A stretch of 64,000 nucleotides of DNA from an uncultured Bacteroidia bacterium (GTDB lineage: Bacteria > Bacteroidota > Bacteroidia > Bacteroidales > Prolixibacteraceae). Position 1 is the stretch's first letter, and each line of letters starts with the position of its first letter. Positions 1 through 64,000 of the stretch are shown here, in pieces. The stretch lies in the NCBI GenBank assembly GCA_903904515.1, contig CAIVCR010000049.1:62001-126000 (forward strand). The letters are read 5' to 3'. Made by a program: the position numbers and the translations under genes. A model generated the notes under the pieces. That model was not told where the DNA came from. It saw nothing but the letters and a program-made list of their open reading frames with translations, and made no database searches.

Positions 1-196
1 GCTTCCAGGGGTCATTCTGGAGCTCTTTGTAAAGGTAGGTGATGTTGTGAAAATTGGACAACGTCTGCTGGTGCTTGAAGCTATGAAGATGGAAAACAAT
101 ATTGAAGCTGATAAGGCCGGAAAGATTGTCTCCATTTCCAAGAACAAAGGAGATTCGGTAATGGAAGGTGATGTATTAATTGTGATTGGAGAATAA
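1..196 (+). CDS. Biotin carboxyl carrier (biotinyl-domain) subunit of a Na+-translocating decarboxylase, C-terminal part (5' end outside window)
   Basis: Frame reads ...LPGVILELFVKVGDVVKIGQRLLVLEAMKMENNIEADKAGKIVSISKNKGDSVMEGDVLIVIGE*, with the classical AMKM biotinylation motif; directly followed by the OadB-type beta subunit. Confidence 0.85.
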   Translation, partial: LPGVILELFVKVGDVVKIGQRLLVLEAMKMENNIEADKAGKIVSISKNKGDSVMEGDVLIVIGE

Positions 197-198
197 TC

Positions 199-1359
199 AT
201 GGAAAATTCAGGTTCTCTAACTTTAATCATGGGACAACTGAGTCAGTTTTTTCAATATACTGCTTTTGCTAATTTAACGATTGGCAATCTGTTGATGATT
301 CTGATCGGTGTGTTTTTTATCTACCTGGCCATTGTCCGTGAGTATGAGCCGATGGTACTGGTTCCGATTGGATTCGGGATGCTAATTGGGAATATCGCTT
401 TTCATCCTGGACTTCAAATAGGGGTATTTGAAAGTGGAAGTGCATTTAATTTCCTCTATCTTGGGGTTCTTAAGGGAATTTATCCCTCCCTGATATTCCT
501 GGGAATTGGTGCAATGACCGACTTTTCTGCCCTTATCTCCAATCCCAAGTTGATTCTAATTGGTATTGCAACTCAATTGGGTATTTTCAGCGCCTATCTA
601 TTCGCAATTCAACTTGGATTTACACCTTCAGAAGCTGGAGCAATTGGTATTATCGGCGGTTCAGATGGTCCCACGGCCATGTTCCTCTCATCAAAACTTG
701 CTCCTGATCTGATTGGAGCCATTGTGGTTTCAGCATACGCTTACATGGCATTAATCCCCATACTTCAGCCGACTATCATGAAATTTCTGACTACCAGTAA
801 AGAACGGGTGATCAGGATGAAGCCCCTACGGATGGTTTCACAGCGGGAAAAAATTCTCTTTCCGATAGCCGGGTTATTGTTGACCTGTCTGCTTGTTCCT
901 GCTGCTCTTCCTCTTCTTGGGATGTTATTCTTTGGTAATCTGCTAAAAGAGAGTACAGTAACAAAAAGGTTGGCTGAAACAGCAAAAGGTCCAATTATAG
1001 ACATTGTCACAATTCTGATTGGTTTGACAGTTGGAGCATCGACACAGGCTTCAACATTTCTTACCGTTAAGACTTTGGATATCTTTGTTCTGGGAGCAGT
1101 ATCTGTTGTGATTGCTACAATCGGAGGCGTGTTATTTGTCAAAATAATGAACATCTTCCTCAAAGAGGGAAATAAGGTTAACCCGCTGATTGGTAATGCA
1201 GGTGTGGCTGCCATACCAGGCAGTGCACGGATTTCACAGGTGGTAGGTTTAAAATATGATAAGACAAACCACCTGCTGATGCATGCTGTCGGTCCGAATG
1301 CTGCCGGAATTATTGGCAGCGCTATTGCCGCCGGTATTTTACTGAGCTTTCTTTATTAG
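199..1359 (+). CDS. Sodium ion-translocating (oxaloacetate/methylmalonyl-CoA type) decarboxylase subunit beta
   Basis: Multi-pass protein with GIGAMTDFSALISNP, GAIGIIGGSDGPTAMF and GVAAIPGSARISQ..GPNAAGIIGSAIAAG motifs of the OadB/GcdB/MmdB family. Confidence 0.9.
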   Translation: MENSGSLTLIMGQLSQFFQYTAFANLTIGNLLMILIGVFFIYLAIVREYEPMVLVPIGFGMLIGNIAFHPGLQIGVFESGSAFNFLYLGVLKGIYPSLIFLGIGAMTDFSALISNPKLILIGIATQLGIFSAYLFAIQLGFTPSEAGAIGIIGGSDGPTAMFLSSKLAPDLIGAIVVSAYAYMALIPILQPTIMKFLTTSKERVIRMKPLRMVSQREKILFPIAGLLLTCLLVPAALPLLGMLFFGNLLKESTVTKRLAETAKGPIIDIVTILIGLTVGASTQASTFLTVKTLDIFVLGAVSVVIATIGGVLFVKIMNIFLKEGNKVNPLIGNAGVAAIPGSARISQVVGLKYDKTNHLLMHAVGPNAAGIIGSAIAAGILLSFLY

Positions 1360-1373
1360 CCATAACGATTATA

Positions 1374-1413
1374 AAAGTAAGCGATCTTTGAAAAAGGGTC
1401 GCTTTTTTTTTAT
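1374..1413 (+). terminator. Rho-independent terminator after decarboxylase beta subunit
   Basis: GCGATC-TTTGAAAAAG-GGTCGC stem (one G.U) followed by TTTTTTTTT. Confidence 0.75.
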
Positions 1414-1449
1414 ACCTTCACCTCATCAACCCCCTTAAAATTAACTCGA

Positions 1450-2220
1450 ATGAAAAATGTAGTTATTCTATTTTCTCTGTTCTTTATCTCCCTGAATTTG
1501 TTCGCTCAATCAGATAACAAAGCGACAGAACAAAAAAAGCTTAATGTTTTGGTTTTTTCAAAAACAGTTGGTTTTCGTCACACCTCTATTCCAGCTGGAA
1601 TTAAAGCAATTACAACACTTGGACAGCAGAAAGGGTGGGCAGTTACTGCTACAGAAGATCCAACACTATTCACAGCTGAATTTCTTGCCAAATTTGATGT
1701 CTGTATATTTCTCAATCCAACGATGAATGTTCTTGATGAAGCACAGGAAAAGGCATTTACTGCGTTTATCAGAAGTGGAAAAGGTTTTGTCGGAATTCAT
1801 GCAGCTGCCGATTGTGAGTATGACTGGAAGTGGTATGGAGAACTGAATGGTGCCTTTTTCAAGACACATCCCCCTTATCAGCTGGCCACTATTAATATCG
1901 AAAATACGAACCACCCCGCCATGAAACCCTTCGTCGGGATGAAAACATTTACTGTGGAGGATGAGTTTTATACGTATAAGGAAAATCCCAGGGGAAAAGT
2001 GACTGTTTTGGCCACACTTGATGAATCGACCATTAAAAAATTGCCAAAAGACGACGCATGGAGGATGGGTGATCATCCGGTGATCTGGTATCACGAATTC
2101 GAAGGTGCACGCTCATTTTATACGGTCTTTGGACATGGAGACGCCTCATTCGAAAATGAAAAAATTCAGGAGCACCTCTTTTATGCAATCGAATGGGCCG
2201 GAAGAAGAATCAATTTATAA
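1450..2220 (+). CDS. ThuA domain-containing secreted protein
   Basis: Signal peptide; VLVFSKTVGFRHTSIPAGI..., GKGFVGIHAAADCEYDWKWYGELNGAFFKTHPP, W.HEF.GARSFYTVFGHG are ThuA family motifs. Confidence 0.88.
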   Translation: MKNVVILFSLFFISLNLFAQSDNKATEQKKLNVLVFSKTVGFRHTSIPAGIKAITTLGQQKGWAVTATEDPTLFTAEFLAKFDVCIFLNPTMNVLDEAQEKAFTAFIRSGKGFVGIHAAADCEYDWKWYGELNGAFFKTHPPYQLATINIENTNHPAMKPFVGMKTFTVEDEFYTYKENPRGKVTVLATLDESTIKKLPKDDAWRMGDHPVIWYHEFEGARSFYTVFGHGDASFENEKIQEHLFYAIEWAGRRINL

Positions 2221-2252
2221 ACATCAATTTTAGATCTTAAATTATAATAATC

Positions 2253-2993
2253 ATGAGAATGAGATTTTTACCCGCTTTAATTATTAGTTTAGTGTTTTTA
2301 TTCGCTTATAATCTGTCTTTTGCACGTAATTATAAGGTTGATAACAAACTAAATCAGGTAAATAAGCCTGCTCACGCAAAAGAAGATACAGCTCAATGGA
2401 GACCTTTATTTAATGGTAAAGATCTGTCAGGATGGAAACAGGTGGGTCCGGGTTCACATTATGTAGAAGATGGTTTATTGAAATCGCACGGGGGAATGGG
2501 GCTGCTTTACTGGACTGGTGAAAAGTTCGGAAACTGCAGGTTGCGTGTTATTTTCAGAATGCGCGATACCAACAGTAACTCGGGGGTGTTTATCCGGATA
2601 CCGGTTGAGCCCCGGGAAGAGTGGATGCCTGTTCATTACGGCTACGAGGTTCAGATTGATAATCAGCCTGAACTATCTCAGGAAGATGATTCCCACTACA
2701 CGGGAATGCTCTATTCACTTACAAAACCCCTCGCAAAACCTGGTAAACCTGGTCCTGAATGGAATACCATGGAGATTACCCTTGACGGTCCAAGAACAAT
2801 CGTTTTTGTGAATGGAGTCAAAGTGACCGATTTCAAAGAAGGTGATCCCGTTCCTGAGCGTAAATTTGACTTTGAACCTTTCCGCGGACCACGTCCGCTT
2901 TTGGGGTATATAGGTATACAAAATCATGGAGATAATGATGTTGTTTTCTTCAAGGAAGTTGTTGTTAAACCTTTGAATAAGAAGGTAAAGTAA
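2253..2993 (+). CDS. DUF1080 (3-keto-disaccharide hydrolase family) secreted protein
   Basis: Signal peptide; WRPLFNGKDLSGWKQVG...DGLLKSHGGMGLLYW...NSGVFIRIP...GYEVQIDN...YTGMLYSL...GPEWNTMEITLDG pattern of DUF1080. Confidence 0.88.
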   Translation: MRMRFLPALIISLVFLFAYNLSFARNYKVDNKLNQVNKPAHAKEDTAQWRPLFNGKDLSGWKQVGPGSHYVEDGLLKSHGGMGLLYWTGEKFGNCRLRVIFRMRDTNSNSGVFIRIPVEPREEWMPVHYGYEVQIDNQPELSQEDDSHYTGMLYSLTKPLAKPGKPGPEWNTMEITLDGPRTIVFVNGVKVTDFKEGDPVPERKFDFEPFRGPRPLLGYIGIQNHGDNDVVFFKEVVVKPLNKKVK

Positions 2994-3034
2994 TAACTGA
3001 ATGATAATTGCCTAAACTATTAATCGGTTTTGAG

Positions 3035-4561
3035 ATGAAAAAAACAGATCTGTTGAAAATAAATTACAATGGAATTTCCCGCAGGAATTTTGTGAAAAAC
3101 AGCTCAGCAGGGGCTGCCGCATTTACGATTCTCCCTAGTTTTACTGTTGGAGGATTGGGGCATGTTCCTCCCAGTGACAAACTCCATATTGCCGCAATCG
3201 GTTGTGGGGGAGAGGGGGAGAATGATATTCAGCACTATGCCGACGCACCCAAAAAGAATGCTGTAATCTCCTGCCTTTGTGACGTTGATGACCGGCAGGC
3301 CGCTCCCCGTATAAAACAATACCCAAAAGCAGTATTTTATCACGACTGGCGCGAAATGTTCGATAAGGAAAGTAAGAATTTTGATGCCGTCTCGGTGGCC
3401 ATTCCGGATCATAATCATGCAATTGTCGGGTTAAGTGCCATGCAGCTCAATAAACATTTATACCTCCAAAAACCGTTGTCTCATGATATTTATGAGGCCC
3501 GAATCCTTACACAGGCTGCAGAGAAATATAAAGTGGTGACACAGATGGGCGACCAGGGAGCCTCGTGCGATGGTATGCGAACCTTGCGTGAATGGATCGA
3601 AGCTGATATTCTGGGTGAAATTGAGAAGGTCTATTGCTGGACAGACCGGCCGGTTTGGCCTCAGGGCATACAATGGCCCGATGCACGACCTCCCGTTCCA
3701 AAGGAGCTTAAATGGGATCTTTGGCTAGGTACTGCCCTGCAAACCAATTATATCGACAATATGGTTCCTTTCAACTGGCGTGGTTGGTGGCAGTTTGGTA
3801 CCGGCGCCCTGGGAGATATGGGATGCCATATTATGGGACCGCCTTTCAAATTGCTTAACCTTGGTTATCCAACCGAAGTTTCATGCAGTGCAAGTACTGT
3901 TTACAATGGTATTTTCAAGGAAGGTATTTTCCCCGAAAGCGGACCAGTTTCCAGTTCAGTTCGTTTTAAATACAGGCAAAAAAACGGAAAGGACTTAAAC
4001 CTGTATTGGATGGATGGAGGTATTACACCCGAAAGGCCTTTTGAACTTGATTCAGATGGAAATATGAACGATATTCTGGCTGACTGGCCAGGGTTAAATG
4101 ATTTTGAAGGGGGGACCCTGTTTATCGGAACAAAGGGGAAAGCCGCTTGTGGTTGGGGAGGGCGTAATCCGGTCCTTCTTCCGCTTGGCAGAAATAAAGA
4201 GATCAATGTTGCGCAAAAGTATCCGCGTATTGTTGGGGATATGGACGGTCACTGGTGGCAATGGGTCGACGCCTGTATTGCTGGATATGGTAATGCTGAA
4301 GTTGATTCGCCATTTGTCGGATATGCCGGACCTCTTACCGAGACTGTTTTAATGGGTAACCTGTTATTAAGAAGCTTTAATATTCGCGAAAAGGTGGTCA
4401 AAAAAGATCCGGTTTACGGAGACATGGAATCGTTTAATTTTCCGGGCAGATACATTAATTACAAATGGGACGGACCCAACATGAGAATCACAAATTTCGA
4501 GCAGGCCAACCAGTTTGTGAAAAGGGAATACCGTAAAGGGTGGGGAGAATTAAAACTCTGA
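3035..4561 (+). CDS. Gfo/Idh/MocA family oxidoreductase with Tat-type signal
   Basis: SRRNFVKNSSAGAAAF Tat-like signal; LHIAAIGCGGEGENDI..., HLYLQKPLSHDIYEAR, GALGDMGCHIMGPPF motifs. Start taken at the internal ATG 3035 (MKKTDLLK). Confidence 0.88.
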   Translation: MKKTDLLKINYNGISRRNFVKNSSAGAAAFTILPSFTVGGLGHVPPSDKLHIAAIGCGGEGENDIQHYADAPKKNAVISCLCDVDDRQAAPRIKQYPKAVFYHDWREMFDKESKNFDAVSVAIPDHNHAIVGLSAMQLNKHLYLQKPLSHDIYEARILTQAAEKYKVVTQMGDQGASCDGMRTLREWIEADILGEIEKVYCWTDRPVWPQGIQWPDARPPVPKELKWDLWLGTALQTNYIDNMVPFNWRGWWQFGTGALGDMGCHIMGPPFKLLNLGYPTEVSCSASTVYNGIFKEGIFPESGPVSSSVRFKYRQKNGKDLNLYWMDGGITPERPFELDSDGNMNDILADWPGLNDFEGGTLFIGTKGKAACGWGGRNPVLLPLGRNKEINVAQKYPRIVGDMDGHWWQWVDACIAGYGNAEVDSPFVGYAGPLTETVLMGNLLLRSFNIREKVVKKDPVYGDMESFNFPGRYINYKWDGPNMRITNFEQANQFVKREYRKGWGELKL

Positions 4562-5319
4562 TGTATACGATTGGAAAAATAATTTTCGATAACTACCTGG
4601 AATTATCTGTTGAAACGGCAGATATTATTGCAGGAATCATAGCTGAAAAGCCCGATGCTTTGCTCTGTTTTCCTGCAGGCGAAACTTCAATCGGAACCTT
4701 TAATCACTTGATTGACCTTTATAAAGGTGGTAAAATCAGTTTTAGCAGGTGCAAAATTGTTGGATTAGACGAATGGATGAATCTTGGAGATAGGAGAAAT
4801 GAGAATTGTTTTTCCTTTCTTAAGAAACACCTGTTTGATCATATTGATTATTCGGAGGGTAATCTTTGCTTTTTTGATGGTGAATCCGCAAATCCTGAAG
4901 AAGAATGCCTGAAAACAGATGATTTTATTAGAGAAAATGGTCCGATTGATATGATTTTGCTTGGTGTTGGAATGAATGGGCATCTTGGATTGAATGAACC
5001 GGGAAGCTCCTTCGATTTGTATTCCCATATCGTTCAGCTTGATGAGGTTACCAGGGAAGTCGGACAAAAATATTTCCAGGGTGAAGTTCACCTAAGTGAG
5101 GGGATCACCCTGGGGCTTAAATCAATTATGGAGGCCAAATCCGTATTGGTGCAGATGAACGGAATCAGAAAGGCAGAAATTTACAGGCGATTGAAATCTT
5201 GCGAAATAACCATGGATTTTCCGGTCTCCATCCTGAAATCACATCACAATTCCCTTTTACTACTCGACAAGGATGCTGCAGGAAGGAATAATCGGGTAAA
5301 AGGTCTTTGCCGCCGTTAA
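4561..5319 (+). CDS. Glucosamine-6-phosphate deaminase/isomerase-like (NagB family) sugar-phosphate isomerase
   Basis: [47 protein letters not shown] motifs of NagB; TGATG stop/start overlap with upstream CDS. Confidence 0.82.
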
Positions 5320-6395
5320 AAATCTTTTCCCGTCAGGGGAACAATATTCACAACATATTCTCCTTTAGCCTTCATTATTCCAAATGGGAGAGGATTTAAT
5401 CCATATTGGGAAGCTATCTCCAGAAAGCTCTTCTTCCCATCAGGTGTGACAGCAACAAGCAGTCCTCCGCTCGTCTGTGGATCGCAAAAAAGATGTTTCT
5501 GATCATCAGTCATCGGGGATACTTTATGACCATAGCTGTCGAAATTTCGGAAGGTGCCGCCTGGAAAGGTCTTGTTTTCCATGTAAAAACTTATGTTGTC
5601 GATTTTAGGGACCAGAGAAGGATAGATGTCTGCACTTAAACCACTCCCTTCGCACATTTCAACTAAATGTCCCAAAAGCCCGAATCCGGTAACATCGGTC
5701 ATTGCCTTTACATGTTCCAGTTTACCGAGATCTTTGCCTATTGTGTTGATTGTTAGCATTAAGTTGCGTGCTGCTTGCCTGTCTTCCTCCTTTAGAATTC
5801 CTTGTTTTTGTGCGGTGGAGAGAATGCCAATCCCGAGGGGTTTGGTCAAAAAGAGTTCGCACCCTTCAGTGGCTGAGCAGTTCAGCCTGATCTGATCTTT
5901 TTGGGCAATACCTGTTACTGCCAATCCGAATATTGGTTCTGGTCCATCGATGCTGTGACCGCCGGCAATAGCTATTCCAGCTCTGGCACAAGCCTGCTTT
6001 GCCCCTTCAATAACCTGACCGGCAATTTCAGCCGGGAGTTTATTCACAGGCCAGCAAAGAATTGCAACAGCCATCAAAGGGGTTCCCCCCATCGCGAAAA
6101 TATCACTTATTGCATTGACCGAGGCAATTCCCCCAAAATCATAGGGATCATCAACGATCGGCATAAAGAAATCGGTAGTTGAGATGATAACCTGATTATT
6201 CCCTATATCATAAACTGCGGCATCATCCAATGTGCTATTGCCTACAAGCAGGAAAGGATCCGGGAATTCGGTCTTACATTCTGCAAGTATCGAATTTAAA
6301 ACCTTTGGCGAAATTTTGCATCCGCATCCGGCTCCATGTGAATATTGAGTCAGTCTGACGGGCGCTGCGAGCGGCAAATTATTAGGAATGTCCAT
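5316..6395 (-). CDS. selD: Selenide, water dikinase (SelD), Cys-type
   Basis: [20 protein letters not shown] near the N-terminus (Cys at the Sec/Cys position), [30 protein letters not shown] motifs. Confidence 0.95.
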
Positions 6396-6432
6396 TTTAA
6401 TTATTTGTAGTTATTATGTTATCGGGTTAACC

Positions 6433-7455
6433 TTAAAACAGTTCTTTCCCCTTTTTTAAAATTAATTGGGTATTTTGGGATATATCACCCCCCGGAAAAA
6501 CAATTTCGGTAAGTTTTTTTTTGTATTTATCCCTGCTATACTGGTAAGTTTGATCATAATATTCAAGTAATTTATCAGCAACTTCCGCCAAATTTCTTTC
6601 GCGATAATTAGTAAGAATTTCTTTCATGCGAAGATCACCCAAACGCTTTGCTATGCTGGTAATCGCATTTTCCATAAGTTCTTCCGATAGTTCTCCATAT
6701 TCTTTAACCAGCCTGATGATCCGTTCAATTCTGGGAATCTGGATTTCAATGTTTTGTGATGAATTCATGGTAAACCATAGCGGATCGGGGAGAAAAACTC
6801 TTCCTACACTCTGGCTTTCCCCTTCGATCCAAACCCTTTTCGACAGGTCAAATCCAAGTACCTTTTCAAATATTTGATTTTGAAACTGTTGGGTTGTGGG
6901 TTGTGGATTTTGTTCAATTCCTCCAAAAACTGATCCTTTGTGATTTGCAAGTCCTTCAAGATCAATGATCTGCTCGCCTAAGGTATGTAAAGATTGCAGA
7001 ATTTCAGTCTTTCCGCTACCGGTATACCCTTCAATTACGATTAAGTTGGGAATATTCCCCACTTTTTCAAGCAGGTAATTACGGTAGGATTTATAACCTC
7101 CTTCCAACAGAAAGCATTTAATAGCAACCCGTTCGAATAACCAGGCCATGCTTTCAGAACGCATTCCTCCCCGCCAACAGTATATGAGTATTTGACTGGA
7201 TTTGGCAATACTGGCTGCTTGTCGGACAAAACCAGCCATCTTAGGTCCAACAATTTCAAGCCCTTTTTCAATGGCAGGAACTCTTCCCTTATTTTTATAA
7301 AGTATTCCGACAATTGCGCGTTCCTCGTCATTAAAAATAGGGATATTGAATGCGTTCGGAATATGCCCTTCAGCAAACTCGCCAGGTGACCTCACATCCA
7401 CAATGGGAAGCGTTTCGGTCAATGTCATAAATTCCTGAGCACTTGAAATCTGCAT
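6433..7455 (-). CDS. mnmH: tRNA 2-selenouridine(34) synthase (rhodanese + P-loop)
   Basis: Rhodanese domain PIVDVRSPGEFAEGHIPNAFNIP...ILIYCWRGGMRSESMAWLF followed by P-loop GYTGSGKTEIL; adjacent to selD. Start chosen at MQISSAQEF. Confidence 0.93.
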   Translation of the reverse strand: MQISSAQEFMTLTETLPIVDVRSPGEFAEGHIPNAFNIPIFNDEERAIVGILYKNKGRVPAIEKGLEIVGPKMAGFVRQAASIAKSSQILIYCWRGGMRSESMAWLFERVAIKCFLLEGGYKSYRNYLLEKVGNIPNLIVIEGYTGSGKTEILQSLHTLGEQIIDLEGLANHKGSVFGGIEQNPQPTTQQFQNQIFEKVLGFDLSKRVWIEGESQSVGRVFLPDPLWFTMNSSQNIEIQIPRIERIIRLVKEYGELSEELMENAITSIAKRLGDLRMKEILTNYRERNLAEVADKLLEYYDQTYQYSRDKYKKKLTEIVFPGGDISQNTQLILKKGKELF

Positions 7456-7595
7456 AAATATTTTGGTGAAATCGGTGTGGAAAAATATTTTGCCCAAAGA
7501 TAACCATCGAAAATTAAACCAATGATATTTTTAATCACAGTATTTCATTTAGTCTCTCATATGAACAATTTTTAATTAGGTCCGGAAACTTCATG

Positions 7596-7611
7596 TATTT
7601 TTGTATTTTTG
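7596..7611 (+). promoter_or_regulatory. Candidate Bacteroidota-type -7 promoter elements (two abutting TATTTTTG)
   Basis: TATTTTTGTATTTTTG; each half matches TAnnTTTG; lies about 40-50 nt upstream of the ATG at 7649. Confidence 0.45.
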
Positions 7612-7648
7612 AATTTCCATCTGATAATAGGGCAAAATATTCGCAATT

Positions 7649-8827
7649 ATGAAGAGATTTACGATCTTAATTATTGATAATCAAGCCAGTAATTCCATTT
7701 CTCTTGAGCAGATTCTAGCAGTGAATGATTTTGAGGTTAAGGTGGTCTCAATGGAGGAAGAGATTTTCCGACTTATTAATGAGGAGACGGTTGATTTGGT
7801 TTTTATAGAAGCCGATTTGCCTGAAATGCAGAGCTTTTCGATTTGCCGTGCGCTTAAATCAAATGATAAATGGAGTGTAATTCCTGTGATCTTTATGGTT
7901 GATCGGGATAATTTGGAATTAATCAGTGAGATTTTTGAATCAGGAGCTGATGATTATATCCTTAAGCCTCTGTTAAATTTGGAAATACTGACAAAATCCA
8001 GGGCTCTTCTGGAGTTAAAATATGGGCGGAAAATAGCCAGAAACACGAATCAAATGCTTGAAACAAAGGTTGGTCAGAGAACCCGTGAGCTGGAAGATTC
8101 TTTAAAAATGTTGAGGCAGGCTTATAAGGATCTCGAGATCCTTGAAATTGCCAAATCAGAATTTTTCAATCTGGTCAGCCATGAGATTAGGACTCCACTC
8201 AATGGAATTATGGGTAGCCTGGCTTTGATTGAGCGTTTTAAATTACCGGAGGAGGTTAACCGGTATTTCAAGCTCCTTGGCTATTCTGCAAAACGACTTG
8301 AGAAATTTTCCAACACAATACTTGAAGCATCAGCTTTGCGTATAAAAGGCGAGAAGGCTATGGTATATGTTGATAATGATATAATTACTATTATTCAGAT
8401 GGCTTTGGATCAGGTTAGTCTCGAATTTCCTGAAAAGATTATTGAGATTGACATTCAAAATAATGCCACTAATTTAAGTCTCAGAGGTGATGAGAAATAC
8501 CTCATAAAATGTTTCGCTGTAGTTTTTGAAAATGCCTTCAAATTCTCAAGCATTGGTGGCAGGGTGGAAGTAACTATTATCAATGAAACCGAAGGAAATT
8601 TAAAAATAACGATAGCTGATTACGGTATCGGGTTTTCAAAAGTATCACTTGATAATATTTTCAAGGCAATGAGTAATCTTGAAGCACACGTTGATCAAAA
8701 TACCGGAATGGGGCTCCATATTGCAAAACTTATTATCGAAGCCCATTCCGGATCAATCCGGGTAGGAAACCGGATACCTACGGGTGCTTTTGTTGAAATT
8801 AAAATTCCGGTAAAGAACATTGGATGA
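7649..8827 (+). CDS. Response-regulator receiver / sensor histidine kinase hybrid (REC-HisKA-HATPase)
   Basis: N-terminal receiver (ILIIDNQASN...LVFIEADLPEM...GADDYILKPL), H-box FFNLVSHEIRTPLNGIMGSL, N/G boxes ENAFKFSS, DYGIGFS, GMGLHIAKLIIEAHSG. Confidence 0.92.
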   Translation: MKRFTILIIDNQASNSISLEQILAVNDFEVKVVSMEEEIFRLINEETVDLVFIEADLPEMQSFSICRALKSNDKWSVIPVIFMVDRDNLELISEIFESGADDYILKPLLNLEILTKSRALLELKYGRKIARNTNQMLETKVGQRTRELEDSLKMLRQAYKDLEILEIAKSEFFNLVSHEIRTPLNGIMGSLALIERFKLPEEVNRYFKLLGYSAKRLEKFSNTILEASALRIKGEKAMVYVDNDIITIIQMALDQVSLEFPEKIIEIDIQNNATNLSLRGDEKYLIKCFAVVFENAFKFSSIGGRVEVTIINETEGNLKITIADYGIGFSKVSLDNIFKAMSNLEAHVDQNTGMGLHIAKLIIEAHSGSIRVGNRIPTGAFVEIKIPVKNIG

Positions 8828-8862
8828 GATGTTTATTTATATCTCTTCTGGTTTTCTTACTG

Positions 8863-8902
8863 AAAAAAAGGGAGGAATCAGAAAAACGACTCCTCCCTTT
8901 CA
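8863..8902. terminator. Bidirectional terminator between convergent genes
   Basis: AAAGGGAGGA-(14 nt)-TCCTCCCTTT perfect stem flanked by A-run and T-run. Confidence 0.7.
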
Positions 8903-8924
8903 GGTTTTCGATCCAATAATCCCT

Positions 8925-11741
8925 TTATTGCACCTTGGCGACAGCTTCCGGCATTAGCGCTACACTGATATAATTCTTAAAATCAAATATTTTCAATGCA
9001 GCCGATTTTAAGGATTCTTTTGTGAGGTTTTGGACCCCAGAATCAAATTCTCCGAATGTTTTAAAATCGCCGTTCATATTCAGATAATACGATTTAAGTG
9101 TACCCTGCCAGTAATTGTTTTCCCGCAAATTAGTTTCCCGCTCACGTTTAATCTTTTCGCGTGCTTTATCCACCTCTTCCTGCCTGGGGCCATTTTCAAT
9201 CAGCTCATGGATAATCGAAAAAACAGATGTTTTCAACTCATTGATCTTTTCAGGAGCTGTACCATAATAGATTGTCATGTCGTATTCCGGAACAGGAAAT
9301 TTATTGGTCCCAGGTGACGCCCCAATATAATAAACGCTTGATTTATCTTCCCGGATACTCTCGGTTAGCCTTGTTGATAATATTTTACTTATTGCATCAA
9401 TCTCTAAAATATCCTTTGTCGTATAGTTCAGATTACCATGAAATTGTATATACTGAATCGATTTTGATTCTTTCCCTTTATGTACAATTTTTTCAATAAT
9501 CCCCTTCGGCTTCCTGACTTCCAGATCTACCCATTTTTCCCTGTTTTTGCCTGTAGCTAAAGAGGCAATATATTTTTCAACAAGCGGTTTGAATTTAGCC
9601 GGATCGATTTTCCCGACAAAGAAGAAGGTAAAAGCACCCGGATTGGCAAATCGCTCTTTGCAAATCTGTTCTATTCTGGCAAATTTTGCTTCATCAAGCA
9701 TCTCTTTGGTTAGCGGTTTCATCCGGGGATGGTAATTTGAGGTTACAACTCTGAATGTATCAGCAAATGCACTTTCCGGTGAGACATCCTTATTATCGAG
9801 TTGACTATGCATGCGGGTAATGTATGAAGAGAAGGCAGACTCATCAAACCGGGGATGGGTAAAATAGAGATTGATCAGCTGGAAAAGCGTTTCAACATCT
9901 GATACATTTGATGACCCTTCGAGTCCTTGTGTCAGCATTTTGAGGACAGGAGTAACCGAGACCTCCTTTCCGGAGAGCATCTTTTGTAAGGTGGTCATTT
10001 TAAAATCTGCGATCCCACTCATATCCATAATCGTTGCAGCAAAAGAGGCAGAGATATTATCTGACTGAGGGTAAAGTGACCAACCGCCTAATGAATATCC
10101 TGTAAATAGTATTTCATCGTCTTTAAAATCAGTCTGTTTATAGACCACCTTTGTACCGTTTGAGAGAGTCCATTCTGTTGCATCTACTTCCTTAATTTTC
10201 TTTTCTCCAACCACTTTTCCGGCGACAGGAATAGCTTTCATCAAAGGTTCGCTTGATGTTTCATCGGCATATTTGGTGATATTTTGTCCTTGCACATCAT
10301 CCAAAACCTTCCTGATATCAGCCTCTGAAGGGGCAGGAGTAGCGGCTAATTCAGGGGCAGTGACAATCACTACCCGATTTTCACTGGTAATCCATTTTTG
10401 AGCCAGCGCGTTAACCTCTGCCAGGGTAATTGTGGGCATAAAGGTTTTATAATATTCAAATTCCATTTCAATTCCAGGAACTGGTTCCTGGCGCATGAGG
10501 AAATTACGGGTATATTCCTGGGCAATACTCATCGACTCTCTTTTATCGCGCTCATTATAAGATGATTCCATCGATTTCAGCATTGCATTTTTATTTCTGT
10601 CAAGTTCACTTTGGGTAAATCCAAATTTTTTAACTCGCTCATTTTCAATTAATACTGCCTTAAGCCCTTCCGGTATCTTCCCTGGATGGGTGATTACCAT
10701 AGAGTTGTAGACATCTGATGGACCGATTAAGCCACCATATCCTGCCTGACCCATTACAAACGGAGGGTTTGCTTTCTGTGTCAGTTCCGAAAGCCTTAGG
10801 TTAATCATTTGATTATAAAGGCTGTATAAGATTGAAGTGCGATAACCATTGATAGTCAGATCAATTTTCATTGGATGCTTGATGTAAACAGAGGCCGAAG
10901 AATAGGTCGCTTCTTTATCGGTGATGATTTTGACAAGTGTTTCAGTATGCCCGGGAACTGTAAATAGCTCTTTTTCCCTTGGTGTTGACTTAGCCGTTAT
11001 AGCCGAGAATTTCTCCTGAATCCTGGTGACCATTTTTTGCTGGTCAAAATCTCCAACGACAATAATGGCCTGTAAATCGGGTCTGTACCAATCGCTTCTA
11101 TATCGTCTTAACACTTCAGGTTTGCAATTATCGATAACTTCCATTTTCCCGATAGGTAACCTGTTGGCATATTTTGAGTCTTTTAAAAATACCGGTAGCC
11201 ATTGATTCAGCATTCGTTGTTGAGCTCCTTGTCCTCCACGCCACTCTTCGTGAACGACGCCCCGCTCTTTATTGATCACTGCATCAGAATCACACACCTG
11301 GGAGGCCCAGTCGAAAAGTACCTGAAGCCCTTTTTGAACAAACTCATCTTTTTCAAGAGGCACTTTTACCATGTAAACAGTTTCATCAAAACTGGTATAG
11401 GCATTAATCTCAGGACCTGATTCCATGCCGATTGACTCAAAGTATTTAATCAAGTCATATTTGGGGAAATTTTTCGTCCCATCAAAGCTCATATGTTCAC
11501 AGAAGTGGGCAAGACCGACTTGATCTGAATCTTCAAGAACAGAACCGGCAGATACAACGAGCATCATTTCAGCCCTGTTTTTGGGGGTTGAGTTCGATAT
11601 TACATAATAGGTTAACCCGTTTTTAAGAACACCTTTACTGGCAGCAGGATTAAATGGAATTGGATCAGAAAGCTTAAATGGCTGAGCAAAGAGTTGGACA
11701 GTAATCCACAGGAGGAGGATAAACAAGGATAATTTTCTCAT
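8925..11741 (-). CDS. M16 family (insulinase/pitrilysin-like) zinc metallopeptidase
   Basis: HFCEHMSFDGTKNFP (HxxEH zinc motif) with downstream Glu, ERGVVHEEWRGG; two M16 repeats; signal peptide. Confidence 0.93.
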   Translation of the reverse strand: MRKLSLFILLLWITVQLFAQPFKLSDPIPFNPAASKGVLKNGLTYYVISNSTPKNRAEMMLVVSAGSVLEDSDQVGLAHFCEHMSFDGTKNFPKYDLIKYFESIGMESGPEINAYTSFDETVYMVKVPLEKDEFVQKGLQVLFDWASQVCDSDAVINKERGVVHEEWRGGQGAQQRMLNQWLPVFLKDSKYANRLPIGKMEVIDNCKPEVLRRYRSDWYRPDLQAIIVVGDFDQQKMVTRIQEKFSAITAKSTPREKELFTVPGHTETLVKIITDKEATYSSASVYIKHPMKIDLTINGYRTSILYSLYNQMINLRLSELTQKANPPFVMGQAGYGGLIGPSDVYNSMVITHPGKIPEGLKAVLIENERVKKFGFTQSELDRNKNAMLKSMESSYNERDKRESMSIAQEYTRNFLMRQEPVPGIEMEFEYYKTFMPTITLAEVNALAQKWITSENRVVIVTAPELAATPAPSEADIRKVLDDVQGQNITKYADETSSEPLMKAIPVAGKVVGEKKIKEVDATEWTLSNGTKVVYKQTDFKDDEILFTGYSLGGWSLYPQSDNISASFAATIMDMSGIADFKMTTLQKMLSGKEVSVTPVLKMLTQGLEGSSNVSDVETLFQLINLYFTHPRFDESAFSSYITRMHSQLDNKDVSPESAFADTFRVVTSNYHPRMKPLTKEMLDEAKFARIEQICKERFANPGAFTFFFVGKIDPAKFKPLVEKYIASLATGKNREKWVDLEVRKPKGIIEKIVHKGKESKSIQYIQFHGNLNYTTKDILEIDAISKILSTRLTESIREDKSSVYYIGASPGTNKFPVPEYDMTIYYGTAPEKINELKTSVFSIIHELIENGPRQEEVDKAREKIKRERETNLRENNYWQGTLKSYYLNMNGDFKTFGEFDSGVQNLTKESLKSAALKIFDFKNYISVALMPEAVAKVQ

Positions 11742-11828
11742 AATAAAGATTTTAATTGCTTGAATTGATCTTTTAAGGAATTAAACAGTATTATTATTAA
11801 TACGTTTTATAAGGCCAAATAGTTTCAA

Positions 11829-12668
11829 TCAGGGGTGATGAGATATGTGCTTATTCACCGCATGACTAAATCCATCCTCGTAATGTGCGAGGCTGTTGAG
11901 GTATTTGATTTTCAATTCTTCAGGTGCATTTTCAACGACGTAAGAGTGATGGGTAAATTCGAGCATTTCGAGATCGTTAAAATCATTTCCTATCCCCAGT
12001 GTATTTTCACGCGCAATTCCTGTTATCCGGCAGATCTCCTCAATTCCATGGGCCTTTGAAACACCATTGGGGAAAATTTCCATCCAGATGTAACTTGAAT
12101 TAAGAGGTGAGGTTGTTTTGATGAGGCTCAAATCGGGGAACCTTTTCTGGATTTTCACCTTAACCTGCTCAAATTGATCGCTTTCTATGGGGAAAAACAT
12201 CAGAAACTGGGAAGAGGCAAACGGTTTCTCCGGATCGATTTTAACAGCTTCTCCGAATTTTTTATGGTGCTCGACATATCGGGTTAATTCCGGGCATTCA
12301 TAGCTTTCCCACCAGCCGAAGTTGTGATTGTCGGGCAGCATTCTGGAGACTTTAAAATTGTAGTTCTCGCCGATCAGATACTTTATGATTTCATCGGTTT
12401 CATCCAGTGGAATTGACATAGAACGGATCAGTTTTTGGGTTTTCCAATCCATAATCCCCGCACCGGAGGAAAAAATAACATAGTCAAAAGGAGATTCTTC
12501 ATTTAAAACTAACCTGACTTTATAAAGGTTCCTCCCAGTTGCTGCTACCCTGCACAACCCTAAAATACCTAATCGTTCAAGTGTTTTCTGATCTGCCGGA
12601 CTTATTGACTGATCAGCTTGTAAGAGGGTGCCATCCAGATCGGTAACCACCATTTTTACGTCAAACAT
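11829..12668 (-). CDS. Cof-type HAD-IIB family hydrolase
   Basis: MVVTDLDGTLL, AATGRNL, GIGNDFNDLEML motifs. Confidence 0.9.
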   Translation of the reverse strand: MFDVKMVVTDLDGTLLQADQSISPADQKTLERLGILGLCRVAATGRNLYKVRLVLNEESPFDYVIFSSGAGIMDWKTQKLIRSMSIPLDETDEIIKYLIGENYNFKVSRMLPDNHNFGWWESYECPELTRYVEHHKKFGEAVKIDPEKPFASSQFLMFFPIESDQFEQVKVKIQKRFPDLSLIKTTSPLNSSYIWMEIFPNGVSKAHGIEEICRITGIARENTLGIGNDFNDLEMLEFTHHSYVVENAPEELKIKYLNSLAHYEDGFSHAVNKHISHHP

Positions 12669-13128
12669 AAATAATTAACTTCTAGTTTAAACTGATTTAT
12701 TCATTGAATTTAATGGATAGCAAGATAATACATTGAAATGGTTTAGGAGAGTGATTTTGCAATAATTATTGCAAATAATACAAAACCCCGAAAACTATTT
12801 TAACCCATTACAAATTGTAATTATATTAGATTTAACAGCTTTTTTTAAGAAAAATCGAATTAAATTAGCGCTGTAAATTTTCGATTTTCATAAAACCAAA
12901 CACAATGAATTACGGGCTTGAAAAACAAACCGATAACCGTAGGAATATCGAATCGTCTTAATCTATTTATTTGTCTGGAATCTAAGATTAGTGATCAGGG
13001 AGTTTAAATCTCTCTTTTTCGTTAATCCGAAGATCCTCTTTTACAGGTATAAAATCTTTTTAATATTTGATATTTCATTCTTTATTTTTATTGATCATAA
13101 CACAGGTTCATTTTCTAATTTTTAATGT

Positions 13129-15534
13129 ATGAAACGACTATTATCCTTCTTAATGATTTTTGCATTGCCGGCTTTGGTATTTGGTAGCGAAGCCGATCTG
13201 AAAATTCCGGCACTGGATCCGGGACAGTACAATATGTTGCTGTTTGGCTTTCTGATTTGTATTCTTGGCTTATTATTTGGTCTTTACCAGTTTATCAGGG
13301 TAAAAAGGCTGGGTGCTCACAAGAATATGTTGGATGTTGCCCATATCATATTTGAAACCTGCAAAACTTACCTGATTCAGCAGGGGAAATTTTTACTGAT
13401 CTTGTTTGCCTTTATTGCAGCTTGTATCGCTTTTTACTTTGGATTTTTGCAGCAAATGAGTTTTGGTGGTGTTTTACTGATTCTCATGTGGTCAGTGATC
13501 GGGATCCTCGGTTCTTATGGTGTTGCCTGGTTTGGAATTCGGATGAACACTTTGGCAAATAGCCGTATGGCATTTGCATCGCTGGAACGGAAGCCTTTAA
13601 AACTCCTTAATATTCCTTTGGATGCAGGGATGAGTATTGGTGTGCTTTTGGTAAGTGTTGAACTTATTATGATGCTTATTATTTTACTTTTCATTCCTCG
13701 CGAATTTGCAGGTGCAAGTTTTATTGGATTTGCAATCGGTGAATCTTTAGGTGCTTCGGCACTTCGTATTGCCGGCGGTATCTTTACCAAAATTGCAGAT
13801 ATCGGTAGTGACTTAATGAAAGTTGTTTTTAAAATTAAGGAAGATGATCCACGTAATCCTGGGGTTATTGCCGATTGTACTGGTGATAATGCAGGTGATA
13901 GTGTAGGTCCCACTGCAGACGGTTTTGAAACATACGGTGTAACAGGTGTTGCCCTCATTAGTTTTATTGTACTTGCTGTAGCTAAAGTTGAAGATCAGAT
14001 GTTGTTACTCACCTGGATATTCCTGATGCGTATCTTAATGGTCGTTACCTCGATTGCAGCATTTTATGTCAATAAAGTTTATACCAATGCAAAATATCGT
14101 GATGTATTGGATCTTGATTTTGAAAAACCTCTTACTACGTTGGTTTGGATTACCTCCATCCTTTCTATTCTTGTAACTTTTGCAGTAAGTTATTTTATGA
14201 TCGGCGGTCTGGCCAATAACCTTTGGCTGACTTTATCCATTATTATCAGTTGCGGTACTCTTGGAGCTGCATTAATTCCTGAATTTACCAAAATCTTTAC
14301 CAGTCCAAAATCGGGACATGTAAACGAAATTGTTACGGCATCGCGTGAAGGTGGTGCATCGCTCAATATCCTCTCTGGTCTTGTTGCCGGTAACTTTAGC
14401 GCTTTCTGGCAAGGGATGGTATTTTTGGTTCTTATGTTTATTGCCTATATTTCTTCAACACATGGTCTTGATGCATTGATGATCTATCCATCGATCTTTG
14501 CGTTTGGCCTTGTTGCATTTGGCTTTCTTGGTATGGGACCTGTCACCATTGCTGTTGATAGTTACGGACCGGTTACCGATAATGCTCAGAGTATTTATGA
14601 GCTTTCGCTAATTGAAGAGAATCCTAATGCGGCAGTAGAAATTGAGAAGGAATTTGGTTTTGTACCCGATTTTGAAAATGCCAAACATTATCTTGAAGCT
14701 AATGATGGAGCAGGGAATACGTTTAAAGCAACTGCAAAACCTGTACTTATCGGTACTGCTGTTGTTGGAGCAACAACCATGATCTTTTCGCTTATTCTTT
14801 TAATCAAACATAAATTCGGAATCGAACCTGAAACTATTCTTAATGTTCTTAATCCATACACAATTCTTGGATTTTTAGCAGGTGGTTCTGTTATTTACTG
14901 GTTTACTGGAGCCTCTATTCAGGCGGTAACTACAGGAGCTTATCGTGCAGTCGAATATATCAAGAAAAATATTCATCTGGATGAAGGTGCAGATAGCAGT
15001 GCTTCAATTGAAACATCCAAAGAGGTTGTGAAGATTTGTACACAATATGCCCAGACAGGGATGTTTAATATTTTTATTGCAATCTTCTCTTTTGCCCTGG
15101 CTTTTGCATTCTTTGCAGGATACCGCGATATGACAGCAGCTACACCTGCACTCAAATTTGCAGCGACTTCATTTTTTGTAAGCTACCTGATTTCAATAGC
15201 GGTCTTCGGACTCTTCCAGGCACTTTTTATGGCCAATGCCGGAGGTGCATGGGATAATGCTAAAAAAGTTGTGGAAGTTGACCTTCGCGAGAAAGGTACA
15301 CCTTTACATGAAGCATCTATCGTTGGTGATACCGTTGGGGATCCATTCAAAGATACCTCTTCGGTGGCATTAAACCCAATTATCAAGTTTACAACTCTTT
15401 TTGGATTGCTTGCCATGGAAATTGCAATTTCTGATAGCTTTTATGGTGTGGCACCATATGTGGGAGGGGTATTCTTCTTAATTGCACTGGTCTTCGTTTA
15501 CCGCTCCTTCTATAAGATGAGGATTATTAAATAA
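13129..15534 (+). CDS. hppA: Membrane-bound proton-translocating pyrophosphatase, divergent subfamily
   Basis: Multi-TM; GIFTKIADIGSDLMKVVFKIKEDDPRNPGVIADCTGDNAGDSVGPTADGFETYG (divergent form of the PPi/Mg-binding loop), DSYGPVTDNAQ, GNTFKA, DTVGDPFKDTSSVALNPIIK. Confidence 0.9.
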   Translation: MKRLLSFLMIFALPALVFGSEADLKIPALDPGQYNMLLFGFLICILGLLFGLYQFIRVKRLGAHKNMLDVAHIIFETCKTYLIQQGKFLLILFAFIAACIAFYFGFLQQMSFGGVLLILMWSVIGILGSYGVAWFGIRMNTLANSRMAFASLERKPLKLLNIPLDAGMSIGVLLVSVELIMMLIILLFIPREFAGASFIGFAIGESLGASALRIAGGIFTKIADIGSDLMKVVFKIKEDDPRNPGVIADCTGDNAGDSVGPTADGFETYGVTGVALISFIVLAVAKVEDQMLLLTWIFLMRILMVVTSIAAFYVNKVYTNAKYRDVLDLDFEKPLTTLVWITSILSILVTFAVSYFMIGGLANNLWLTLSIIISCGTLGAALIPEFTKIFTSPKSGHVNEIVTASREGGASLNILSGLVAGNFSAFWQGMVFLVLMFIAYISSTHGLDALMIYPSIFAFGLVAFGFLGMGPVTIAVDSYGPVTDNAQSIYELSLIEENPNAAVEIEKEFGFVPDFENAKHYLEANDGAGNTFKATAKPVLIGTAVVGATTMIFSLILLIKHKFGIEPETILNVLNPYTILGFLAGGSVIYWFTGASIQAVTTGAYRAVEYIKKNIHLDEGADSSASIETSKEVVKICTQYAQTGMFNIFIAIFSFALAFAFFAGYRDMTAATPALKFAATSFFVSYLISIAVFGLFQALFMANAGGAWDNAKKVVEVDLREKGTPLHEASIVGDTVGDPFKDTSSVALNPIIKFTTLFGLLAMEIAISDSFYGVAPYVGGVFFLIALVFVYRSFYKMRIIK

Positions 15535-15667
15535 CAATATTTTTACTTTAGATATCATGATTTAACAAACTTTAAGATCTGTTGAATCATCTTAACTAAA
15601 TTCTATTGCATATTTGTGGAGTAAGAGTAAAGCACTTTTTTTCATAGATTTTGGTTAGGTTAACATA

Positions 15668-15700
15668 GGGCATCCTCAAAAGGGGTGCCTTTTGTTTTTG
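15668..15700 (+). terminator. Rho-independent terminator downstream of pyrophosphatase
   Basis: GGGCATCC-TCAAAA-GGGGTGCC hairpin followed by TTTTGTTTTT. Confidence 0.65.
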
Positions 15701-15841
15701 GATAGATTGATGAGTCGTTGTAAAACCTTGAATTTTATGCTGAGATGGAAAAGGTATGCTGATTCAAAATTCCTCATTTCCTGGGAAAATCATAAACAAC
15801 GGAGATAATTACAAATTACCCTTTTCAAAATCTGTCAAAAA

Positions 15842-15875
15842 AAAAAGTTTATTGAAGTTATTCAATAAACTTTTT
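15842..15875. terminator. Perfect 15-bp inverted repeat, likely bidirectional terminator
   Basis: AAAAAGTTTATTGAA-GTTA-TTCAATAAACTTTTT. Confidence 0.7.
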
Positions 15876-15929
15876 CACTTTTTCTGAAATATGATGAGTT
15901 GGTTCTTATCCAACTTATTCTATGATTTT

Positions 15930-17198
15930 TTATAATCCAAGCAATACCTCTTCCTGGCTTTTCCCTTCGAAAAGAAGTTTGGACGGATCCTCCAGTAGTT
16001 CTTTTATTTTTACCAGAAATCCTACTGAATCTTTACCATCAATTATTCTGTGATCATAAGAGAGTGCGAGGTACATCATGGGCCTGATCTCCACTTTCCC
16101 ATTTACTGCAATTGGTCGGTCTTTAATCGCATGCATTCCCAGGATGGCGCTTTGCGGCGGATTGAGAATTGGTGTAGACATCAATGAACCAAACACTCCA
16201 CCATTGGTAATGGTAAATGTTCCACCGGTCATCTCCTGAACAGTAAGTTTTTTGTCTCTCGCTTTTTCTGCCAGTTCTTTAATCTCCCGTTCAATAGCCT
16301 CTATACTTTTAGTTTCAGCATTACGGACAATTGGAACCATTAATCCTTTAGGAGTTGTCACTGCAATTCCAATATCATGATATCGCGGGGTTAGAATATC
16401 TTCGCCATCGATAAGTGAATTGACTGCCGGATGTTTTGCAAGTGCTATACTAACTGCTTTGGTGAAGAAAGACATAAAACCCAGTTTAATACCATATTTT
16501 TCAATAAACGGTTGCTGGTATTTTTTTCTTAACTCCATCAGCTGACTCATGTCTAACTCATTGAAGGTTGTAAGCATTGCAGTTTCATTCTTAACTGCAA
16601 CTAAGCGCTGACTAAGTTTGCGACGAAGTGGAGACATTGGAGTCCGATCGATATCCCGGTTTTTTTCAGTCGCTGAGAGAAGTGGCAAAACTGTTGGTGT
16701 GGTAAGAACGCTTTCTACATCTTTTCGGGTAATTCTATGTAGTCCATTTAAAACATCTTCCATGCTTAATCCGGACTCTTCCATTACTGCCTTTGCAGCA
16801 GGTGTAACTTTAACCAGCTTATTTTCAGTTTTTGACCTTTCTTTTTCCGGCTGTTTATTTAGGGAAGGTGATGGTTCCGGCGTTTTTTGTTTTGAAGTTT
16901 CAGGTTCATGGATCGCCTCTCTATTTAACAGTATAGAGCCGCTCTCAGCACGCTGTATGGTTTCGTCGCTGTCTACTTCACATACAACTGTTCCTACTGC
17001 AATCCTTTCTCCCTCCTTAATGAAGATTTTTACTTTCCCGGCTGCAGATGCAGTCAGGGACAATGTTGCTTTATCTGATTCAATTTCAGCAATTTCCTGA
17101 CCATTATTTACGAATGCGCCATCTTCAACCAGCCATTTACCGATTTCAACTTCAGTGATTGATTCACCTGGAGACGGTATTTTGATTTCAAGAATCAT
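15930..17198 (-). CDS. sucB: 2-oxoglutarate dehydrogenase E2 (dihydrolipoyllysine succinyltransferase)
   Basis: Lipoyl domain [14 protein letters not shown]3-binding domain [13 protein letters not shown], catalytic domain with [32 protein letters not shown] and [19 protein letters not shown]. Confidence 0.95.
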
Positions 17199-17227
17199 AA
17201 CAGAAAAATTTAGTATCTTATCTAAAG

Positions 17228-19942
17228 TTAATTAAAAACGGCGTTCAGAATTCGCTCAAGACTTCTTTTGTGTTTCTCAAGGAGTCCTGTTGCGGGGCTT
17301 GCACTTTCAGCCCGACTAATCAATTCCAGTTCGAGTTCAGGATATTTCCGGGAGATATAAGGCCAAACACCCATATTTGCTGGTTCGTCCTGAACCCACA
17401 ACACACGATTTGCATTGGGGTTTTGAAATTTGATTGTCCGAATCTCTTCTGATGGGAAGGGAAAGAGTTGTTCAATCCGGATAATAGCAAAGTTCTTTCG
17501 GTCTAACTTTTCACGACGTTCCAATATCTCGTAGTAAATTTTACCGGAAGTGAAAATAAGCACTTCAGCTTTACCATGCGCAACTTTATCATCACCGATT
17601 ATTTCCATAAATTCGCGAGAGGAGAGGTGTTCAATAGGTGATATGACCAATGGGTGCCTAAGCAGACTTTTAGGGGTAAACACAATCATGGGAATTCGAA
17701 TGTTTCCAATAACCTGCCGACGCAAAAGGTGGAACATATTGGCGGGAGTAGTGGGCATCATTACCTGCATATTATAATTTGTGCATAACGACAACATTCT
17801 TTCTACTCTTCCACTGGAGTGTTCTGAACCTTGCCCTTCATAGCCATGTGGCAGAAACAAAACAAGTCCATTCATTAATCCCCATTTCTCTCCGGCAGAA
17901 CTAATGTACTGATCAATTATTACTTGCGCAACATTACTGAAATCTCCAAATTGAGCTTCCCAAATGGTTAAACCTTTCGGATAAAACAGCGAATAACCAT
18001 ACTCGAAGCCCATAACCCCATATTCGTTGAGTGGAGAATTGAATACGCTGAACCTGGCCTGATCGGGAGAAATATTTTTTAATGGGAAATATTTTTCATT
18101 TCCCTCCTCCATAACAATAGCGGCATGTCGGTGTGAGAATGTTCCACGCTCACTGTCCTGTCCGCTTAACCGCACGGGAATGCCTTCGTCTAGGAGTGTG
18201 GCAAAAGCAAGTTGTTCAGCAAGCGCCCAATCAACTTTATTATCTTCAATCAGTTGCCTTCGATCGGCCAGGAGTTTAATGATCTTACCAAAAAAATTCT
18301 GCTCATCTGGTAAGGTATTAATTTTATTGGCAAGCTCTTTTAATTTTACTTCTGAAACAGCTGTTGGTGTAGAGTTTTGCTCGGTAGGTTCGGGGAATCG
18401 ATATGATTTATACTCTTCAACCAGAAAGCTTTTTATCTTTACTTTTTCAATTCCCTTACTTACCTCGTATTTTTCTTCAAGATGCTGGTTGAAATTATCA
18501 ATTTCTGCCAGCACCTCGTGTTGGGTCATTACGCCGGATTCGATCAGTTTACTCGCATATACATCACGAGGATTGGGATGGTGAGCTATGGCCTTGTAAA
18601 GAAATGGTTGTGTAAATCGCGGTTCATCTCCTTCGTTATGACCGTACTTGCGATAGGAAAGTATATCGATAAATACATCGCTATGAAAATGTTGTCTGAA
18701 TTCAAGGGCCATTTTGACTGTGAAAATAATTGCTTCAGCATCGTCACCATTAATGTGGAAAACAGGAGACCGCGTAATCTTTGCAACATCGGTACAATAG
18801 GTACTTGATCGGGCATCGAGGTAATCAGTAGTGAAACCTATTTGGTTATTAACTACAATATGAATTGTTCCACCAGTTTTGTAACCTGGCAACTGAGACA
18901 TCTGAACCACCTCATAAACCACCCCTTGTCCTGCGATTGCTGCATCGCCATGAATGATAATAGGGGCAATTTTATTAAAATCTCCGTTGTGGATAAAATC
19001 AATTTTGGCCCTGACCATACCCTCCGCCAGTGGTGCAACCGTTTCGAGATGAGATGGATTCGGGAGAAGGCTGAGTTTTACCTTTGAACCACTTTTAGTA
19101 ATAACCTCTTTATCAAATCCCAGATGGTATTTTACATCTCCCAGAACTATTCCGTCTTCGTATTCAGTAGCATAGAACTCCTTGAAAATATTTTCATACG
19201 GTTTTTTTAGAATATTGGCAAGTACATTTAATCTTCCACGATGAGAAATACCTATAACATACTCTTCAAGTCCCAGATTCACCCCATGTTCAATGATCGC
19301 ATTTAAGGCCGGTATCAGTCCTTCAGTCCCTTCGAGTGAAAATCGCTTGGCACCTACAAATTTTTTATGAATAAAACTTTCAAAACCTGCAGCTTCCTTC
19401 AGGTAATTAAAAATCTCTTTTTGCTCCTTTGGCAATAGTTTTTCAGTGTTCCTGGTTTGCTCCATTCTTTGCTTTAACCAGTCGATCAACTCAGGTTGTC
19501 GCATATAAAGAAATTCAACACCAATTGATTCACAATACGTTTGTTCGAGATGTGCAATAATAACACTCAAGGTTGCAGCTCCAATACCTATTTCTTTACC
19601 AGCCTCAAATACTACATTCAGATCACCATCCTGCAAACCGAAATTATGGTAATCGAGAGTAGGGGTATACTGCCGCCGCCGTCTTACCGGATTAGTCCGT
19701 GTAAAAAGATGTCCGCGCTGACGATAACCATTGATTAGATTTAGGATACAAAACTCCTTTTCCAGTTGACTTTTGTCAACTAATTCCAACGATTTGGATT
19801 CATATGATTTTCGAGCAAGCTCAAATCCTTCAAAGAAATTATACCAACTTTGATCAATATCCCCGGGGTTTTGAAGATAACTTTTGTATAATTCTTCAAT
19901 CGCACCGATTTCATGATTTCCTACCAGAGAGAATCTATCCAT
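17228..19942 (-). CDS. sucA: 2-oxoglutarate dehydrogenase E1
   Basis: [10 protein letters not shown]-terminus, [74 protein letters not shown]. Confidence 0.96.
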
Positions 19943-20159
19943 TTCTTAAATTTAATTCCGTTACAATTACAAATAAATACCGGATAAGTTCAATGAAAGC
20001 TATAGTTTAGCCCTACTTTATCCGTTAATCAAAAAAAAAGAACCAATTTTGATGGTAATTAGTTCCGATTTATCTATTCTTTAGTAAATAAGTAAAAACT
20101 AGGCAAAGTAACTTATTATTTACCTATTTTTACTCTTTATTGTTAAATTTAAAGCGTTT

Positions 20160-23072
20160 ATGGACCGATTTTTAAATCAGGTAGCTAATCATTTGTTTAA
20201 AATACACAATGACAACCTCAACCAGCTAACTCTCGTTTTTCCCAATAGGAGAGGAGGCCTTTTTTTTACAAATTATCTGAATAGATTGGTTACTAAACCA
20301 ATGATTTCGCCTGAAATTATAACAATAAATGAACTGTTTTCAAAACTTTCACCGCTGCATGTCCCCGATCGTTTAAGTCTTATTTTCCGTCTTTATAAGG
20401 TCTATTGCGAATCAACCCGATCAACCGAACTATTTGATGACTTTTATTTTTGGGGAGATATGCTTATCAGCGATTTTGACCAGGTAGATAAATACCTTGT
20501 CGATGCACATGAGCTATTTACAAATGTCACTGAATTAAAGGAGATTGACGAGCGCTTTGGCAATTTAAACGATGAAGAGAAAGAGCGACTTGGGAGTTTT
20601 TGGAAAACCCTTTCAGACAGGGAAAAAACACCTAATCAACAGGAGTTCTTGAGACTTTGGGAGGATATCTACGGAGTATACAATAAATTTAAGGTTTCGC
20701 TGCACGCTGAAGGGTTAGCCTATGAAGGGATGTTATACCGTGAGGCGGTCGGACCAACCTTTCAAATTAATACCTCATTATTTGATGGAAAGCACTTTGC
20801 CTTTATCGGATTTAATGCATTGAATCGTTGTGAGGAGGAACTTTTTGAATATCTTCAAAAGAGTGGAAAGGCTCATTTTTATTGGGACTATGACCAATAT
20901 TATTTAGATGATCAAACGCAGGAAGCCGGATATTTCTTACGTAAAAATATGATCAGGTTTCCCCATTCTGAATTTCTTCCGGATTGTAACTCCCTCACTG
21001 ATTGTGCGAAAACGATAAAAATCGTAAATGTTGCTTCCCAGGTTGGACAGGCCCAGGTTGCAGCGAATGAGCTTGTTAATCAATCCGGTGAGGGTCTGAA
21101 TTTTGATGAGACTGCAGTTGTTCTTTGTGATGAAGAGTTATTGTTGCCGATGATAAACGCCCTGCCGGAGAATAATAAAAAGGTAAATGTCACGATGGGT
21201 TATCCGTTAAAAATGACTCCCGTCTTCAGTTTGGTTACCCAACTTATTGCATTGCAGAAAAATTTCCGAAGGGAGGGTGATGAGCTTACTTTTTATAACA
21301 AAGACGTGATGCGTTTATTGGCTCATCAGCTAGTGATCGATTTTGAGCCATCTGCCAGTAAAAATCTTACGAACCTGATTTTAGAGAATAATATGATCTA
21401 TTTATCGGGTAAGGATCTGGCCAAAAACAATTTTTTCAAACAACTGTTTTCTGTACCTCAGGATATAATCGGGCTTTCAGATTATTTTCTTGAAATTATC
21501 AGGATGATATTTAAACACTGGCAGCAAAAAGGAGATGATCAAAATGGGATAACAACCCAAACCGGGAAATTGAAGGATCAAAATTCAGCCATTTATTGTG
21601 AATATCTTTATCAATCTTATCTGGCGGTCAATAAACTCAAGGACATTTTAGTCAATGATGGCGCCAGGGTTTTTGGAGCCGAAAATATTGTCTCGAAAGA
21701 GGCATTTTTCAGGTTTCTCAATCAATACCTCAGTGGTCTTACTATACCATTTGATGGTGAACCACTTGAGGGATTGCAGATTATGGGTATTCTTGAAACG
21801 AGAACACTTGATTTCAAAAACCTTATTGTCCTTTCGATGAACGATGGTATCATGCCAAAAATATCTTCCTCTGGATCGTTTATCCCCTATAATTTAAGAA
21901 GGGTCTTTGGCTTACCAACCATTGAGGAGCAAAATGCTATGTATGCCTATTACTTTTATCGGTTGTTGCAACGGGCAGAGAATGTGACCTATGTTTATGA
22001 TTCTGGTGCCAACGGTCTCTTCACCGGAGAAAAAAGTCGTTACCTGTATCAATTGCAGCTGGAATCACCCTTTAAAATCGCTGAAACCAATATGGTGTTC
22101 AACGTGGCACATCTTGCAGTTAAGCCGATCAGTATCGAAAAAGACCACAACGTAATGGTAAGGCTAAATGATTACCTGAACGGAAAAAGGGCATTATCCC
22201 CAAGCGCTATTGATAAATACCTTACCTGTCATTTGCAATTTTATTTCAGATATTCGGCAGGACTTGACGAGCCCGACGAGGTATCCGAAGAAGTAGATGC
22301 GATGATTTTTGGACTTTTGTTTCATGATGCGATGGAAAATATTTATCAACCTTTTATCGGTAAGGTAGTTAAATATGAGGATATTGATTCAATTTTGAAC
22401 AAACATGAATTCCTTACAGAAATTATTAAGGCCTCTTTTTCCAAAGTTTATTTTAAGGGAGATCAACCGACAGCGAAAATTATCCTGACGGGGCGCAACT
22501 GGCTTATCTTTGAAGTGGTGAAAAAATATGTAATTCAATTATTGGTCCTTGACCAGAAACGGACCCCATTTGAAATTGTCGGACTTGAGAAGAAGGTATT
22601 AACAACAATCGCAATCGATAATAAACAGCAAAATGTAAAGATTGGTGGTACCATTGATCGTGTTGATTGCATTGGTGAATCTACGTACATATTTGATTAT
22701 AAGACTGGTAAAGCAGAGCTTAGCTACCCGCTATTGTCATCACTTTTTGACGGGACGAATAAAAACCGGAATAAGGCTGCTTTTCAGACGCTTGTTTATT
22801 CTTATATTTTGCATAAAAACCAACCTGAAATAGAGAAGATATATCCGGGCATTTACTCTTTGCGCGGTATTTTTGATGAGAATTTTGCCCCGGGATTACA
22901 ATCGAAAGAAATCGGCACTAATGCGGTTGAGTTCATCTCAATTTCTGACCAGTTTGAGTTGCTTTTCAGGCAGTTGCTTGAAGAGATATTCAACACCTCG
23001 ATCCCTTTTGAACAGACGACCCTTGAAGAAAATTGTAAATATTGTTCCTACCGCCAAATTTGCAGGAGATGA
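20160..23072 (+). CDS. PD-(D/E)XK nuclease family protein, AddB-like exonuclease with C-terminal Fe-S cysteine motif
   Basis: LVFPNRRGGLFFTNYL N-terminus; SPSAIDKYLTCHLQFYFRY; GGTIDRVD....IFDYKTGKAE; C-terminal CKYCSYRQICRR. Confidence 0.85.
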   Translation: MDRFLNQVANHLFKIHNDNLNQLTLVFPNRRGGLFFTNYLNRLVTKPMISPEIITINELFSKLSPLHVPDRLSLIFRLYKVYCESTRSTELFDDFYFWGDMLISDFDQVDKYLVDAHELFTNVTELKEIDERFGNLNDEEKERLGSFWKTLSDREKTPNQQEFLRLWEDIYGVYNKFKVSLHAEGLAYEGMLYREAVGPTFQINTSLFDGKHFAFIGFNALNRCEEELFEYLQKSGKAHFYWDYDQYYLDDQTQEAGYFLRKNMIRFPHSEFLPDCNSLTDCAKTIKIVNVASQVGQAQVAANELVNQSGEGLNFDETAVVLCDEELLLPMINALPENNKKVNVTMGYPLKMTPVFSLVTQLIALQKNFRREGDELTFYNKDVMRLLAHQLVIDFEPSASKNLTNLILENNMIYLSGKDLAKNNFFKQLFSVPQDIIGLSDYFLEIIRMIFKHWQQKGDDQNGITTQTGKLKDQNSAIYCEYLYQSYLAVNKLKDILVNDGARVFGAENIVSKEAFFRFLNQYLSGLTIPFDGEPLEGLQIMGILETRTLDFKNLIVLSMNDGIMPKISSSGSFIPYNLRRVFGLPTIEEQNAMYAYYFYRLLQRAENVTYVYDSGANGLFTGEKSRYLYQLQLESPFKIAETNMVFNVAHLAVKPISIEKDHNVMVRLNDYLNGKRALSPSAIDKYLTCHLQFYFRYSAGLDEPDEVSEEVDAMIFGLLFHDAMENIYQPFIGKVVKYEDIDSILNKHEFLTEIIKASFSKVYFKGDQPTAKIILTGRNWLIFEVVKKYVIQLLVLDQKRTPFEIVGLEKKVLTTIAIDNKQQNVKIGGTIDRVDCIGESTYIFDYKTGKAELSYPLLSSLFDGTNKNRNKAAFQTLVYSYILHKNQPEIEKIYPGIYSLRGIFDENFAPGLQSKEIGTNAVEFISISDQFELLFRQLLEEIFNTSIPFEQTTLEENCKYCSYRQICRR

Positions 23073-23078
23073 TCGGGA

Positions 23079-23759
23079 CTACTCGTTAGAAAGTAAATCG
23101 GGCCGGATCTTTTTTGTCCGTTCATAGGCCTGATCGTGCTTCCAGTCATCGATCAGCTGATCGTTCCCTGAAAGGAGGATGTCAGGCACGCGCCACCCTT
23201 TATATTCCGCAGGTCGGGTATAGACTGGCGGAGTCAGTAATCCATCCTGAAATGAGTCAGTAAGGGCAGAGGTCTCGTCCGATAAAACTCCGGGGATCAA
23301 TCTTACAATGGCATCGGCCACAATGGCTGCTGCTAATTCTCCTCCTGTTAAGACATAATCGCCAATCGATAATTCCATAGTAATCAGGTTATCACGCACG
23401 CGTTGATCTACTCCTTTATAATGCCCACACAAAAGGATCAGATTTTTTTTAAGTGACAACTGATTCGCGTCACGCTGAACAAACTGTCTGGCATCAGGAG
23501 TTAAAAAAATGACCTCATCATATTCGCGCTCGCTTTTTAATTCACTTATTGCCCTGTCGATAGGTTCAATTAACATAACCATTCCGGCACCCTTACTAAA
23601 GGCATAGTCGTCTACCCGCTTGTGTTTGTCGGTGGACCAATCGCGGATATTATGAATGTAAATCTCCGCCAACCCTTTATCCTTTGCCCTTTTCAGAATC
23701 GAATGGTTAAAGGGGCTCTCCAGCAATTCAGGTACGACAGTCAGAATATCGATTCGCAT
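23079..23759 (-). CDS. trmD: tRNA (guanosine(37)-N1)-methyltransferase
   Basis: [90 protein letters not shown]. Confidence 0.96.
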
Positions 23760-23833
23760 TTTTTTTTTTTACAAAAGTATCATTCCCTGTCGATCTTCAT
23801 AATTGGAATAGTTGAATAATTTAATTTGAATAA

Positions 23834-24061
23834 GATAATCTTCTGACAGTAAAAGGTGGTTCTGAAGAAAAAGCAGCAGAGGAGGAGAAATACCTGACCA
23901 GAGAGTTTGGATTAAAAAGCTTTATCAGACGCTTTTCTGTTCCCAAAACTGTCGATACCGAACTCATTCGTGCCACCTTTTTGAATGGTATATTAACGAT
24001 TAATATTCCTAAAAAGGAGGAGGTTAAAGAAAAGGAACCTAAAGATATAATAATCAATTAA
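23834..24061 (+). pseudogene. 5'-truncated Hsp20/alpha-crystallin small heat-shock protein remnant
   Basis: Frame reads DNLLTVKGGSEEKAAEEEKYLTREFGLKSFIRRFSVPKTVDTELIRATFLNGILTINIPKKEEVKEKEPKDIIIN*; the C-terminal half of an Hsp20 domain, with an in-frame stop (TAA, 23831) immediately upstream and no start codon. Missed by the ORF track, which only lists an antisense ORF. Confidence 0.82.
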
Positions 24062-24093
24062 ATTTCTATTGTTTTAAATGTCAGTATGTTAAT

Positions 24094-24120
24094 GGGGTTG
24101 CAGTGATCTTCTGCAGCCCC
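24094..24120 (+). terminator. Hairpin after Hsp20 remnant
   Basis: GGGGTTGCAG-TGATCTT-CTGCAGCCCC (one G.U pair); no strong T tract. Confidence 0.4.
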
Positions 24121-24233
24121 ATGCTTATTTAGAGCTAAAATATGTTTTGGAATTAGTTGAGGATTAGCAAGTAAATATCTATTTTCGTGAAAAATAATAT
24201 TGTATACATCCTGGCTTAATCGCCGTAACGAAA

Positions 24234-26471
24234 TTGCAGATGGAATCTAACGAATTGAAAAAAAGCGCAGCATCCGATGAGACAGAGTTGCTAAAAAATG
24301 ATGGAGTGATGTCTGAGGAGTTGACTCTTAAGAGTGCAGACCTTGAAAATGAATTGCCTGTTGAAGAGGTCGAAACTTCTTCGGTTAATTTATCAGAATC
24401 TTTGGCAGATCCTGTCCAAATGGATAATGGTTCCAGTGAAGAAATAGAGGAACCTGAGGCTGCGGTTCAAGTTCCCGAAACCAATCTGATTACGGAGAAA
24501 AAAGCAAAAGTTAAAGATTCCAAAGCTATCGTCATTGAAGATAATGTTGATACAACCGCAACTGATAGTGATGCAAACGAGGTAGTCCTTACATTGGATG
24601 CTATTCCATTACCGGTTTTGGAAGTTGCAGAAACAGCCGAAACTATTTTGATAGACCAGATTGTCCAGGTTGCAACAGGATCGGATGATGATGATGATCT
24701 TTTCAGTGAGGGTGAACCTGATGCCCATACGATTCCAATACATGATTATTCTTCATATAGCAAAGTTCAGTTAGTCAATACGTTAAGAAAATTATTGGCT
24801 GAAGGTACTGCAGAGGAGATCAGACCGCATGCTGAAGCGATTAAAGGATGTTTCTATAAGATTAGAAACAGTGAAATTCAGGAGCAAAAGCAAGCTTTTA
24901 CGGCGGAGGGGAACGATGAGGAATTATTTGAACCACTCGAAGATTCGGATGAAGCTGATTTGAAGGACCTTCTCAGGGAATACAAAAATCTTCGAGCCGA
25001 GTTAAACAAAAAGCAGGAGGCCGTAAAAGAAGAGAATTACCATAAGAAACTTTCTATTATTGAGGAGATTAAATCTTTAATCAATAGTGAGGAGTCGATA
25101 AATATGACTTTTCAGGAGTTCAATAATCTTCAGGACAAGTGGAAAAGTATTGGACAGGTACCTCAAACAAAGGTTAAAGATTTGTGGGAGAATTATCATT
25201 ACAATGTTGAATTATTCTATGATTTTGTAAAAATCAACCGTGAACTGCGTGATCTTGACCTGCGCAGAAATATGGATGAAAAATTTAAGCTGTGTATCAA
25301 AGCTGAGGAACTTGCTGGAGCGGGCGATGCTGAGGCACTCTCAACTTTCAGGGAGCTTCAAAAGCTTCATGAGTCGTGGCGTGAAATTGGTCCTGTGCCC
25401 CGTGAAAGCAAACAAGAGCTTTGGGAGCGCTTTAAATTGGCCACAACCACTATTAATAAGCGTTATCAGCTCTTCTTTGAACAAGAGCGCTCAACTCAGA
25501 AGGAGCAACTTCAAAAGAAGGTTGAGCTTTGTGAATTGGCAGAACAATACTGCGGGTTTACTTCAGATAATCCACGTGAGTGGAATGATATTACTGAAAA
25601 AGTGATCGCTTTACAGGAGGCATGGAAGAATTCGGGTTTTGGTCCACGCAAGGAAAATGCAAAAGTATGGGAGCGTTTCAGGGCTGCAAATGATTTGTTT
25701 TTTCAGAATAAACGTAATTTCTGGAATAAAAGTAAGGATCAGCTCAATAAAAACCTCTCGCTTAAATTGGAAATTTGCGACCAGGCTGAAAAATTAAAGG
25801 AATCGGATGACTGGAAAGCTACTACAGATAAGCTAATTGCACTTCAGAAAAAATGGAAAGAGGTAGGCGCGGTTCCTCGCAAACAATCGGAGTTAATCTG
25901 GAAACGGTTCAGAAGTGCCTGTGATGAGTTTTTTAATCGTAAAACCACCCATTTTTCAGGGGTAACAGGTGATCAGGATGAAAATTACAAGGCGAAGAAA
26001 GCATTAATTGCCGAGATTGAAGGATTTAAACCTACAGGAATTCCGAAAGAGGATATTGAAGTACTCAAGAAATTTCAGGAACGGTGGTCCGACATTGGTT
26101 TTGTCCCATTTCGTAAAAAAGAGGAGTTGCAAGCCCGCTACCATGCTTTAATTGATGGCCATTTTGATCAGCTTAAACTCGATGATCAGGATATGGGGCT
26201 TTATAAATTCAAGAGTAAAATTGAACATTTAGCCTCCCAGCAACGCGGATGGGCGAAGATAAATATGGAACGTGACAGGTGTGCGCAACATCTGAAACAA
26301 CTTGAGAATGATATCAATACATTAGCCAATAATGTTGGATTTTTTGGTACCAGCAAAGGGGCACAGTCTCTCATTCAAGGAGTAAATGTCCAGATGGAAA
26401 AAATTAAGGTTCAGATTGATTATCTCAAAGAAAAACTGAAGATCATCGATTCCCAGGAGGAGGTAAATTAA
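24234..26471 (+). CDS. DUF349 domain-containing protein (multiple tandem DUF349 repeats, acidic N-terminus)
   Basis: Repeated pattern LQ..WK.IG.VPR......W.RF..A.D.FF (e.g. LQKLHESWREIGPVPRESKQELWERFKLA, LIALQKKWKEVGAVPRKQSELIWKRFRSACDEFF). Confidence 0.88.
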   Translation: MQMESNELKKSAASDETELLKNDGVMSEELTLKSADLENELPVEEVETSSVNLSESLADPVQMDNGSSEEIEEPEAAVQVPETNLITEKKAKVKDSKAIVIEDNVDTTATDSDANEVVLTLDAIPLPVLEVAETAETILIDQIVQVATGSDDDDDLFSEGEPDAHTIPIHDYSSYSKVQLVNTLRKLLAEGTAEEIRPHAEAIKGCFYKIRNSEIQEQKQAFTAEGNDEELFEPLEDSDEADLKDLLREYKNLRAELNKKQEAVKEENYHKKLSIIEEIKSLINSEESINMTFQEFNNLQDKWKSIGQVPQTKVKDLWENYHYNVELFYDFVKINRELRDLDLRRNMDEKFKLCIKAEELAGAGDAEALSTFRELQKLHESWREIGPVPRESKQELWERFKLATTTINKRYQLFFEQERSTQKEQLQKKVELCELAEQYCGFTSDNPREWNDITEKVIALQEAWKNSGFGPRKENAKVWERFRAANDLFFQNKRNFWNKSKDQLNKNLSLKLEICDQAEKLKESDDWKATTDKLIALQKKWKEVGAVPRKQSELIWKRFRSACDEFFNRKTTHFSGVTGDQDENYKAKKALIAEIEGFKPTGIPKEDIEVLKKFQERWSDIGFVPFRKKEELQARYHALIDGHFDQLKLDDQDMGLYKFKSKIEHLASQQRGWAKINMERDRCAQHLKQLENDINTLANNVGFFGTSKGAQSLIQGVNVQMEKIKVQIDYLKEKLKIIDSQEEVN

Positions 26472-26498
26472 TGTTTCCCTTGTGGTGAAAAGTGGTCC

Positions 26499-26535
26499 GG
26501 GCCCGACTTGTTTAATTCATGAACACGTTGGGCCC
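26499..26535 (+). terminator. Hairpin between DUF349 gene and pyrG
   Basis: GGGCCCGACTTGTT-TAATTCATG-AACACGTTGGGCCC, 14-bp imperfect stem followed by TGACTTTTC. Confidence 0.5.
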
Positions 26536-26621
26536 TGACTTTTCATAACAGGAATGTAACCTAATATTAATCATTGTATGGCAGGTTTACGATTAAAATT
26601 CGTTACTTTGCAAACTTTTAG

Positions 26622-28250
<1,629 letters not shown>

Positions 28251-28270
28251 AAATACGATCATATCAATTT

Positions 28271-30211
28271 ATGGATAAAAATACGATTACAGGCCTCGCC
28301 CTGATCTTTCTAATTCTGATCACATTCAGTTATTTTAATAAACCGTCGCAAAGCGAAATTGAATCTGCACAGCGGCAAACCGATTCAATTGTTCAGGTCA
28401 ATGAGAATGCCCGTCAGGCTGAATTAAAGGCAAAAGAGGCTGATCTGGCCATCAAGGCGACAACTGCTGCTACTTCTGTCGATAGTACGGGCAAATCTCT
28501 GGTAAACAATGAACTGAAAAACCTTTACGGAGTATTCTCTGAAGCTGTAAAAGGAACTGAACATTTTACTACACTGGAAAATAATCTGATGAAAGTCAGA
28601 GTTTCGAATAAAGGTGGAAAAATATACTCAGTTGAATTAAAGGGCTATAAACGGTTTAATGGTGAGCCACTTGTCCTTTTTGAAGGCGACAAAAACCGTT
28701 TTGGTTTAAATTTCTTTTCGCAAAATAAGAGTATTCAAACAGACCAGTTCTACTTTGTCCCATCTGTCACTGATACCCTTTTAATGGTATCGGGCGGTAC
28801 AGTTTCAAAAGGGAAAGAGGGTCGTGAAAAGTTTAACAAAGAGGGGAAGGCCGGAGCTAAATCACTCACAATGCGTCTTGATGCAGCTAATGGTGTTCTG
28901 GTTGAATACACCTATACGTTAAAGCATAACTCCTTTATGGTTGGGTTTGATATTCATACGGCCGGTCTTAAAAATGTGATGGGAGCCAATTCTAATTACA
29001 TTAATTTTGCCTGGACAATGGAATTGCCCCGGCAGGAGAAAGTTTCAAAATTTGGAGAAGATAATTATGCCACCAGCTATTTCAAATACTTTAAGGACGA
29101 AGTTGATAAGATCGCCCCAACCAAATCTGAAACAAAACCTCTGACAACGAAAGTCGAATGGGTCAGTTTTAAGACGTTGTTCTTCTCTTCGGCATTGATA
29201 GCTACCGACAAAGCCTTCCTTAATGGCCAGGTAAGTACAAAGAAAAGGGATAAAGATCCTGCTTACGTTTCTGACATGAGTGCCGATCTGACCATCCCAC
29301 TGGATAATTCAGGAAGCGAAACTTTTCCAGCCCGGTTTTATTTTGGACCTAATCAATACAATACACTTAAGCAATATGACATCAAGTTGGAAGAGGAGTT
29401 GTCGCTGGGTTGGACTGTAATTGGTTGGGTGAATAAGTACATCATCATTCCTGCATTCGATTTTCTTCGCAGATACATTGGAAATTTTGGGTTAATTATT
29501 TTATTGTTAACTATTTACGTTAAGCTCATTGTTGCTCCTTTTACCTACAAATCGTATATTTCTCAGGCTAAAATGAGGCTGTTAAAGCCTGAAATTGAAG
29601 AGATTCAGAAGAAATTCGGGGAGGATAAAAAGATGGAGTCGCAGCAGGCTGTTATGGCACTCTACAAAAAGGCCGGTGTAAATCCGATGGGAGGTTGTTT
29701 ACCGATGCTCTTTCAGATGCCTATTCTGGTGGCCATGTTTTACTTTTTCCCGATTTCCATCGAACTAAGACAGCAAAGCTTCCTTTGGGCGCATGACCTT
29801 TCTTCTTTTGATTCAATTGCAACCCTTCCCTTTGAAATACCCTGGTATGGAAGTCACGTAAGCTTATTCTGTTTGTTAATGACTGTTACCAATATCCTTT
29901 ATGTGAAGTATAACAACGAAATGAGCTCGGCCGGAACACAGCAGATGCCAGGAATGAAAACGATGATGTATATGATGCCTGTGATGTTCCTCTTTATCTT
30001 CAACAGTTATGCATCCGGCCTAAGCTTGTACTACTTCCTTTCACTGGTCTTTACATTTGTTCAGATGTTTATCTTTAAAAAGCTGGTCAACGAAGATGCC
30101 ATCCATGCTCAGTTGAAGGCCAAACAAAAAATGCCGGTTACGAAATCGAAATTCCAGTCAAGACTTGAGGAGATGTCCAAACAACGCAATGTTCCTCAAA
30201 AGAAAAAATAA
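28271..30211 (+). CDS. yidC: Membrane protein insertase YidC
   Basis: MDKNTITGLALIFLILITF N-terminus, periplasmic domain, NFGLIILLLTIYVKLIVAPFTYKSYISQAKMRLLKPEI, KKAGVNPMGGCLPMLFQMPILVAMFYFFP. Confidence 0.97.
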   Translation: MDKNTITGLALIFLILITFSYFNKPSQSEIESAQRQTDSIVQVNENARQAELKAKEADLAIKATTAATSVDSTGKSLVNNELKNLYGVFSEAVKGTEHFTTLENNLMKVRVSNKGGKIYSVELKGYKRFNGEPLVLFEGDKNRFGLNFFSQNKSIQTDQFYFVPSVTDTLLMVSGGTVSKGKEGREKFNKEGKAGAKSLTMRLDAANGVLVEYTYTLKHNSFMVGFDIHTAGLKNVMGANSNYINFAWTMELPRQEKVSKFGEDNYATSYFKYFKDEVDKIAPTKSETKPLTTKVEWVSFKTLFFSSALIATDKAFLNGQVSTKKRDKDPAYVSDMSADLTIPLDNSGSETFPARFYFGPNQYNTLKQYDIKLEEELSLGWTVIGWVNKYIIIPAFDFLRRYIGNFGLIILLLTIYVKLIVAPFTYKSYISQAKMRLLKPEIEEIQKKFGEDKKMESQQAVMALYKKAGVNPMGGCLPMLFQMPILVAMFYFFPISIELRQQSFLWAHDLSSFDSIATLPFEIPWYGSHVSLFCLLMTVTNILYVKYNNEMSSAGTQQMPGMKTMMYMMPVMFLFIFNSYASGLSLYYFLSLVFTFVQMFIFKKLVNEDAIHAQLKAKQKMPVTKSKFQSRLEEMSKQRNVPQKKK

Positions 30212-30228
30212 GCAAATATTAAATTCAT

Positions 30229-30266
30229 AAAAAAAAGCTGTTCCATTTTTGGAGCAGCTTTTTTTG
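30229..30266 (+). terminator. Rho-independent terminator after yidC
   Basis: AAAAAAAGCTGTTCC-ATTTTT-GGAGCAGCTTTTTTT. Confidence 0.8.
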
Positions 30267-30347
30267 TGAATATAAGAATAAAAAAGTTTGAAGCAGAATT
30301 TTCAGAATTAGAGAATAAACAGAATAAAAAATTCTGATGCTGACAAT

Positions 30348-30530
30348 TTACAATTTAATTCCAAGCTCCTCCATACAAGCATTGCACAGACATTCATCAT
30401 AATGGGAGGCGATATATTCCAGTGTTTCTTCTGAAAGAGGAAGATCAAAACAGGGACAATGGGGGGTTCCGGTACAAACATGCAGATTGCTGCACCGTGC
30501 ACACGCTGTGGGGTCAAATCGTGAATACAT
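30348..30530 (-). CDS. Cysteine-rich CWC-like small protein
   Basis: MYSRFDPTACARCSNLHVCTGTPHCPCFDLPLSEETLEYIASHYDECLCNACMEELGIKL; CxxC...C....CxC and DxCLCxxC pattern. Start placed at 30530. Confidence 0.75.
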   Translation of the reverse strand: MYSRFDPTACARCSNLHVCTGTPHCPCFDLPLSEETLEYIASHYDECLCNACMEELGIKL

Positions 30531-30549
30531 CGCTGAAAAACAGGTTAAA

Positions 30550-31209
30550 TTAAAAAAATACCTCAGTCCGGATATTCTCCGGCTGAATACCGTTTTGCTC
30601 AAGAAGCTCTGTTACTTCATTTACCATGTGTGAGTTTCCGCAGATATAAAAAATTGAATCTTTTCTGATTCCATTATCCCTGAGGTATTGCGTCACCCGT
30701 CCATAAAAATTCTCCCCATGTTCACGGGAGGTGCAAAGATGGTAGTTGTCTTCCAGATAATCTGCAGAATCGTATGCTTCATAACCATGTCTTACGCCAT
30801 GAACGACCTCATAATCAAGATTAGTATTCGATTGGATAATACTGTGAAACGGTGAAATTCCAGTTCCGGTAGCAATAAATGTATAATGTTTGTTTTCAAC
30901 TGGCTGAATATCTCTCAGGACAAAAAAACCAAATGGACCTGTAATTTCAACTTTTGTTCCGATTTTTAGGTATTTTAACTCCCTTGAAACTTCACCATTA
31001 TCAACCTCCTTAATTAACAAGTCAACAGTTAATGAATCCTCGGCACTATAGATTGAATACTCACGTGCCTTATATTTCCCAGGTACATTCAGCACCAGGT
31101 ATTGGCCTGCCTTGAATTCAAAATCACCCTTTTCCAAACTCAGAACGTAAGTTGATTCTGTCAGATTCCTGATTCCAAGGATTTTACTATAGGTTATTTT
31201 TTTTTTCAC
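30550..31209 (-). CDS. Ferredoxin-NADP reductase-like FAD-binding oxidoreductase
   Basis: KAREYSIYSAE (FAD-binding RxYS), GPFGFFVL, FIATGTGISPFHSII (NAD(P)-binding), FYICGNSHMVNEV. Confidence 0.88.
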   Translation of the reverse strand: MKKKITYSKILGIRNLTESTYVLSLEKGDFEFKAGQYLVLNVPGKYKAREYSIYSAEDSLTVDLLIKEVDNGEVSRELKYLKIGTKVEITGPFGFFVLRDIQPVENKHYTFIATGTGISPFHSIIQSNTNLDYEVVHGVRHGYEAYDSADYLEDNYHLCTSREHGENFYGRVTQYLRDNGIRKDSIFYICGNSHMVNEVTELLEQNGIQPENIRTEVFF

Positions 31210-31220
31210 TTTATAACCAC

Positions 31221-32075
31221 TTAAGCGTTGATGTGTTTTTCTGCATGGTAGGATGAACGAACCAGAGGACTACTCTCGACCATACTGAACCCTTTTTCAA
31301 GTGCGGCTTCCCGGTATTTGATAAAAGTTTCCGGTTTTATGAACTCCACAATTTTAAGATGATGAGAAGTTGGCTGAAGATATTGACCGATTGTCAAAAC
31401 TTTACAACCGACCTTAAGCAGATCGTCCATTGTTTCCAGGACCTCCTCTTCATGCTCACCGAGGCCAACCATAATTCCCGATTTGGGGACAAGTCCGGAA
31501 GCGGCAATAATCTCAATTACTTTTAGGCTTCTGTCGTAACGCGCAATATCTCTGACTTTTGGAGTCAATCTCCGAACAGTTTCCATGTTATGTGAGATTA
31601 CTTCAGGTTTGGCATCGATCACAACCTGTATTAATTCGGGTTTGGCATAGAAATCCGGAATTAAGGTTTCCATCGTAATTCCGGGATTTACCTCCTTGAT
31701 GGTTTTAATAGTCAATGCCCAAAAAGCTGCACCGCCATCATCAAGATCATCACGCGTAACTGAAGTTATTACGCAGTGTTTGATTTTCAGCGCCAGAATT
31801 GTCTCAGCCAGACGTCGAGGTTCTTCCATATCCACGGCATCAGGAATCATGTTTTTCACATCACAAAAACGGCAGTTTCGGGTACACTTTTCACCCAAAA
31901 TCATAAAACTGGCTGTTGAAGCTCCCCAACACTCTGCTTTATTTGGGCAGTTTCCACTCACACAGATCGTATTTAACTGCTGGTTGGCTGCCAGATTTTT
32001 CAGGGCAACATACTCCTTTCCTGAAGGAAGCGGAGTTTTCATCCAATCCGGAAGTCTTCGGGTAAGCGTTGTCAT
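31221..32075 (-). CDS. lipA: Lipoyl synthase
   Basis: NTICVSGNCPNKAECWG...ATFMILG-like ASFMILGEKCTRNCRFCDV (radical SAM CxxxCxxC), ITSVTRDDLDDGGA, KSGIMVGLGEHEEEV, LTIGQYLQPT. Confidence 0.97.
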   Translation of the reverse strand: MTTLTRRLPDWMKTPLPSGKEYVALKNLAANQQLNTICVSGNCPNKAECWGASTASFMILGEKCTRNCRFCDVKNMIPDAVDMEEPRRLAETILALKIKHCVITSVTRDDLDDGGAAFWALTIKTIKEVNPGITMETLIPDFYAKPELIQVVIDAKPEVISHNMETVRRLTPKVRDIARYDRSLKVIEIIAASGLVPKSGIMVGLGEHEEEVLETMDDLLKVGCKVLTIGQYLQPTSHHLKIVEFIKPETFIKYREAALEKGFSMVESSPLVRSSYHAEKHINA

Positions 32076-32124
32076 ATAATAGTATTGATATTCATAAAGT
32101 TATAATTACTGATTCGCAATTGGC

Positions 32125-32247
32125 TGCTGGCAACTTCTGCTGGCAACTGGCAGATTGCATAATTTCTGTATTGATTATCGAATATTTTTAAAATTTTAGT
32201 GAGTATAACGATTTTCAACCTTCAGTAATTTGCCAGTAGCAAGTTGC
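32125..32247. repeat. Intergenic direct repeat (TGCTGGCAACT x2, period 13) and imperfect inverted repeat
   Basis: TGCTGGCAACT at 32125 and 32138; arm GCAACTTCTGCTGGCAA (32130-32146) versus TTGCCAGTAGCAAGTTGC (32230-32247, reverse complement GCAACTTGCTACTGGCAA). Confidence 0.6.
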
Positions 32248-32303
32248 TAATTCAAAATTCATTTTATCCCAATTGTTTTTGGTATAGTCTGCCTTGTTAT
32301 CAC

Positions 32304-33209
32304 TTAAACAATCGTATAATCAAGATGGTTTAAATTAAAATAGGTTTCAGCTTCTTTTCTGTTCCGCGAAATGCCCAGAACATATCCTCCACCTCCTGAA
32401 CCACAGATTTTTAAGTAAAAATCGCCACTCTCAATTCCATATTTAAAATAATCTACCATATTTACCGGTATCATTGGCTTAAAATATGAGATCTGAAACT
32501 GGGAGTACTTACTCAATAGATTTTCAAAAGTACTGAAATCAGCAGCTAAAAGGGCATCTACGGTTTGATTTATTGTTGGGATATATTCAAAATCAATCTT
32601 CTGTTTGAAATCTGATTGATGATAGCGTTCAATAAAATATTTTACAAATGTTCCCGTATTTCCATGCGTATGGGAGTTGATCAGAAATAAAGTGTACTCA
32701 TTAGAAAATGGGGAGATGTCGATGGCACTATTCTGGGAATTCTGATTTTCCCAGAGAAGCGGTTTTTTAATCCACGAAATAATAGGATCAATTCCTGAGC
32801 TAACACCATGAAAACAGGATTCGATAGCTGTCAGGTACTTTTTAATAATCTGAATATCAAATGAATGATTAATATTTTTGTACCTGTCGAAAAGTGCTGC
32901 AGTAAGGGCTCCCGAGCTTCCTAAACCCGATCCGGAAGGAATTGATGAGTCAAAATACAACCCATTTTCAATATCCTGGTCAAATTGAGCGATATTCAGA
33001 AATTGAAAGTCGACCATCCGGGTTTTCAAAAAGTTGTATAATTTTCGCAATGCCAGATTCGATTCGTTAGCCAATTCTGAACGATCAATCTGTGAGGCGT
33101 CCGTGAAGCTGAACTTACCCGAAAAGCGGGGGTATGGAATGGCCAGAGCCTTTGAATCCAATAATATTCCATACTCTCCAAACAGAATTATTTTGGCAGG
33201 GTATTCCAT
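32304..33209 (-). CDS. Mevalonate kinase-like GHMP kinase
   Basis: MEYPAKIILFGEYGILLDSKALAIPYP, SSIPSGSGLGSSGALTAAL, CGSGGGGYVLGI; position in mevalonate cluster. Confidence 0.85.
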   Translation of the reverse strand: MEYPAKIILFGEYGILLDSKALAIPYPRFSGKFSFTDASQIDRSELANESNLALRKLYNFLKTRMVDFQFLNIAQFDQDIENGLYFDSSIPSGSGLGSSGALTAALFDRYKNINHSFDIQIIKKYLTAIESCFHGVSSGIDPIISWIKKPLLWENQNSQNSAIDISPFSNEYTLFLINSHTHGNTGTFVKYFIERYHQSDFKQKIDFEYIPTINQTVDALLAADFSTFENLLSKYSQFQISYFKPMIPVNMVDYFKYGIESGDFYLKICGSGGGGYVLGISRNRKEAETYFNLNHLDYTIV

Positions 33210-33210
33210 G

Positions 33211-34278
33211 TTATATCTTCTGTTCAGGTGTTAATTGCACAGGACCATTTCCCATCTTGTCATCAATCCATTGTCCACCTTCACAATACTGACTTAATGA
33301 CTTTTGGACAAATGAGAGTACTTGTTCACGTTGATCTTCATAATAGATCAGGTGGACATTTGGCCCGGCGTCGATGGTGTAAAAAATGTCGAGCCCGGTT
33401 GAGTCCCGGTACCGTTTTATCTCTTCAATAATATGTAATGTACCTGGTTTTAATAATAGCCCATCTGATCCTGATGTCATTAGCAAGGCGTGAAGGGAGA
33501 GGGCCTCATTTTCAGCAATCGATGCAATAGTTTGATAATCATTTGTGCGAATAGCCTCCGTTATTTTTTCGAGATTGGTGTTCGCCTGCGACTTCCTCCC
33601 ATCACGGTAGGGATGTTCGTTCATCAGGGCATGCCCTTTACTGCTGGATACCGATTTTTGCATGGAACTAACAATCAGGATGATATCCATTAACTTATTT
33701 AAACGGCTATCTTCGGGCAATAAATAAGGGGTGGCATATTCATCGGATGACTCTTTGAGACAGGGAGTGTTGCCCCATAAGACAAGACCGCCGTAGACAG
33801 ATCTGGAAGCGCTTCCTGATCCGAGCCTGGCAATATGGGATGATCTTCGAAAGAAAATCTCCCTGCTCATCTTTTTTCCGTTTACTAATTCCTCCATACT
33901 CACCAGGCAAAGGGCAAGTGCACTCATGGATGAGGCTGAAGAGGCAATACCTGTGGAATGGGGAAAATTATTTTCGCTGTGAAATTCAAGTTCATAATCA
34001 ACCAGGAATGGCATTTCGGGGAGCAAATTATTTAGAAGCAACTCCGTTTTCTTCTCAAATTGAGGCAGCCGATCACCATGAAAGTAGTAGTTAAGGGCGA
34101 TTTCACTATTCCCACTCTCCTTTTTGCGAAACGAGAGAAAGGTCGTAGTCGTTGATTTTTCGAGCGTAATGCTTAATGATCCATTCTCCGGAAGCTGATT
34201 CGCCCTTTTTCCCCAGTATTTAATTAGGGCTATATTCGAAGGGGCCCGCCAACCAATATTTATGTTCTCTTCGCTCAT
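33211..34278 (-). CDS. mvaD: Diphosphomevalonate decarboxylase
   Basis: IGWRAPSNIALIKYWGKRANQLPENGSLSITLEKSTTTT, FPHSTGIASSASSMSALAL, RLGSGSASRSVYGGLVLWG, YTIDAGPNVHLIY. Confidence 0.95.
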   Translation of the reverse strand: MSEENINIGWRAPSNIALIKYWGKRANQLPENGSLSITLEKSTTTTFLSFRKKESGNSEIALNYYFHGDRLPQFEKKTELLLNNLLPEMPFLVDYELEFHSENNFPHSTGIASSASSMSALALCLVSMEELVNGKKMSREIFFRRSSHIARLGSGSASRSVYGGLVLWGNTPCLKESSDEYATPYLLPEDSRLNKLMDIILIVSSMQKSVSSSKGHALMNEHPYRDGRKSQANTNLEKITEAIRTNDYQTIASIAENEALSLHALLMTSGSDGLLLKPGTLHIIEEIKRYRDSTGLDIFYTIDAGPNVHLIYYEDQREQVLSFVQKSLSQYCEGGQWIDDKMGNGPVQLTPEQKI

Positions 34279-34300
34279 CGTTTTCTAATTTTCAAATTTC

Positions 34301-35236
34301 CTAAACCTTATCTAAAACCATCTCACCGTACCTGAAGATGGTTTTTAAGTTTTTATTTATAAAGTAGTTGCGTACATATTCTTCAGTCTCGTCCGATACT
34401 GCCAGGATATAATCACCACCCCAGGCACCCAGCGATTTCACTGAACCCTTAAAATCGTTAAAATACATCGATTTAACAGGCTCAATTTGAATTATATTTC
34501 CAATTATTCTTTCATGCCGGTTTAATAATAGCTGAAATGTCTCCAGGTTATTTGCAGCTTCGAGTCCCAGCGTTAGTTCTGAAATTTCGGAGATGATCCT
34601 CTTATCAACAGTGGAAAGATCCAATTTCCGGATGCTCTCCCGGGAGTTCTGTTTCCGGTTAAGATAGACGAAATAAAGTTGATCTGCGAAATCGGGGTGA
34701 AAATTGGCTTCCCGGTAGGATGGTTGATTATCAATGATTTCATAGATAATCGGCGATAATGATCTGGCACAGGCAATATCGTAACCTGAACCGTTGAATA
34801 CCAGATTATTCAACTCAAATGGGTCACAATCGGCCCAATAGGCAATATTTGAAATCAGCGAACTGCTCGATCCTATTCCCCATGCCGGATCAAAATCCAT
34901 TCCGGATATTACCTGATAATCTAGAGGTTTATCCAGGAATTTTGGATTTAGCAATCTTGCAGCTTTAAGAATTCTAACCAGTGTCGCTGACAAGTCAGGA
35001 TTATTGGTTTCCGAAATTTGGAAGTCGGGTAGGAGCAGGGTGGCAGAAAGCCATAAATCATTAAAGATCTTTGATTTCCATTCAATTGAGGGGATACCGG
35101 AATGCTCTGTTATTGATAGTTCCTGTGTGAATTTTAACGGTAAGGCCAGTGAAAGGGCACCTTTAAGTACAAGGTATTCACCGGTTAACATCAATTTAGT
35201 TTGTGAGGTAAAAGATCTCATCTGCTCGGAATTCAT
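34301..35236 (-). CDS. GYDIA-family GHMP kinase (candidate phosphomevalonate kinase)
   Basis: TKLMLTGEYLVLKGALSLALPLKF, DPAWGIGSSSSLISNIAYW, NGSGYDIACARS signature; ATGA overlap with upstream mvaA. Confidence 0.88.
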   Translation of the reverse strand: MNSEQMRSFTSQTKLMLTGEYLVLKGALSLALPLKFTQELSITEHSGIPSIEWKSKIFNDLWLSATLLLPDFQISETNNPDLSATLVRILKAARLLNPKFLDKPLDYQVISGMDFDPAWGIGSSSSLISNIAYWADCDPFELNNLVFNGSGYDIACARSLSPIIYEIIDNQPSYREANFHPDFADQLYFVYLNRKQNSRESIRKLDLSTVDKRIISEISELTLGLEAANNLETFQLLLNRHERIIGNIIQIEPVKSMYFNDFKGSVKSLGAWGGDYILAVSDETEEYVRNYFINKNLKTIFRYGEMVLDKV

Positions 35237-36540
35237 ATTTTGCTCCTTAATGAAAGGATAAAGTCATTGACAGCCGAATTGCTTACTGTTTTATCCGAAA
35301 AATAGTCATTCGCCAGATTTCGTTCTGTTTCTGATGTACTAAGCTGGTTCAGAATATTTGAAAGATGCATTTTCATATGCCCGGTCTGAATACCAGTTGT
35401 AATGAGTGAAGCAATGGCAGAAAAATTATTGGCAAGTCCCGACGCTGCGGCAATCATCATTAGCTTTTTAGAATCAGGATATTTTAAAATAGCCATTACA
35501 TTTTTTACCATCGGATGAATTTGTGTAATTCCACCAACAGTGCCGATTGCCAGTGGAATTTCCAGTTCATACCTGAAGGTTTGATCAGTGAGTGTTACCG
35601 TTGTCAATCCCCGGTAATGTCCCTCTTTTGATGCGTATGCGTGAGCCCCGGCTGCCGTTGCCCGGTAGTCATTTCCGGTGGCCAATAGTACTGCATCTAT
35701 CCCATTGAAAATACCTTTGTTATGCGTTACGGCCCTGGATATATCGAGATTAGCTATATCAACCGATTGTTTAAATTTCGTGGCAAAGAGATTGTATGAT
35801 AAGCTTTTATTCCATCCCGATAATTGTTCCACCGGACATTCGACCCAGCAATTTACTTTGCAATCAGGTGTATAGTTTGACAGGATTGACATGATTATTT
35901 CAACTCTGTTGTCATGGGTATTCAGTTCAGATATGTTTTCCAAAACTGAGGCAAACTTTTCGAGTACGGTATTGATGAAATTTGCACCCATAGCATCCCC
36001 GGTTTCAAAGGAGACGTCAATCTGATAATATCCTGCCAGTTCATTTGTTTTATCGGAAAGAAGGATATCGGTAATTCCTCCACTCCGTTGCCTCATTTTA
36101 GCTGTTAACTCAAGAGTTTCATCTATTAGTTTTCTTTTTATTTCAGGAAACAGTTGTTGTATTGATTCCGGATTGCCATTCCAGGTAAAATGAACCTGGC
36201 CTTTTTTAGTCATCGCATCGACCTTTGCCTTGAAACCACCTCGTTCAGCCCAGAATTTAGCTGCTTTGGAGGCTGCGGCGACTACTGAACTCTCTTCAGT
36301 CACAAATGGGACAATATAAGCTTCCCCGTTAATCACCATATTGGTAACAACTCCTAAAGGGATAGGGAAATTACCGATATAATTTTCGATCATTTCACTG
36401 AATAACCGTTGTTGATCCCCATTAGGTGGGCAATAATCATCCAGGTGCAAGGAATCTCCTTCCGTCAGATCGGAATTGGCTGTTATGTAGTCCAGCCGTT
36501 GTTTATGGTCAAACTTTGAAAAACCGGAGATTACCTTCAT
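35233..36540 (-). CDS. mvaA: Class II hydroxymethylglutaryl-CoA reductase
   Basis: MIENYIGNFPIPLGVVTNMVINGEAYIVPFVTEESSVVAAASKAAKFWAERGGF, DAMGANFINTVLE, GTVGGITQIHPMVK. Confidence 0.95.
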   Translation of the reverse strand: MKVISGFSKFDHKQRLDYITANSDLTEGDSLHLDDYCPPNGDQQRLFSEMIENYIGNFPIPLGVVTNMVINGEAYIVPFVTEESSVVAAASKAAKFWAERGGFKAKVDAMTKKGQVHFTWNGNPESIQQLFPEIKRKLIDETLELTAKMRQRSGGITDILLSDKTNELAGYYQIDVSFETGDAMGANFINTVLEKFASVLENISELNTHDNRVEIIMSILSNYTPDCKVNCWVECPVEQLSGWNKSLSYNLFATKFKQSVDIANLDISRAVTHNKGIFNGIDAVLLATGNDYRATAAGAHAYASKEGHYRGLTTVTLTDQTFRYELEIPLAIGTVGGITQIHPMVKNVMAILKYPDSKKLMMIAAASGLANNFSAIASLITTGIQTGHMKMHLSNILNQLSTSETERNLANDYFSDKTVSNSAVNDFILSLRSKI

Positions 36541-36550
36541 ATCTGAGAAT

Positions 36551-37612
36551 TTAAAGGATTTTCTTTGGGACTTTTAAAGTCAGGAAGTTTTGAGCCATCC
36601 GGTAACCTTCAATTTGAGCGGTAACGAATTGCTGTAAATCATCATATTCACCCTGGCTATATTTTAAAAACGCAGAGGCTTGTGCGTAAATTGAAGGCAT
36701 AAGTGATTTTTGAGTGAGATAGAATCCGTCAAGATAACTATGTATTCCCCCGGATATAATAAGCTGGTTACAAGCGAATTTATCGCCATTTAACACCAGA
36801 TCATTGACCAGATCAACCATCTCTTCAGCGGGTACACCAACCTTGACAAATGGCTGATGCAATTCCTGTTTAAGGATTGTATTTCGCTGTATTTCAACCT
36901 TCGCAAAATTGGTACCTCCAAAAGCACCAAATTCAATGGCAGTGAGTGGTAATTGCAATAACCGGCGGATACTTTGCGGTCCAAAACCTTGTCCAACTTC
37001 TTTGACAATTAGTTGAAAATCAATTTTATCCAATAGTTTTTCGATAGTGTCTGCCGGTGAATTGTGAATTATATTTCCTTCCGGTTGCATCCATTCCTGA
37101 AGAGGGTTGACATGGATAATCAATCCATCTGCTTTTAGCCGGTCGATCAATCGTCGAAGAACATCGGTTTCTTTTTTCTCAATCAGCTCCTCAATTTGAG
37201 CAATCCCCAGATTTGCAAAGAGGGGATTCTCGTCACCCATCATCGAACGGACATCAAAGTCCTTAAAATAGGTGTCTTCGTTGAGCAACATCCGGCAGGA
37301 ACCTAGGCCCATTCCCATTCCAAACTCTTTACACGCCCTGGCAAGGTTATGATTTATCTTTCCAGACAACAGATGTCCACCTGTCATGCTTGAAATCCAT
37401 ATGGGAACTTTTAATTCTTTTCCTGCAAATGGGATTTTGTTTAAGGGTTTATCGGGAAAACCGGAGATCATCGGCTCGTAATAAAAACGACTATCAGCCT
37501 CATTTATATGTGTTTGAGATTGAAGCGCCAGAATAATATGATCCGATTTCCGTTTCGAATCGTCAGGATTTAATTGATTCATAAGATTATTCGGAAGATC
37601 TGCAATTGCCAT
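36551..37612 (-). CDS. fni: Type 2 isopentenyl-diphosphate delta-isomerase
   Basis: RKSDHIILALQSQ, PIWISSMTGG, MGMGLGSCRMLL, HVNPLQEWMQPEGN, VKEVGQGFGPQSIRRLLQLPLTAIEFGAFGGTNFA. Confidence 0.94.
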   Translation of the reverse strand: MAIADLPNNLMNQLNPDDSKRKSDHIILALQSQTHINEADSRFYYEPMISGFPDKPLNKIPFAGKELKVPIWISSMTGGHLLSGKINHNLARACKEFGMGMGLGSCRMLLNEDTYFKDFDVRSMMGDENPLFANLGIAQIEELIEKKETDVLRRLIDRLKADGLIIHVNPLQEWMQPEGNIIHNSPADTIEKLLDKIDFQLIVKEVGQGFGPQSIRRLLQLPLTAIEFGAFGGTNFAKVEIQRNTILKQELHQPFVKVGVPAEEMVDLVNDLVLNGDKFACNQLIISGGIHSYLDGFYLTQKSLMPSIYAQASAFLKYSQGEYDDLQQFVTAQIEGYRMAQNFLTLKVPKKIL

Positions 37613-37630
37613 TGTTTTTAAGAAATAGAA

Positions 37631-38773
37631 CTATAATACGTAACGCGAAATGACCATTTTTAAAATTTCGGAGGTCCCTTCGCCAATCGAAAGTAACCTT
37701 TGATCCCTGTAAAACCGTTCGATATGGTTTTCCCGCAAAAAACCGAATCCACCATGGATCTGAAGTGACTCACCGGCAATTTCACGGGCTATATCCGAAC
37801 AATAAAGTTTCGACATGGCAGCCTGCTTTCCAAATGGTAAACCGGCTTCCTTGAGTCTGCAGGTATGGTAAAGTGTATTTCTTGCTAATTCGATTTTCAT
37901 CGCCATTTCGGCGAGTTTAAACGATACGGACTGAAAATCAGACAACGATTTTCCAAATTGTTTGCGTTTTTGAGCATAATCAGAGGCCATTTCAAAGGCA
38001 CCCTGTGCAAGACCCAAGCCAATAGCTGCTATCGATAATCTTCCACCATCAAGTGTCGAAAGCATAATTTTCAACCCTTCACCCTTTTTGCCCAGAATAT
38101 TTGATTCGGGAACGCGACAATTTTGGAAATTAAGCTTTCCATTATCCACAGCGCGCCACATCAATTTCCCTTTTATTGGGGTTGTTTGATACCCGGGAGT
38201 TGAGCGATCGATTAATATGGCCGATAACTCCTTCTTTCCATCTTTTAACCCGGTAATGGCCTGCGCGGTAATCCCGGTTGCAATAGAGGAACAACTATTG
38301 GTAATAAACATTTTAGAACCATTTATAATCCAATGATTGTCTTCCAGTATTGCCTCCGTTTCAACCCCTTTGGCATCAGACCCGGCATTGTCTTCGGTCA
38401 GGCCAAAAGCCCACAATTTTTCACCATTACATAATCCCGGAAGATACTTTGTCCGTTGAGCCTCTGTCCCATATATGTAAATTGGGCTTATTCCAAGTGA
38501 GTTATGTGCAGCAATTGTCGCTGCAGGGGAGCTGTCTACACGAGCAAGTTCTTCAACTGCAATAATATAGGATAGATAATCCAATCCTTGTCCACCATAT
38601 TTTTTTGGCAGGGTAATTCCAAAAAGTCCCGCTTGCCCCATTTTTAATGCTAAATCAACAGGGAATTCCTCTTTTTCATCCTGTTCAATCGCAATCGGTT
38701 TAACTATACTTTCAGCAAAAGTTCTGATTTTTATCCGGTATTCTGAATACCTTTCATCTAACAATTCATTCAT
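37631..38773 (-). CDS. Acyl-CoA dehydrogenase, probably isovaleryl-CoA dehydrogenase by context
   Basis: GQAGLFGITLPKKYGGQGLDYLSYIIAVEELARVDSS, WAFGLTEDNAGSDAKGVET, RKQFGKSLSDFQSVSFKLAEMAMKIELARNTLYH, QIHGGFGFLRENHIERFYRDQRLLSIGEGTSEI. ATGA overlap with upstream gene. Confidence 0.92.
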   Translation of the reverse strand: MNELLDERYSEYRIKIRTFAESIVKPIAIEQDEKEEFPVDLALKMGQAGLFGITLPKKYGGQGLDYLSYIIAVEELARVDSSPAATIAAHNSLGISPIYIYGTEAQRTKYLPGLCNGEKLWAFGLTEDNAGSDAKGVETEAILEDNHWIINGSKMFITNSCSSIATGITAQAITGLKDGKKELSAILIDRSTPGYQTTPIKGKLMWRAVDNGKLNFQNCRVPESNILGKKGEGLKIMLSTLDGGRLSIAAIGLGLAQGAFEMASDYAQKRKQFGKSLSDFQSVSFKLAEMAMKIELARNTLYHTCRLKEAGLPFGKQAAMSKLYCSDIAREIAGESLQIHGGFGFLRENHIERFYRDQRLLSIGEGTSEILKMVISRYVL

Positions 38774-40776
38774 TTAAAATCCTCCAGAAAGATAAGGGGC
38801 ATGCGGTCTGTGACCTGAGCTCCCACATTAACAGCAATTTTTTTCACTTTGGCGTCCATGGGCGAAAGAATTCGATTTTCAGATTTCATGGCCTCAATTA
38901 CCATCAAAAGATCGCCTTTTTTTATGATTTGATTTTCTATTACATTGATTTCTAATATTTTGCCATGAAGCGGAGATTTGATCTCACCACTTTCAAATTT
39001 TGAACTGTCATCTAAATCAGACTGAATCTCCAAATAACTAGTTAACAATCCGGGAAATAAAATGTTGTGATGGATATTTTCACAACTAACCTTTAGATTG
39101 TTATGATTCTCAAATATAGCTGAAATTCTGGTAGTTTTGTTGTCAATCACAATGTCAGTCCAATTTCCGGATTGATTACCAGTTGTAAAAACAGTTCTTA
39201 TTCCGTTCAGGACAAATGCAGGTCTGGATTTCTCTTTCAAGTCGGGAATTACCATATATACTTCATCATCAATCGAAAGGGGAACTTTAGCTGAAGCAGA
39301 ACGCCAGTATCCCAGATAATTCCATGGATTATTATTCGTTTCGCCGTATCCGCTCTTTAGATAGATCTTCCAAATGGCAAACGCAACAAGATAGTTTAGC
39401 TGATCTGAGTTAAATTTATTTATGTAATTATCTATCAGAATTTTGTGATTTTTCTTGCAAAATTCAACGGAGATCACGTTTTGTTGATAACCCGGATGGG
39501 TAAGAATCGTTTCAAGATATTTTACATTTGTTTCAGGACCTATGATATTCAGGTTTTTGATTCCATTTCTCAGCATACTAATGGCACTCTCCCTATCTTT
39601 ACCCGTCGCAATTAACTTCAGCAATAATGGATCAAATTGATTACCAAGTGATTGGCTGGAATTTATATCAGACTCAATCCTCAATTCTGAATATTCCGGC
39701 AGATTAACAGATAATAAGGGTGCTGTTGATGGGGTGAAATTTTGTGAAGGGTTTTCCGCATAGATCCTTAACTCAATGGCATGACCTGTTAATTTAATAT
39801 CTTCCTGTTTATAGGAAATTGGAAATCCTGAGGCAATCCTTAACTGTTCATTCACAATGTCAATTCCGGTAATCTCTTCCGTTACAGCATGTTCGACCTG
39901 TATACGTGGATTCATTTCCATAAAGAAATAGTTTCCCGATTCATCGACAAGAAATTCAACGGTACCTGCTCCGGAATAGTTAACTGCCTTTCCGATTTTT
40001 AGTGCAGCACTCAAGATCATAGCACGTAATTCCGGAGATAAAAAAATCGCCGGAGCCTCTTCAATAATTTTTTGATGGTTACGCTGAATAGAACATTCCC
40101 TTTCGTACAGATGTATAATATTATTGAAGTTATCACCTATTATCTGAACCTCGACATGACGGGCATTTTGAATGTACTGTTCAATAAAAAGCTCTCCATT
40201 ACCAAAATAATTTTGTGCTATGCGGGACGATTTTTCAACTTTCTGTTTAAATTCCTCATAGCTATGAACCAATTCCATCCCTTTACCACCACCACCAAAG
40301 GAGGCTTTTATCAATAGCGGATAGTGGAATAGCTTTTCGTCAGGGAGTGAAGACTGGGGATCGATCTTCTGACTGAATGCTACCGGAATTCCAAGGCTTA
40401 CAGCCAGCTGTTTAGCAGCGGGTTTGCTGCTCATTAAATTTAAGACCTCCGAAGAGGGGCCAATAAAGACGAGATGATTCTCTTCGCATGTTTTTGCGAA
40501 TGTATGGTTCTCAGATAGAAAGCCGTATCCTGGATGAATGGCTTGTGCACCTGTCGAAATAGCGATTTGAATTATTTTTGTGATATCCAAATAGGTTGAA
40601 TCCAATTCTCCATTTCCGAGGCTCACCGCTTCATCAGCCAACTTAACGAAATCAGCTTCCTTTTCCAGTTCCGTGTAAATAGAAACTGTTTTTATCCCTA
40701 ATTGTTTTGCCGAACGAATAATACGCAGGGCTATTTCCCCCCTGTTCGCAATTAATATTTTATCCAATAATTTCAT
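38770..40776 (-). CDS. Acyl-CoA carboxylase alpha subunit (biotin carboxylase + biotinyl domain), probable methylcrotonyl-CoA carboxylase alpha
   Basis: KILIANRGEIALRIIRSAKQLGIKTVSIYTELEKEADFVKLADEAV, HPGYGFLSEN, IKASFGGGGKGM, MNPRIQVEHAVTEEITGIDIV; C-terminal VIEAMKSENRI biotinyl motif. Confidence 0.93.
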   Translation of the reverse strand: MKLLDKILIANRGEIALRIIRSAKQLGIKTVSIYTELEKEADFVKLADEAVSLGNGELDSTYLDITKIIQIAISTGAQAIHPGYGFLSENHTFAKTCEENHLVFIGPSSEVLNLMSSKPAAKQLAVSLGIPVAFSQKIDPQSSLPDEKLFHYPLLIKASFGGGGKGMELVHSYEEFKQKVEKSSRIAQNYFGNGELFIEQYIQNARHVEVQIIGDNFNNIIHLYERECSIQRNHQKIIEEAPAIFLSPELRAMILSAALKIGKAVNYSGAGTVEFLVDESGNYFFMEMNPRIQVEHAVTEEITGIDIVNEQLRIASGFPISYKQEDIKLTGHAIELRIYAENPSQNFTPSTAPLLSVNLPEYSELRIESDINSSQSLGNQFDPLLLKLIATGKDRESAISMLRNGIKNLNIIGPETNVKYLETILTHPGYQQNVISVEFCKKNHKILIDNYINKFNSDQLNYLVAFAIWKIYLKSGYGETNNNPWNYLGYWRSASAKVPLSIDDEVYMVIPDLKEKSRPAFVLNGIRTVFTTGNQSGNWTDIVIDNKTTRISAIFENHNNLKVSCENIHHNILFPGLLTSYLEIQSDLDDSSKFESGEIKSPLHGKILEINVIENQIIKKGDLLMVIEAMKSENRILSPMDAKVKKIAVNVGAQVTDRMPLIFLEDFK

Positions 40777-40830
40777 GATATTATTGATTAATAATATTTT
40801 GTGGCGTATTTTTAAATGTGTTTGTATAAT

Positions 40831-41613
40831 TTACCATCTGGGTTTTCTTTTTTCAAGAAAAGCTGAAAATCCCTCCTGCGCCTCAGGTGAAATCCTGATT
40901 TTTGCCAATAAATTTGGGATTTGCTCAATCTTTTCACTTACGGCTAATTCAGTAAGCTGATTGATTAATTTTTTGGATTCAACAATTGCATTCCTGCCAT
41001 TGGATAATATCAGGTTGATTTGCTCGTTTAAATGAGACTCCATCTTCTCCGGAGTACTGAACGATTGATTAATCAAATTATAGTTGGCAGCTTCTTCTCC
41101 GGTAAAGTTTCGTGCTGTAAAAATAAGCTCTTTGAGATCTGAGGCACGCATTTTCTGAAGCAGATAAGGGGTAATCGAGGCCGCTGCCATTCCGATGCGG
41201 GTTTCACTCAATGAAAATTTTGAATCGGCAACACAATAGGAGAGATCGCTCGCCGCAACTATTCCGTTTCCACCACCAAAAACATTACCATGTACTGCTG
41301 CAATAACAACTTTACTACTTTTAAAAATATGACCGAACATATCTGACAGTTCTAAACTCTCCTTCAGATTTTCTTCTTCGCTTAACGTGAATGACTTTTT
41401 CATCCACAAAAGATCTGCTCCGGAACAAAATGATTTTCCTAAACCTCTGATTACGATAATTCTGATTTTATCATTTTCCTCAATTTGCGTAAAGAAGGTG
41501 GAAATTTCCCGGATCATAGTATCGTTTAACGCATTATGGACATCCGGACGGGCAAGCCACAGCGTTATAACATACTCATTAATTTCTGTTTTTAGTGTCA
41601 GGTAATTTTCCAT
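40831..41613 (-). CDS. Enoyl-CoA hydratase/isomerase family, probable methylglutaconyl-CoA hydratase
   Basis: IIVIRGLGKSFCSGADLLWMKK, VIAAVHGNVFGGGNGIVAASDLSYCVADSKFSLSETRIGMAAASITPYLL typical of LiuC/AUH-like hydratases. Confidence 0.88.
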   Translation of the reverse strand: MENYLTLKTEINEYVITLWLARPDVHNALNDTMIREISTFFTQIEENDKIRIIVIRGLGKSFCSGADLLWMKKSFTLSEEENLKESLELSDMFGHIFKSSKVVIAAVHGNVFGGGNGIVAASDLSYCVADSKFSLSETRIGMAAASITPYLLQKMRASDLKELIFTARNFTGEEAANYNLINQSFSTPEKMESHLNEQINLILSNGRNAIVESKKLINQLTELAVSEKIEQIPNLLAKIRISPEAQEGFSAFLEKRKPRW

Positions 41614-41678
41614 TCAAAAATTGCAATTGGGTTAAAAGATATAGGTTTTAGAATTATAATATATTGGCATATAATGTT

Positions 41679-43247
41679 TTACATTCTGTAGATTCCATTT
41701 TTAGGTGAGGTCGTTTTTTTATTGGATGCTGCTGAAATAGCCAATCCGATAATGGCTCTGGTATCAACAGGATTGATAATACCATCGTCCCAAAGCCTGG
41801 AAGAACTATAGTAAGCAGAGCTCTCTTTTTCAAATCTGCTTATCAGATCATCATTTTGATCATCGCTATTCCCTTTAATCGAGTTTAAAACTTGTTGTGC
41901 CTGCTGTCCACCCATTACACCTATCCTGGCATTTGGCCACATAAACAGGAAGTCCGGATTATAAGCCCTACCGGACATTGCATAGTTTCCTGCGCCAAAT
42001 GAGCCTCCAATGATTACCGTTATCTTGGGAACTACCGCCGTTGCGACTGCATGAATCAGCTTGGCACCATTACGGGCAATCCCCTCATGTTCGTACTTTT
42101 TTCCAACAATAAATCCGGATATATTTTGCAAAAATAGTAAGGGTATCTTTCTGAAATTGCAAAGCTCGATGAAATGAGCACCTTTAAGTGATGCCTCAGA
42201 AGTGAGAAATCCGTTATTGGCTATAATCCCTACAGGGAACCCCAAAATTCTTGAGTATCCTGTAATTAAGGTTGTACCATAATCGCGTTTAAACTCCTCA
42301 AACTTACTGCCATCAACTATTCTGGCAATGATTTCATAGACTTCCACTGGTTTTCTTAAATCTACAGGTGCTAAGCCAAACAATTCATCAGAGCTATAAG
42401 TTGGTTCTTCAATGGGATGATTCTCAAAATGCTGAGATTCGTTCTGAGGAATTAATTCAAAGATATTCCGGCAAATCCGGATTGCATCTATTTCATTTTC
42501 TGCAAGATGATCAGCTACACCTGATATACCGGTATGAACGAAGGCGCCACCAAGTTCTTCGGCGGTAACTTCTTCGCCGGTTGCAGCTTTGACCAGTGGG
42601 GGACCCCCAATGAAAATCGTCCCCTGGTTTTTAACAATAATGGTTTCATCACTCATCGCGGGGACATAGGCTCCTCCGGCAGTGCACGATCCCATGACAA
42701 TTGAAATCTGTGGTATTCCGGCAGCAGACATTTGCGACTGGTTATAGAAAATTCTTCCGAAACCATCGTGATCGGGGAAGATCCGGGCCTGCTCAGGGAG
42801 AAAGATTCCTCCTGAATCAACAAGGTAAATACATGGAAGATGATTCTTTAAGGCAATCTCCTGGCCCCGTAAATGTTTTTTTACCGTTTCACTGATATAG
42901 GTTCCACCCTTAACTGTGGCATCATTGGCAATAATCATACATATTTTACCATGGATCTTACCGATTCCGGTAATGATTCCTGCCGATGGAAACTGATCAT
43001 CATATTGTCCGAAAGCAGCCAGAGGAGAAAGTTCTAAAAAGGGGGTGTTCTGATCAATCAGCAATTCAATTCTGCTTCTGGCATCCATTTTTCCACGCGA
43101 GCGGTGTCTGATTACCGGTAATTCCTCATCACGATGAATCACATCATTCATCCTTGAATTAAAAATAGTTATCAACTCGGTATATGATTCAACAGACGCT
43201 TTAAACTGAGAGTCTAAAATATTGATATTTGAATGGATCTTTTTCAA
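41679..43247 (-). CDS. Acyl-CoA carboxylase carboxyltransferase subunit, probable methylcrotonyl-CoA carboxylase beta
   Basis: [125 protein letters not shown] closely matches the MCCB/LiuB pattern. Confidence 0.94.
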
Positions 43248-43260
43248 TTTTCAGGTTTTA

Positions 43261-45681
43261 TCAATCATAAAGACCAGGGTACTTAGCAGGATTAAAAATA
43301 TGCATCATCTCATAAACTGCCTCGATAACTGTTTCCGTATTTGGCTTAGAAAAATATTCGCCATCTGTACCATAGGCACCCCGATGCACTTTAGCTGAGA
43401 GTGTTTTAGGTGGGGCATCAAGGTATTGAAATGCTTTCTGTTCTTCAACAACTTTTTGCATCATATAGGCTGTTGCTCCACCCGGAACATCCTCATCGAG
43501 AAACAGAATTTTTTTTGTTTTCTGAACAGACCGCCCTATTATCTGCTGAATATCAAATGGAATAAGTGTCTGTATATCAATTAATTCTGTTGATATATTT
43601 AATGCTCTTAATCTGTTGACAGCGCTGTGGGCAATCGTGACATTCCAGCCGTAAGTAACAATGGTAATGTCGGTTCCCTCTTCAATTATTTCTGGAATAC
43701 CAAGCGGAACTGTAAATTCGCCAAGGTTTTCGGGAACCATCTCGTGGATATAATATCCTTTCAATGGTTCAATCACCAAAGAAGGATTGTGTGCTTTCAG
43801 AAGCGTATTGTAAAACCCTGCTGCCTGGGTCATATTGCGTGGCACACAAATATTGACACCACTTATTGAGCCTATTAACATCCCCATGGGTGATCCGGAA
43901 TGCCACATACCCTGCAGCTGGTGCCCACGTGTACGGATGATAAGCGGAGCAATCTGTTGGCCGCTTGTACGATAATAGAGCGTAGAAAGGTCATCTGAAA
44001 TGGTAGGTAATGCATAAAGCAGATAATCGAGATACTGAATTTCAGCTATGGGACGAAATCCCCTGAGGGCAAGACCGATACCCTGGCCAATAATCGTGGT
44101 TTCCCTGATGCCGGTGTCAAATACCCTGTGGATACCATATTTCTCCTGCATCCCCTTCATCCCCTGATTTACATCGCCTAATTGCCCGGTATCCTCACCA
44201 AAAGTGATTAACAACGGATATTTGGCAAAGAGGATATCAAAATTCATATTTAGTATTTCGTGAGCAGGAACAGAAACAGGGTCAGGTGGATAAACCGGCT
44301 TAATTTCGTAATTTGTATCAAAATGATCTAAGTCATTAAATATGTGCGTGTTGTATTTTTCATATCCATTTTTCTCAATCTTTAATATCCAATTTAATAG
44401 GTTGCGTTTATTTTTTTGAAGCTCAGCAATCCCGTGCATGGAACGAAGTTGAGTCTTGGCTAAAGCGAGCAATTTTTTTCTGGTTGGGAATGGGGCAGCC
44501 AGGACCATCTCTAATTCCTCAGATATTTTAGACTGAAACGGGTTATTTTCAACTCCGATTGAAGCGATCAAATTCTGAAGTTGTTTCTTTTCTATATCAA
44601 AGTCCTGAATAAATGATTGCCAGGCCAGTTCTCTGGCTAGCCGGGCACGCTCAATAGCTTTAGCCTCAAGTGATACAATAGTTTCAAGATCGGAAATATT
44701 TTCCTCAAGTATCCATTCCCGAAATTTAATAATCGGATCATGAGCTTTCTCCCAGGCGATTCGCTGATCAGTTTTGTAACGCTCATGAGAACCTGAAGTC
44801 GAATGTCCTAAGGGCTGAGTGAGTTCGTTAATATGAAAAATTACCGGTATATGCTCCTCCCTGCAAATGCGGATCCCCTTTTCAAAGGTTTTGATTAAAG
44901 CCGGATAGTCGTAACCGAGGCAGACAAAGATTTTGCACCCAAGATCCTTTCCATCGGCTTCAAAACCTTTGAGTGCCTTGGAAATCGATCCTTTGGCAGT
45001 TTGAAGCTCCACAGGAACACTAATTCCAAAACCGTCATCCCAAATTGCCAGTGCCATTGGAACCTGAAGAACGCATGCAGCATTGATTGTTTCAAAAAAC
45101 ATCCCTTCCGAAGTACTCGATTCACCAATTGTTCCAAAAGCGACCTCATTTCCGGTAATCCTGTTTTCCAGATATTTTTGCAACTCAGGATTCTCCTTTA
45201 CAAGTTTGGAGGCCTGAGCCAAACCTAAAAGGCGAGGCATTTGTCCTGCAGTGGATGAAATATCAGAGGAAGAATTTTTTTGGGCCAATAAATTATCCAA
45301 CCCTTCTCCTTTGCCAAATGTTTTGGTTGCGTGGTGATTATTGAAGTTTCGTCCACCGGTCGAAGGGTTATTTTCCAGATCGGTATCACCATATATTTGA
45401 GCAAAGAATTCTTCAGGACTAAGCAAATCAGCTGCCATCATAAAAGTTTGATCTCTGTAATACCCTGATCTCCAGTCTCCATTTTGGAAATACTTTGCAT
45501 AGGCAACCTGAGCAAGCTCTTTACCGTCTCCAAAAATGCCAAAATGGGCACGACCTGCATGCACCTCTTTTCTCCCAAGAATACTAAGTTGACGGCTTAG
45601 AAATACAGTATAATAATCGTTAATAACGACCTCTTTTGTAACAGGTAACGATGGTATAAGCTTGTCCTCTTCCAGATGCAT
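43261..45681 (-). CDS. 2-oxoacid dehydrogenase E1 alpha/beta fusion, probable branched-chain 2-oxoacid dehydrogenase
   Basis: N-terminal alpha half (GDWRSGYYRDQTFMMA, AFGTIGESSTSEGMFFETINAACVLQVPMALAIWDDGFGIS) and C-terminal beta half (LLITFGEDTGQLGDVNQGMKGMQEKYGIHRVFDTGIRETTIIGQGIGLALRG) in one 806-aa ORF. Confidence 0.92.
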   Translation of the reverse strand: MHLEEDKLIPSLPVTKEVVINDYYTVFLSRQLSILGRKEVHAGRAHFGIFGDGKELAQVAYAKYFQNGDWRSGYYRDQTFMMAADLLSPEEFFAQIYGDTDLENNPSTGGRNFNNHHATKTFGKGEGLDNLLAQKNSSSDISSTAGQMPRLLGLAQASKLVKENPELQKYLENRITGNEVAFGTIGESSTSEGMFFETINAACVLQVPMALAIWDDGFGISVPVELQTAKGSISKALKGFEADGKDLGCKIFVCLGYDYPALIKTFEKGIRICREEHIPVIFHINELTQPLGHSTSGSHERYKTDQRIAWEKAHDPIIKFREWILEENISDLETIVSLEAKAIERARLARELAWQSFIQDFDIEKKQLQNLIASIGVENNPFQSKISEELEMVLAAPFPTRKKLLALAKTQLRSMHGIAELQKNKRNLLNWILKIEKNGYEKYNTHIFNDLDHFDTNYEIKPVYPPDPVSVPAHEILNMNFDILFAKYPLLITFGEDTGQLGDVNQGMKGMQEKYGIHRVFDTGIRETTIIGQGIGLALRGFRPIAEIQYLDYLLYALPTISDDLSTLYYRTSGQQIAPLIIRTRGHQLQGMWHSGSPMGMLIGSISGVNICVPRNMTQAAGFYNTLLKAHNPSLVIEPLKGYYIHEMVPENLGEFTVPLGIPEIIEEGTDITIVTYGWNVTIAHSAVNRLRALNISTELIDIQTLIPFDIQQIIGRSVQKTKKILFLDEDVPGGATAYMMQKVVEEQKAFQYLDAPPKTLSAKVHRGAYGTDGEYFSKPNTETVIEAVYEMMHIFNPAKYPGLYD

Positions 45682-45836
45682 ATTAAATTTTAAAAATTAA
45701 ATATCGATCCAACAATATTTTGTATGAATAACGAATATTTACAATTTAAGTTCTGAAAACCTCACAAAAATTATAAATTTACGCATCAAATTTCAATTTA
45801 CGTTCCAAACAGCGGATCAAATTGTTTTTTAAACGT

Positions 45837-46340
45837 TTAGTCCAGAATAATATCTTTTTCAAAATTTTTCTGAAGGGAAACCATCTTAATGGCTGTAAAA
45901 GCCGCTTCGTCACCTTTGTTTCCGAGCTTTCCACCAGCTCTATCGATGGCCTGTTGCTGATTGTCAGTAGTTAAAACGCCAAATATTACCGGAATATTGT
46001 ACTTGATGTTCAGATCAGTAGCCCCTTTGGCAACACCATGACAGATAAAGTCGAAGTGCCGGGTCTCCCCCTGAATTACACATCCTAATAATATTATGCC
46101 ATCTACATCGGTATATTCGGCAAAAAATTGCCCTCCAAGGGTCAATTCAAAACTTCCCGGAACATGGTTTACGAGAATATCTTCATCGTTTACTCCATGT
46201 TTTTTAAGGGTTTCAACGGCTCCACGGGCTAGTGCACCTGTTATTTCGTAGTTCCATTCTGAAACAACGATTCCGAATTTCATTCCATTACCATCCGGAA
46301 CTGAGTTCAGGTCATATTCTGATAGATTCTTTGTTGCCAT
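45837..46340 (-). CDS. ribH: 6,7-dimethyl-8-ribityllumazine synthase
   Basis: [101 protein letters not shown]. Confidence 0.96.
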
Positions 46341-46456
46341 TTATTGATAATTTTGGACAAAACTAGTAAGAAAAATGTGACATTGCGCAGCTGTTCTTAA
46401 TTTTGGAGAATCATAAGGGATATAATACCCCTTTTCATTAAGTTTACCCTTAACCT

Positions 46457-46660
46457 CTATTTTTCATCATCCAGAATCTCTTTCACCCTTCCAACCTCGC
46501 CATTGGTTAACCTAACTTTTATTCCGTGCGGGTGAAATTGGCTGTTTGTCAATATGTTCTGAACAACACCCTGAGTAAGTGCTCCGTTGCGCTGGTCTGC
46601 TTTCAAAACGATTGCAACTTCGATTCCTGGTCTAATATTCGCTCTGTTTCTTCCATCCAT
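46457..46660 (-). CDS. YwbE family protein
   Basis: MDGRNRANIRPGIEVAIVLKADQRNGALTQGVVQNILTNSQFHPHGIKVRLTNGEVGRVKEIL. Confidence 0.88.
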   Translation of the reverse strand: MDGRNRANIRPGIEVAIVLKADQRNGALTQGVVQNILTNSQFHPHGIKVRLTNGEVGRVKEILDDEK

Positions 46661-46762
46661 ACGACAATTGGAGTAAGTTGCCTCCGTTTTAATTTTTTTA
46701 ACTTAGTATTGCAAAAATATTTCTAAATATACGGATTAATTTGTTCATCATACTTTATAATA

Positions 46763-47545
46763 ATGAATCCTCGAAATTTAGCCTTTGCTTTTTTAATCCT
46801 TTTATTTCCAAATTTCCTTTTCTCCCAACAGTTTCGTTCGGGCGTTTTTTCCGATACACTAACTCTGATTTGCGGCAAATCAATTAAATTTCAGAATCAA
46901 ATTGTTCACCCTCAATGGGTCAAAGGGGCCATTGTTCCGGCTGGAATTATTATTGCAGGTGTTATTACCTTAGTTCCGGAATCGAATTGTTTATTAAGTA
47001 AGTATCGCATTCATGATGAGGTATTAAACTTGTTTCCTGGCGTTAATTCTCCGATAGATAATTATTTACAGTTTGCTCCGCTCGTGGCAGTATTTGGTCT
47101 GAATGCAGCGGGTTTAAAGGGGCGAAGCGATTTTGTCAATCAGGTTGTAATTTCAGCCAAAGCTGAATTATTAATGAATATTCTTGTTGATGGTATGAAA
47201 CCACTGTTTCATACGACGAGACCGTCAGGTGGGGCTAATTCAATGCCATCCGGTCATACTGCTCAGGCCTTTGTCTCAGCAACAATACTTGATATGGAGT
47301 ATCGCCACACATCACCCTGGATTAGTGTTGCCGGCTATGCTGCCGCAGCGACCACAGGTCTTTTCAGGATGATCAATAATAAGCATTGGATCTCAGATGT
47401 TTTGGTTGGAGCCGGAATCGGAATTTTCTCGACGAAAGTTGTTTATTTTACCCATCAATACCATTGGGGAAAAAAAGGTAATATGGTTATTCTTCCAACA
47501 ATTCTTAAAAAAGGGGGAGGAGTCACCTTTGCAATGTTACTTTGA
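46763..47545 (+). CDS. PAP2 superfamily membrane phosphatase
   Basis: KPLFHTTRPSGGANSMPSGHTAQAFVSATIL...NNKHWISDVLVGAGIGI (KxxxxxxRP / PSGH / SRxxxxxHxxxD-type motifs). Confidence 0.9.
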   Translation: MNPRNLAFAFLILLFPNFLFSQQFRSGVFSDTLTLICGKSIKFQNQIVHPQWVKGAIVPAGIIIAGVITLVPESNCLLSKYRIHDEVLNLFPGVNSPIDNYLQFAPLVAVFGLNAAGLKGRSDFVNQVVISAKAELLMNILVDGMKPLFHTTRPSGGANSMPSGHTAQAFVSATILDMEYRHTSPWISVAGYAAAATTGLFRMINNKHWISDVLVGAGIGIFSTKVVYFTHQYHWGKKGNMVILPTILKKGGGVTFAMLL

Positions 47546-47558
47546 TTTCTGAAATTTC

Positions 47559-48620
47559 TTATTTGAAACAAAATGAACCCGGAATAATGCCGGTTTTAAA
47601 GCTGTCAATTTTCGCACCGAGTGCCGAATAACGGTAGATTACTCCAGGCTGCTGATAATCAATGGCATCACTTAGGTAAAGCTCAGATGTGGCTGGATCT
47701 ACTGCGAGGCTGTAGTATAAATGATTACCAGTCGCCAGGAAAGGTCGGTCATTTAAAGCTGGTTGTGTTACGCCAAGTTTCCAGATACCATTATTAATAA
47801 ACAACAACGAATCTCCGGCACTATTTATCGCAAGTCTCGAAGGGGCATTGTCGGATGTTAAAGCAAAGCTCTTCTCAATGGATCGATTTACCGGGTCGAT
47901 CCGCTGGAGCATTGGAGCCCTTGCATTTATTCCGTTTTTCACCCACCCGCCGTCACAAAGAGTCCAAATCTTATTGAACTTATCCACAACCAGACCGCCA
48001 GGTTGTTTGCCGGTTTTTATGGAATCAACAATCATATCGGTGCGGGTATCTATCACCAGAATGGTGTTGTCGAACGACCAGCAACTGACGAACAAAAAGT
48101 CGTTCCAAAGTACCAGCTGCTCAGTCGATAAGTGTCCCGGGGTTCGTATTTCTCCTGTAATTTTTAATGTTGCAGGATTTGCAATTGTGATTTTTCCAGC
48201 ATAAAGATCTGTAATATAAGCTTTTTCATTATTTGCAAATTGAATGTAACGGGGCGAGGTTAGCCCGGTAATTTTCCCAATATATTTCCCGTCTGATGGA
48301 TCAATCACATAAATCTTGCCTGAGTTATTTATTACAATATAACCCAGTTTATTATGAATGACCATCGATTGGGCAACATCACCCAGGGGCAGACCGTTGA
48401 TCGTGTAAAAAAGGTCATTTTGGACATTTTTTGTCGAAGGGTCATAAAAAGAGAGGGTGGCGTTCCCATACATGAAGTTGCCCTCGTTTATAATAAATAC
48501 CCCTTTGCTTAACAAATTAATGTTTTGATGATTTTTAACCCACTCATTATCTTTCATACAACCTGCAAGCGAAAGGAGTAGGATGACAACAAGGGCGATA
48601 TTTTGACAGTTGGTTCTCAT
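47559..48620 (-). CDS. YncE/BtuG-like beta-propeller surface lipoprotein
   Basis: Lipobox LLSLAGCMKD; GVFIINEGNFMYGNATLSFYDPSTKNVQNDLF and repeated IYVIDPSDGKYIGKITG, ILVIDTRTDMIVDSIKTGKQPGGLVVD propeller blades; operon with TonB-dependent receptor behind a cobalamin riboswitch. Confidence 0.82.
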   Translation of the reverse strand: MRTNCQNIALVVILLLSLAGCMKDNEWVKNHQNINLLSKGVFIINEGNFMYGNATLSFYDPSTKNVQNDLFYTINGLPLGDVAQSMVIHNKLGYIVINNSGKIYVIDPSDGKYIGKITGLTSPRYIQFANNEKAYITDLYAGKITIANPATLKITGEIRTPGHLSTEQLVLWNDFLFVSCWSFDNTILVIDTRTDMIVDSIKTGKQPGGLVVDKFNKIWTLCDGGWVKNGINARAPMLQRIDPVNRSIEKSFALTSDNAPSRLAINSAGDSLLFINNGIWKLGVTQPALNDRPFLATGNHLYYSLAVDPATSELYLSDAIDYQQPGVIYRYSALGAKIDSFKTGIIPGSFCFK

Positions 48621-48622
48621 TT

Positions 48623-50674
48623 TCAGAAATCGTAACGGATCAGCAGTGAATAATTTCTTCCAGGCATTGGATTCTGCAGGATGGTGCGATACGATTCATT
48701 GAACAGATTGAGAATTTTAAGCTCCAAATCAAATTTGGTTCTGTTCAGATGAATCTCCCTTCCTATACAGAGGTTATTCATAAAATAGGGGTAAAGTACA
48801 TCAAACTTTGAAATTTTTTCATTGCTTGTAGTTGTATAACGTTCACTATAATAGGTCCATAGCCACGTAAGGTGGTAGTTCGACCGCGAAAGATTTACAA
48901 CCAGGTTTGCTGATCTTTCCGGGATGAATGGAAGCTGCTTTCCGACTGATTGATCAGCCCAGTTACGCGGATCATCGCGATTTACCGATCTGGTATAGGC
49001 CAAATTCCCATTTAAATGATAATCAAGCGAGAATAATCTGCCACTGATTCCTCCGTTAAGTTCCAGTCCACCAGTATTTACCCTTTTCATATTATAAGGC
49101 TCCCAATATCCCTGAGGAGTGGGCAGCCAGATAATCCAGTTATTTATACCCGAAAGATAGCCGTTTAACGCGACGTGTAAGTTGACATTTCTAACGGTAG
49201 CTGAATAACCGGTTCCTAAATCGGCCATATACCCCTCTTCAGCTTTTAGCAGCGGGTTTCCACCAGGAATATAATAAAGATCGTTCAGGGTAGGCTGATG
49301 ATAATTCCTGGCTAATGATCCTTTTAAAAAATATCCCTTATCGCTGAATGGATGAAATTCAATTCCGGCCGAGGGGATGGGCGGTGTCGATTTACCCCCA
49401 ATAATGTCCTCCCTTGCCAGGATATTTGCCGATAAACGATCGTTAAATGACTTACTTAATTGAAGTGAAAAAGAGTGATCACGACGTTGTACATCATATC
49501 CTTGCGATACACCGTTTGCAGGCGAATTCAATGAATTAACTGTATTGAAATCAGAATTCGCACTGGCTATTAAAGACAGCTTATCACTGAACTGATAGAT
49601 GTAATTTACTTTCAATAAATAAGTTGCAGATTTGGAATGCGAGTCAGTTACAATTTGATCAGCCGTACCGTTAACCTTATTCTTTAACTGATAACCAGAT
49701 AGCTGAATATTTGCGCCCATTGAGAGATTTAATGTCCCTTTAAGCCCGTAAAACTTCCATTCAGCCAAGGGGCGGTGAGCCTGTTCTGATTGTCTGTTGA
49801 TGTTTGTATTTACGTCGGTTTCGTTGGTAAGCAGTTTAGGAAGACTTCGGTCATTATGCTGATACCAGTAACGAAGCGTTAATATCGATCTGCTTGTGGG
49901 ATGAAGATAGAATTCCTGAAGTAACCCATAATTTTCATACGCGGAATTTACGTTTCGCTGGGTAGGGTAGAGGTAGTTTCCTGTTAATGGGTCAATATTG
50001 GCGATGAGCTTATTTACAAATGAATAATCATTTTCAGAATAGTTATAAAAGCCCCTGGTTTGTGATTGGATTTTTTTATTCCCGCCGCTGATCTTGAAAA
50101 ATTCATCACGGGTACCATAGCTTCCTATTCCTGATAACAGTCGACCTGAGAATTTATTTTGCCAATCGGTGGTATTTTCCAGTTTAACAACACCGCCTAA
50201 TGCGCCACTTCGTTCCGATAGCGAACCGGATCCGTGTAATAGACTTACATTATCTGTAAAATATACCGGTATTGTCGAGAAGTCAACCATTCCGAGCATT
50301 GGCGAATTAAGGTTGATTCCATTCCATGACACCTGGGTGTGCGAAGCGGCGGTTCCACGAAAAGATGCTGTTGCCATCGCCCCACGACCATACTCTTTAA
50401 TAAAGACAGGGGTATTTTGTGAAATCAATTCTGATAAATTGGCTGTAAGGGCATTGATCATCGAAACAGAATCAATTCTGGTCGAAGTTTTTCCGGCCTC
50501 CTCCTTCACCATTGACTTTGTAAAAACGGTGATTGTTTTAATCCTTAATGTATCTGAAACATGTTGAGCAGCTGAAATTTTTGTGAAAATCACAAAAATC
50601 AGAAAGATCAAAGCTACAATTAGAAACCGTTTATTAAACTCCGGGAAATGCAATATAGGATTTGGAGTAAACAT
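48623..50674 (-). CDS. TonB-dependent outer-membrane receptor, BtuB-like
   Basis: Plug: ELISQNTPVFIKEYGRGAMATASFRGTAASHTQVSWNGINLNSPMLGMVDFSTIPV..; barrel ending in aromatic residue (LLIRYDF). Confidence 0.9.
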   Translation of the reverse strand: MFTPNPILHFPEFNKRFLIVALIFLIFVIFTKISAAQHVSDTLRIKTITVFTKSMVKEEAGKTSTRIDSVSMINALTANLSELISQNTPVFIKEYGRGAMATASFRGTAASHTQVSWNGINLNSPMLGMVDFSTIPVYFTDNVSLLHGSGSLSERSGALGGVVKLENTTDWQNKFSGRLLSGIGSYGTRDEFFKISGGNKKIQSQTRGFYNYSENDYSFVNKLIANIDPLTGNYLYPTQRNVNSAYENYGLLQEFYLHPTSRSILTLRYWYQHNDRSLPKLLTNETDVNTNINRQSEQAHRPLAEWKFYGLKGTLNLSMGANIQLSGYQLKNKVNGTADQIVTDSHSKSATYLLKVNYIYQFSDKLSLIASANSDFNTVNSLNSPANGVSQGYDVQRRDHSFSLQLSKSFNDRLSANILAREDIIGGKSTPPIPSAGIEFHPFSDKGYFLKGSLARNYHQPTLNDLYYIPGGNPLLKAEEGYMADLGTGYSATVRNVNLHVALNGYLSGINNWIIWLPTPQGYWEPYNMKRVNTGGLELNGGISGRLFSLDYHLNGNLAYTRSVNRDDPRNWADQSVGKQLPFIPERSANLVVNLSRSNYHLTWLWTYYSERYTTTSNEKISKFDVLYPYFMNNLCIGREIHLNRTKFDLELKILNLFNESYRTILQNPMPGRNYSLLIRYDF

Positions 50675-50686
50675 TCAGGCGACCAA

Positions 50687-51862
50687 TCAATTGGCAGTAT
50701 ATTCAATTAATGAGAGGTCAGCAGCCCCACTAATCTCCGGAGAGATTTCATTAAGCCATCCGGCAACCTGAAATACTCCGCTCTGTACTTTGATAAAAGT
50801 GATCCCTTCCAGGGAAACTTTATTACCGGCACTATCAACTGCATTTGAAAGATCAAACAAATTGGCTTTCAATGAAATATTGTAATCAAGGTTAAAATAG
50901 CATTCTGCATATCCGGAGGTAAATAATCCGGGACGGACAGCCCAGTTTTCAACCCCAACCTGTGTGGATGTGTTTATATAGGCATTGGGCAATTTTTCTC
51001 CGTTGAAAACCACCTCCGATTGGTTACCATACCCGCTCCACCACCAGGAGGAGTTGCCATAACCCGGTATAAGTTCACCGCTGCTACCGTGATTATCCTT
51101 CCAGGTTATATTCCCATTATTTACTGGTTTATAATAAGTTACTTTATAATCATGAATAGTTTCGGGATTATTGTATTCACTCCCTTTGATCTCAGCCCAT
51201 TCGCCGTCATTCGGCACTCCATCTCCATTAGTATCACTCATTATATAGACAACTCCGGGTTCGGATCCTGCACCGGGCTGTGTGAAAACTGCAAAATCAT
51301 TTCCAACGCTATTTTTTATGGTATGATCAAATCCTGCAATGATGTAGCCTCCCCATCCACCCAATGAAGTATATGTTTTTGTCCCTGTCCAGGGTTCACC
51401 GATAAAATCAGTCCCCTTCCAGTCTGATGGAATCAGCGTTGCATTTTGTCCCGGACCATATTGGTATTCAAATACTTTTGAAATAAATGGCGAATAGGTG
51501 GAGAATGCTGAAACCACAATCGATTTATCATCGCTGCCTATATCATTCGATACTTTAAGCTGAAGTGTGTAATTTCCTATTTTTAAAGGCTTAAAAGAAA
51601 ATATTTTTGCGGATGAGACGATCGAACCATCCACCGACCAAGTATACGTTGAGTTACCACCATTGATTACAGTAGGAGTGAGTGGGAGCACGTCACCAAT
51701 AGCCACTTTAAAACCATTGGCTGGAATGGTAAACGAGATCAATGGCGCTGTAAGTTTGTTCTCCTGCTTACAGGAAGAAAGGGTGGAAAGCACCAGATAC
51801 AGCAGGACAATAAACTGTAAATAAATTTTCAACATACTTAAAATCAATATAATTGTAAACAT
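50687..51862 (-). CDS. PKD-domain surface lipoprotein, first gene behind cobalamin riboswitch
   Basis: Lipobox-like VLSTLSSCKQEN; PKD-like YTWSVDGSIVSSAKIFSFKPLKIGNYTLQLKVSNDIGSD; large C-terminal domain with GGYIIAGFDHTIKNSVGNDFAVFTQPGAGSEPGVVYIMSDTNGDGVPNDGEWAEIKGSEYNN. Confidence 0.8.
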   Translation of the reverse strand: MFTIILILSMLKIYLQFIVLLYLVLSTLSSCKQENKLTAPLISFTIPANGFKVAIGDVLPLTPTVINGGNSTYTWSVDGSIVSSAKIFSFKPLKIGNYTLQLKVSNDIGSDDKSIVVSAFSTYSPFISKVFEYQYGPGQNATLIPSDWKGTDFIGEPWTGTKTYTSLGGWGGYIIAGFDHTIKNSVGNDFAVFTQPGAGSEPGVVYIMSDTNGDGVPNDGEWAEIKGSEYNNPETIHDYKVTYYKPVNNGNITWKDNHGSSGELIPGYGNSSWWWSGYGNQSEVVFNGEKLPNAYINTSTQVGVENWAVRPGLFTSGYAECYFNLDYNISLKANLFDLSNAVDSAGNKVSLEGITFIKVQSGVFQVAGWLNEISPEISGAADLSLIEYTAN

Positions 51863-51942
51863 TAATTGATTTTAAGCTAATGGGAAGTCTTGCAGAATGG
51901 AAACCGGCCATCTGTACGCTTTTATCCCGAAAGCTTAAACCG

Positions 51943-52130
51943 TGAATGGCTGGTCTTCTGACTTATCCCGATCTCTGGTTACCTTCCCATCCTTTTTTGG
52001 AAAGAATAGTGGCTATTAACCAGAGACATACTATTCCGCATCAGCGGAATCGGGTTTTACAGCAGCGGGTACTGTCCCGGATTTACACCGGATTCCCAAA
52101 TTAAGCCCAATGGGCACCAATTCACTGCAA
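51943..52130 (-). promoter_or_regulatory. Cobalamin (B12) riboswitch
   Basis: Minus strand reads ...GGTGCCCATTGGGCTTAATTTGGGAATCCGGTGTAAATCCGGGACAGTACCCGCTGCTGTAA...TAGCCACTATTC...GGATGGGAAGGTAACCAGAG...GATAAGTCAGAAGACCAGCC; includes the B12-box-like GTCAGAAGACCAGCC and the GCCACT element. Lies about 80 nt upstream of the ATG at 51862. Confidence 0.93.
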
Positions 52131-52359
52131 AAATAAGCATTTACTTTTGCTCATCAAATAAAAACAGATATTTCTGCACATAAATTGAAATAATCAGAGA
52201 AACTTTCATCTCTTATTTGTTAAAAATACGACAGGGAAAAAAAATATCGGGATCAAAGGCTTTTTTATTGTCGCCATTGTGAAAAATAGTCTACTTTTAT
52301 TTGTTAGGCCGTGTCGCTAAAATTATATTTAAAGTCTTGTATTTCAAATAAATAAAATC

Positions 52360-53811
52360 ATGAATAAATTAAGTACGCTAAATCCATCTGCTATATGGAA
52401 CTATTTTGAATTGATTTGTCAGATCCCGCGCCCTTCAAAACACGAAGAGAAGATCATTGCCTATTTGGAGGAGTTTGCACGTGCTAACGCCCTTCCTTTT
52501 AAGAAGGATGAAGCAGGAAATGTTTTAATCAGTAAACCTGCCTCACATGGAATGGAAGGACGAAGAACAATCGTTTTACAATCTCATCTCGATATGGTTT
52601 GCGAAAAAAATAGCGATACGATACATGATTTTGATACTGATCCGATAAGGCCATATATTGATGGAGAATGGGTTACAGCAGAAGGAACTACACTTGGCGC
52701 TGATTGCGGTATAGGTATCGCCGCCCAGCTGGCAATTCTGAGTTCTGAGAATTTGAACCATGGTCCAATTGAATGTTTGTTTACAGTGGACGAAGAGACT
52801 GGTCTTACAGGTGCAAACGCATTAAAATCGGGGTTCTTTACGGGAAAGGCACTCATTAACCTGGACTCTGAAGATGAAGGCGAGCTGTTTATTGGCTGTG
52901 CCGGTGGGATCGACACCGTGGCTAATATTCATTATGAAACTATTCCCTCTCCAGCCGGTTTTTTCCCCATACGTATTGCGGTCAGTGGATTTCAGGGAGG
53001 ACATTCGGGTGACGACATTAATAAAAACAGGGGAAACGCAATCAAGATTCTTAACCGGTTTTTATGGCAGATTATGCAGAAATTTGAAATCGGTATTTCA
53101 GATTATCAGGGGGGAAATCTACGGAATGCTATTGCCAGGGAGGCTTTTGCAACCATTTTGGTCCCAGGTTCAAAAAAAGAGGAAATAACGGTTGAATTCA
53201 ATATTTTCCGCTCAAATATGGAATGGGAAATGATACAAAATGAACCCTTTATGAAGCTGACGCTTGAATCTTCAGAACTTCCCGCAGTTATAATGGATCG
53301 GTTGAGCCAGACTAAATTGGTTAATTCAATCTATGCCTGTCCTCATGGTGTGTTGACAATGAGTACCCGCATGCCTGGTCTGGTCGAAACCTCCACCAAT
53401 CTGGCTTCAGTGAAATTTAAACAGGGAAACCTTATTGAAATTACGACCAGTCAGCGAAGCGATCTTGAAAGTGGTAAATTGGATGCAGCATATATGGTAG
53501 AATCTCTTTTTCAGCTTATTGGTGCCGATGTTCGTCATGGCGAAGGGTATCCCGGATGGGCCCCTAACCCTGATTCGGAGCTGTTGAAAATTACAAGGTT
53601 GTCATATTCCCAACTTTTTAAGGCTGAACCGATAGTTCGGTCTATTCATGCAGGTTTGGAATGCGGACTCTTCCTGGAAAAATTCCCAGGCCTGGATATG
53701 ATCTCCTTTGGTCCTACAATGCGTGGAGTTCATTCACCCGACGAAAAAATTAATATACTAACGGTAGATAAATTCTGGAAACTTTTGACAGATGTACTCG
53801 GTAATTATTGA
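52360..53811 (+). CDS. pepD: Aminoacyl-histidine dipeptidase (PepD-like, M20)
   Basis: ICQIPRPSKHEEKI, VLQSHLDMVCEKN, TLGADCGIGIA, CLFTVDEETGLTGA, SGFQGGHSGDDINKNRGNAIK, HAGLECGLF. Confidence 0.94.
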   Translation: MNKLSTLNPSAIWNYFELICQIPRPSKHEEKIIAYLEEFARANALPFKKDEAGNVLISKPASHGMEGRRTIVLQSHLDMVCEKNSDTIHDFDTDPIRPYIDGEWVTAEGTTLGADCGIGIAAQLAILSSENLNHGPIECLFTVDEETGLTGANALKSGFFTGKALINLDSEDEGELFIGCAGGIDTVANIHYETIPSPAGFFPIRIAVSGFQGGHSGDDINKNRGNAIKILNRFLWQIMQKFEIGISDYQGGNLRNAIAREAFATILVPGSKKEEITVEFNIFRSNMEWEMIQNEPFMKLTLESSELPAVIMDRLSQTKLVNSIYACPHGVLTMSTRMPGLVETSTNLASVKFKQGNLIEITTSQRSDLESGKLDAAYMVESLFQLIGADVRHGEGYPGWAPNPDSELLKITRLSYSQLFKAEPIVRSIHAGLECGLFLEKFPGLDMISFGPTMRGVHSPDEKINILTVDKFWKLLTDVLGNY

Positions 53812-53940
53812 TTATTTATTATGTTTTCAAATTTTAAAGTTGTATATTTATAATGGAGTTCTGGCTTACTAAGCTTTTGCATGAATTGCTCAAATTTTAA
53901 GGTGTATTCGATAATTTAATCCTTAATATGACCTGACAAA

Positions 53941-55065
53941 ATGGCAAATAAATTAATCACAGTAGCTACATTAGAACATATCAATCAGGCCAGTATGATG
54001 AAAGAGTGGCTTGAATCGGCTGGTATTGAAAGTTATCTTCTGGACCATGGATTAAGTGTTGAAGGTGCATCCCAAATGGAGGGGGAGATTGAACTGCAGG
54101 TTTGTGAACCCGATGCAGCAAAGGCTTTGGAAGTATTGGGTAATATGGAAGATCAGCCACAAAATAAATTATCATCTATGGAGATTCCGGCGATAAAAAA
54201 AATCCTTGTACCGGTTGACTTCTCTGATGCCTCTTTCAATGCTGCCTGCTATGGCATACATGTGGCCAGGCAAAAGGGAGCTGAAATTACCTTAATCCAC
54301 GTCTATTTTAATCCGGTAACCGATCCCATTGCCTGTGACCATTTTTACGCTTTTCCAACCTCCATTGCTGAAACACTCAATGAAATTATTGAAAATGCCC
54401 GCGGATTGATGGATGAATTCCGGGAAAAACTCAATACCTATATTACCAGGCACGAAATTCCTGAAATTTTAATCAACACTGAATTAGTCGGTGGAATTGC
54501 CGAGGAGGCTATTCTTGATTTCGCTAAGATTAAAAATTTTGATTTGCTAATTATTGGAATAAGGGGGAAAGCAGAAGGGGAAAACTGGCTTGGAAGTTTT
54601 ATGTCGGAGATTATCAATAAGGCACAAATTCCGGTTTTGGCTATTCCGGAAAGCGCAACATACAAGGAACAAATGTTTAAAAGGGTGATGTATGCCACTA
54701 ATTTTGATAAATCAGATGGAAATGCGATTCGGGAATTGATTAAAATTGCCAGACCGCTTGAGACTCACATCAGTATTGTGCATATTGATGATACGAATGA
54801 TAATCCATTTATTAATTATGATTTAGCCCATTTTAAAGAAAAATTTGTTGGAGAAACAGGTCAGGTTAGGATGAAATTTGATTTGATTATTTCTAAAAAT
54901 TTGGCCAGGGGAATTGAAAATTATATTTCTGAACATCAAATGGATATTATTTCAGTAACCTCGCATAAACGGAATCTCATTACCTCATTATTCAGACCAA
55001 GTCTGACCAAAGAGTTATTATTTCGGCTGGATATACCAATGTTAATTTTTCACGCCAAAAATTAG
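53941..55065 (+). CDS. DUF2007-like N-terminal domain fused to two universal stress protein (UspA) domains
   Basis: N-term LITVATLEHINQASMMKEWLESAGIESYLLDHG (DUF2007-like); IKKILVPVDFSDASFNAACYGIHVARQKGAEITLIHVYF and LLIIGIRGKAEGENWLGSFMSEIINKAQIPVLAIP; second Usp domain ending in MDIISVTSHKRN..FRPSLTKELLFRLDIPMLIFH. Confidence 0.87.
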   Translation: MANKLITVATLEHINQASMMKEWLESAGIESYLLDHGLSVEGASQMEGEIELQVCEPDAAKALEVLGNMEDQPQNKLSSMEIPAIKKILVPVDFSDASFNAACYGIHVARQKGAEITLIHVYFNPVTDPIACDHFYAFPTSIAETLNEIIENARGLMDEFREKLNTYITRHEIPEILINTELVGGIAEEAILDFAKIKNFDLLIIGIRGKAEGENWLGSFMSEIINKAQIPVLAIPESATYKEQMFKRVMYATNFDKSDGNAIRELIKIARPLETHISIVHIDDTNDNPFINYDLAHFKEKFVGETGQVRMKFDLIISKNLARGIENYISEHQMDIISVTSHKRNLITSLFRPSLTKELLFRLDIPMLIFHAKN

Positions 55066-55103
55066 TTTATTTGTAACCGAATAACAGCTCAGATTTGTTT
55101 TTT

Positions 55104-56183
55104 ATGGAATATTATCGTTTGAAATTTTTTAATTCCTTTTCCAGAATTTGGTTTGTTTGTGTTAAGGGATTAGTATCCATATATTTAATATTTATACTTT
55201 TCGCCTGCTCTTCACTTAGGACCATCGAAATCGAAACGGCTGTTTTACCGCAATTTCCGATTTCAGACGAGGTTCAGAGTCTCGCACTGCTTAACAGGAG
55301 TATGACAAGGCAATTTACAAATCTTTCATCAGACTCACTTGAAAAAATACTGGTCAACCATAAGATGGTAATGGATACCGTATTTAGGGACAGTATTGCT
55401 GCCGATACAGTAATTCACATTGCTGCACAGGCACTTTTTAACTCAGGTAGGTTTGATGTTGTTGTTCCCAGTGAGTACAGGATAAATCGTGATGATTCGG
55501 GTGATATTTTGAACCCGTTAAAAACGGATATAATACAGCAATTGTGTATTGATTACAAGGTAGATGGAATTCTGATTCTGGAAGGTTTCAATGAACAACT
55601 AAAAATAAAATACGATTATAGACCATTAACTGCAGGAGGAGGCTTTGACGGTTCTGCGGATGTTGATTATAAATCGGAATGGCGACTCTACCGCCCCGAA
55701 AGTAATAAGCCGGCTATTCGCTTTCAGGTAGGTGATTCGATTTTTTGGAAATCTGATAGTTTTGAATTAAACGATTTATATTTACAGATGCCACACACCA
55801 AGGAAGCCCTTATTGGAGGTGGCATTGCCTCCGGATTGAAAATGGCGGAATATATCAGTCCAGGTTGGGTGAAGCATACCCGATATTATTTCCTGACCAG
55901 AAATAAGGAGATTGATTATGCTGGTAATCTGATTAAAGAGAACAAATGGGATGAAGCAGCAGATCTCTGGGCCAAATATGCGAAAGAAAATTCAAAAAAG
56001 ATCCGGAGCAAGGTTGAATTTAATCTGGCACTTACTGAAGAGATGAAGGGCGATTTGGACCTTGCAATCGAGTGGGGGTTAAAATCATATAATACCAGTT
56101 ACTCCAACGTTACGGAAGAATACCTGAAAATTCTGGATGCTACCAGAAAAGCAAAACAAAAAGAGTCTAAACAACGATTTTAG
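55104..56183 (+). CDS. DUF6340-like lipoprotein with C-terminal TPR-like region (paralogue 1)
   Basis: Lipobox LYLIFILFACSS-type; conserved with the following ORF (NLIKENKWDEAADLWAKY...NLALTEEMKGDLDLAIEWGLKSY). Family name from memory. Confidence 0.7.
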   Translation: MEYYRLKFFNSFSRIWFVCVKGLVSIYLIFILFACSSLRTIEIETAVLPQFPISDEVQSLALLNRSMTRQFTNLSSDSLEKILVNHKMVMDTVFRDSIAADTVIHIAAQALFNSGRFDVVVPSEYRINRDDSGDILNPLKTDIIQQLCIDYKVDGILILEGFNEQLKIKYDYRPLTAGGGFDGSADVDYKSEWRLYRPESNKPAIRFQVGDSIFWKSDSFELNDLYLQMPHTKEALIGGGIASGLKMAEYISPGWVKHTRYYFLTRNKEIDYAGNLIKENKWDEAADLWAKYAKENSKKIRSKVEFNLALTEEMKGDLDLAIEWGLKSYNTSYSNVTEEYLKILDATRKAKQKESKQRF

Positions 56184-56254
56184 CCCGCACCCCTGGCACT
56201 GTTTTTGATTCATTTAACCTGTTCTAAGGTCAGGAAATTTAAAAGTAAATCTTT

Positions 56255-57298
56255 ATGAATATATTTTACAGATCGCTGGGAGTTTCATTTATTGGTTTGG
56301 TTTTAACCTCATGTCTTACCACCCAAAGTGTTCCAATTGATCAGCTGGAACCCGGAAAGGTGCTCTTACCAGCCCAGGTTCGGAAAGTTACGTTGATTTC
56401 ACGTAATTTTAAATTTTCGATTGATACGTTAGGTCGCTATACAAACCTTAATTTCCAGCTTATAAAAGGGGAAAATAAGGAAAATCTTGTGTTGGACAGC
56501 ATCGCCGTTACTAAAAGTCTTGAAGATCTGCGAAAAGCCTTGCTTGAATCGGGACAGTTTGATGAAGTTTTTGTCTATCCCTACAACACAATAAAACCTC
56601 ATTCAGGAGTTAGGGAGTCCCCCTTGTCGGCTGGATTTATTCATTCCCTCTGCGCTGAAAGTGAGACTAATGCCGTGATTTCCCTGGAGATGTTAAGTTT
56701 CTTCTACAGCCGTCATAAAGGCACTCAGGGTCACGAGATCAGTGCAGAAGCAAATGTGAAGATAACTGCTCTTTGGTCAGTATACACCCCTGACAGTGAT
56801 AATCCTGCGGACCGGTATACACATAGTGAGGTGATCAGTTGGAATAAAAATAATTGCAAAGTAATCAATCATAAGTTTAAATTACCTGGACGCAAAGAGG
56901 CCATTTCAATGGCCAGCGGCATAGCTGCCCGAAATTACAGCAAACGAATAGTCCCTAATTGGGTTGAATCATCACGTGTTCTCATCGGATATAATAATCC
57001 GGACTTCGACAAAGCACTTTCACTGGCACTAAAAAATAAATGGAAAGAGGCTTCCGGAATTTGGGAAAAGTATACCGGGAGCACAAATCCCAGATGTGCC
57101 GGGGTAGCAGCATTAAATGAGGCGATAGCGCAGGAGATGCTTGGTGATTATGACAAGGCCACTTTCTGGTCTGACAAATCGGTGAAACTACTACGAGGTG
57201 AATCAGTAAGCATTGCGAGAGCCTATGCAGCGGTTTTATATGGAAGAAAATTAAAAGCTTCAAGACTGAATTCACTTCTGAAAACCAGTCATCCCTGA
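56255..57298 (+). CDS. DUF6340-like lipoprotein with C-terminal TPR-like region (paralogue 2)
   Basis: Lipobox LVLTSC; LALKNKWKEASGIWEKYTG...ALNEAIAQEMLGDYDKATFWSDKSV parallels the preceding gene. Confidence 0.7.
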   Translation: MNIFYRSLGVSFIGLVLTSCLTTQSVPIDQLEPGKVLLPAQVRKVTLISRNFKFSIDTLGRYTNLNFQLIKGENKENLVLDSIAVTKSLEDLRKALLESGQFDEVFVYPYNTIKPHSGVRESPLSAGFIHSLCAESETNAVISLEMLSFFYSRHKGTQGHEISAEANVKITALWSVYTPDSDNPADRYTHSEVISWNKNNCKVINHKFKLPGRKEAISMASGIAARNYSKRIVPNWVESSRVLIGYNNPDFDKALSLALKNKWKEASGIWEKYTGSTNPRCAGVAALNEAIAQEMLGDYDKATFWSDKSVKLLRGESVSIARAYAAVLYGRKLKASRLNSLLKTSHP

Positions 57299-57329
57299 TA
57301 TTCAAGTCTAATTAATAGTAATTCATCAG

Positions 57330-58565
57330 ATGGTTATATATCTTTATTATTCAATACTTATTATTCTGATTTTAAATTTCATGATCGAGCGCTGGCTCGA
57401 TTATTTGAATTCCACAAAATGGTCTGCAGAACTTCCTCCAGAGTTAAAGGGAATTTACGATGAAGAGAAATACGTTAAATCGGTCGAGTACGAAAAAATA
57501 CGACACAAATTCGGTAAAATCACCGAATCACTTGGCTTTATAGCTATAATTTCTCTCTTCGCAACCGGATTATTCGGCTGGCTTGATGCTCTTGTCAGAT
57601 CGTATGTGAATCATCCAATTTTTACTACGCTGATTTACTTTGCATTTTTAGGACTTATAACAGAAATTATCTCATTACCCTTTTCGTGGTTCGATACTTT
57701 TAAGATTGAGGAGAAATTTGGATTTAATAAATCAACACAACGCCTCTTTTTTATTGATCATCTGAAAGGACTATTCGTTGGTGCCATAATAGGTGGGGCA
57801 ATTCTCTTTCCGATTTTATGGATTTACCTGATTGCCGGTAATTTATTTTGGATCTATTCTCTTGGTGTGATTACCTTTTTCTCGGTTTTTATGTTGTTGT
57901 TTTACTCCAGTGTTATCGTACCTCTTTTTAATAAACAAACTCCGTTGCCTGACGGTGAACTGAAAGATGCCATAACCTCGTTCAGCAAAAAAGCAGGCTT
58001 TAAACTCGACAATATATTTCTGATTGATGGGTCGAAAAGGTCTACAAAAGCCAATGCCTATTTCACCGGATTGGGCAGAAAAAAAAGAATTGTGTTGTTC
58101 GATACATTGATTAATGAGTTGAGTACAGAGGAGATTGTTGCTGTGCTGGCCCATGAAATAGGTCATTATAAGAAACGACACGTTTATTCCGGGCTGTTTT
58201 TCTCACTTTTATCAACCGCTTTAATGCTTTTTGTATTTGCACTTGTGAGCAGAAACCCGGTATTTGCACAGGTACTAGGATCAGACACACCTGGATTCCA
58301 TTTGTCAATGATCTCATTTGGAATTCTTTATACACCACTCTCGTTCATTACCGGTTTGGCTATGAATTATCGGTCGAGAATGAATGAATATGAGGCCGAT
58401 AAGTTTGCTGCTGAGAACTATGGCGGTGAGTATCTCGCCTCTGCTTTGAAGAAATTGTCAGTAAGTAATTTAAGTAATCTGACCCCCCATCCGGCGTATG
58501 TTTTTTTTCACTATTCCCATCCCACATTACTTCAAAGACTTAAGAAGCTTTCGGAGATTAAATAA
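57330..58565 (+). CDS. M48 family metallopeptidase (Ste24/CAAX-protease-like)
   Basis: Multi-TM; VAVLAHEIGHYKKRH zinc motif, NEYEADKFAAENYGG, LTPHPAYVFFHYSHPTLLQRLKKL. Confidence 0.93.
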   Translation: MVIYLYYSILIILILNFMIERWLDYLNSTKWSAELPPELKGIYDEEKYVKSVEYEKIRHKFGKITESLGFIAIISLFATGLFGWLDALVRSYVNHPIFTTLIYFAFLGLITEIISLPFSWFDTFKIEEKFGFNKSTQRLFFIDHLKGLFVGAIIGGAILFPILWIYLIAGNLFWIYSLGVITFFSVFMLLFYSSVIVPLFNKQTPLPDGELKDAITSFSKKAGFKLDNIFLIDGSKRSTKANAYFTGLGRKKRIVLFDTLINELSTEEIVAVLAHEIGHYKKRHVYSGLFFSLLSTALMLFVFALVSRNPVFAQVLGSDTPGFHLSMISFGILYTPLSFITGLAMNYRSRMNEYEADKFAAENYGGEYLASALKKLSVSNLSNLTPHPAYVFFHYSHPTLLQRLKKLSEIK

Positions 58566-58637
58566 CCGGAATTACTTTAGCAGAATGGACAACGCTGAGT
58601 GAATATCACACCCTGCTTCATTCTCAATAAAGATTTG

Positions 58638-58645
58638 TATTTTTG
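58638..58645 (+). promoter_or_regulatory. Candidate -7 promoter element (TATTTTTG) upstream of fabG
   Basis: TATTTTTG matches the Bacteroidota TAnnTTTG consensus about 50 nt before the ATG at 58694. Confidence 0.5.
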
Positions 58646-58693
58646 CGAACTTGTAAAATAGTGATAACTGAAATTTAAAATAAATTCTATACT

Positions 58694-59440
58694 ATGAAAC
58701 TTTTAGAGGGAAAAACGGCAATTATTACCGGAGCATCTCGCGGTATTGGCAAGGCGATTGCGATTAAATTTGCAGAAGAGGGGTGCAATATAGCTTTTAC
58801 AGATCTGTTTTATGACGACATTGCCAAGGCAACCGAAGCAGAACTTCTGGCCATGGGGGTAAAAGCAAAAGCCTATTCATCAGACGCATCTAAATTCGAA
58901 GATTCTCAAAATGTTGTTAATCAGATTACCGCAGATTTTGGATCCATTGACATTTTGGTCAACAATGCTGGTATTACAAAGGATACACTTCTTATGCGGA
59001 TGACTGAAGATCAATGGGATGCAGTAATTACAGTGAATCTGAAATCAGTATTTAATTTCACTAAAGCGGTACAGGCAGGTATGCTTAAGCAACGAAGTGG
59101 ATCTATTGTTAACATGAGTTCCGTAGTTGGCGTTAGTGGGAATGGCGGGCAATCAAACTATTCGGCATCAAAAGCCGGTATAATTGGGTTTACCAAATCA
59201 ATTGCCAAGGAACTTGGCTCCAGAGGAATTCGTTCAAATGCTATTGCTCCTGGATTTATTATTACAGAAATGACTGCTAAGATTCCCGAAGATGCTCGTA
59301 AACAATGGGAAGCCAATATTCCGATGAGACGTGGCGGATTACCTGACGAGGTCGCCAAAGTGGCCCTATTCCTGGCTTCAGATCTTGCCTCCTATGTTTC
59401 GGGACAGGTAATCAATGTCTGTGGTGCAATGAATACCTAA
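58694..59440 (+). CDS. fabG: 3-oxoacyl-[acyl-carrier-protein] reductase
   Basis: AIITGASRGIGKAIA, LVNNAGITKDTLLMRMTEDQWDAVITVNLKSVFN, NMSSVVG...YSASKAGIIGFTKSIAKELGSRGIRSNAIAPGFI. Confidence 0.95.
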   Translation: MKLLEGKTAIITGASRGIGKAIAIKFAEEGCNIAFTDLFYDDIAKATEAELLAMGVKAKAYSSDASKFEDSQNVVNQITADFGSIDILVNNAGITKDTLLMRMTEDQWDAVITVNLKSVFNFTKAVQAGMLKQRSGSIVNMSSVVGVSGNGGQSNYSASKAGIIGFTKSIAKELGSRGIRSNAIAPGFIITEMTAKIPEDARKQWEANIPMRRGGLPDEVAKVALFLASDLASYVSGQVINVCGAMNT

Positions 59441-59772
59441 ATCACCAAAATATTCAGATCTGTCGCAATTTTAACAAAAATTTAAATTTAAATGACATTT
59501 CGTGAATTATTTCAGGTAATTATATAAAAAGAGCTGAGCGATCAGCTTTTTTTATACCCCTGTCAAAGAGATTTTCACCTTTTTCTTCTATTTTTTTTGT
59601 ATCTTGCAAGTGCAAGGTGTATGAGGTTGCTTTTACGTGCGATAAAGATCAACAGAACTTCGAAGAAAATTTGAATCTTTATGCCCACTGGAATTAAATT
59701 TAGGAACGGTATTTCCTTTGCAACATTTAAGGCTAACATACAATCCCAATCGGATTAATAAAATTATTTTGT

Positions 59773-61743
59773 GTGAAAGCAAAGAATATTTCTTATCGTT
59801 TAAGCATTTACTTTTTAATTTCAGCGATAATTTTTTCAGGCATTATCATCCTAATCGGGGATTATTATGTCCGTGATTTAATGTTTGACAGAACCCGTTA
59901 TCGCCTTCAATATGAGTTGCGCGAGGTAATTGACGATTTAGAGAACTCAATGGATAATCCGGCCAGGTTTGTAAGACAATTGGCACTCGATTTCAATCAG
60001 CCGGAACTTGACAAAGATCCTTCTAAATTTATGGCCCTGATATTTGATGGACAACCAGGAACCTATGCCATCAGATTAATTCGATCAGATATCAGGAACA
60101 AGATTCACCCAGGACAAGATCTTAATTTATGCCGGACAAACGGGATTATCCACTCGGAGAACCAAAAACTAAGTAGCCCTAATAAAACAATAAATGAGTG
60201 GATTAACCAGATGGCACATCAATCCAAACCTGAATGGAGTGTCCCTTTTTATAATACTGAGATTAAAGCCCGAAGCATAATCTATGCTTATCCGTTTGAT
60301 TATTTGGAAAACAAAACAAAAGTTCATGCTACTTTTTTTTGTAGCATAAATATAGATAATCAACTTCAGAACCTGAACAAACAAATCCTGGTAAAGTCAG
60401 GAATTGCAGTTTTACTGAACAGGAAAGACCAGATTATTTACCATCCCGATATTTTGGAAACCGGCAATAGTATAGGCACCCTGATCCGGTTATTTGATAA
60501 AAGCAATTTGGATATTAAAAGATTAATAGCTGACCGCCCATCCGGATATCAGCGCATTCATTCTCAAAACAAGGGTTATGATAATTCTATTGTTATTTAT
60601 TGGCCCTTGAAATCGTCCAGTTGGTATATAATTATCACTATTCCGGAAAATCTTTTTATATCGGAGAATAAAAGATTTTTGTTGTTTTTTATTCCATTGC
60701 TCCTCTTTGTTGGAAGCCTTGCTGCTTCTATAACTATTTATAATTCAATTAAATTGTATTCGCCGATCTCTATTTTAGCTGATGATTCAAGTAAAATGGT
60801 AGCGGAGGCAGATTTTGTCAGCGATTTCAATTCCAATGATATTAAGGTTCTTTCTGATAGTGCCCTGATATGGAAATTGTCGGAAAAGCGTCCCTTATCT
60901 CCAATGAATGATATTAATGCACTGGTCTACAATCTCGAAAAATTAAAAGATCGTCTGAACGAATATCGGGAAAGTTCAATTCAAAGTTCGTTAGATAGAT
61001 TGGAAATTGAAAAAGAGCTGAAATTGGCCAGAGATATAGAAATGGGTATGGTCCCGATTGATTTTCCACTTGTCCCGGGACGGACAGATTTCGATTGTTT
61101 CGGAAGATTGATTCCTGCAAAAATTGTAGGTGGCGATCTGTTTGATTTGTTTATATTGGATGAGAACTTTTTGTTTATTTCAATAACCGATACGGTGGGT
61201 AAAGGAATTCCAGCTGCCATGTACTCGGTGATGACCAGAACATTTATCCGGAGTATCGCTAATCCAATTACACGACTCGGGAAAATGATGGAATCCTTAA
61301 ACGATGCCCTCACTCTTGTACATAATTCAGATATGTTTGCAACCGTTTTCCTGGGGAAACTTGATCTTGCAACAGGCGAATTGGAATATTGCAATGCAGG
61401 ACATCCTTATCCCCTTATTCTCCGAAACATCGAAAAGGATGAAGTCCTGAATAATTCGCAAGGGATTCCAGTGGGAATAAAACGAAATATCTCCTATTCC
61501 GAAAACCGGATTAATTTGGCTTCCGGTGAATCGATAATACTTTTTACCGATGGAGTTACAGAACAGAATAATGAGGCTGGTGCATTATTCGGTTTAGAAG
61601 GATTGGTTACAGCTCTCAGTTCATTGCGAGGTTTTACAGCTCAAGCTATTGTTAATGAAATACTTGATGCGTTAACTAACTTTCGGGATCAGGCCGATGT
61701 TCATGATGACACAGCCGTTGTTGCAATTAAATTTATTGGGTAA
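59773..61743 (+). CDS. SpoIIE-family PP2C-type phosphatase with N-terminal membrane sensor region
   Basis: Two TM segments around an extracytoplasmic domain; LARDIEMGMVPIDFP, VGGDLFDLFILDE..FISITDTVGKGIPAAMYSVM, YCNAGHPYPLI, ILFTDGVTEQNNEAGALFG. GTG start. Confidence 0.93.
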   Translation: MKAKNISYRLSIYFLISAIIFSGIIILIGDYYVRDLMFDRTRYRLQYELREVIDDLENSMDNPARFVRQLALDFNQPELDKDPSKFMALIFDGQPGTYAIRLIRSDIRNKIHPGQDLNLCRTNGIIHSENQKLSSPNKTINEWINQMAHQSKPEWSVPFYNTEIKARSIIYAYPFDYLENKTKVHATFFCSINIDNQLQNLNKQILVKSGIAVLLNRKDQIIYHPDILETGNSIGTLIRLFDKSNLDIKRLIADRPSGYQRIHSQNKGYDNSIVIYWPLKSSSWYIIITIPENLFISENKRFLLFFIPLLLFVGSLAASITIYNSIKLYSPISILADDSSKMVAEADFVSDFNSNDIKVLSDSALIWKLSEKRPLSPMNDINALVYNLEKLKDRLNEYRESSIQSSLDRLEIEKELKLARDIEMGMVPIDFPLVPGRTDFDCFGRLIPAKIVGGDLFDLFILDENFLFISITDTVGKGIPAAMYSVMTRTFIRSIANPITRLGKMMESLNDALTLVHNSDMFATVFLGKLDLATGELEYCNAGHPYPLILRNIEKDEVLNNSQGIPVGIKRNISYSENRINLASGESIILFTDGVTEQNNEAGALFGLEGLVTALSSLRGFTAQAIVNEILDALTNFRDQADVHDDTAVVAIKFIG

Positions 61744-61751
61744 GCTGCAAA

Positions 61752-62384
61752 TCAGATAAATTTAAAACCCAGCGAAATTGTGAACCCTTTGCCTTTGTTT
61801 ACAAACCCGATATTACCTGGATTTGAGTCAGATATATTGGAAAGTCCCCACTCATACCGAACATCAAAAGTAAATTTAAGAATATCAATCCCTGCACCTA
61901 ATTGCCAATCCCAGATATTGTTCTTTAAATTATTCAGAGCCAAATTATTCAGATTTGATTTTACATTACTGCCTGACATTGCAAAAGACATTGCAGGACC
62001 TGTAAACGCACGGATAGAGGCAACTTTTAAGTTAATAAGCTTATAACCAACCAGCATCGGAATCTGAATCGTTTTTAGTTTAACCGTCTGAGTAAGTGAA
62101 GTGGGTGAACCGCTGGTAGATTGACTGTTTTTCTGGCAATAGAGAAGTTCAGGTTGAAAGTATAATTTCTTTCCGCCTAAACGGGCAAATGCTCCGATAT
62201 TAAACCCAGATTTAACTGCAGAGGTGAAATTCGTGTAGGAAATGCCATTGATTGTATTATTATCGGTAGAAATTTGATTCGAATTAATTCCCCCCTTCAA
62301 ACCAATATCAAACGTGAATGGTAATTGTGCAAAAGTAGAAAGTCCAATTGTCAATAATGTTATAGTAAGGATCGATTTTTTCAT
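61752..62384 (-). CDS. Outer-membrane beta-barrel (porin-family) protein
   Basis: Signal peptide; FDIGLKGGINSNQIS, NIGAFARLGGKKLYFQPELLYCQKN, VGYKLINLKVASIRAFTGPAMSFAM, terminal GFKFI. Confidence 0.86.
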   Translation of the reverse strand: MKKSILTITLLTIGLSTFAQLPFTFDIGLKGGINSNQISTDNNTINGISYTNFTSAVKSGFNIGAFARLGGKKLYFQPELLYCQKNSQSTSGSPTSLTQTVKLKTIQIPMLVGYKLINLKVASIRAFTGPAMSFAMSGSNVKSNLNNLALNNLKNNIWDWQLGAGIDILKFTFDVRYEWGLSNISDSNPGNIGFVNKGKGFTISLGFKFI

Positions 62385-62504
62385 AGCGTAGTTTTTACGT
62401 AAAAATTAGAATCTTTATTTGAACTTATTTATACGAAGTAAGGAAAATTATTGGTGCCAAACAAGAGGAGAGGGGGTGGCAGATACAAAATAGATTTCTC
62501 CCCG

Positions 62505-63239
62505 CTACATTCCCCGTTCTTTACTAATGAGCTGGTAGGCTTCATTCAGTTTTTGAAATTTCTCATTGGCCGCCTTCTGAACATCTTCACCCAGATAGCT
62601 TACTTTGTCAGGATGATATTTAAGCGCCATCTTTCGGTATGATTTTTTAATCTCCTCGTTAGTGGCTTGCTTTTGAATTTCGAGAATAGCATAGGCCCAG
62701 TCCGTTTTTGGGACAAACATTGCTTCGATTGAGTTATAATCGGCTTCCGAAAGACCCAGTGTTGTTGCAATATGCTTTATCAGTGAAAGTTCATCAGGAT
62801 GGATAAACCCATCAGCCATTGCTATACCAAACAGAAAATGAACCAGTTGAAGGCGGGATGAATAATCTACAAACTTCCTGATCTGATTACAAACATCTGT
62901 TATCGGAATATTCTGACGGGTAAGATCTTTAAGAATAACTAAAGCCTGCTTTGCCCCATCTGTTCCAAAACTTCGGATTAAAAATTCCTTGACATAATCA
63001 AGTTCTGAGCGGAGTATCTTCCCATCCGCTTTTAAGACGGCTGTTATAAGGACAAGAAGACTGAACATATAATCACCCTGTGTGATCTGAGCTTTTTGAT
63101 CCGTTATCGATCCTGGTTGTTGATGAATGATCTCTGCTTCATCAAAAAAAGAGCCCAAAAAGAATCCTGCAAGGGCGCCAAGGGGCCCGCCCAGGGTAAA
63201 CCCCAGTCCTCCGCCAATCCATTTACCAAATTTTGCCAT
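62505..63239 (-). CDS. TerB-like + DnaJ (J-domain) protein, DjlA-like
   Basis: GGGLGFTLGGPLGALAGFFLGSFFD N-terminus, TerB-like helical region, C-terminal J-domain with HPD (KKSYRKMALKYHPDKVSYLGEDVQKAANEKFQKLNEAYQLI). Confidence 0.9.
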   Translation of the reverse strand: MAKFGKWIGGGLGFTLGGPLGALAGFFLGSFFDEAEIIHQQPGSITDQKAQITQGDYMFSLLVLITAVLKADGKILRSELDYVKEFLIRSFGTDGAKQALVILKDLTRQNIPITDVCNQIRKFVDYSSRLQLVHFLFGIAMADGFIHPDELSLIKHIATTLGLSEADYNSIEAMFVPKTDWAYAILEIQKQATNEEIKKSYRKMALKYHPDKVSYLGEDVQKAANEKFQKLNEAYQLISKERGM

Positions 63240-63822
63240 ATTCTCTGATTATTTTATCAATCTTTAAAATTTGTGGGATTACCAATTTATCGTTGTTATT
63301 TTCAATGAGATAATCTGCCATTTGAATTTTTTGGTCATCATTCAATTGGTTGGAAATACGCTGTCTTACATTTTTGACAGTTGTATGATCACGCTTTATC
63401 ACTCGCGTAATCCTGGTCATTTCATCAGCCAAAATCAGAATATTCTTGTCAAAATCGGAAGCATAGCCGCTTTCGAACAGAATGGCAGCTTCATATAGGA
63501 TATATGGAGCTGATGGGAAACGATCACTCCATTGAATAAACTGTTGTCTTACAGCAGGATGAATAATTTTATTTATTGCCGATAACGCTTTCTTATTATT
63601 GAATACAATCTCAGCTACCTTTTTCCGGTCCAGTATTCCATCCTTAGTATAGACATCTTTTCCCAATAGCTCAATAATAAGATCTCTAATTTTTGGATCG
63701 TTATTCTGCAGGTTTTTAGCCTCCTGATCGGCATGAAAAACAGGAATCCCCAATAGTTTAAAGATTTCACAAACGGTGGTTTTTCCGCTGCCGATTCCTC
63801 CTGTGATTCCAATTTTTTTCAT
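63223..63822 (-). CDS. coaE: Dephospho-CoA kinase
   Basis: MKKIGITGGIGSGKTTVCEIFKLLGIPVFHADQEAK..., VAEIVFNNKKALSAINKIIHPAV; start taken at MKKIGITG. Confidence 0.95.
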   Translation of the reverse strand: MKKIGITGGIGSGKTTVCEIFKLLGIPVFHADQEAKNLQNNDPKIRDLIIELLGKDVYTKDGILDRKKVAEIVFNNKKALSAINKIIHPAVRQQFIQWSDRFPSAPYILYEAAILFESGYASDFDKNILILADEMTRITRVIKRDHTTVKNVRQRISNQLNDDQKIQMADYLIENNNDKLVIPQILKIDKIIREYGKIW

Positions 63823-63829
63823 TGAGAAC

Positions 63830-64000
63830 TTATTTCCTTTCAATTAAATAATCAACCTCCTTGGGAAAATAGTCTGCTGAAACTACATTCTCAGGTAAAT
63901 TACCAAGTGTTACCGGTAATTTTGAAAAGATGCCGGAATGGTGTGAATAATCAACAATTGCCTTAAAACTGCTATTATTCAGCTTATTATATTGGCTTAT
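63830..64000 (-). CDS. C-terminal fragment of an unidentified ORF, possibly a YbbR/CdaR-like protein (5' end outside window)
   Basis: Minus-strand frame open to the window edge: ISQYNKLNNSSFKAIVDYSHHSGIFSKLPVTLGNLPENVVSADYFPKEVDYLIERK*; context next to coaE fits YbbR, but the fragment is short. Confidence 0.55.
   Translation of the reverse strand: MSQYNKLNNSSFKAIVDYSHHSGIFSKLPVTLGNLPENVVSADYFPKEVDYLIERK

Follow-up and report, generated by a model that had tools for sequence, protein, structure and literature searches.

A gene run joining leucine breakdown to mevalonate synthesis in an uncultured Prolixibacteraceae bacterium, and its proposed role as a leucine shunt

The 64-kb stretch of DNA analysed here (the window), from an uncultured member of the Prolixibacteraceae, contains a class II HMG-CoA reductase (HMGR) gene at the place where a leucine-degradation (liu) operon would be expected to carry the gene for HMG-CoA lyase (HMGL). 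This arrangement raises the question of where the HMG-CoA for such a reductase would come from and where it would go. Judging from the genes present, the run that includes HMGR most probably specifies a dedicated leucine shunt, in which isovaleryl-CoA would be converted into HMG-CoA, then into mevalonate, and ultimately into IPP.

Enzymes encoded by the run

Ten genes follow one another on the minus strand: 2-oxoacid dehydrogenase E1, MCC-beta, hydratase, MCC-alpha, acyl-CoA dehydrogenase, isopentenyl-diphosphate isomerase, HMGR, a GYDIA-family kinase, diphosphomevalonate decarboxylase and mevalonate kinase. The gaps between them range from -4 to 65 bp, with 4-bp overlaps at two junctions (acyl-CoA dehydrogenase/MCC-alpha and GYDIA kinase/HMGR). 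Scans for promoters and terminators returned no more matches than did shuffled sequence. The first-pass annotation had proposed a candidate for every step from isovaleryl-CoA to IPP, and each of these candidates, all encoded on the same strand, indeed matches a domain or family profile.

The run opens with bkdE1 (43261..45681; 806 aa), a fused alpha/beta 2-oxoacid dehydrogenase E1 with E1_dh, Transket_pyr and Transketolase_C domains, which is a candidate for the conversion of 2-oxoisocaproate to isovaleryl-CoA. Its substrate is assigned from context because, for the beta half, PDH and branched-chain E1-beta structures score much alike (144 vs 128 bits). The gene for lipoyl synthase LipA (31221..32075, minus strand; TIGR00510, 337 bits) lies 228 bp downstream of the run and is a conserved neighbour of it within the genus, as is, next to LipA, a FAD/NAD-binding oxidoreductase (30550..31209, minus strand; FAD_binding_6 and NAD_binding_1 domains); it is plausible that LipA supports a lipoyl-dependent dehydrogenase. 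On the other side, a DUF5074 protein, a TonB-dependent receptor and a PKD-domain protein are encoded in a row (47559-51862, minus strand).

MCC-beta, the carboxyltransferase (41679..43247; 522 aa), was assigned by comparison with solved structures: it scores about 610 bits against bacterial and mitochondrial methylcrotonyl-CoA carboxylase beta subunits, compared with 423 bits against geranyl-CoA carboxylase and about 270 bits against most propionyl-CoA carboxylases. On the first two of these scores, an acyclic-terpene (geranyl-CoA carboxylase) pathway was rejected. MCC-alpha (38770..40776; 668 aa) combines biotin carboxylase and biotin carrier, with the biotinyl motif EAMKS, and its best solved structure is likewise an MCC-alpha (451.6 bits). 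Between the two lies a candidate 3-methylglutaconyl-CoA hydratase (40831..41613; 260 aa; ECH_1), for which the second-best NCBIfam model is gamma-carboxygeranoyl-CoA hydratase and the structure match is isohexenylglutaconyl-CoA hydratase. The acyl-CoA dehydrogenase (37631..38773; 380 aa; Acyl-CoA_dh domains) is a candidate isovaleryl-CoA dehydrogenase. Its catalytic glutamate lies in GEGTSE, as in short-chain enzymes and not at the position used by isovaleryl-CoA dehydrogenase, which we count against the shunt, and in NCBIfam profile searches it resembles acryloyl-CoA reductase. We nevertheless infer the isovaleryl-CoA dehydrogenase role because orthologues occur in leucine clusters that contain HMGL.

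On the mevalonate side, type 2 isopentenyl-diphosphate isomerase (IDI2; 36551..37612; 353 aa) matches TIGR02151 at 188 bits, below the cut-off of 281, and mevalonate kinase (MvaK1; 32304..33209; 301 aa; GHMP_kinases_N), which closes the run, matches TIGR00549 at 84.9 bits, below the cut-off of 163; both shortfalls count against the shunt. Diphosphomevalonate decarboxylase MvaD (33211..34278; 355 aa; MVD-like_N and MDD_C domains) scores 170.0 bits against TIGR01240 (cut-off 171.35). The GYDIA-family GHMP kinase (34301..35236; 311 aa) exceeds the cut-off of NF040656 (342.9 bits; cut-off 225) and has no Pfam match. Its profile recovers mevalonate kinase at 7e-10, and its AlphaFold2 model (pLDDT 94.6) matches mevalonate and phosphomevalonate kinases, so that, on its predicted fold, the protein is plausibly the missing phosphomevalonate kinase. 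Within the canonical mevalonate set, HMGR, mevalonate kinase and MvaD are thus represented by family, and phosphomevalonate kinase by a GHMP-kinase candidate of the right fold.

The junction gene itself (35233..36540; 435 aa; PF00368, 296 bits) had been called a class II HMGR, and both the call and its boundaries hold. Among solved structures it is closest to 7n7s (418 bits), and the catalytic residues of the class, E83, K267, D283 and H381 in the numbering of Pseudomonas mevalonii (reference sequence confirmed against PDB 1qax), are all present and invariant in 20/20 aligned rows. The best NCBIfam model is TIGR00532, the 'degradative' HMG-CoA reductase, matched at 259.5 bits, just below its cut-off of 259.95. 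The first-pass annotation had warned that such a label would mislead here, and the cofactor helix bears this out: it carries Thr146 and Lys148 in place of the Asp146 and Leu148 of P. mevalonii, and each of the 20 aligned rows has T or S at position 146. We take Asp146 (and Leu148) to be the mark of the degradative NADH-type enzyme; an HMGR that has lost the aspartate and acquired a basic residue would tend to prefer NADPH, and T146/K148 in this respect fits a biosynthetic role. The degradative type, as in P. mevalonii, would also have an HMG-CoA lyase partner, which was not found in the genome, and mevalonate catabolism was rejected for lack of a lyase.

A second HMGR, of class I type (TIGR00533, 331 bits), is encoded elsewhere in the genome (G000:C122:18127-19233; L033:9382-10674). 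It adjoins an alpha/beta hydrolase gene, with no further mevalonate gene of the operon type within 20 kb, and similar class I matches are present in G014, G052 and G046.

HMG-CoA synthase and lyase, and the run in related genomes

The window belongs to a draft genome (130 contigs, 83% complete), which was searched together with 60 relatives; the incompleteness of the draft weighs against the shunt. HMG-CoA synthase (mvaS) was not detected by PF08540 in any of the 61 genomes. Since this model alone is too weak for Bacteroidota, giving 50-76 bits on true synthases, a custom profile was built from eight true Bacteroidota mvaS proteins and the absence re-tested. It found no mvaS in the window's genome or in any class II HMGR-bearing genome among the 60 relatives; the sole match among the relatives was a 69-bit partial one in G048, a genome that lacks class II HMGR. 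As a control, the same profile recovered true mvaS at 621-745 bits in 8/198 genomes of the class. By two profiles, then, the synthase of the canonical mevalonate pathway is missing from this genome and from the relatives that carry class II HMGR.

It is nonetheless conceivable, and quite improbable, that a synthase too diverged for both profiles makes HMG-CoA from acetyl-CoA, the leucine genes providing only a supplement. Thiolase-fold enzymes are hard to separate by profile, and weak matches to the mvaS profile (about 20 bits) do occur in other genomes of the class, but true synthases in the class stand some 600 bits above background, and the diverged enzyme would have to have been missed in all 26 HMGR carriers. 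A non-homologous HMG-CoA synthase may also have gone unrecognised, and we count this against the shunt.

For HMGL, no match in the 61 genomes exceeded the curated cut-off, and the best in the window's genome reached 42 bits. Because this cut-off misses Bacteroidota lyases (177 bits vs 246), absence was judged by the gap in scores: lyase-type matches of 174-194 bits occur in G041 and G053 only, and the remaining genomes reach at most 62 bits. The first-pass annotation had reported neither gene in the window. The operon region does lack both, and the observation now extends to the whole genome and the 60 relatives; the possibility that both genes are encoded elsewhere in the genome is not borne out, as neither was found there or in 17 congeners.

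More distant relatives show what occupies the end of such a cluster when a lyase is present. In G041 the cluster comprises MCC-beta, hydratase, MCC-alpha, dehydrogenase and HMGL; in G232 it comprises MCC-beta, hydratase, a pyruvate-carboxylase-like gene, dehydrogenase, lyase and 3-oxoacid CoA-transferase; and the G201 cluster is similar to that of G232 as far as the contig end. These canonical liu operons share with the window operon the subtypes of MCC-beta, hydratase and dehydrogenase, and the window operon has both MCC subunits and the hydratase. They differ in that the liu operon ends in HMGL (followed in G232 by 3-oxoacid CoA-transferase), whereas the window operon continues at that point with IDI2-HMGR-GYDIA-MvaD-MvaK1, the last step of the liu pathway being absent from window and genome alike. 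In the window lineage, the mevalonate genes occupy the position held by the lyase in these outgroups, as the first-pass annotation had supposed for HMGR. In all three outgroups HMGR lies on a different contig from the leucine cluster. In G232 and G201, the place of MCC-alpha is taken by a pyruvate-carboxylase-like protein (about 720 aa; L160:11256-13409 and L162:4552-6711). A second HMGL-like protein in G041 (L038:5676-6686; 336 aa, 199 bits) directly follows two 3-oxoacid CoA-transferase-like genes.

The arrangement is conserved. In 21 of the 24 relative loci compared, gene order is collinear from MCC to MvaK1, with the leucine genes leading into the mevalonate genes; one of these loci is that of the cultured Tangfeifania diversioriginum DSM 27063 (NZ_FQZE01000019). 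Every one of the 26 genomes with class II HMGR has leucine-type MCC-beta, compared with 4 of the 35 that lack this reductase (Fisher p = 2e-13; counted by genus, 13/13 vs 3/31, p = 1e-8; shared descent is ignored in both). In one of the four exceptions, G017, a contig end truncates the operon; the other three (G046, G048 and G052; loci L153, L154 and L155) have MCC-beta with neither class II HMGR nor a detected HMGL and are counted against the shunt. Since two near-complete congeners (G001 and G015) lack both MCC-beta and class II HMGR, the leucine and mevalonate genes seem to be gained and lost as a unit. In the MCC-beta tree, HMGR-bearing genomes contribute 24 rows, which group together in a single clade (SH-aLRT 99), deeper branches lacking resolution. 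Clusters of the order IDI2-HMGR-GYDIA-MvaD-MvaK1, with HMGR identity of 49-51%, were also seen in L065, L087 and L121, titled Halobacteriovoraceae, Bacteriovoracaceae and Oligoflexia; transfer between phyla and binning error are both possible.

These data bear on a second alternative, namely that two independent pathways merely adjoin, leucine being degraded by way of the MCC genes and a lyase encoded elsewhere, and an HMG-CoA synthase, also encoded elsewhere, feeding the mevalonate genes. Adjacent pathways do occur, and the two gene sets are separate in G041, G232 and G201, but no operon-bearing relative has mvaS or HMGL; in G041, the only HMGL-bearing genome among the relatives with class II HMGR, the sets lie on different contigs; and MCC and HMGR co-occur strictly. 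The co-occurrence and absence data largely refute this explanation, which we regard as very improbable.

The proposed shunt and isoprenoid supply

The leucine shunt favoured here is consistent with a conserved operon that joins the genes leading from isovaleryl-CoA to HMG-CoA with those from HMGR onward. We infer the substrate of each enzyme and the direction of flux as follows. Leucine-derived 2-oxoisocaproate, or imported isovalerate, would supply isovaleryl-CoA, which the acyl-CoA dehydrogenase would convert to 3-methylcrotonyl-CoA. MCC would then place CO2 on a methyl group of this compound, and the product of the hydratase would be HMG-CoA, with the MCC-derived carboxylate as its free acid. 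HMGR would reduce the thioester end to give mevalonate, mevalonate kinase and the GYDIA kinase would phosphorylate it, MvaD would remove the carboxylate to form IPP, and IDI2 would yield DMAPP. By established enzyme chemistry, the carboxylate lost at MvaD is the one added by MCC; the five-carbon isovaleryl skeleton would therefore enter IPP intact, and CO2 would serve as a transient activating group. Because neither HMGL nor mvaS was found, the detected source of HMG-CoA is leucine/isovalerate alone and its detected exit is mevalonate alone, which supports the earlier suggestion that HMG-CoA is channelled into mevalonate.

The reverse direction would resemble the myxobacterial aib route: HMGR would oxidise scavenged mevalonate to HMG-CoA, and the hydratase and dehydrogenase would carry this on toward isovaleryl-CoA, from which iso-fatty acids are made. 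It might be suggested by the degradative label of HMGR, by the likeness of the dehydrogenase to acryloyl-CoA reductase and by the formation of isovaleryl-CoA from HMG-CoA in M. xanthus (PMC9548883), but it was rejected and is the least probable alternative: the operon encodes an ATP-driven carboxylase and not a decarboxylase, its kinases, MvaD and IDI2 would draw mevalonate toward IPP, no mvaS is present as a source of HMG-CoA, and bkdE1 would already give isovaleryl-CoA.

The leucine shunt would operate beside the MEP pathway. IspH was found in the window's genome, and dxr, which was not found in this draft, is present in 24/26 class II HMGR carriers. The MEP pathway is thus very likely present, with the operon as a second supply. 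Mevalonate auxotrophy on deletion of the hydratase or MCC gene, which the first-pass annotation put forward, is accordingly not to be expected: with the MEP pathway in parallel, deletion of the operon should cause no such auxotrophy unless the MEP pathway is blocked too.

A wider pattern is seen elsewhere in the class. Profile score and end points assigned class II HMGR to 31 of the sampled class genomes, and dxr is absent from 30 of them, so the enzyme is likely biosynthetic there, which speaks for the shunt; 23 of the 31 lack detectable mvaS and 8 have it. In 22, dxr is absent and neither profile detects mvaS; G254 and G194, each a single contig, are among these. For the class genomes without mvaS, either a synthase goes undetected by both profiles or leucine feeds mevalonate synthesis far more widely than has been assumed. 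That leucine/isovaleryl-CoA is the only mevalonate source in much of the Bacteroidota, MEP-less lineages included, strikes us as rather unlikely; if true, those MEP-less bacteria would derive all their isoprenoids from leucine, and the window operon would represent one instance, physically fused, of what is generally the case. Flavobacteria have been described as possessing all mevalonate enzymes except phosphomevalonate kinase (PMC4026382), a statement that may conflict with the absence of mvaS from some of the class genomes.

The shunt would account for mevalonate genes without mvaS beside an MEP pathway, and would correct routine annotations of a 'degradative reductase' and an 'incomplete mevalonate pathway'. 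It would also change the interpretation of carbon-isotope signals in bacterial isoprenoids, and the operon would offer a natural gene set for making terpenoids from leucine or isovalerate; the authors of one review knew of no case in which the shunt had been built in E. coli (PMC8791446). The proposal can be tested now because a cultured species carries the operon.

Comparison with known leucine shunts

Conversion of leucine into HMG-CoA is an established route in Halobacterium salinarum, Leishmania and trypanosomatids, according to a review (PMC8791446) and a study of T. brucei (PMC5993337). As in the route proposed for the operon, leucine in Halobacterium and trypanosomatids is described there as reaching HMG-CoA in five steps and then mevalonate-derived lipids. 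The differences are that these accounts, as far as available, describe no single operon running from oxoacid dehydrogenase to IPP, and that the window lineage very likely has a parallel MEP pathway as well. T. brucei further encodes HMG-CoA synthase and a putative lyase, leucine being one feed among several (PMC5993337).

Myxobacteria form isoprenoids from leucine, and their terpenes are labelled by dimethylacrylate (PMC7321100); there, as in the window operon, the leucine-degradation chain joins the mevalonate pathway at HMG-CoA (PMC7321100, PMC9548883). Unlike the window lineage, M. xanthus uses HMG-CoA synthase, to judge from the title of a 2006 paper in J Bacteriol cited in PMC9548883, and, unlike the proposed operon route, it can run from HMG-CoA to isovaleryl-CoA (PMC9548883). 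Elizabethkingia resembles the window lineage in that standard annotation gives its mevalonate pathway no phosphomevalonate kinase and suspicion falls on a GHMP kinase. It is reported to possess the rest of the mevalonate enzymes and to lack MEP genes (PMC4026382), whereas in the window lineage MEP genes are present and mvaS is absent.

In the literature searched, with most subscription papers outside reach, no bacterial leucine-to-mevalonate operon free of lyase and synthase was found. The leucine shunt is already known as a side feed, and a single operon of this kind appears to be undescribed in the searchable literature. Where the sources state it, known leucine shunts supplement, or branch from, a pathway fed by mvaS. 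In the window lineage the lyase that would drain HMG-CoA is gone, and the textbook start of the mevalonate pathway, from acetyl-CoA via HMG-CoA synthase, appears to have been replaced lineage-wide by a leucine-breakdown chain.
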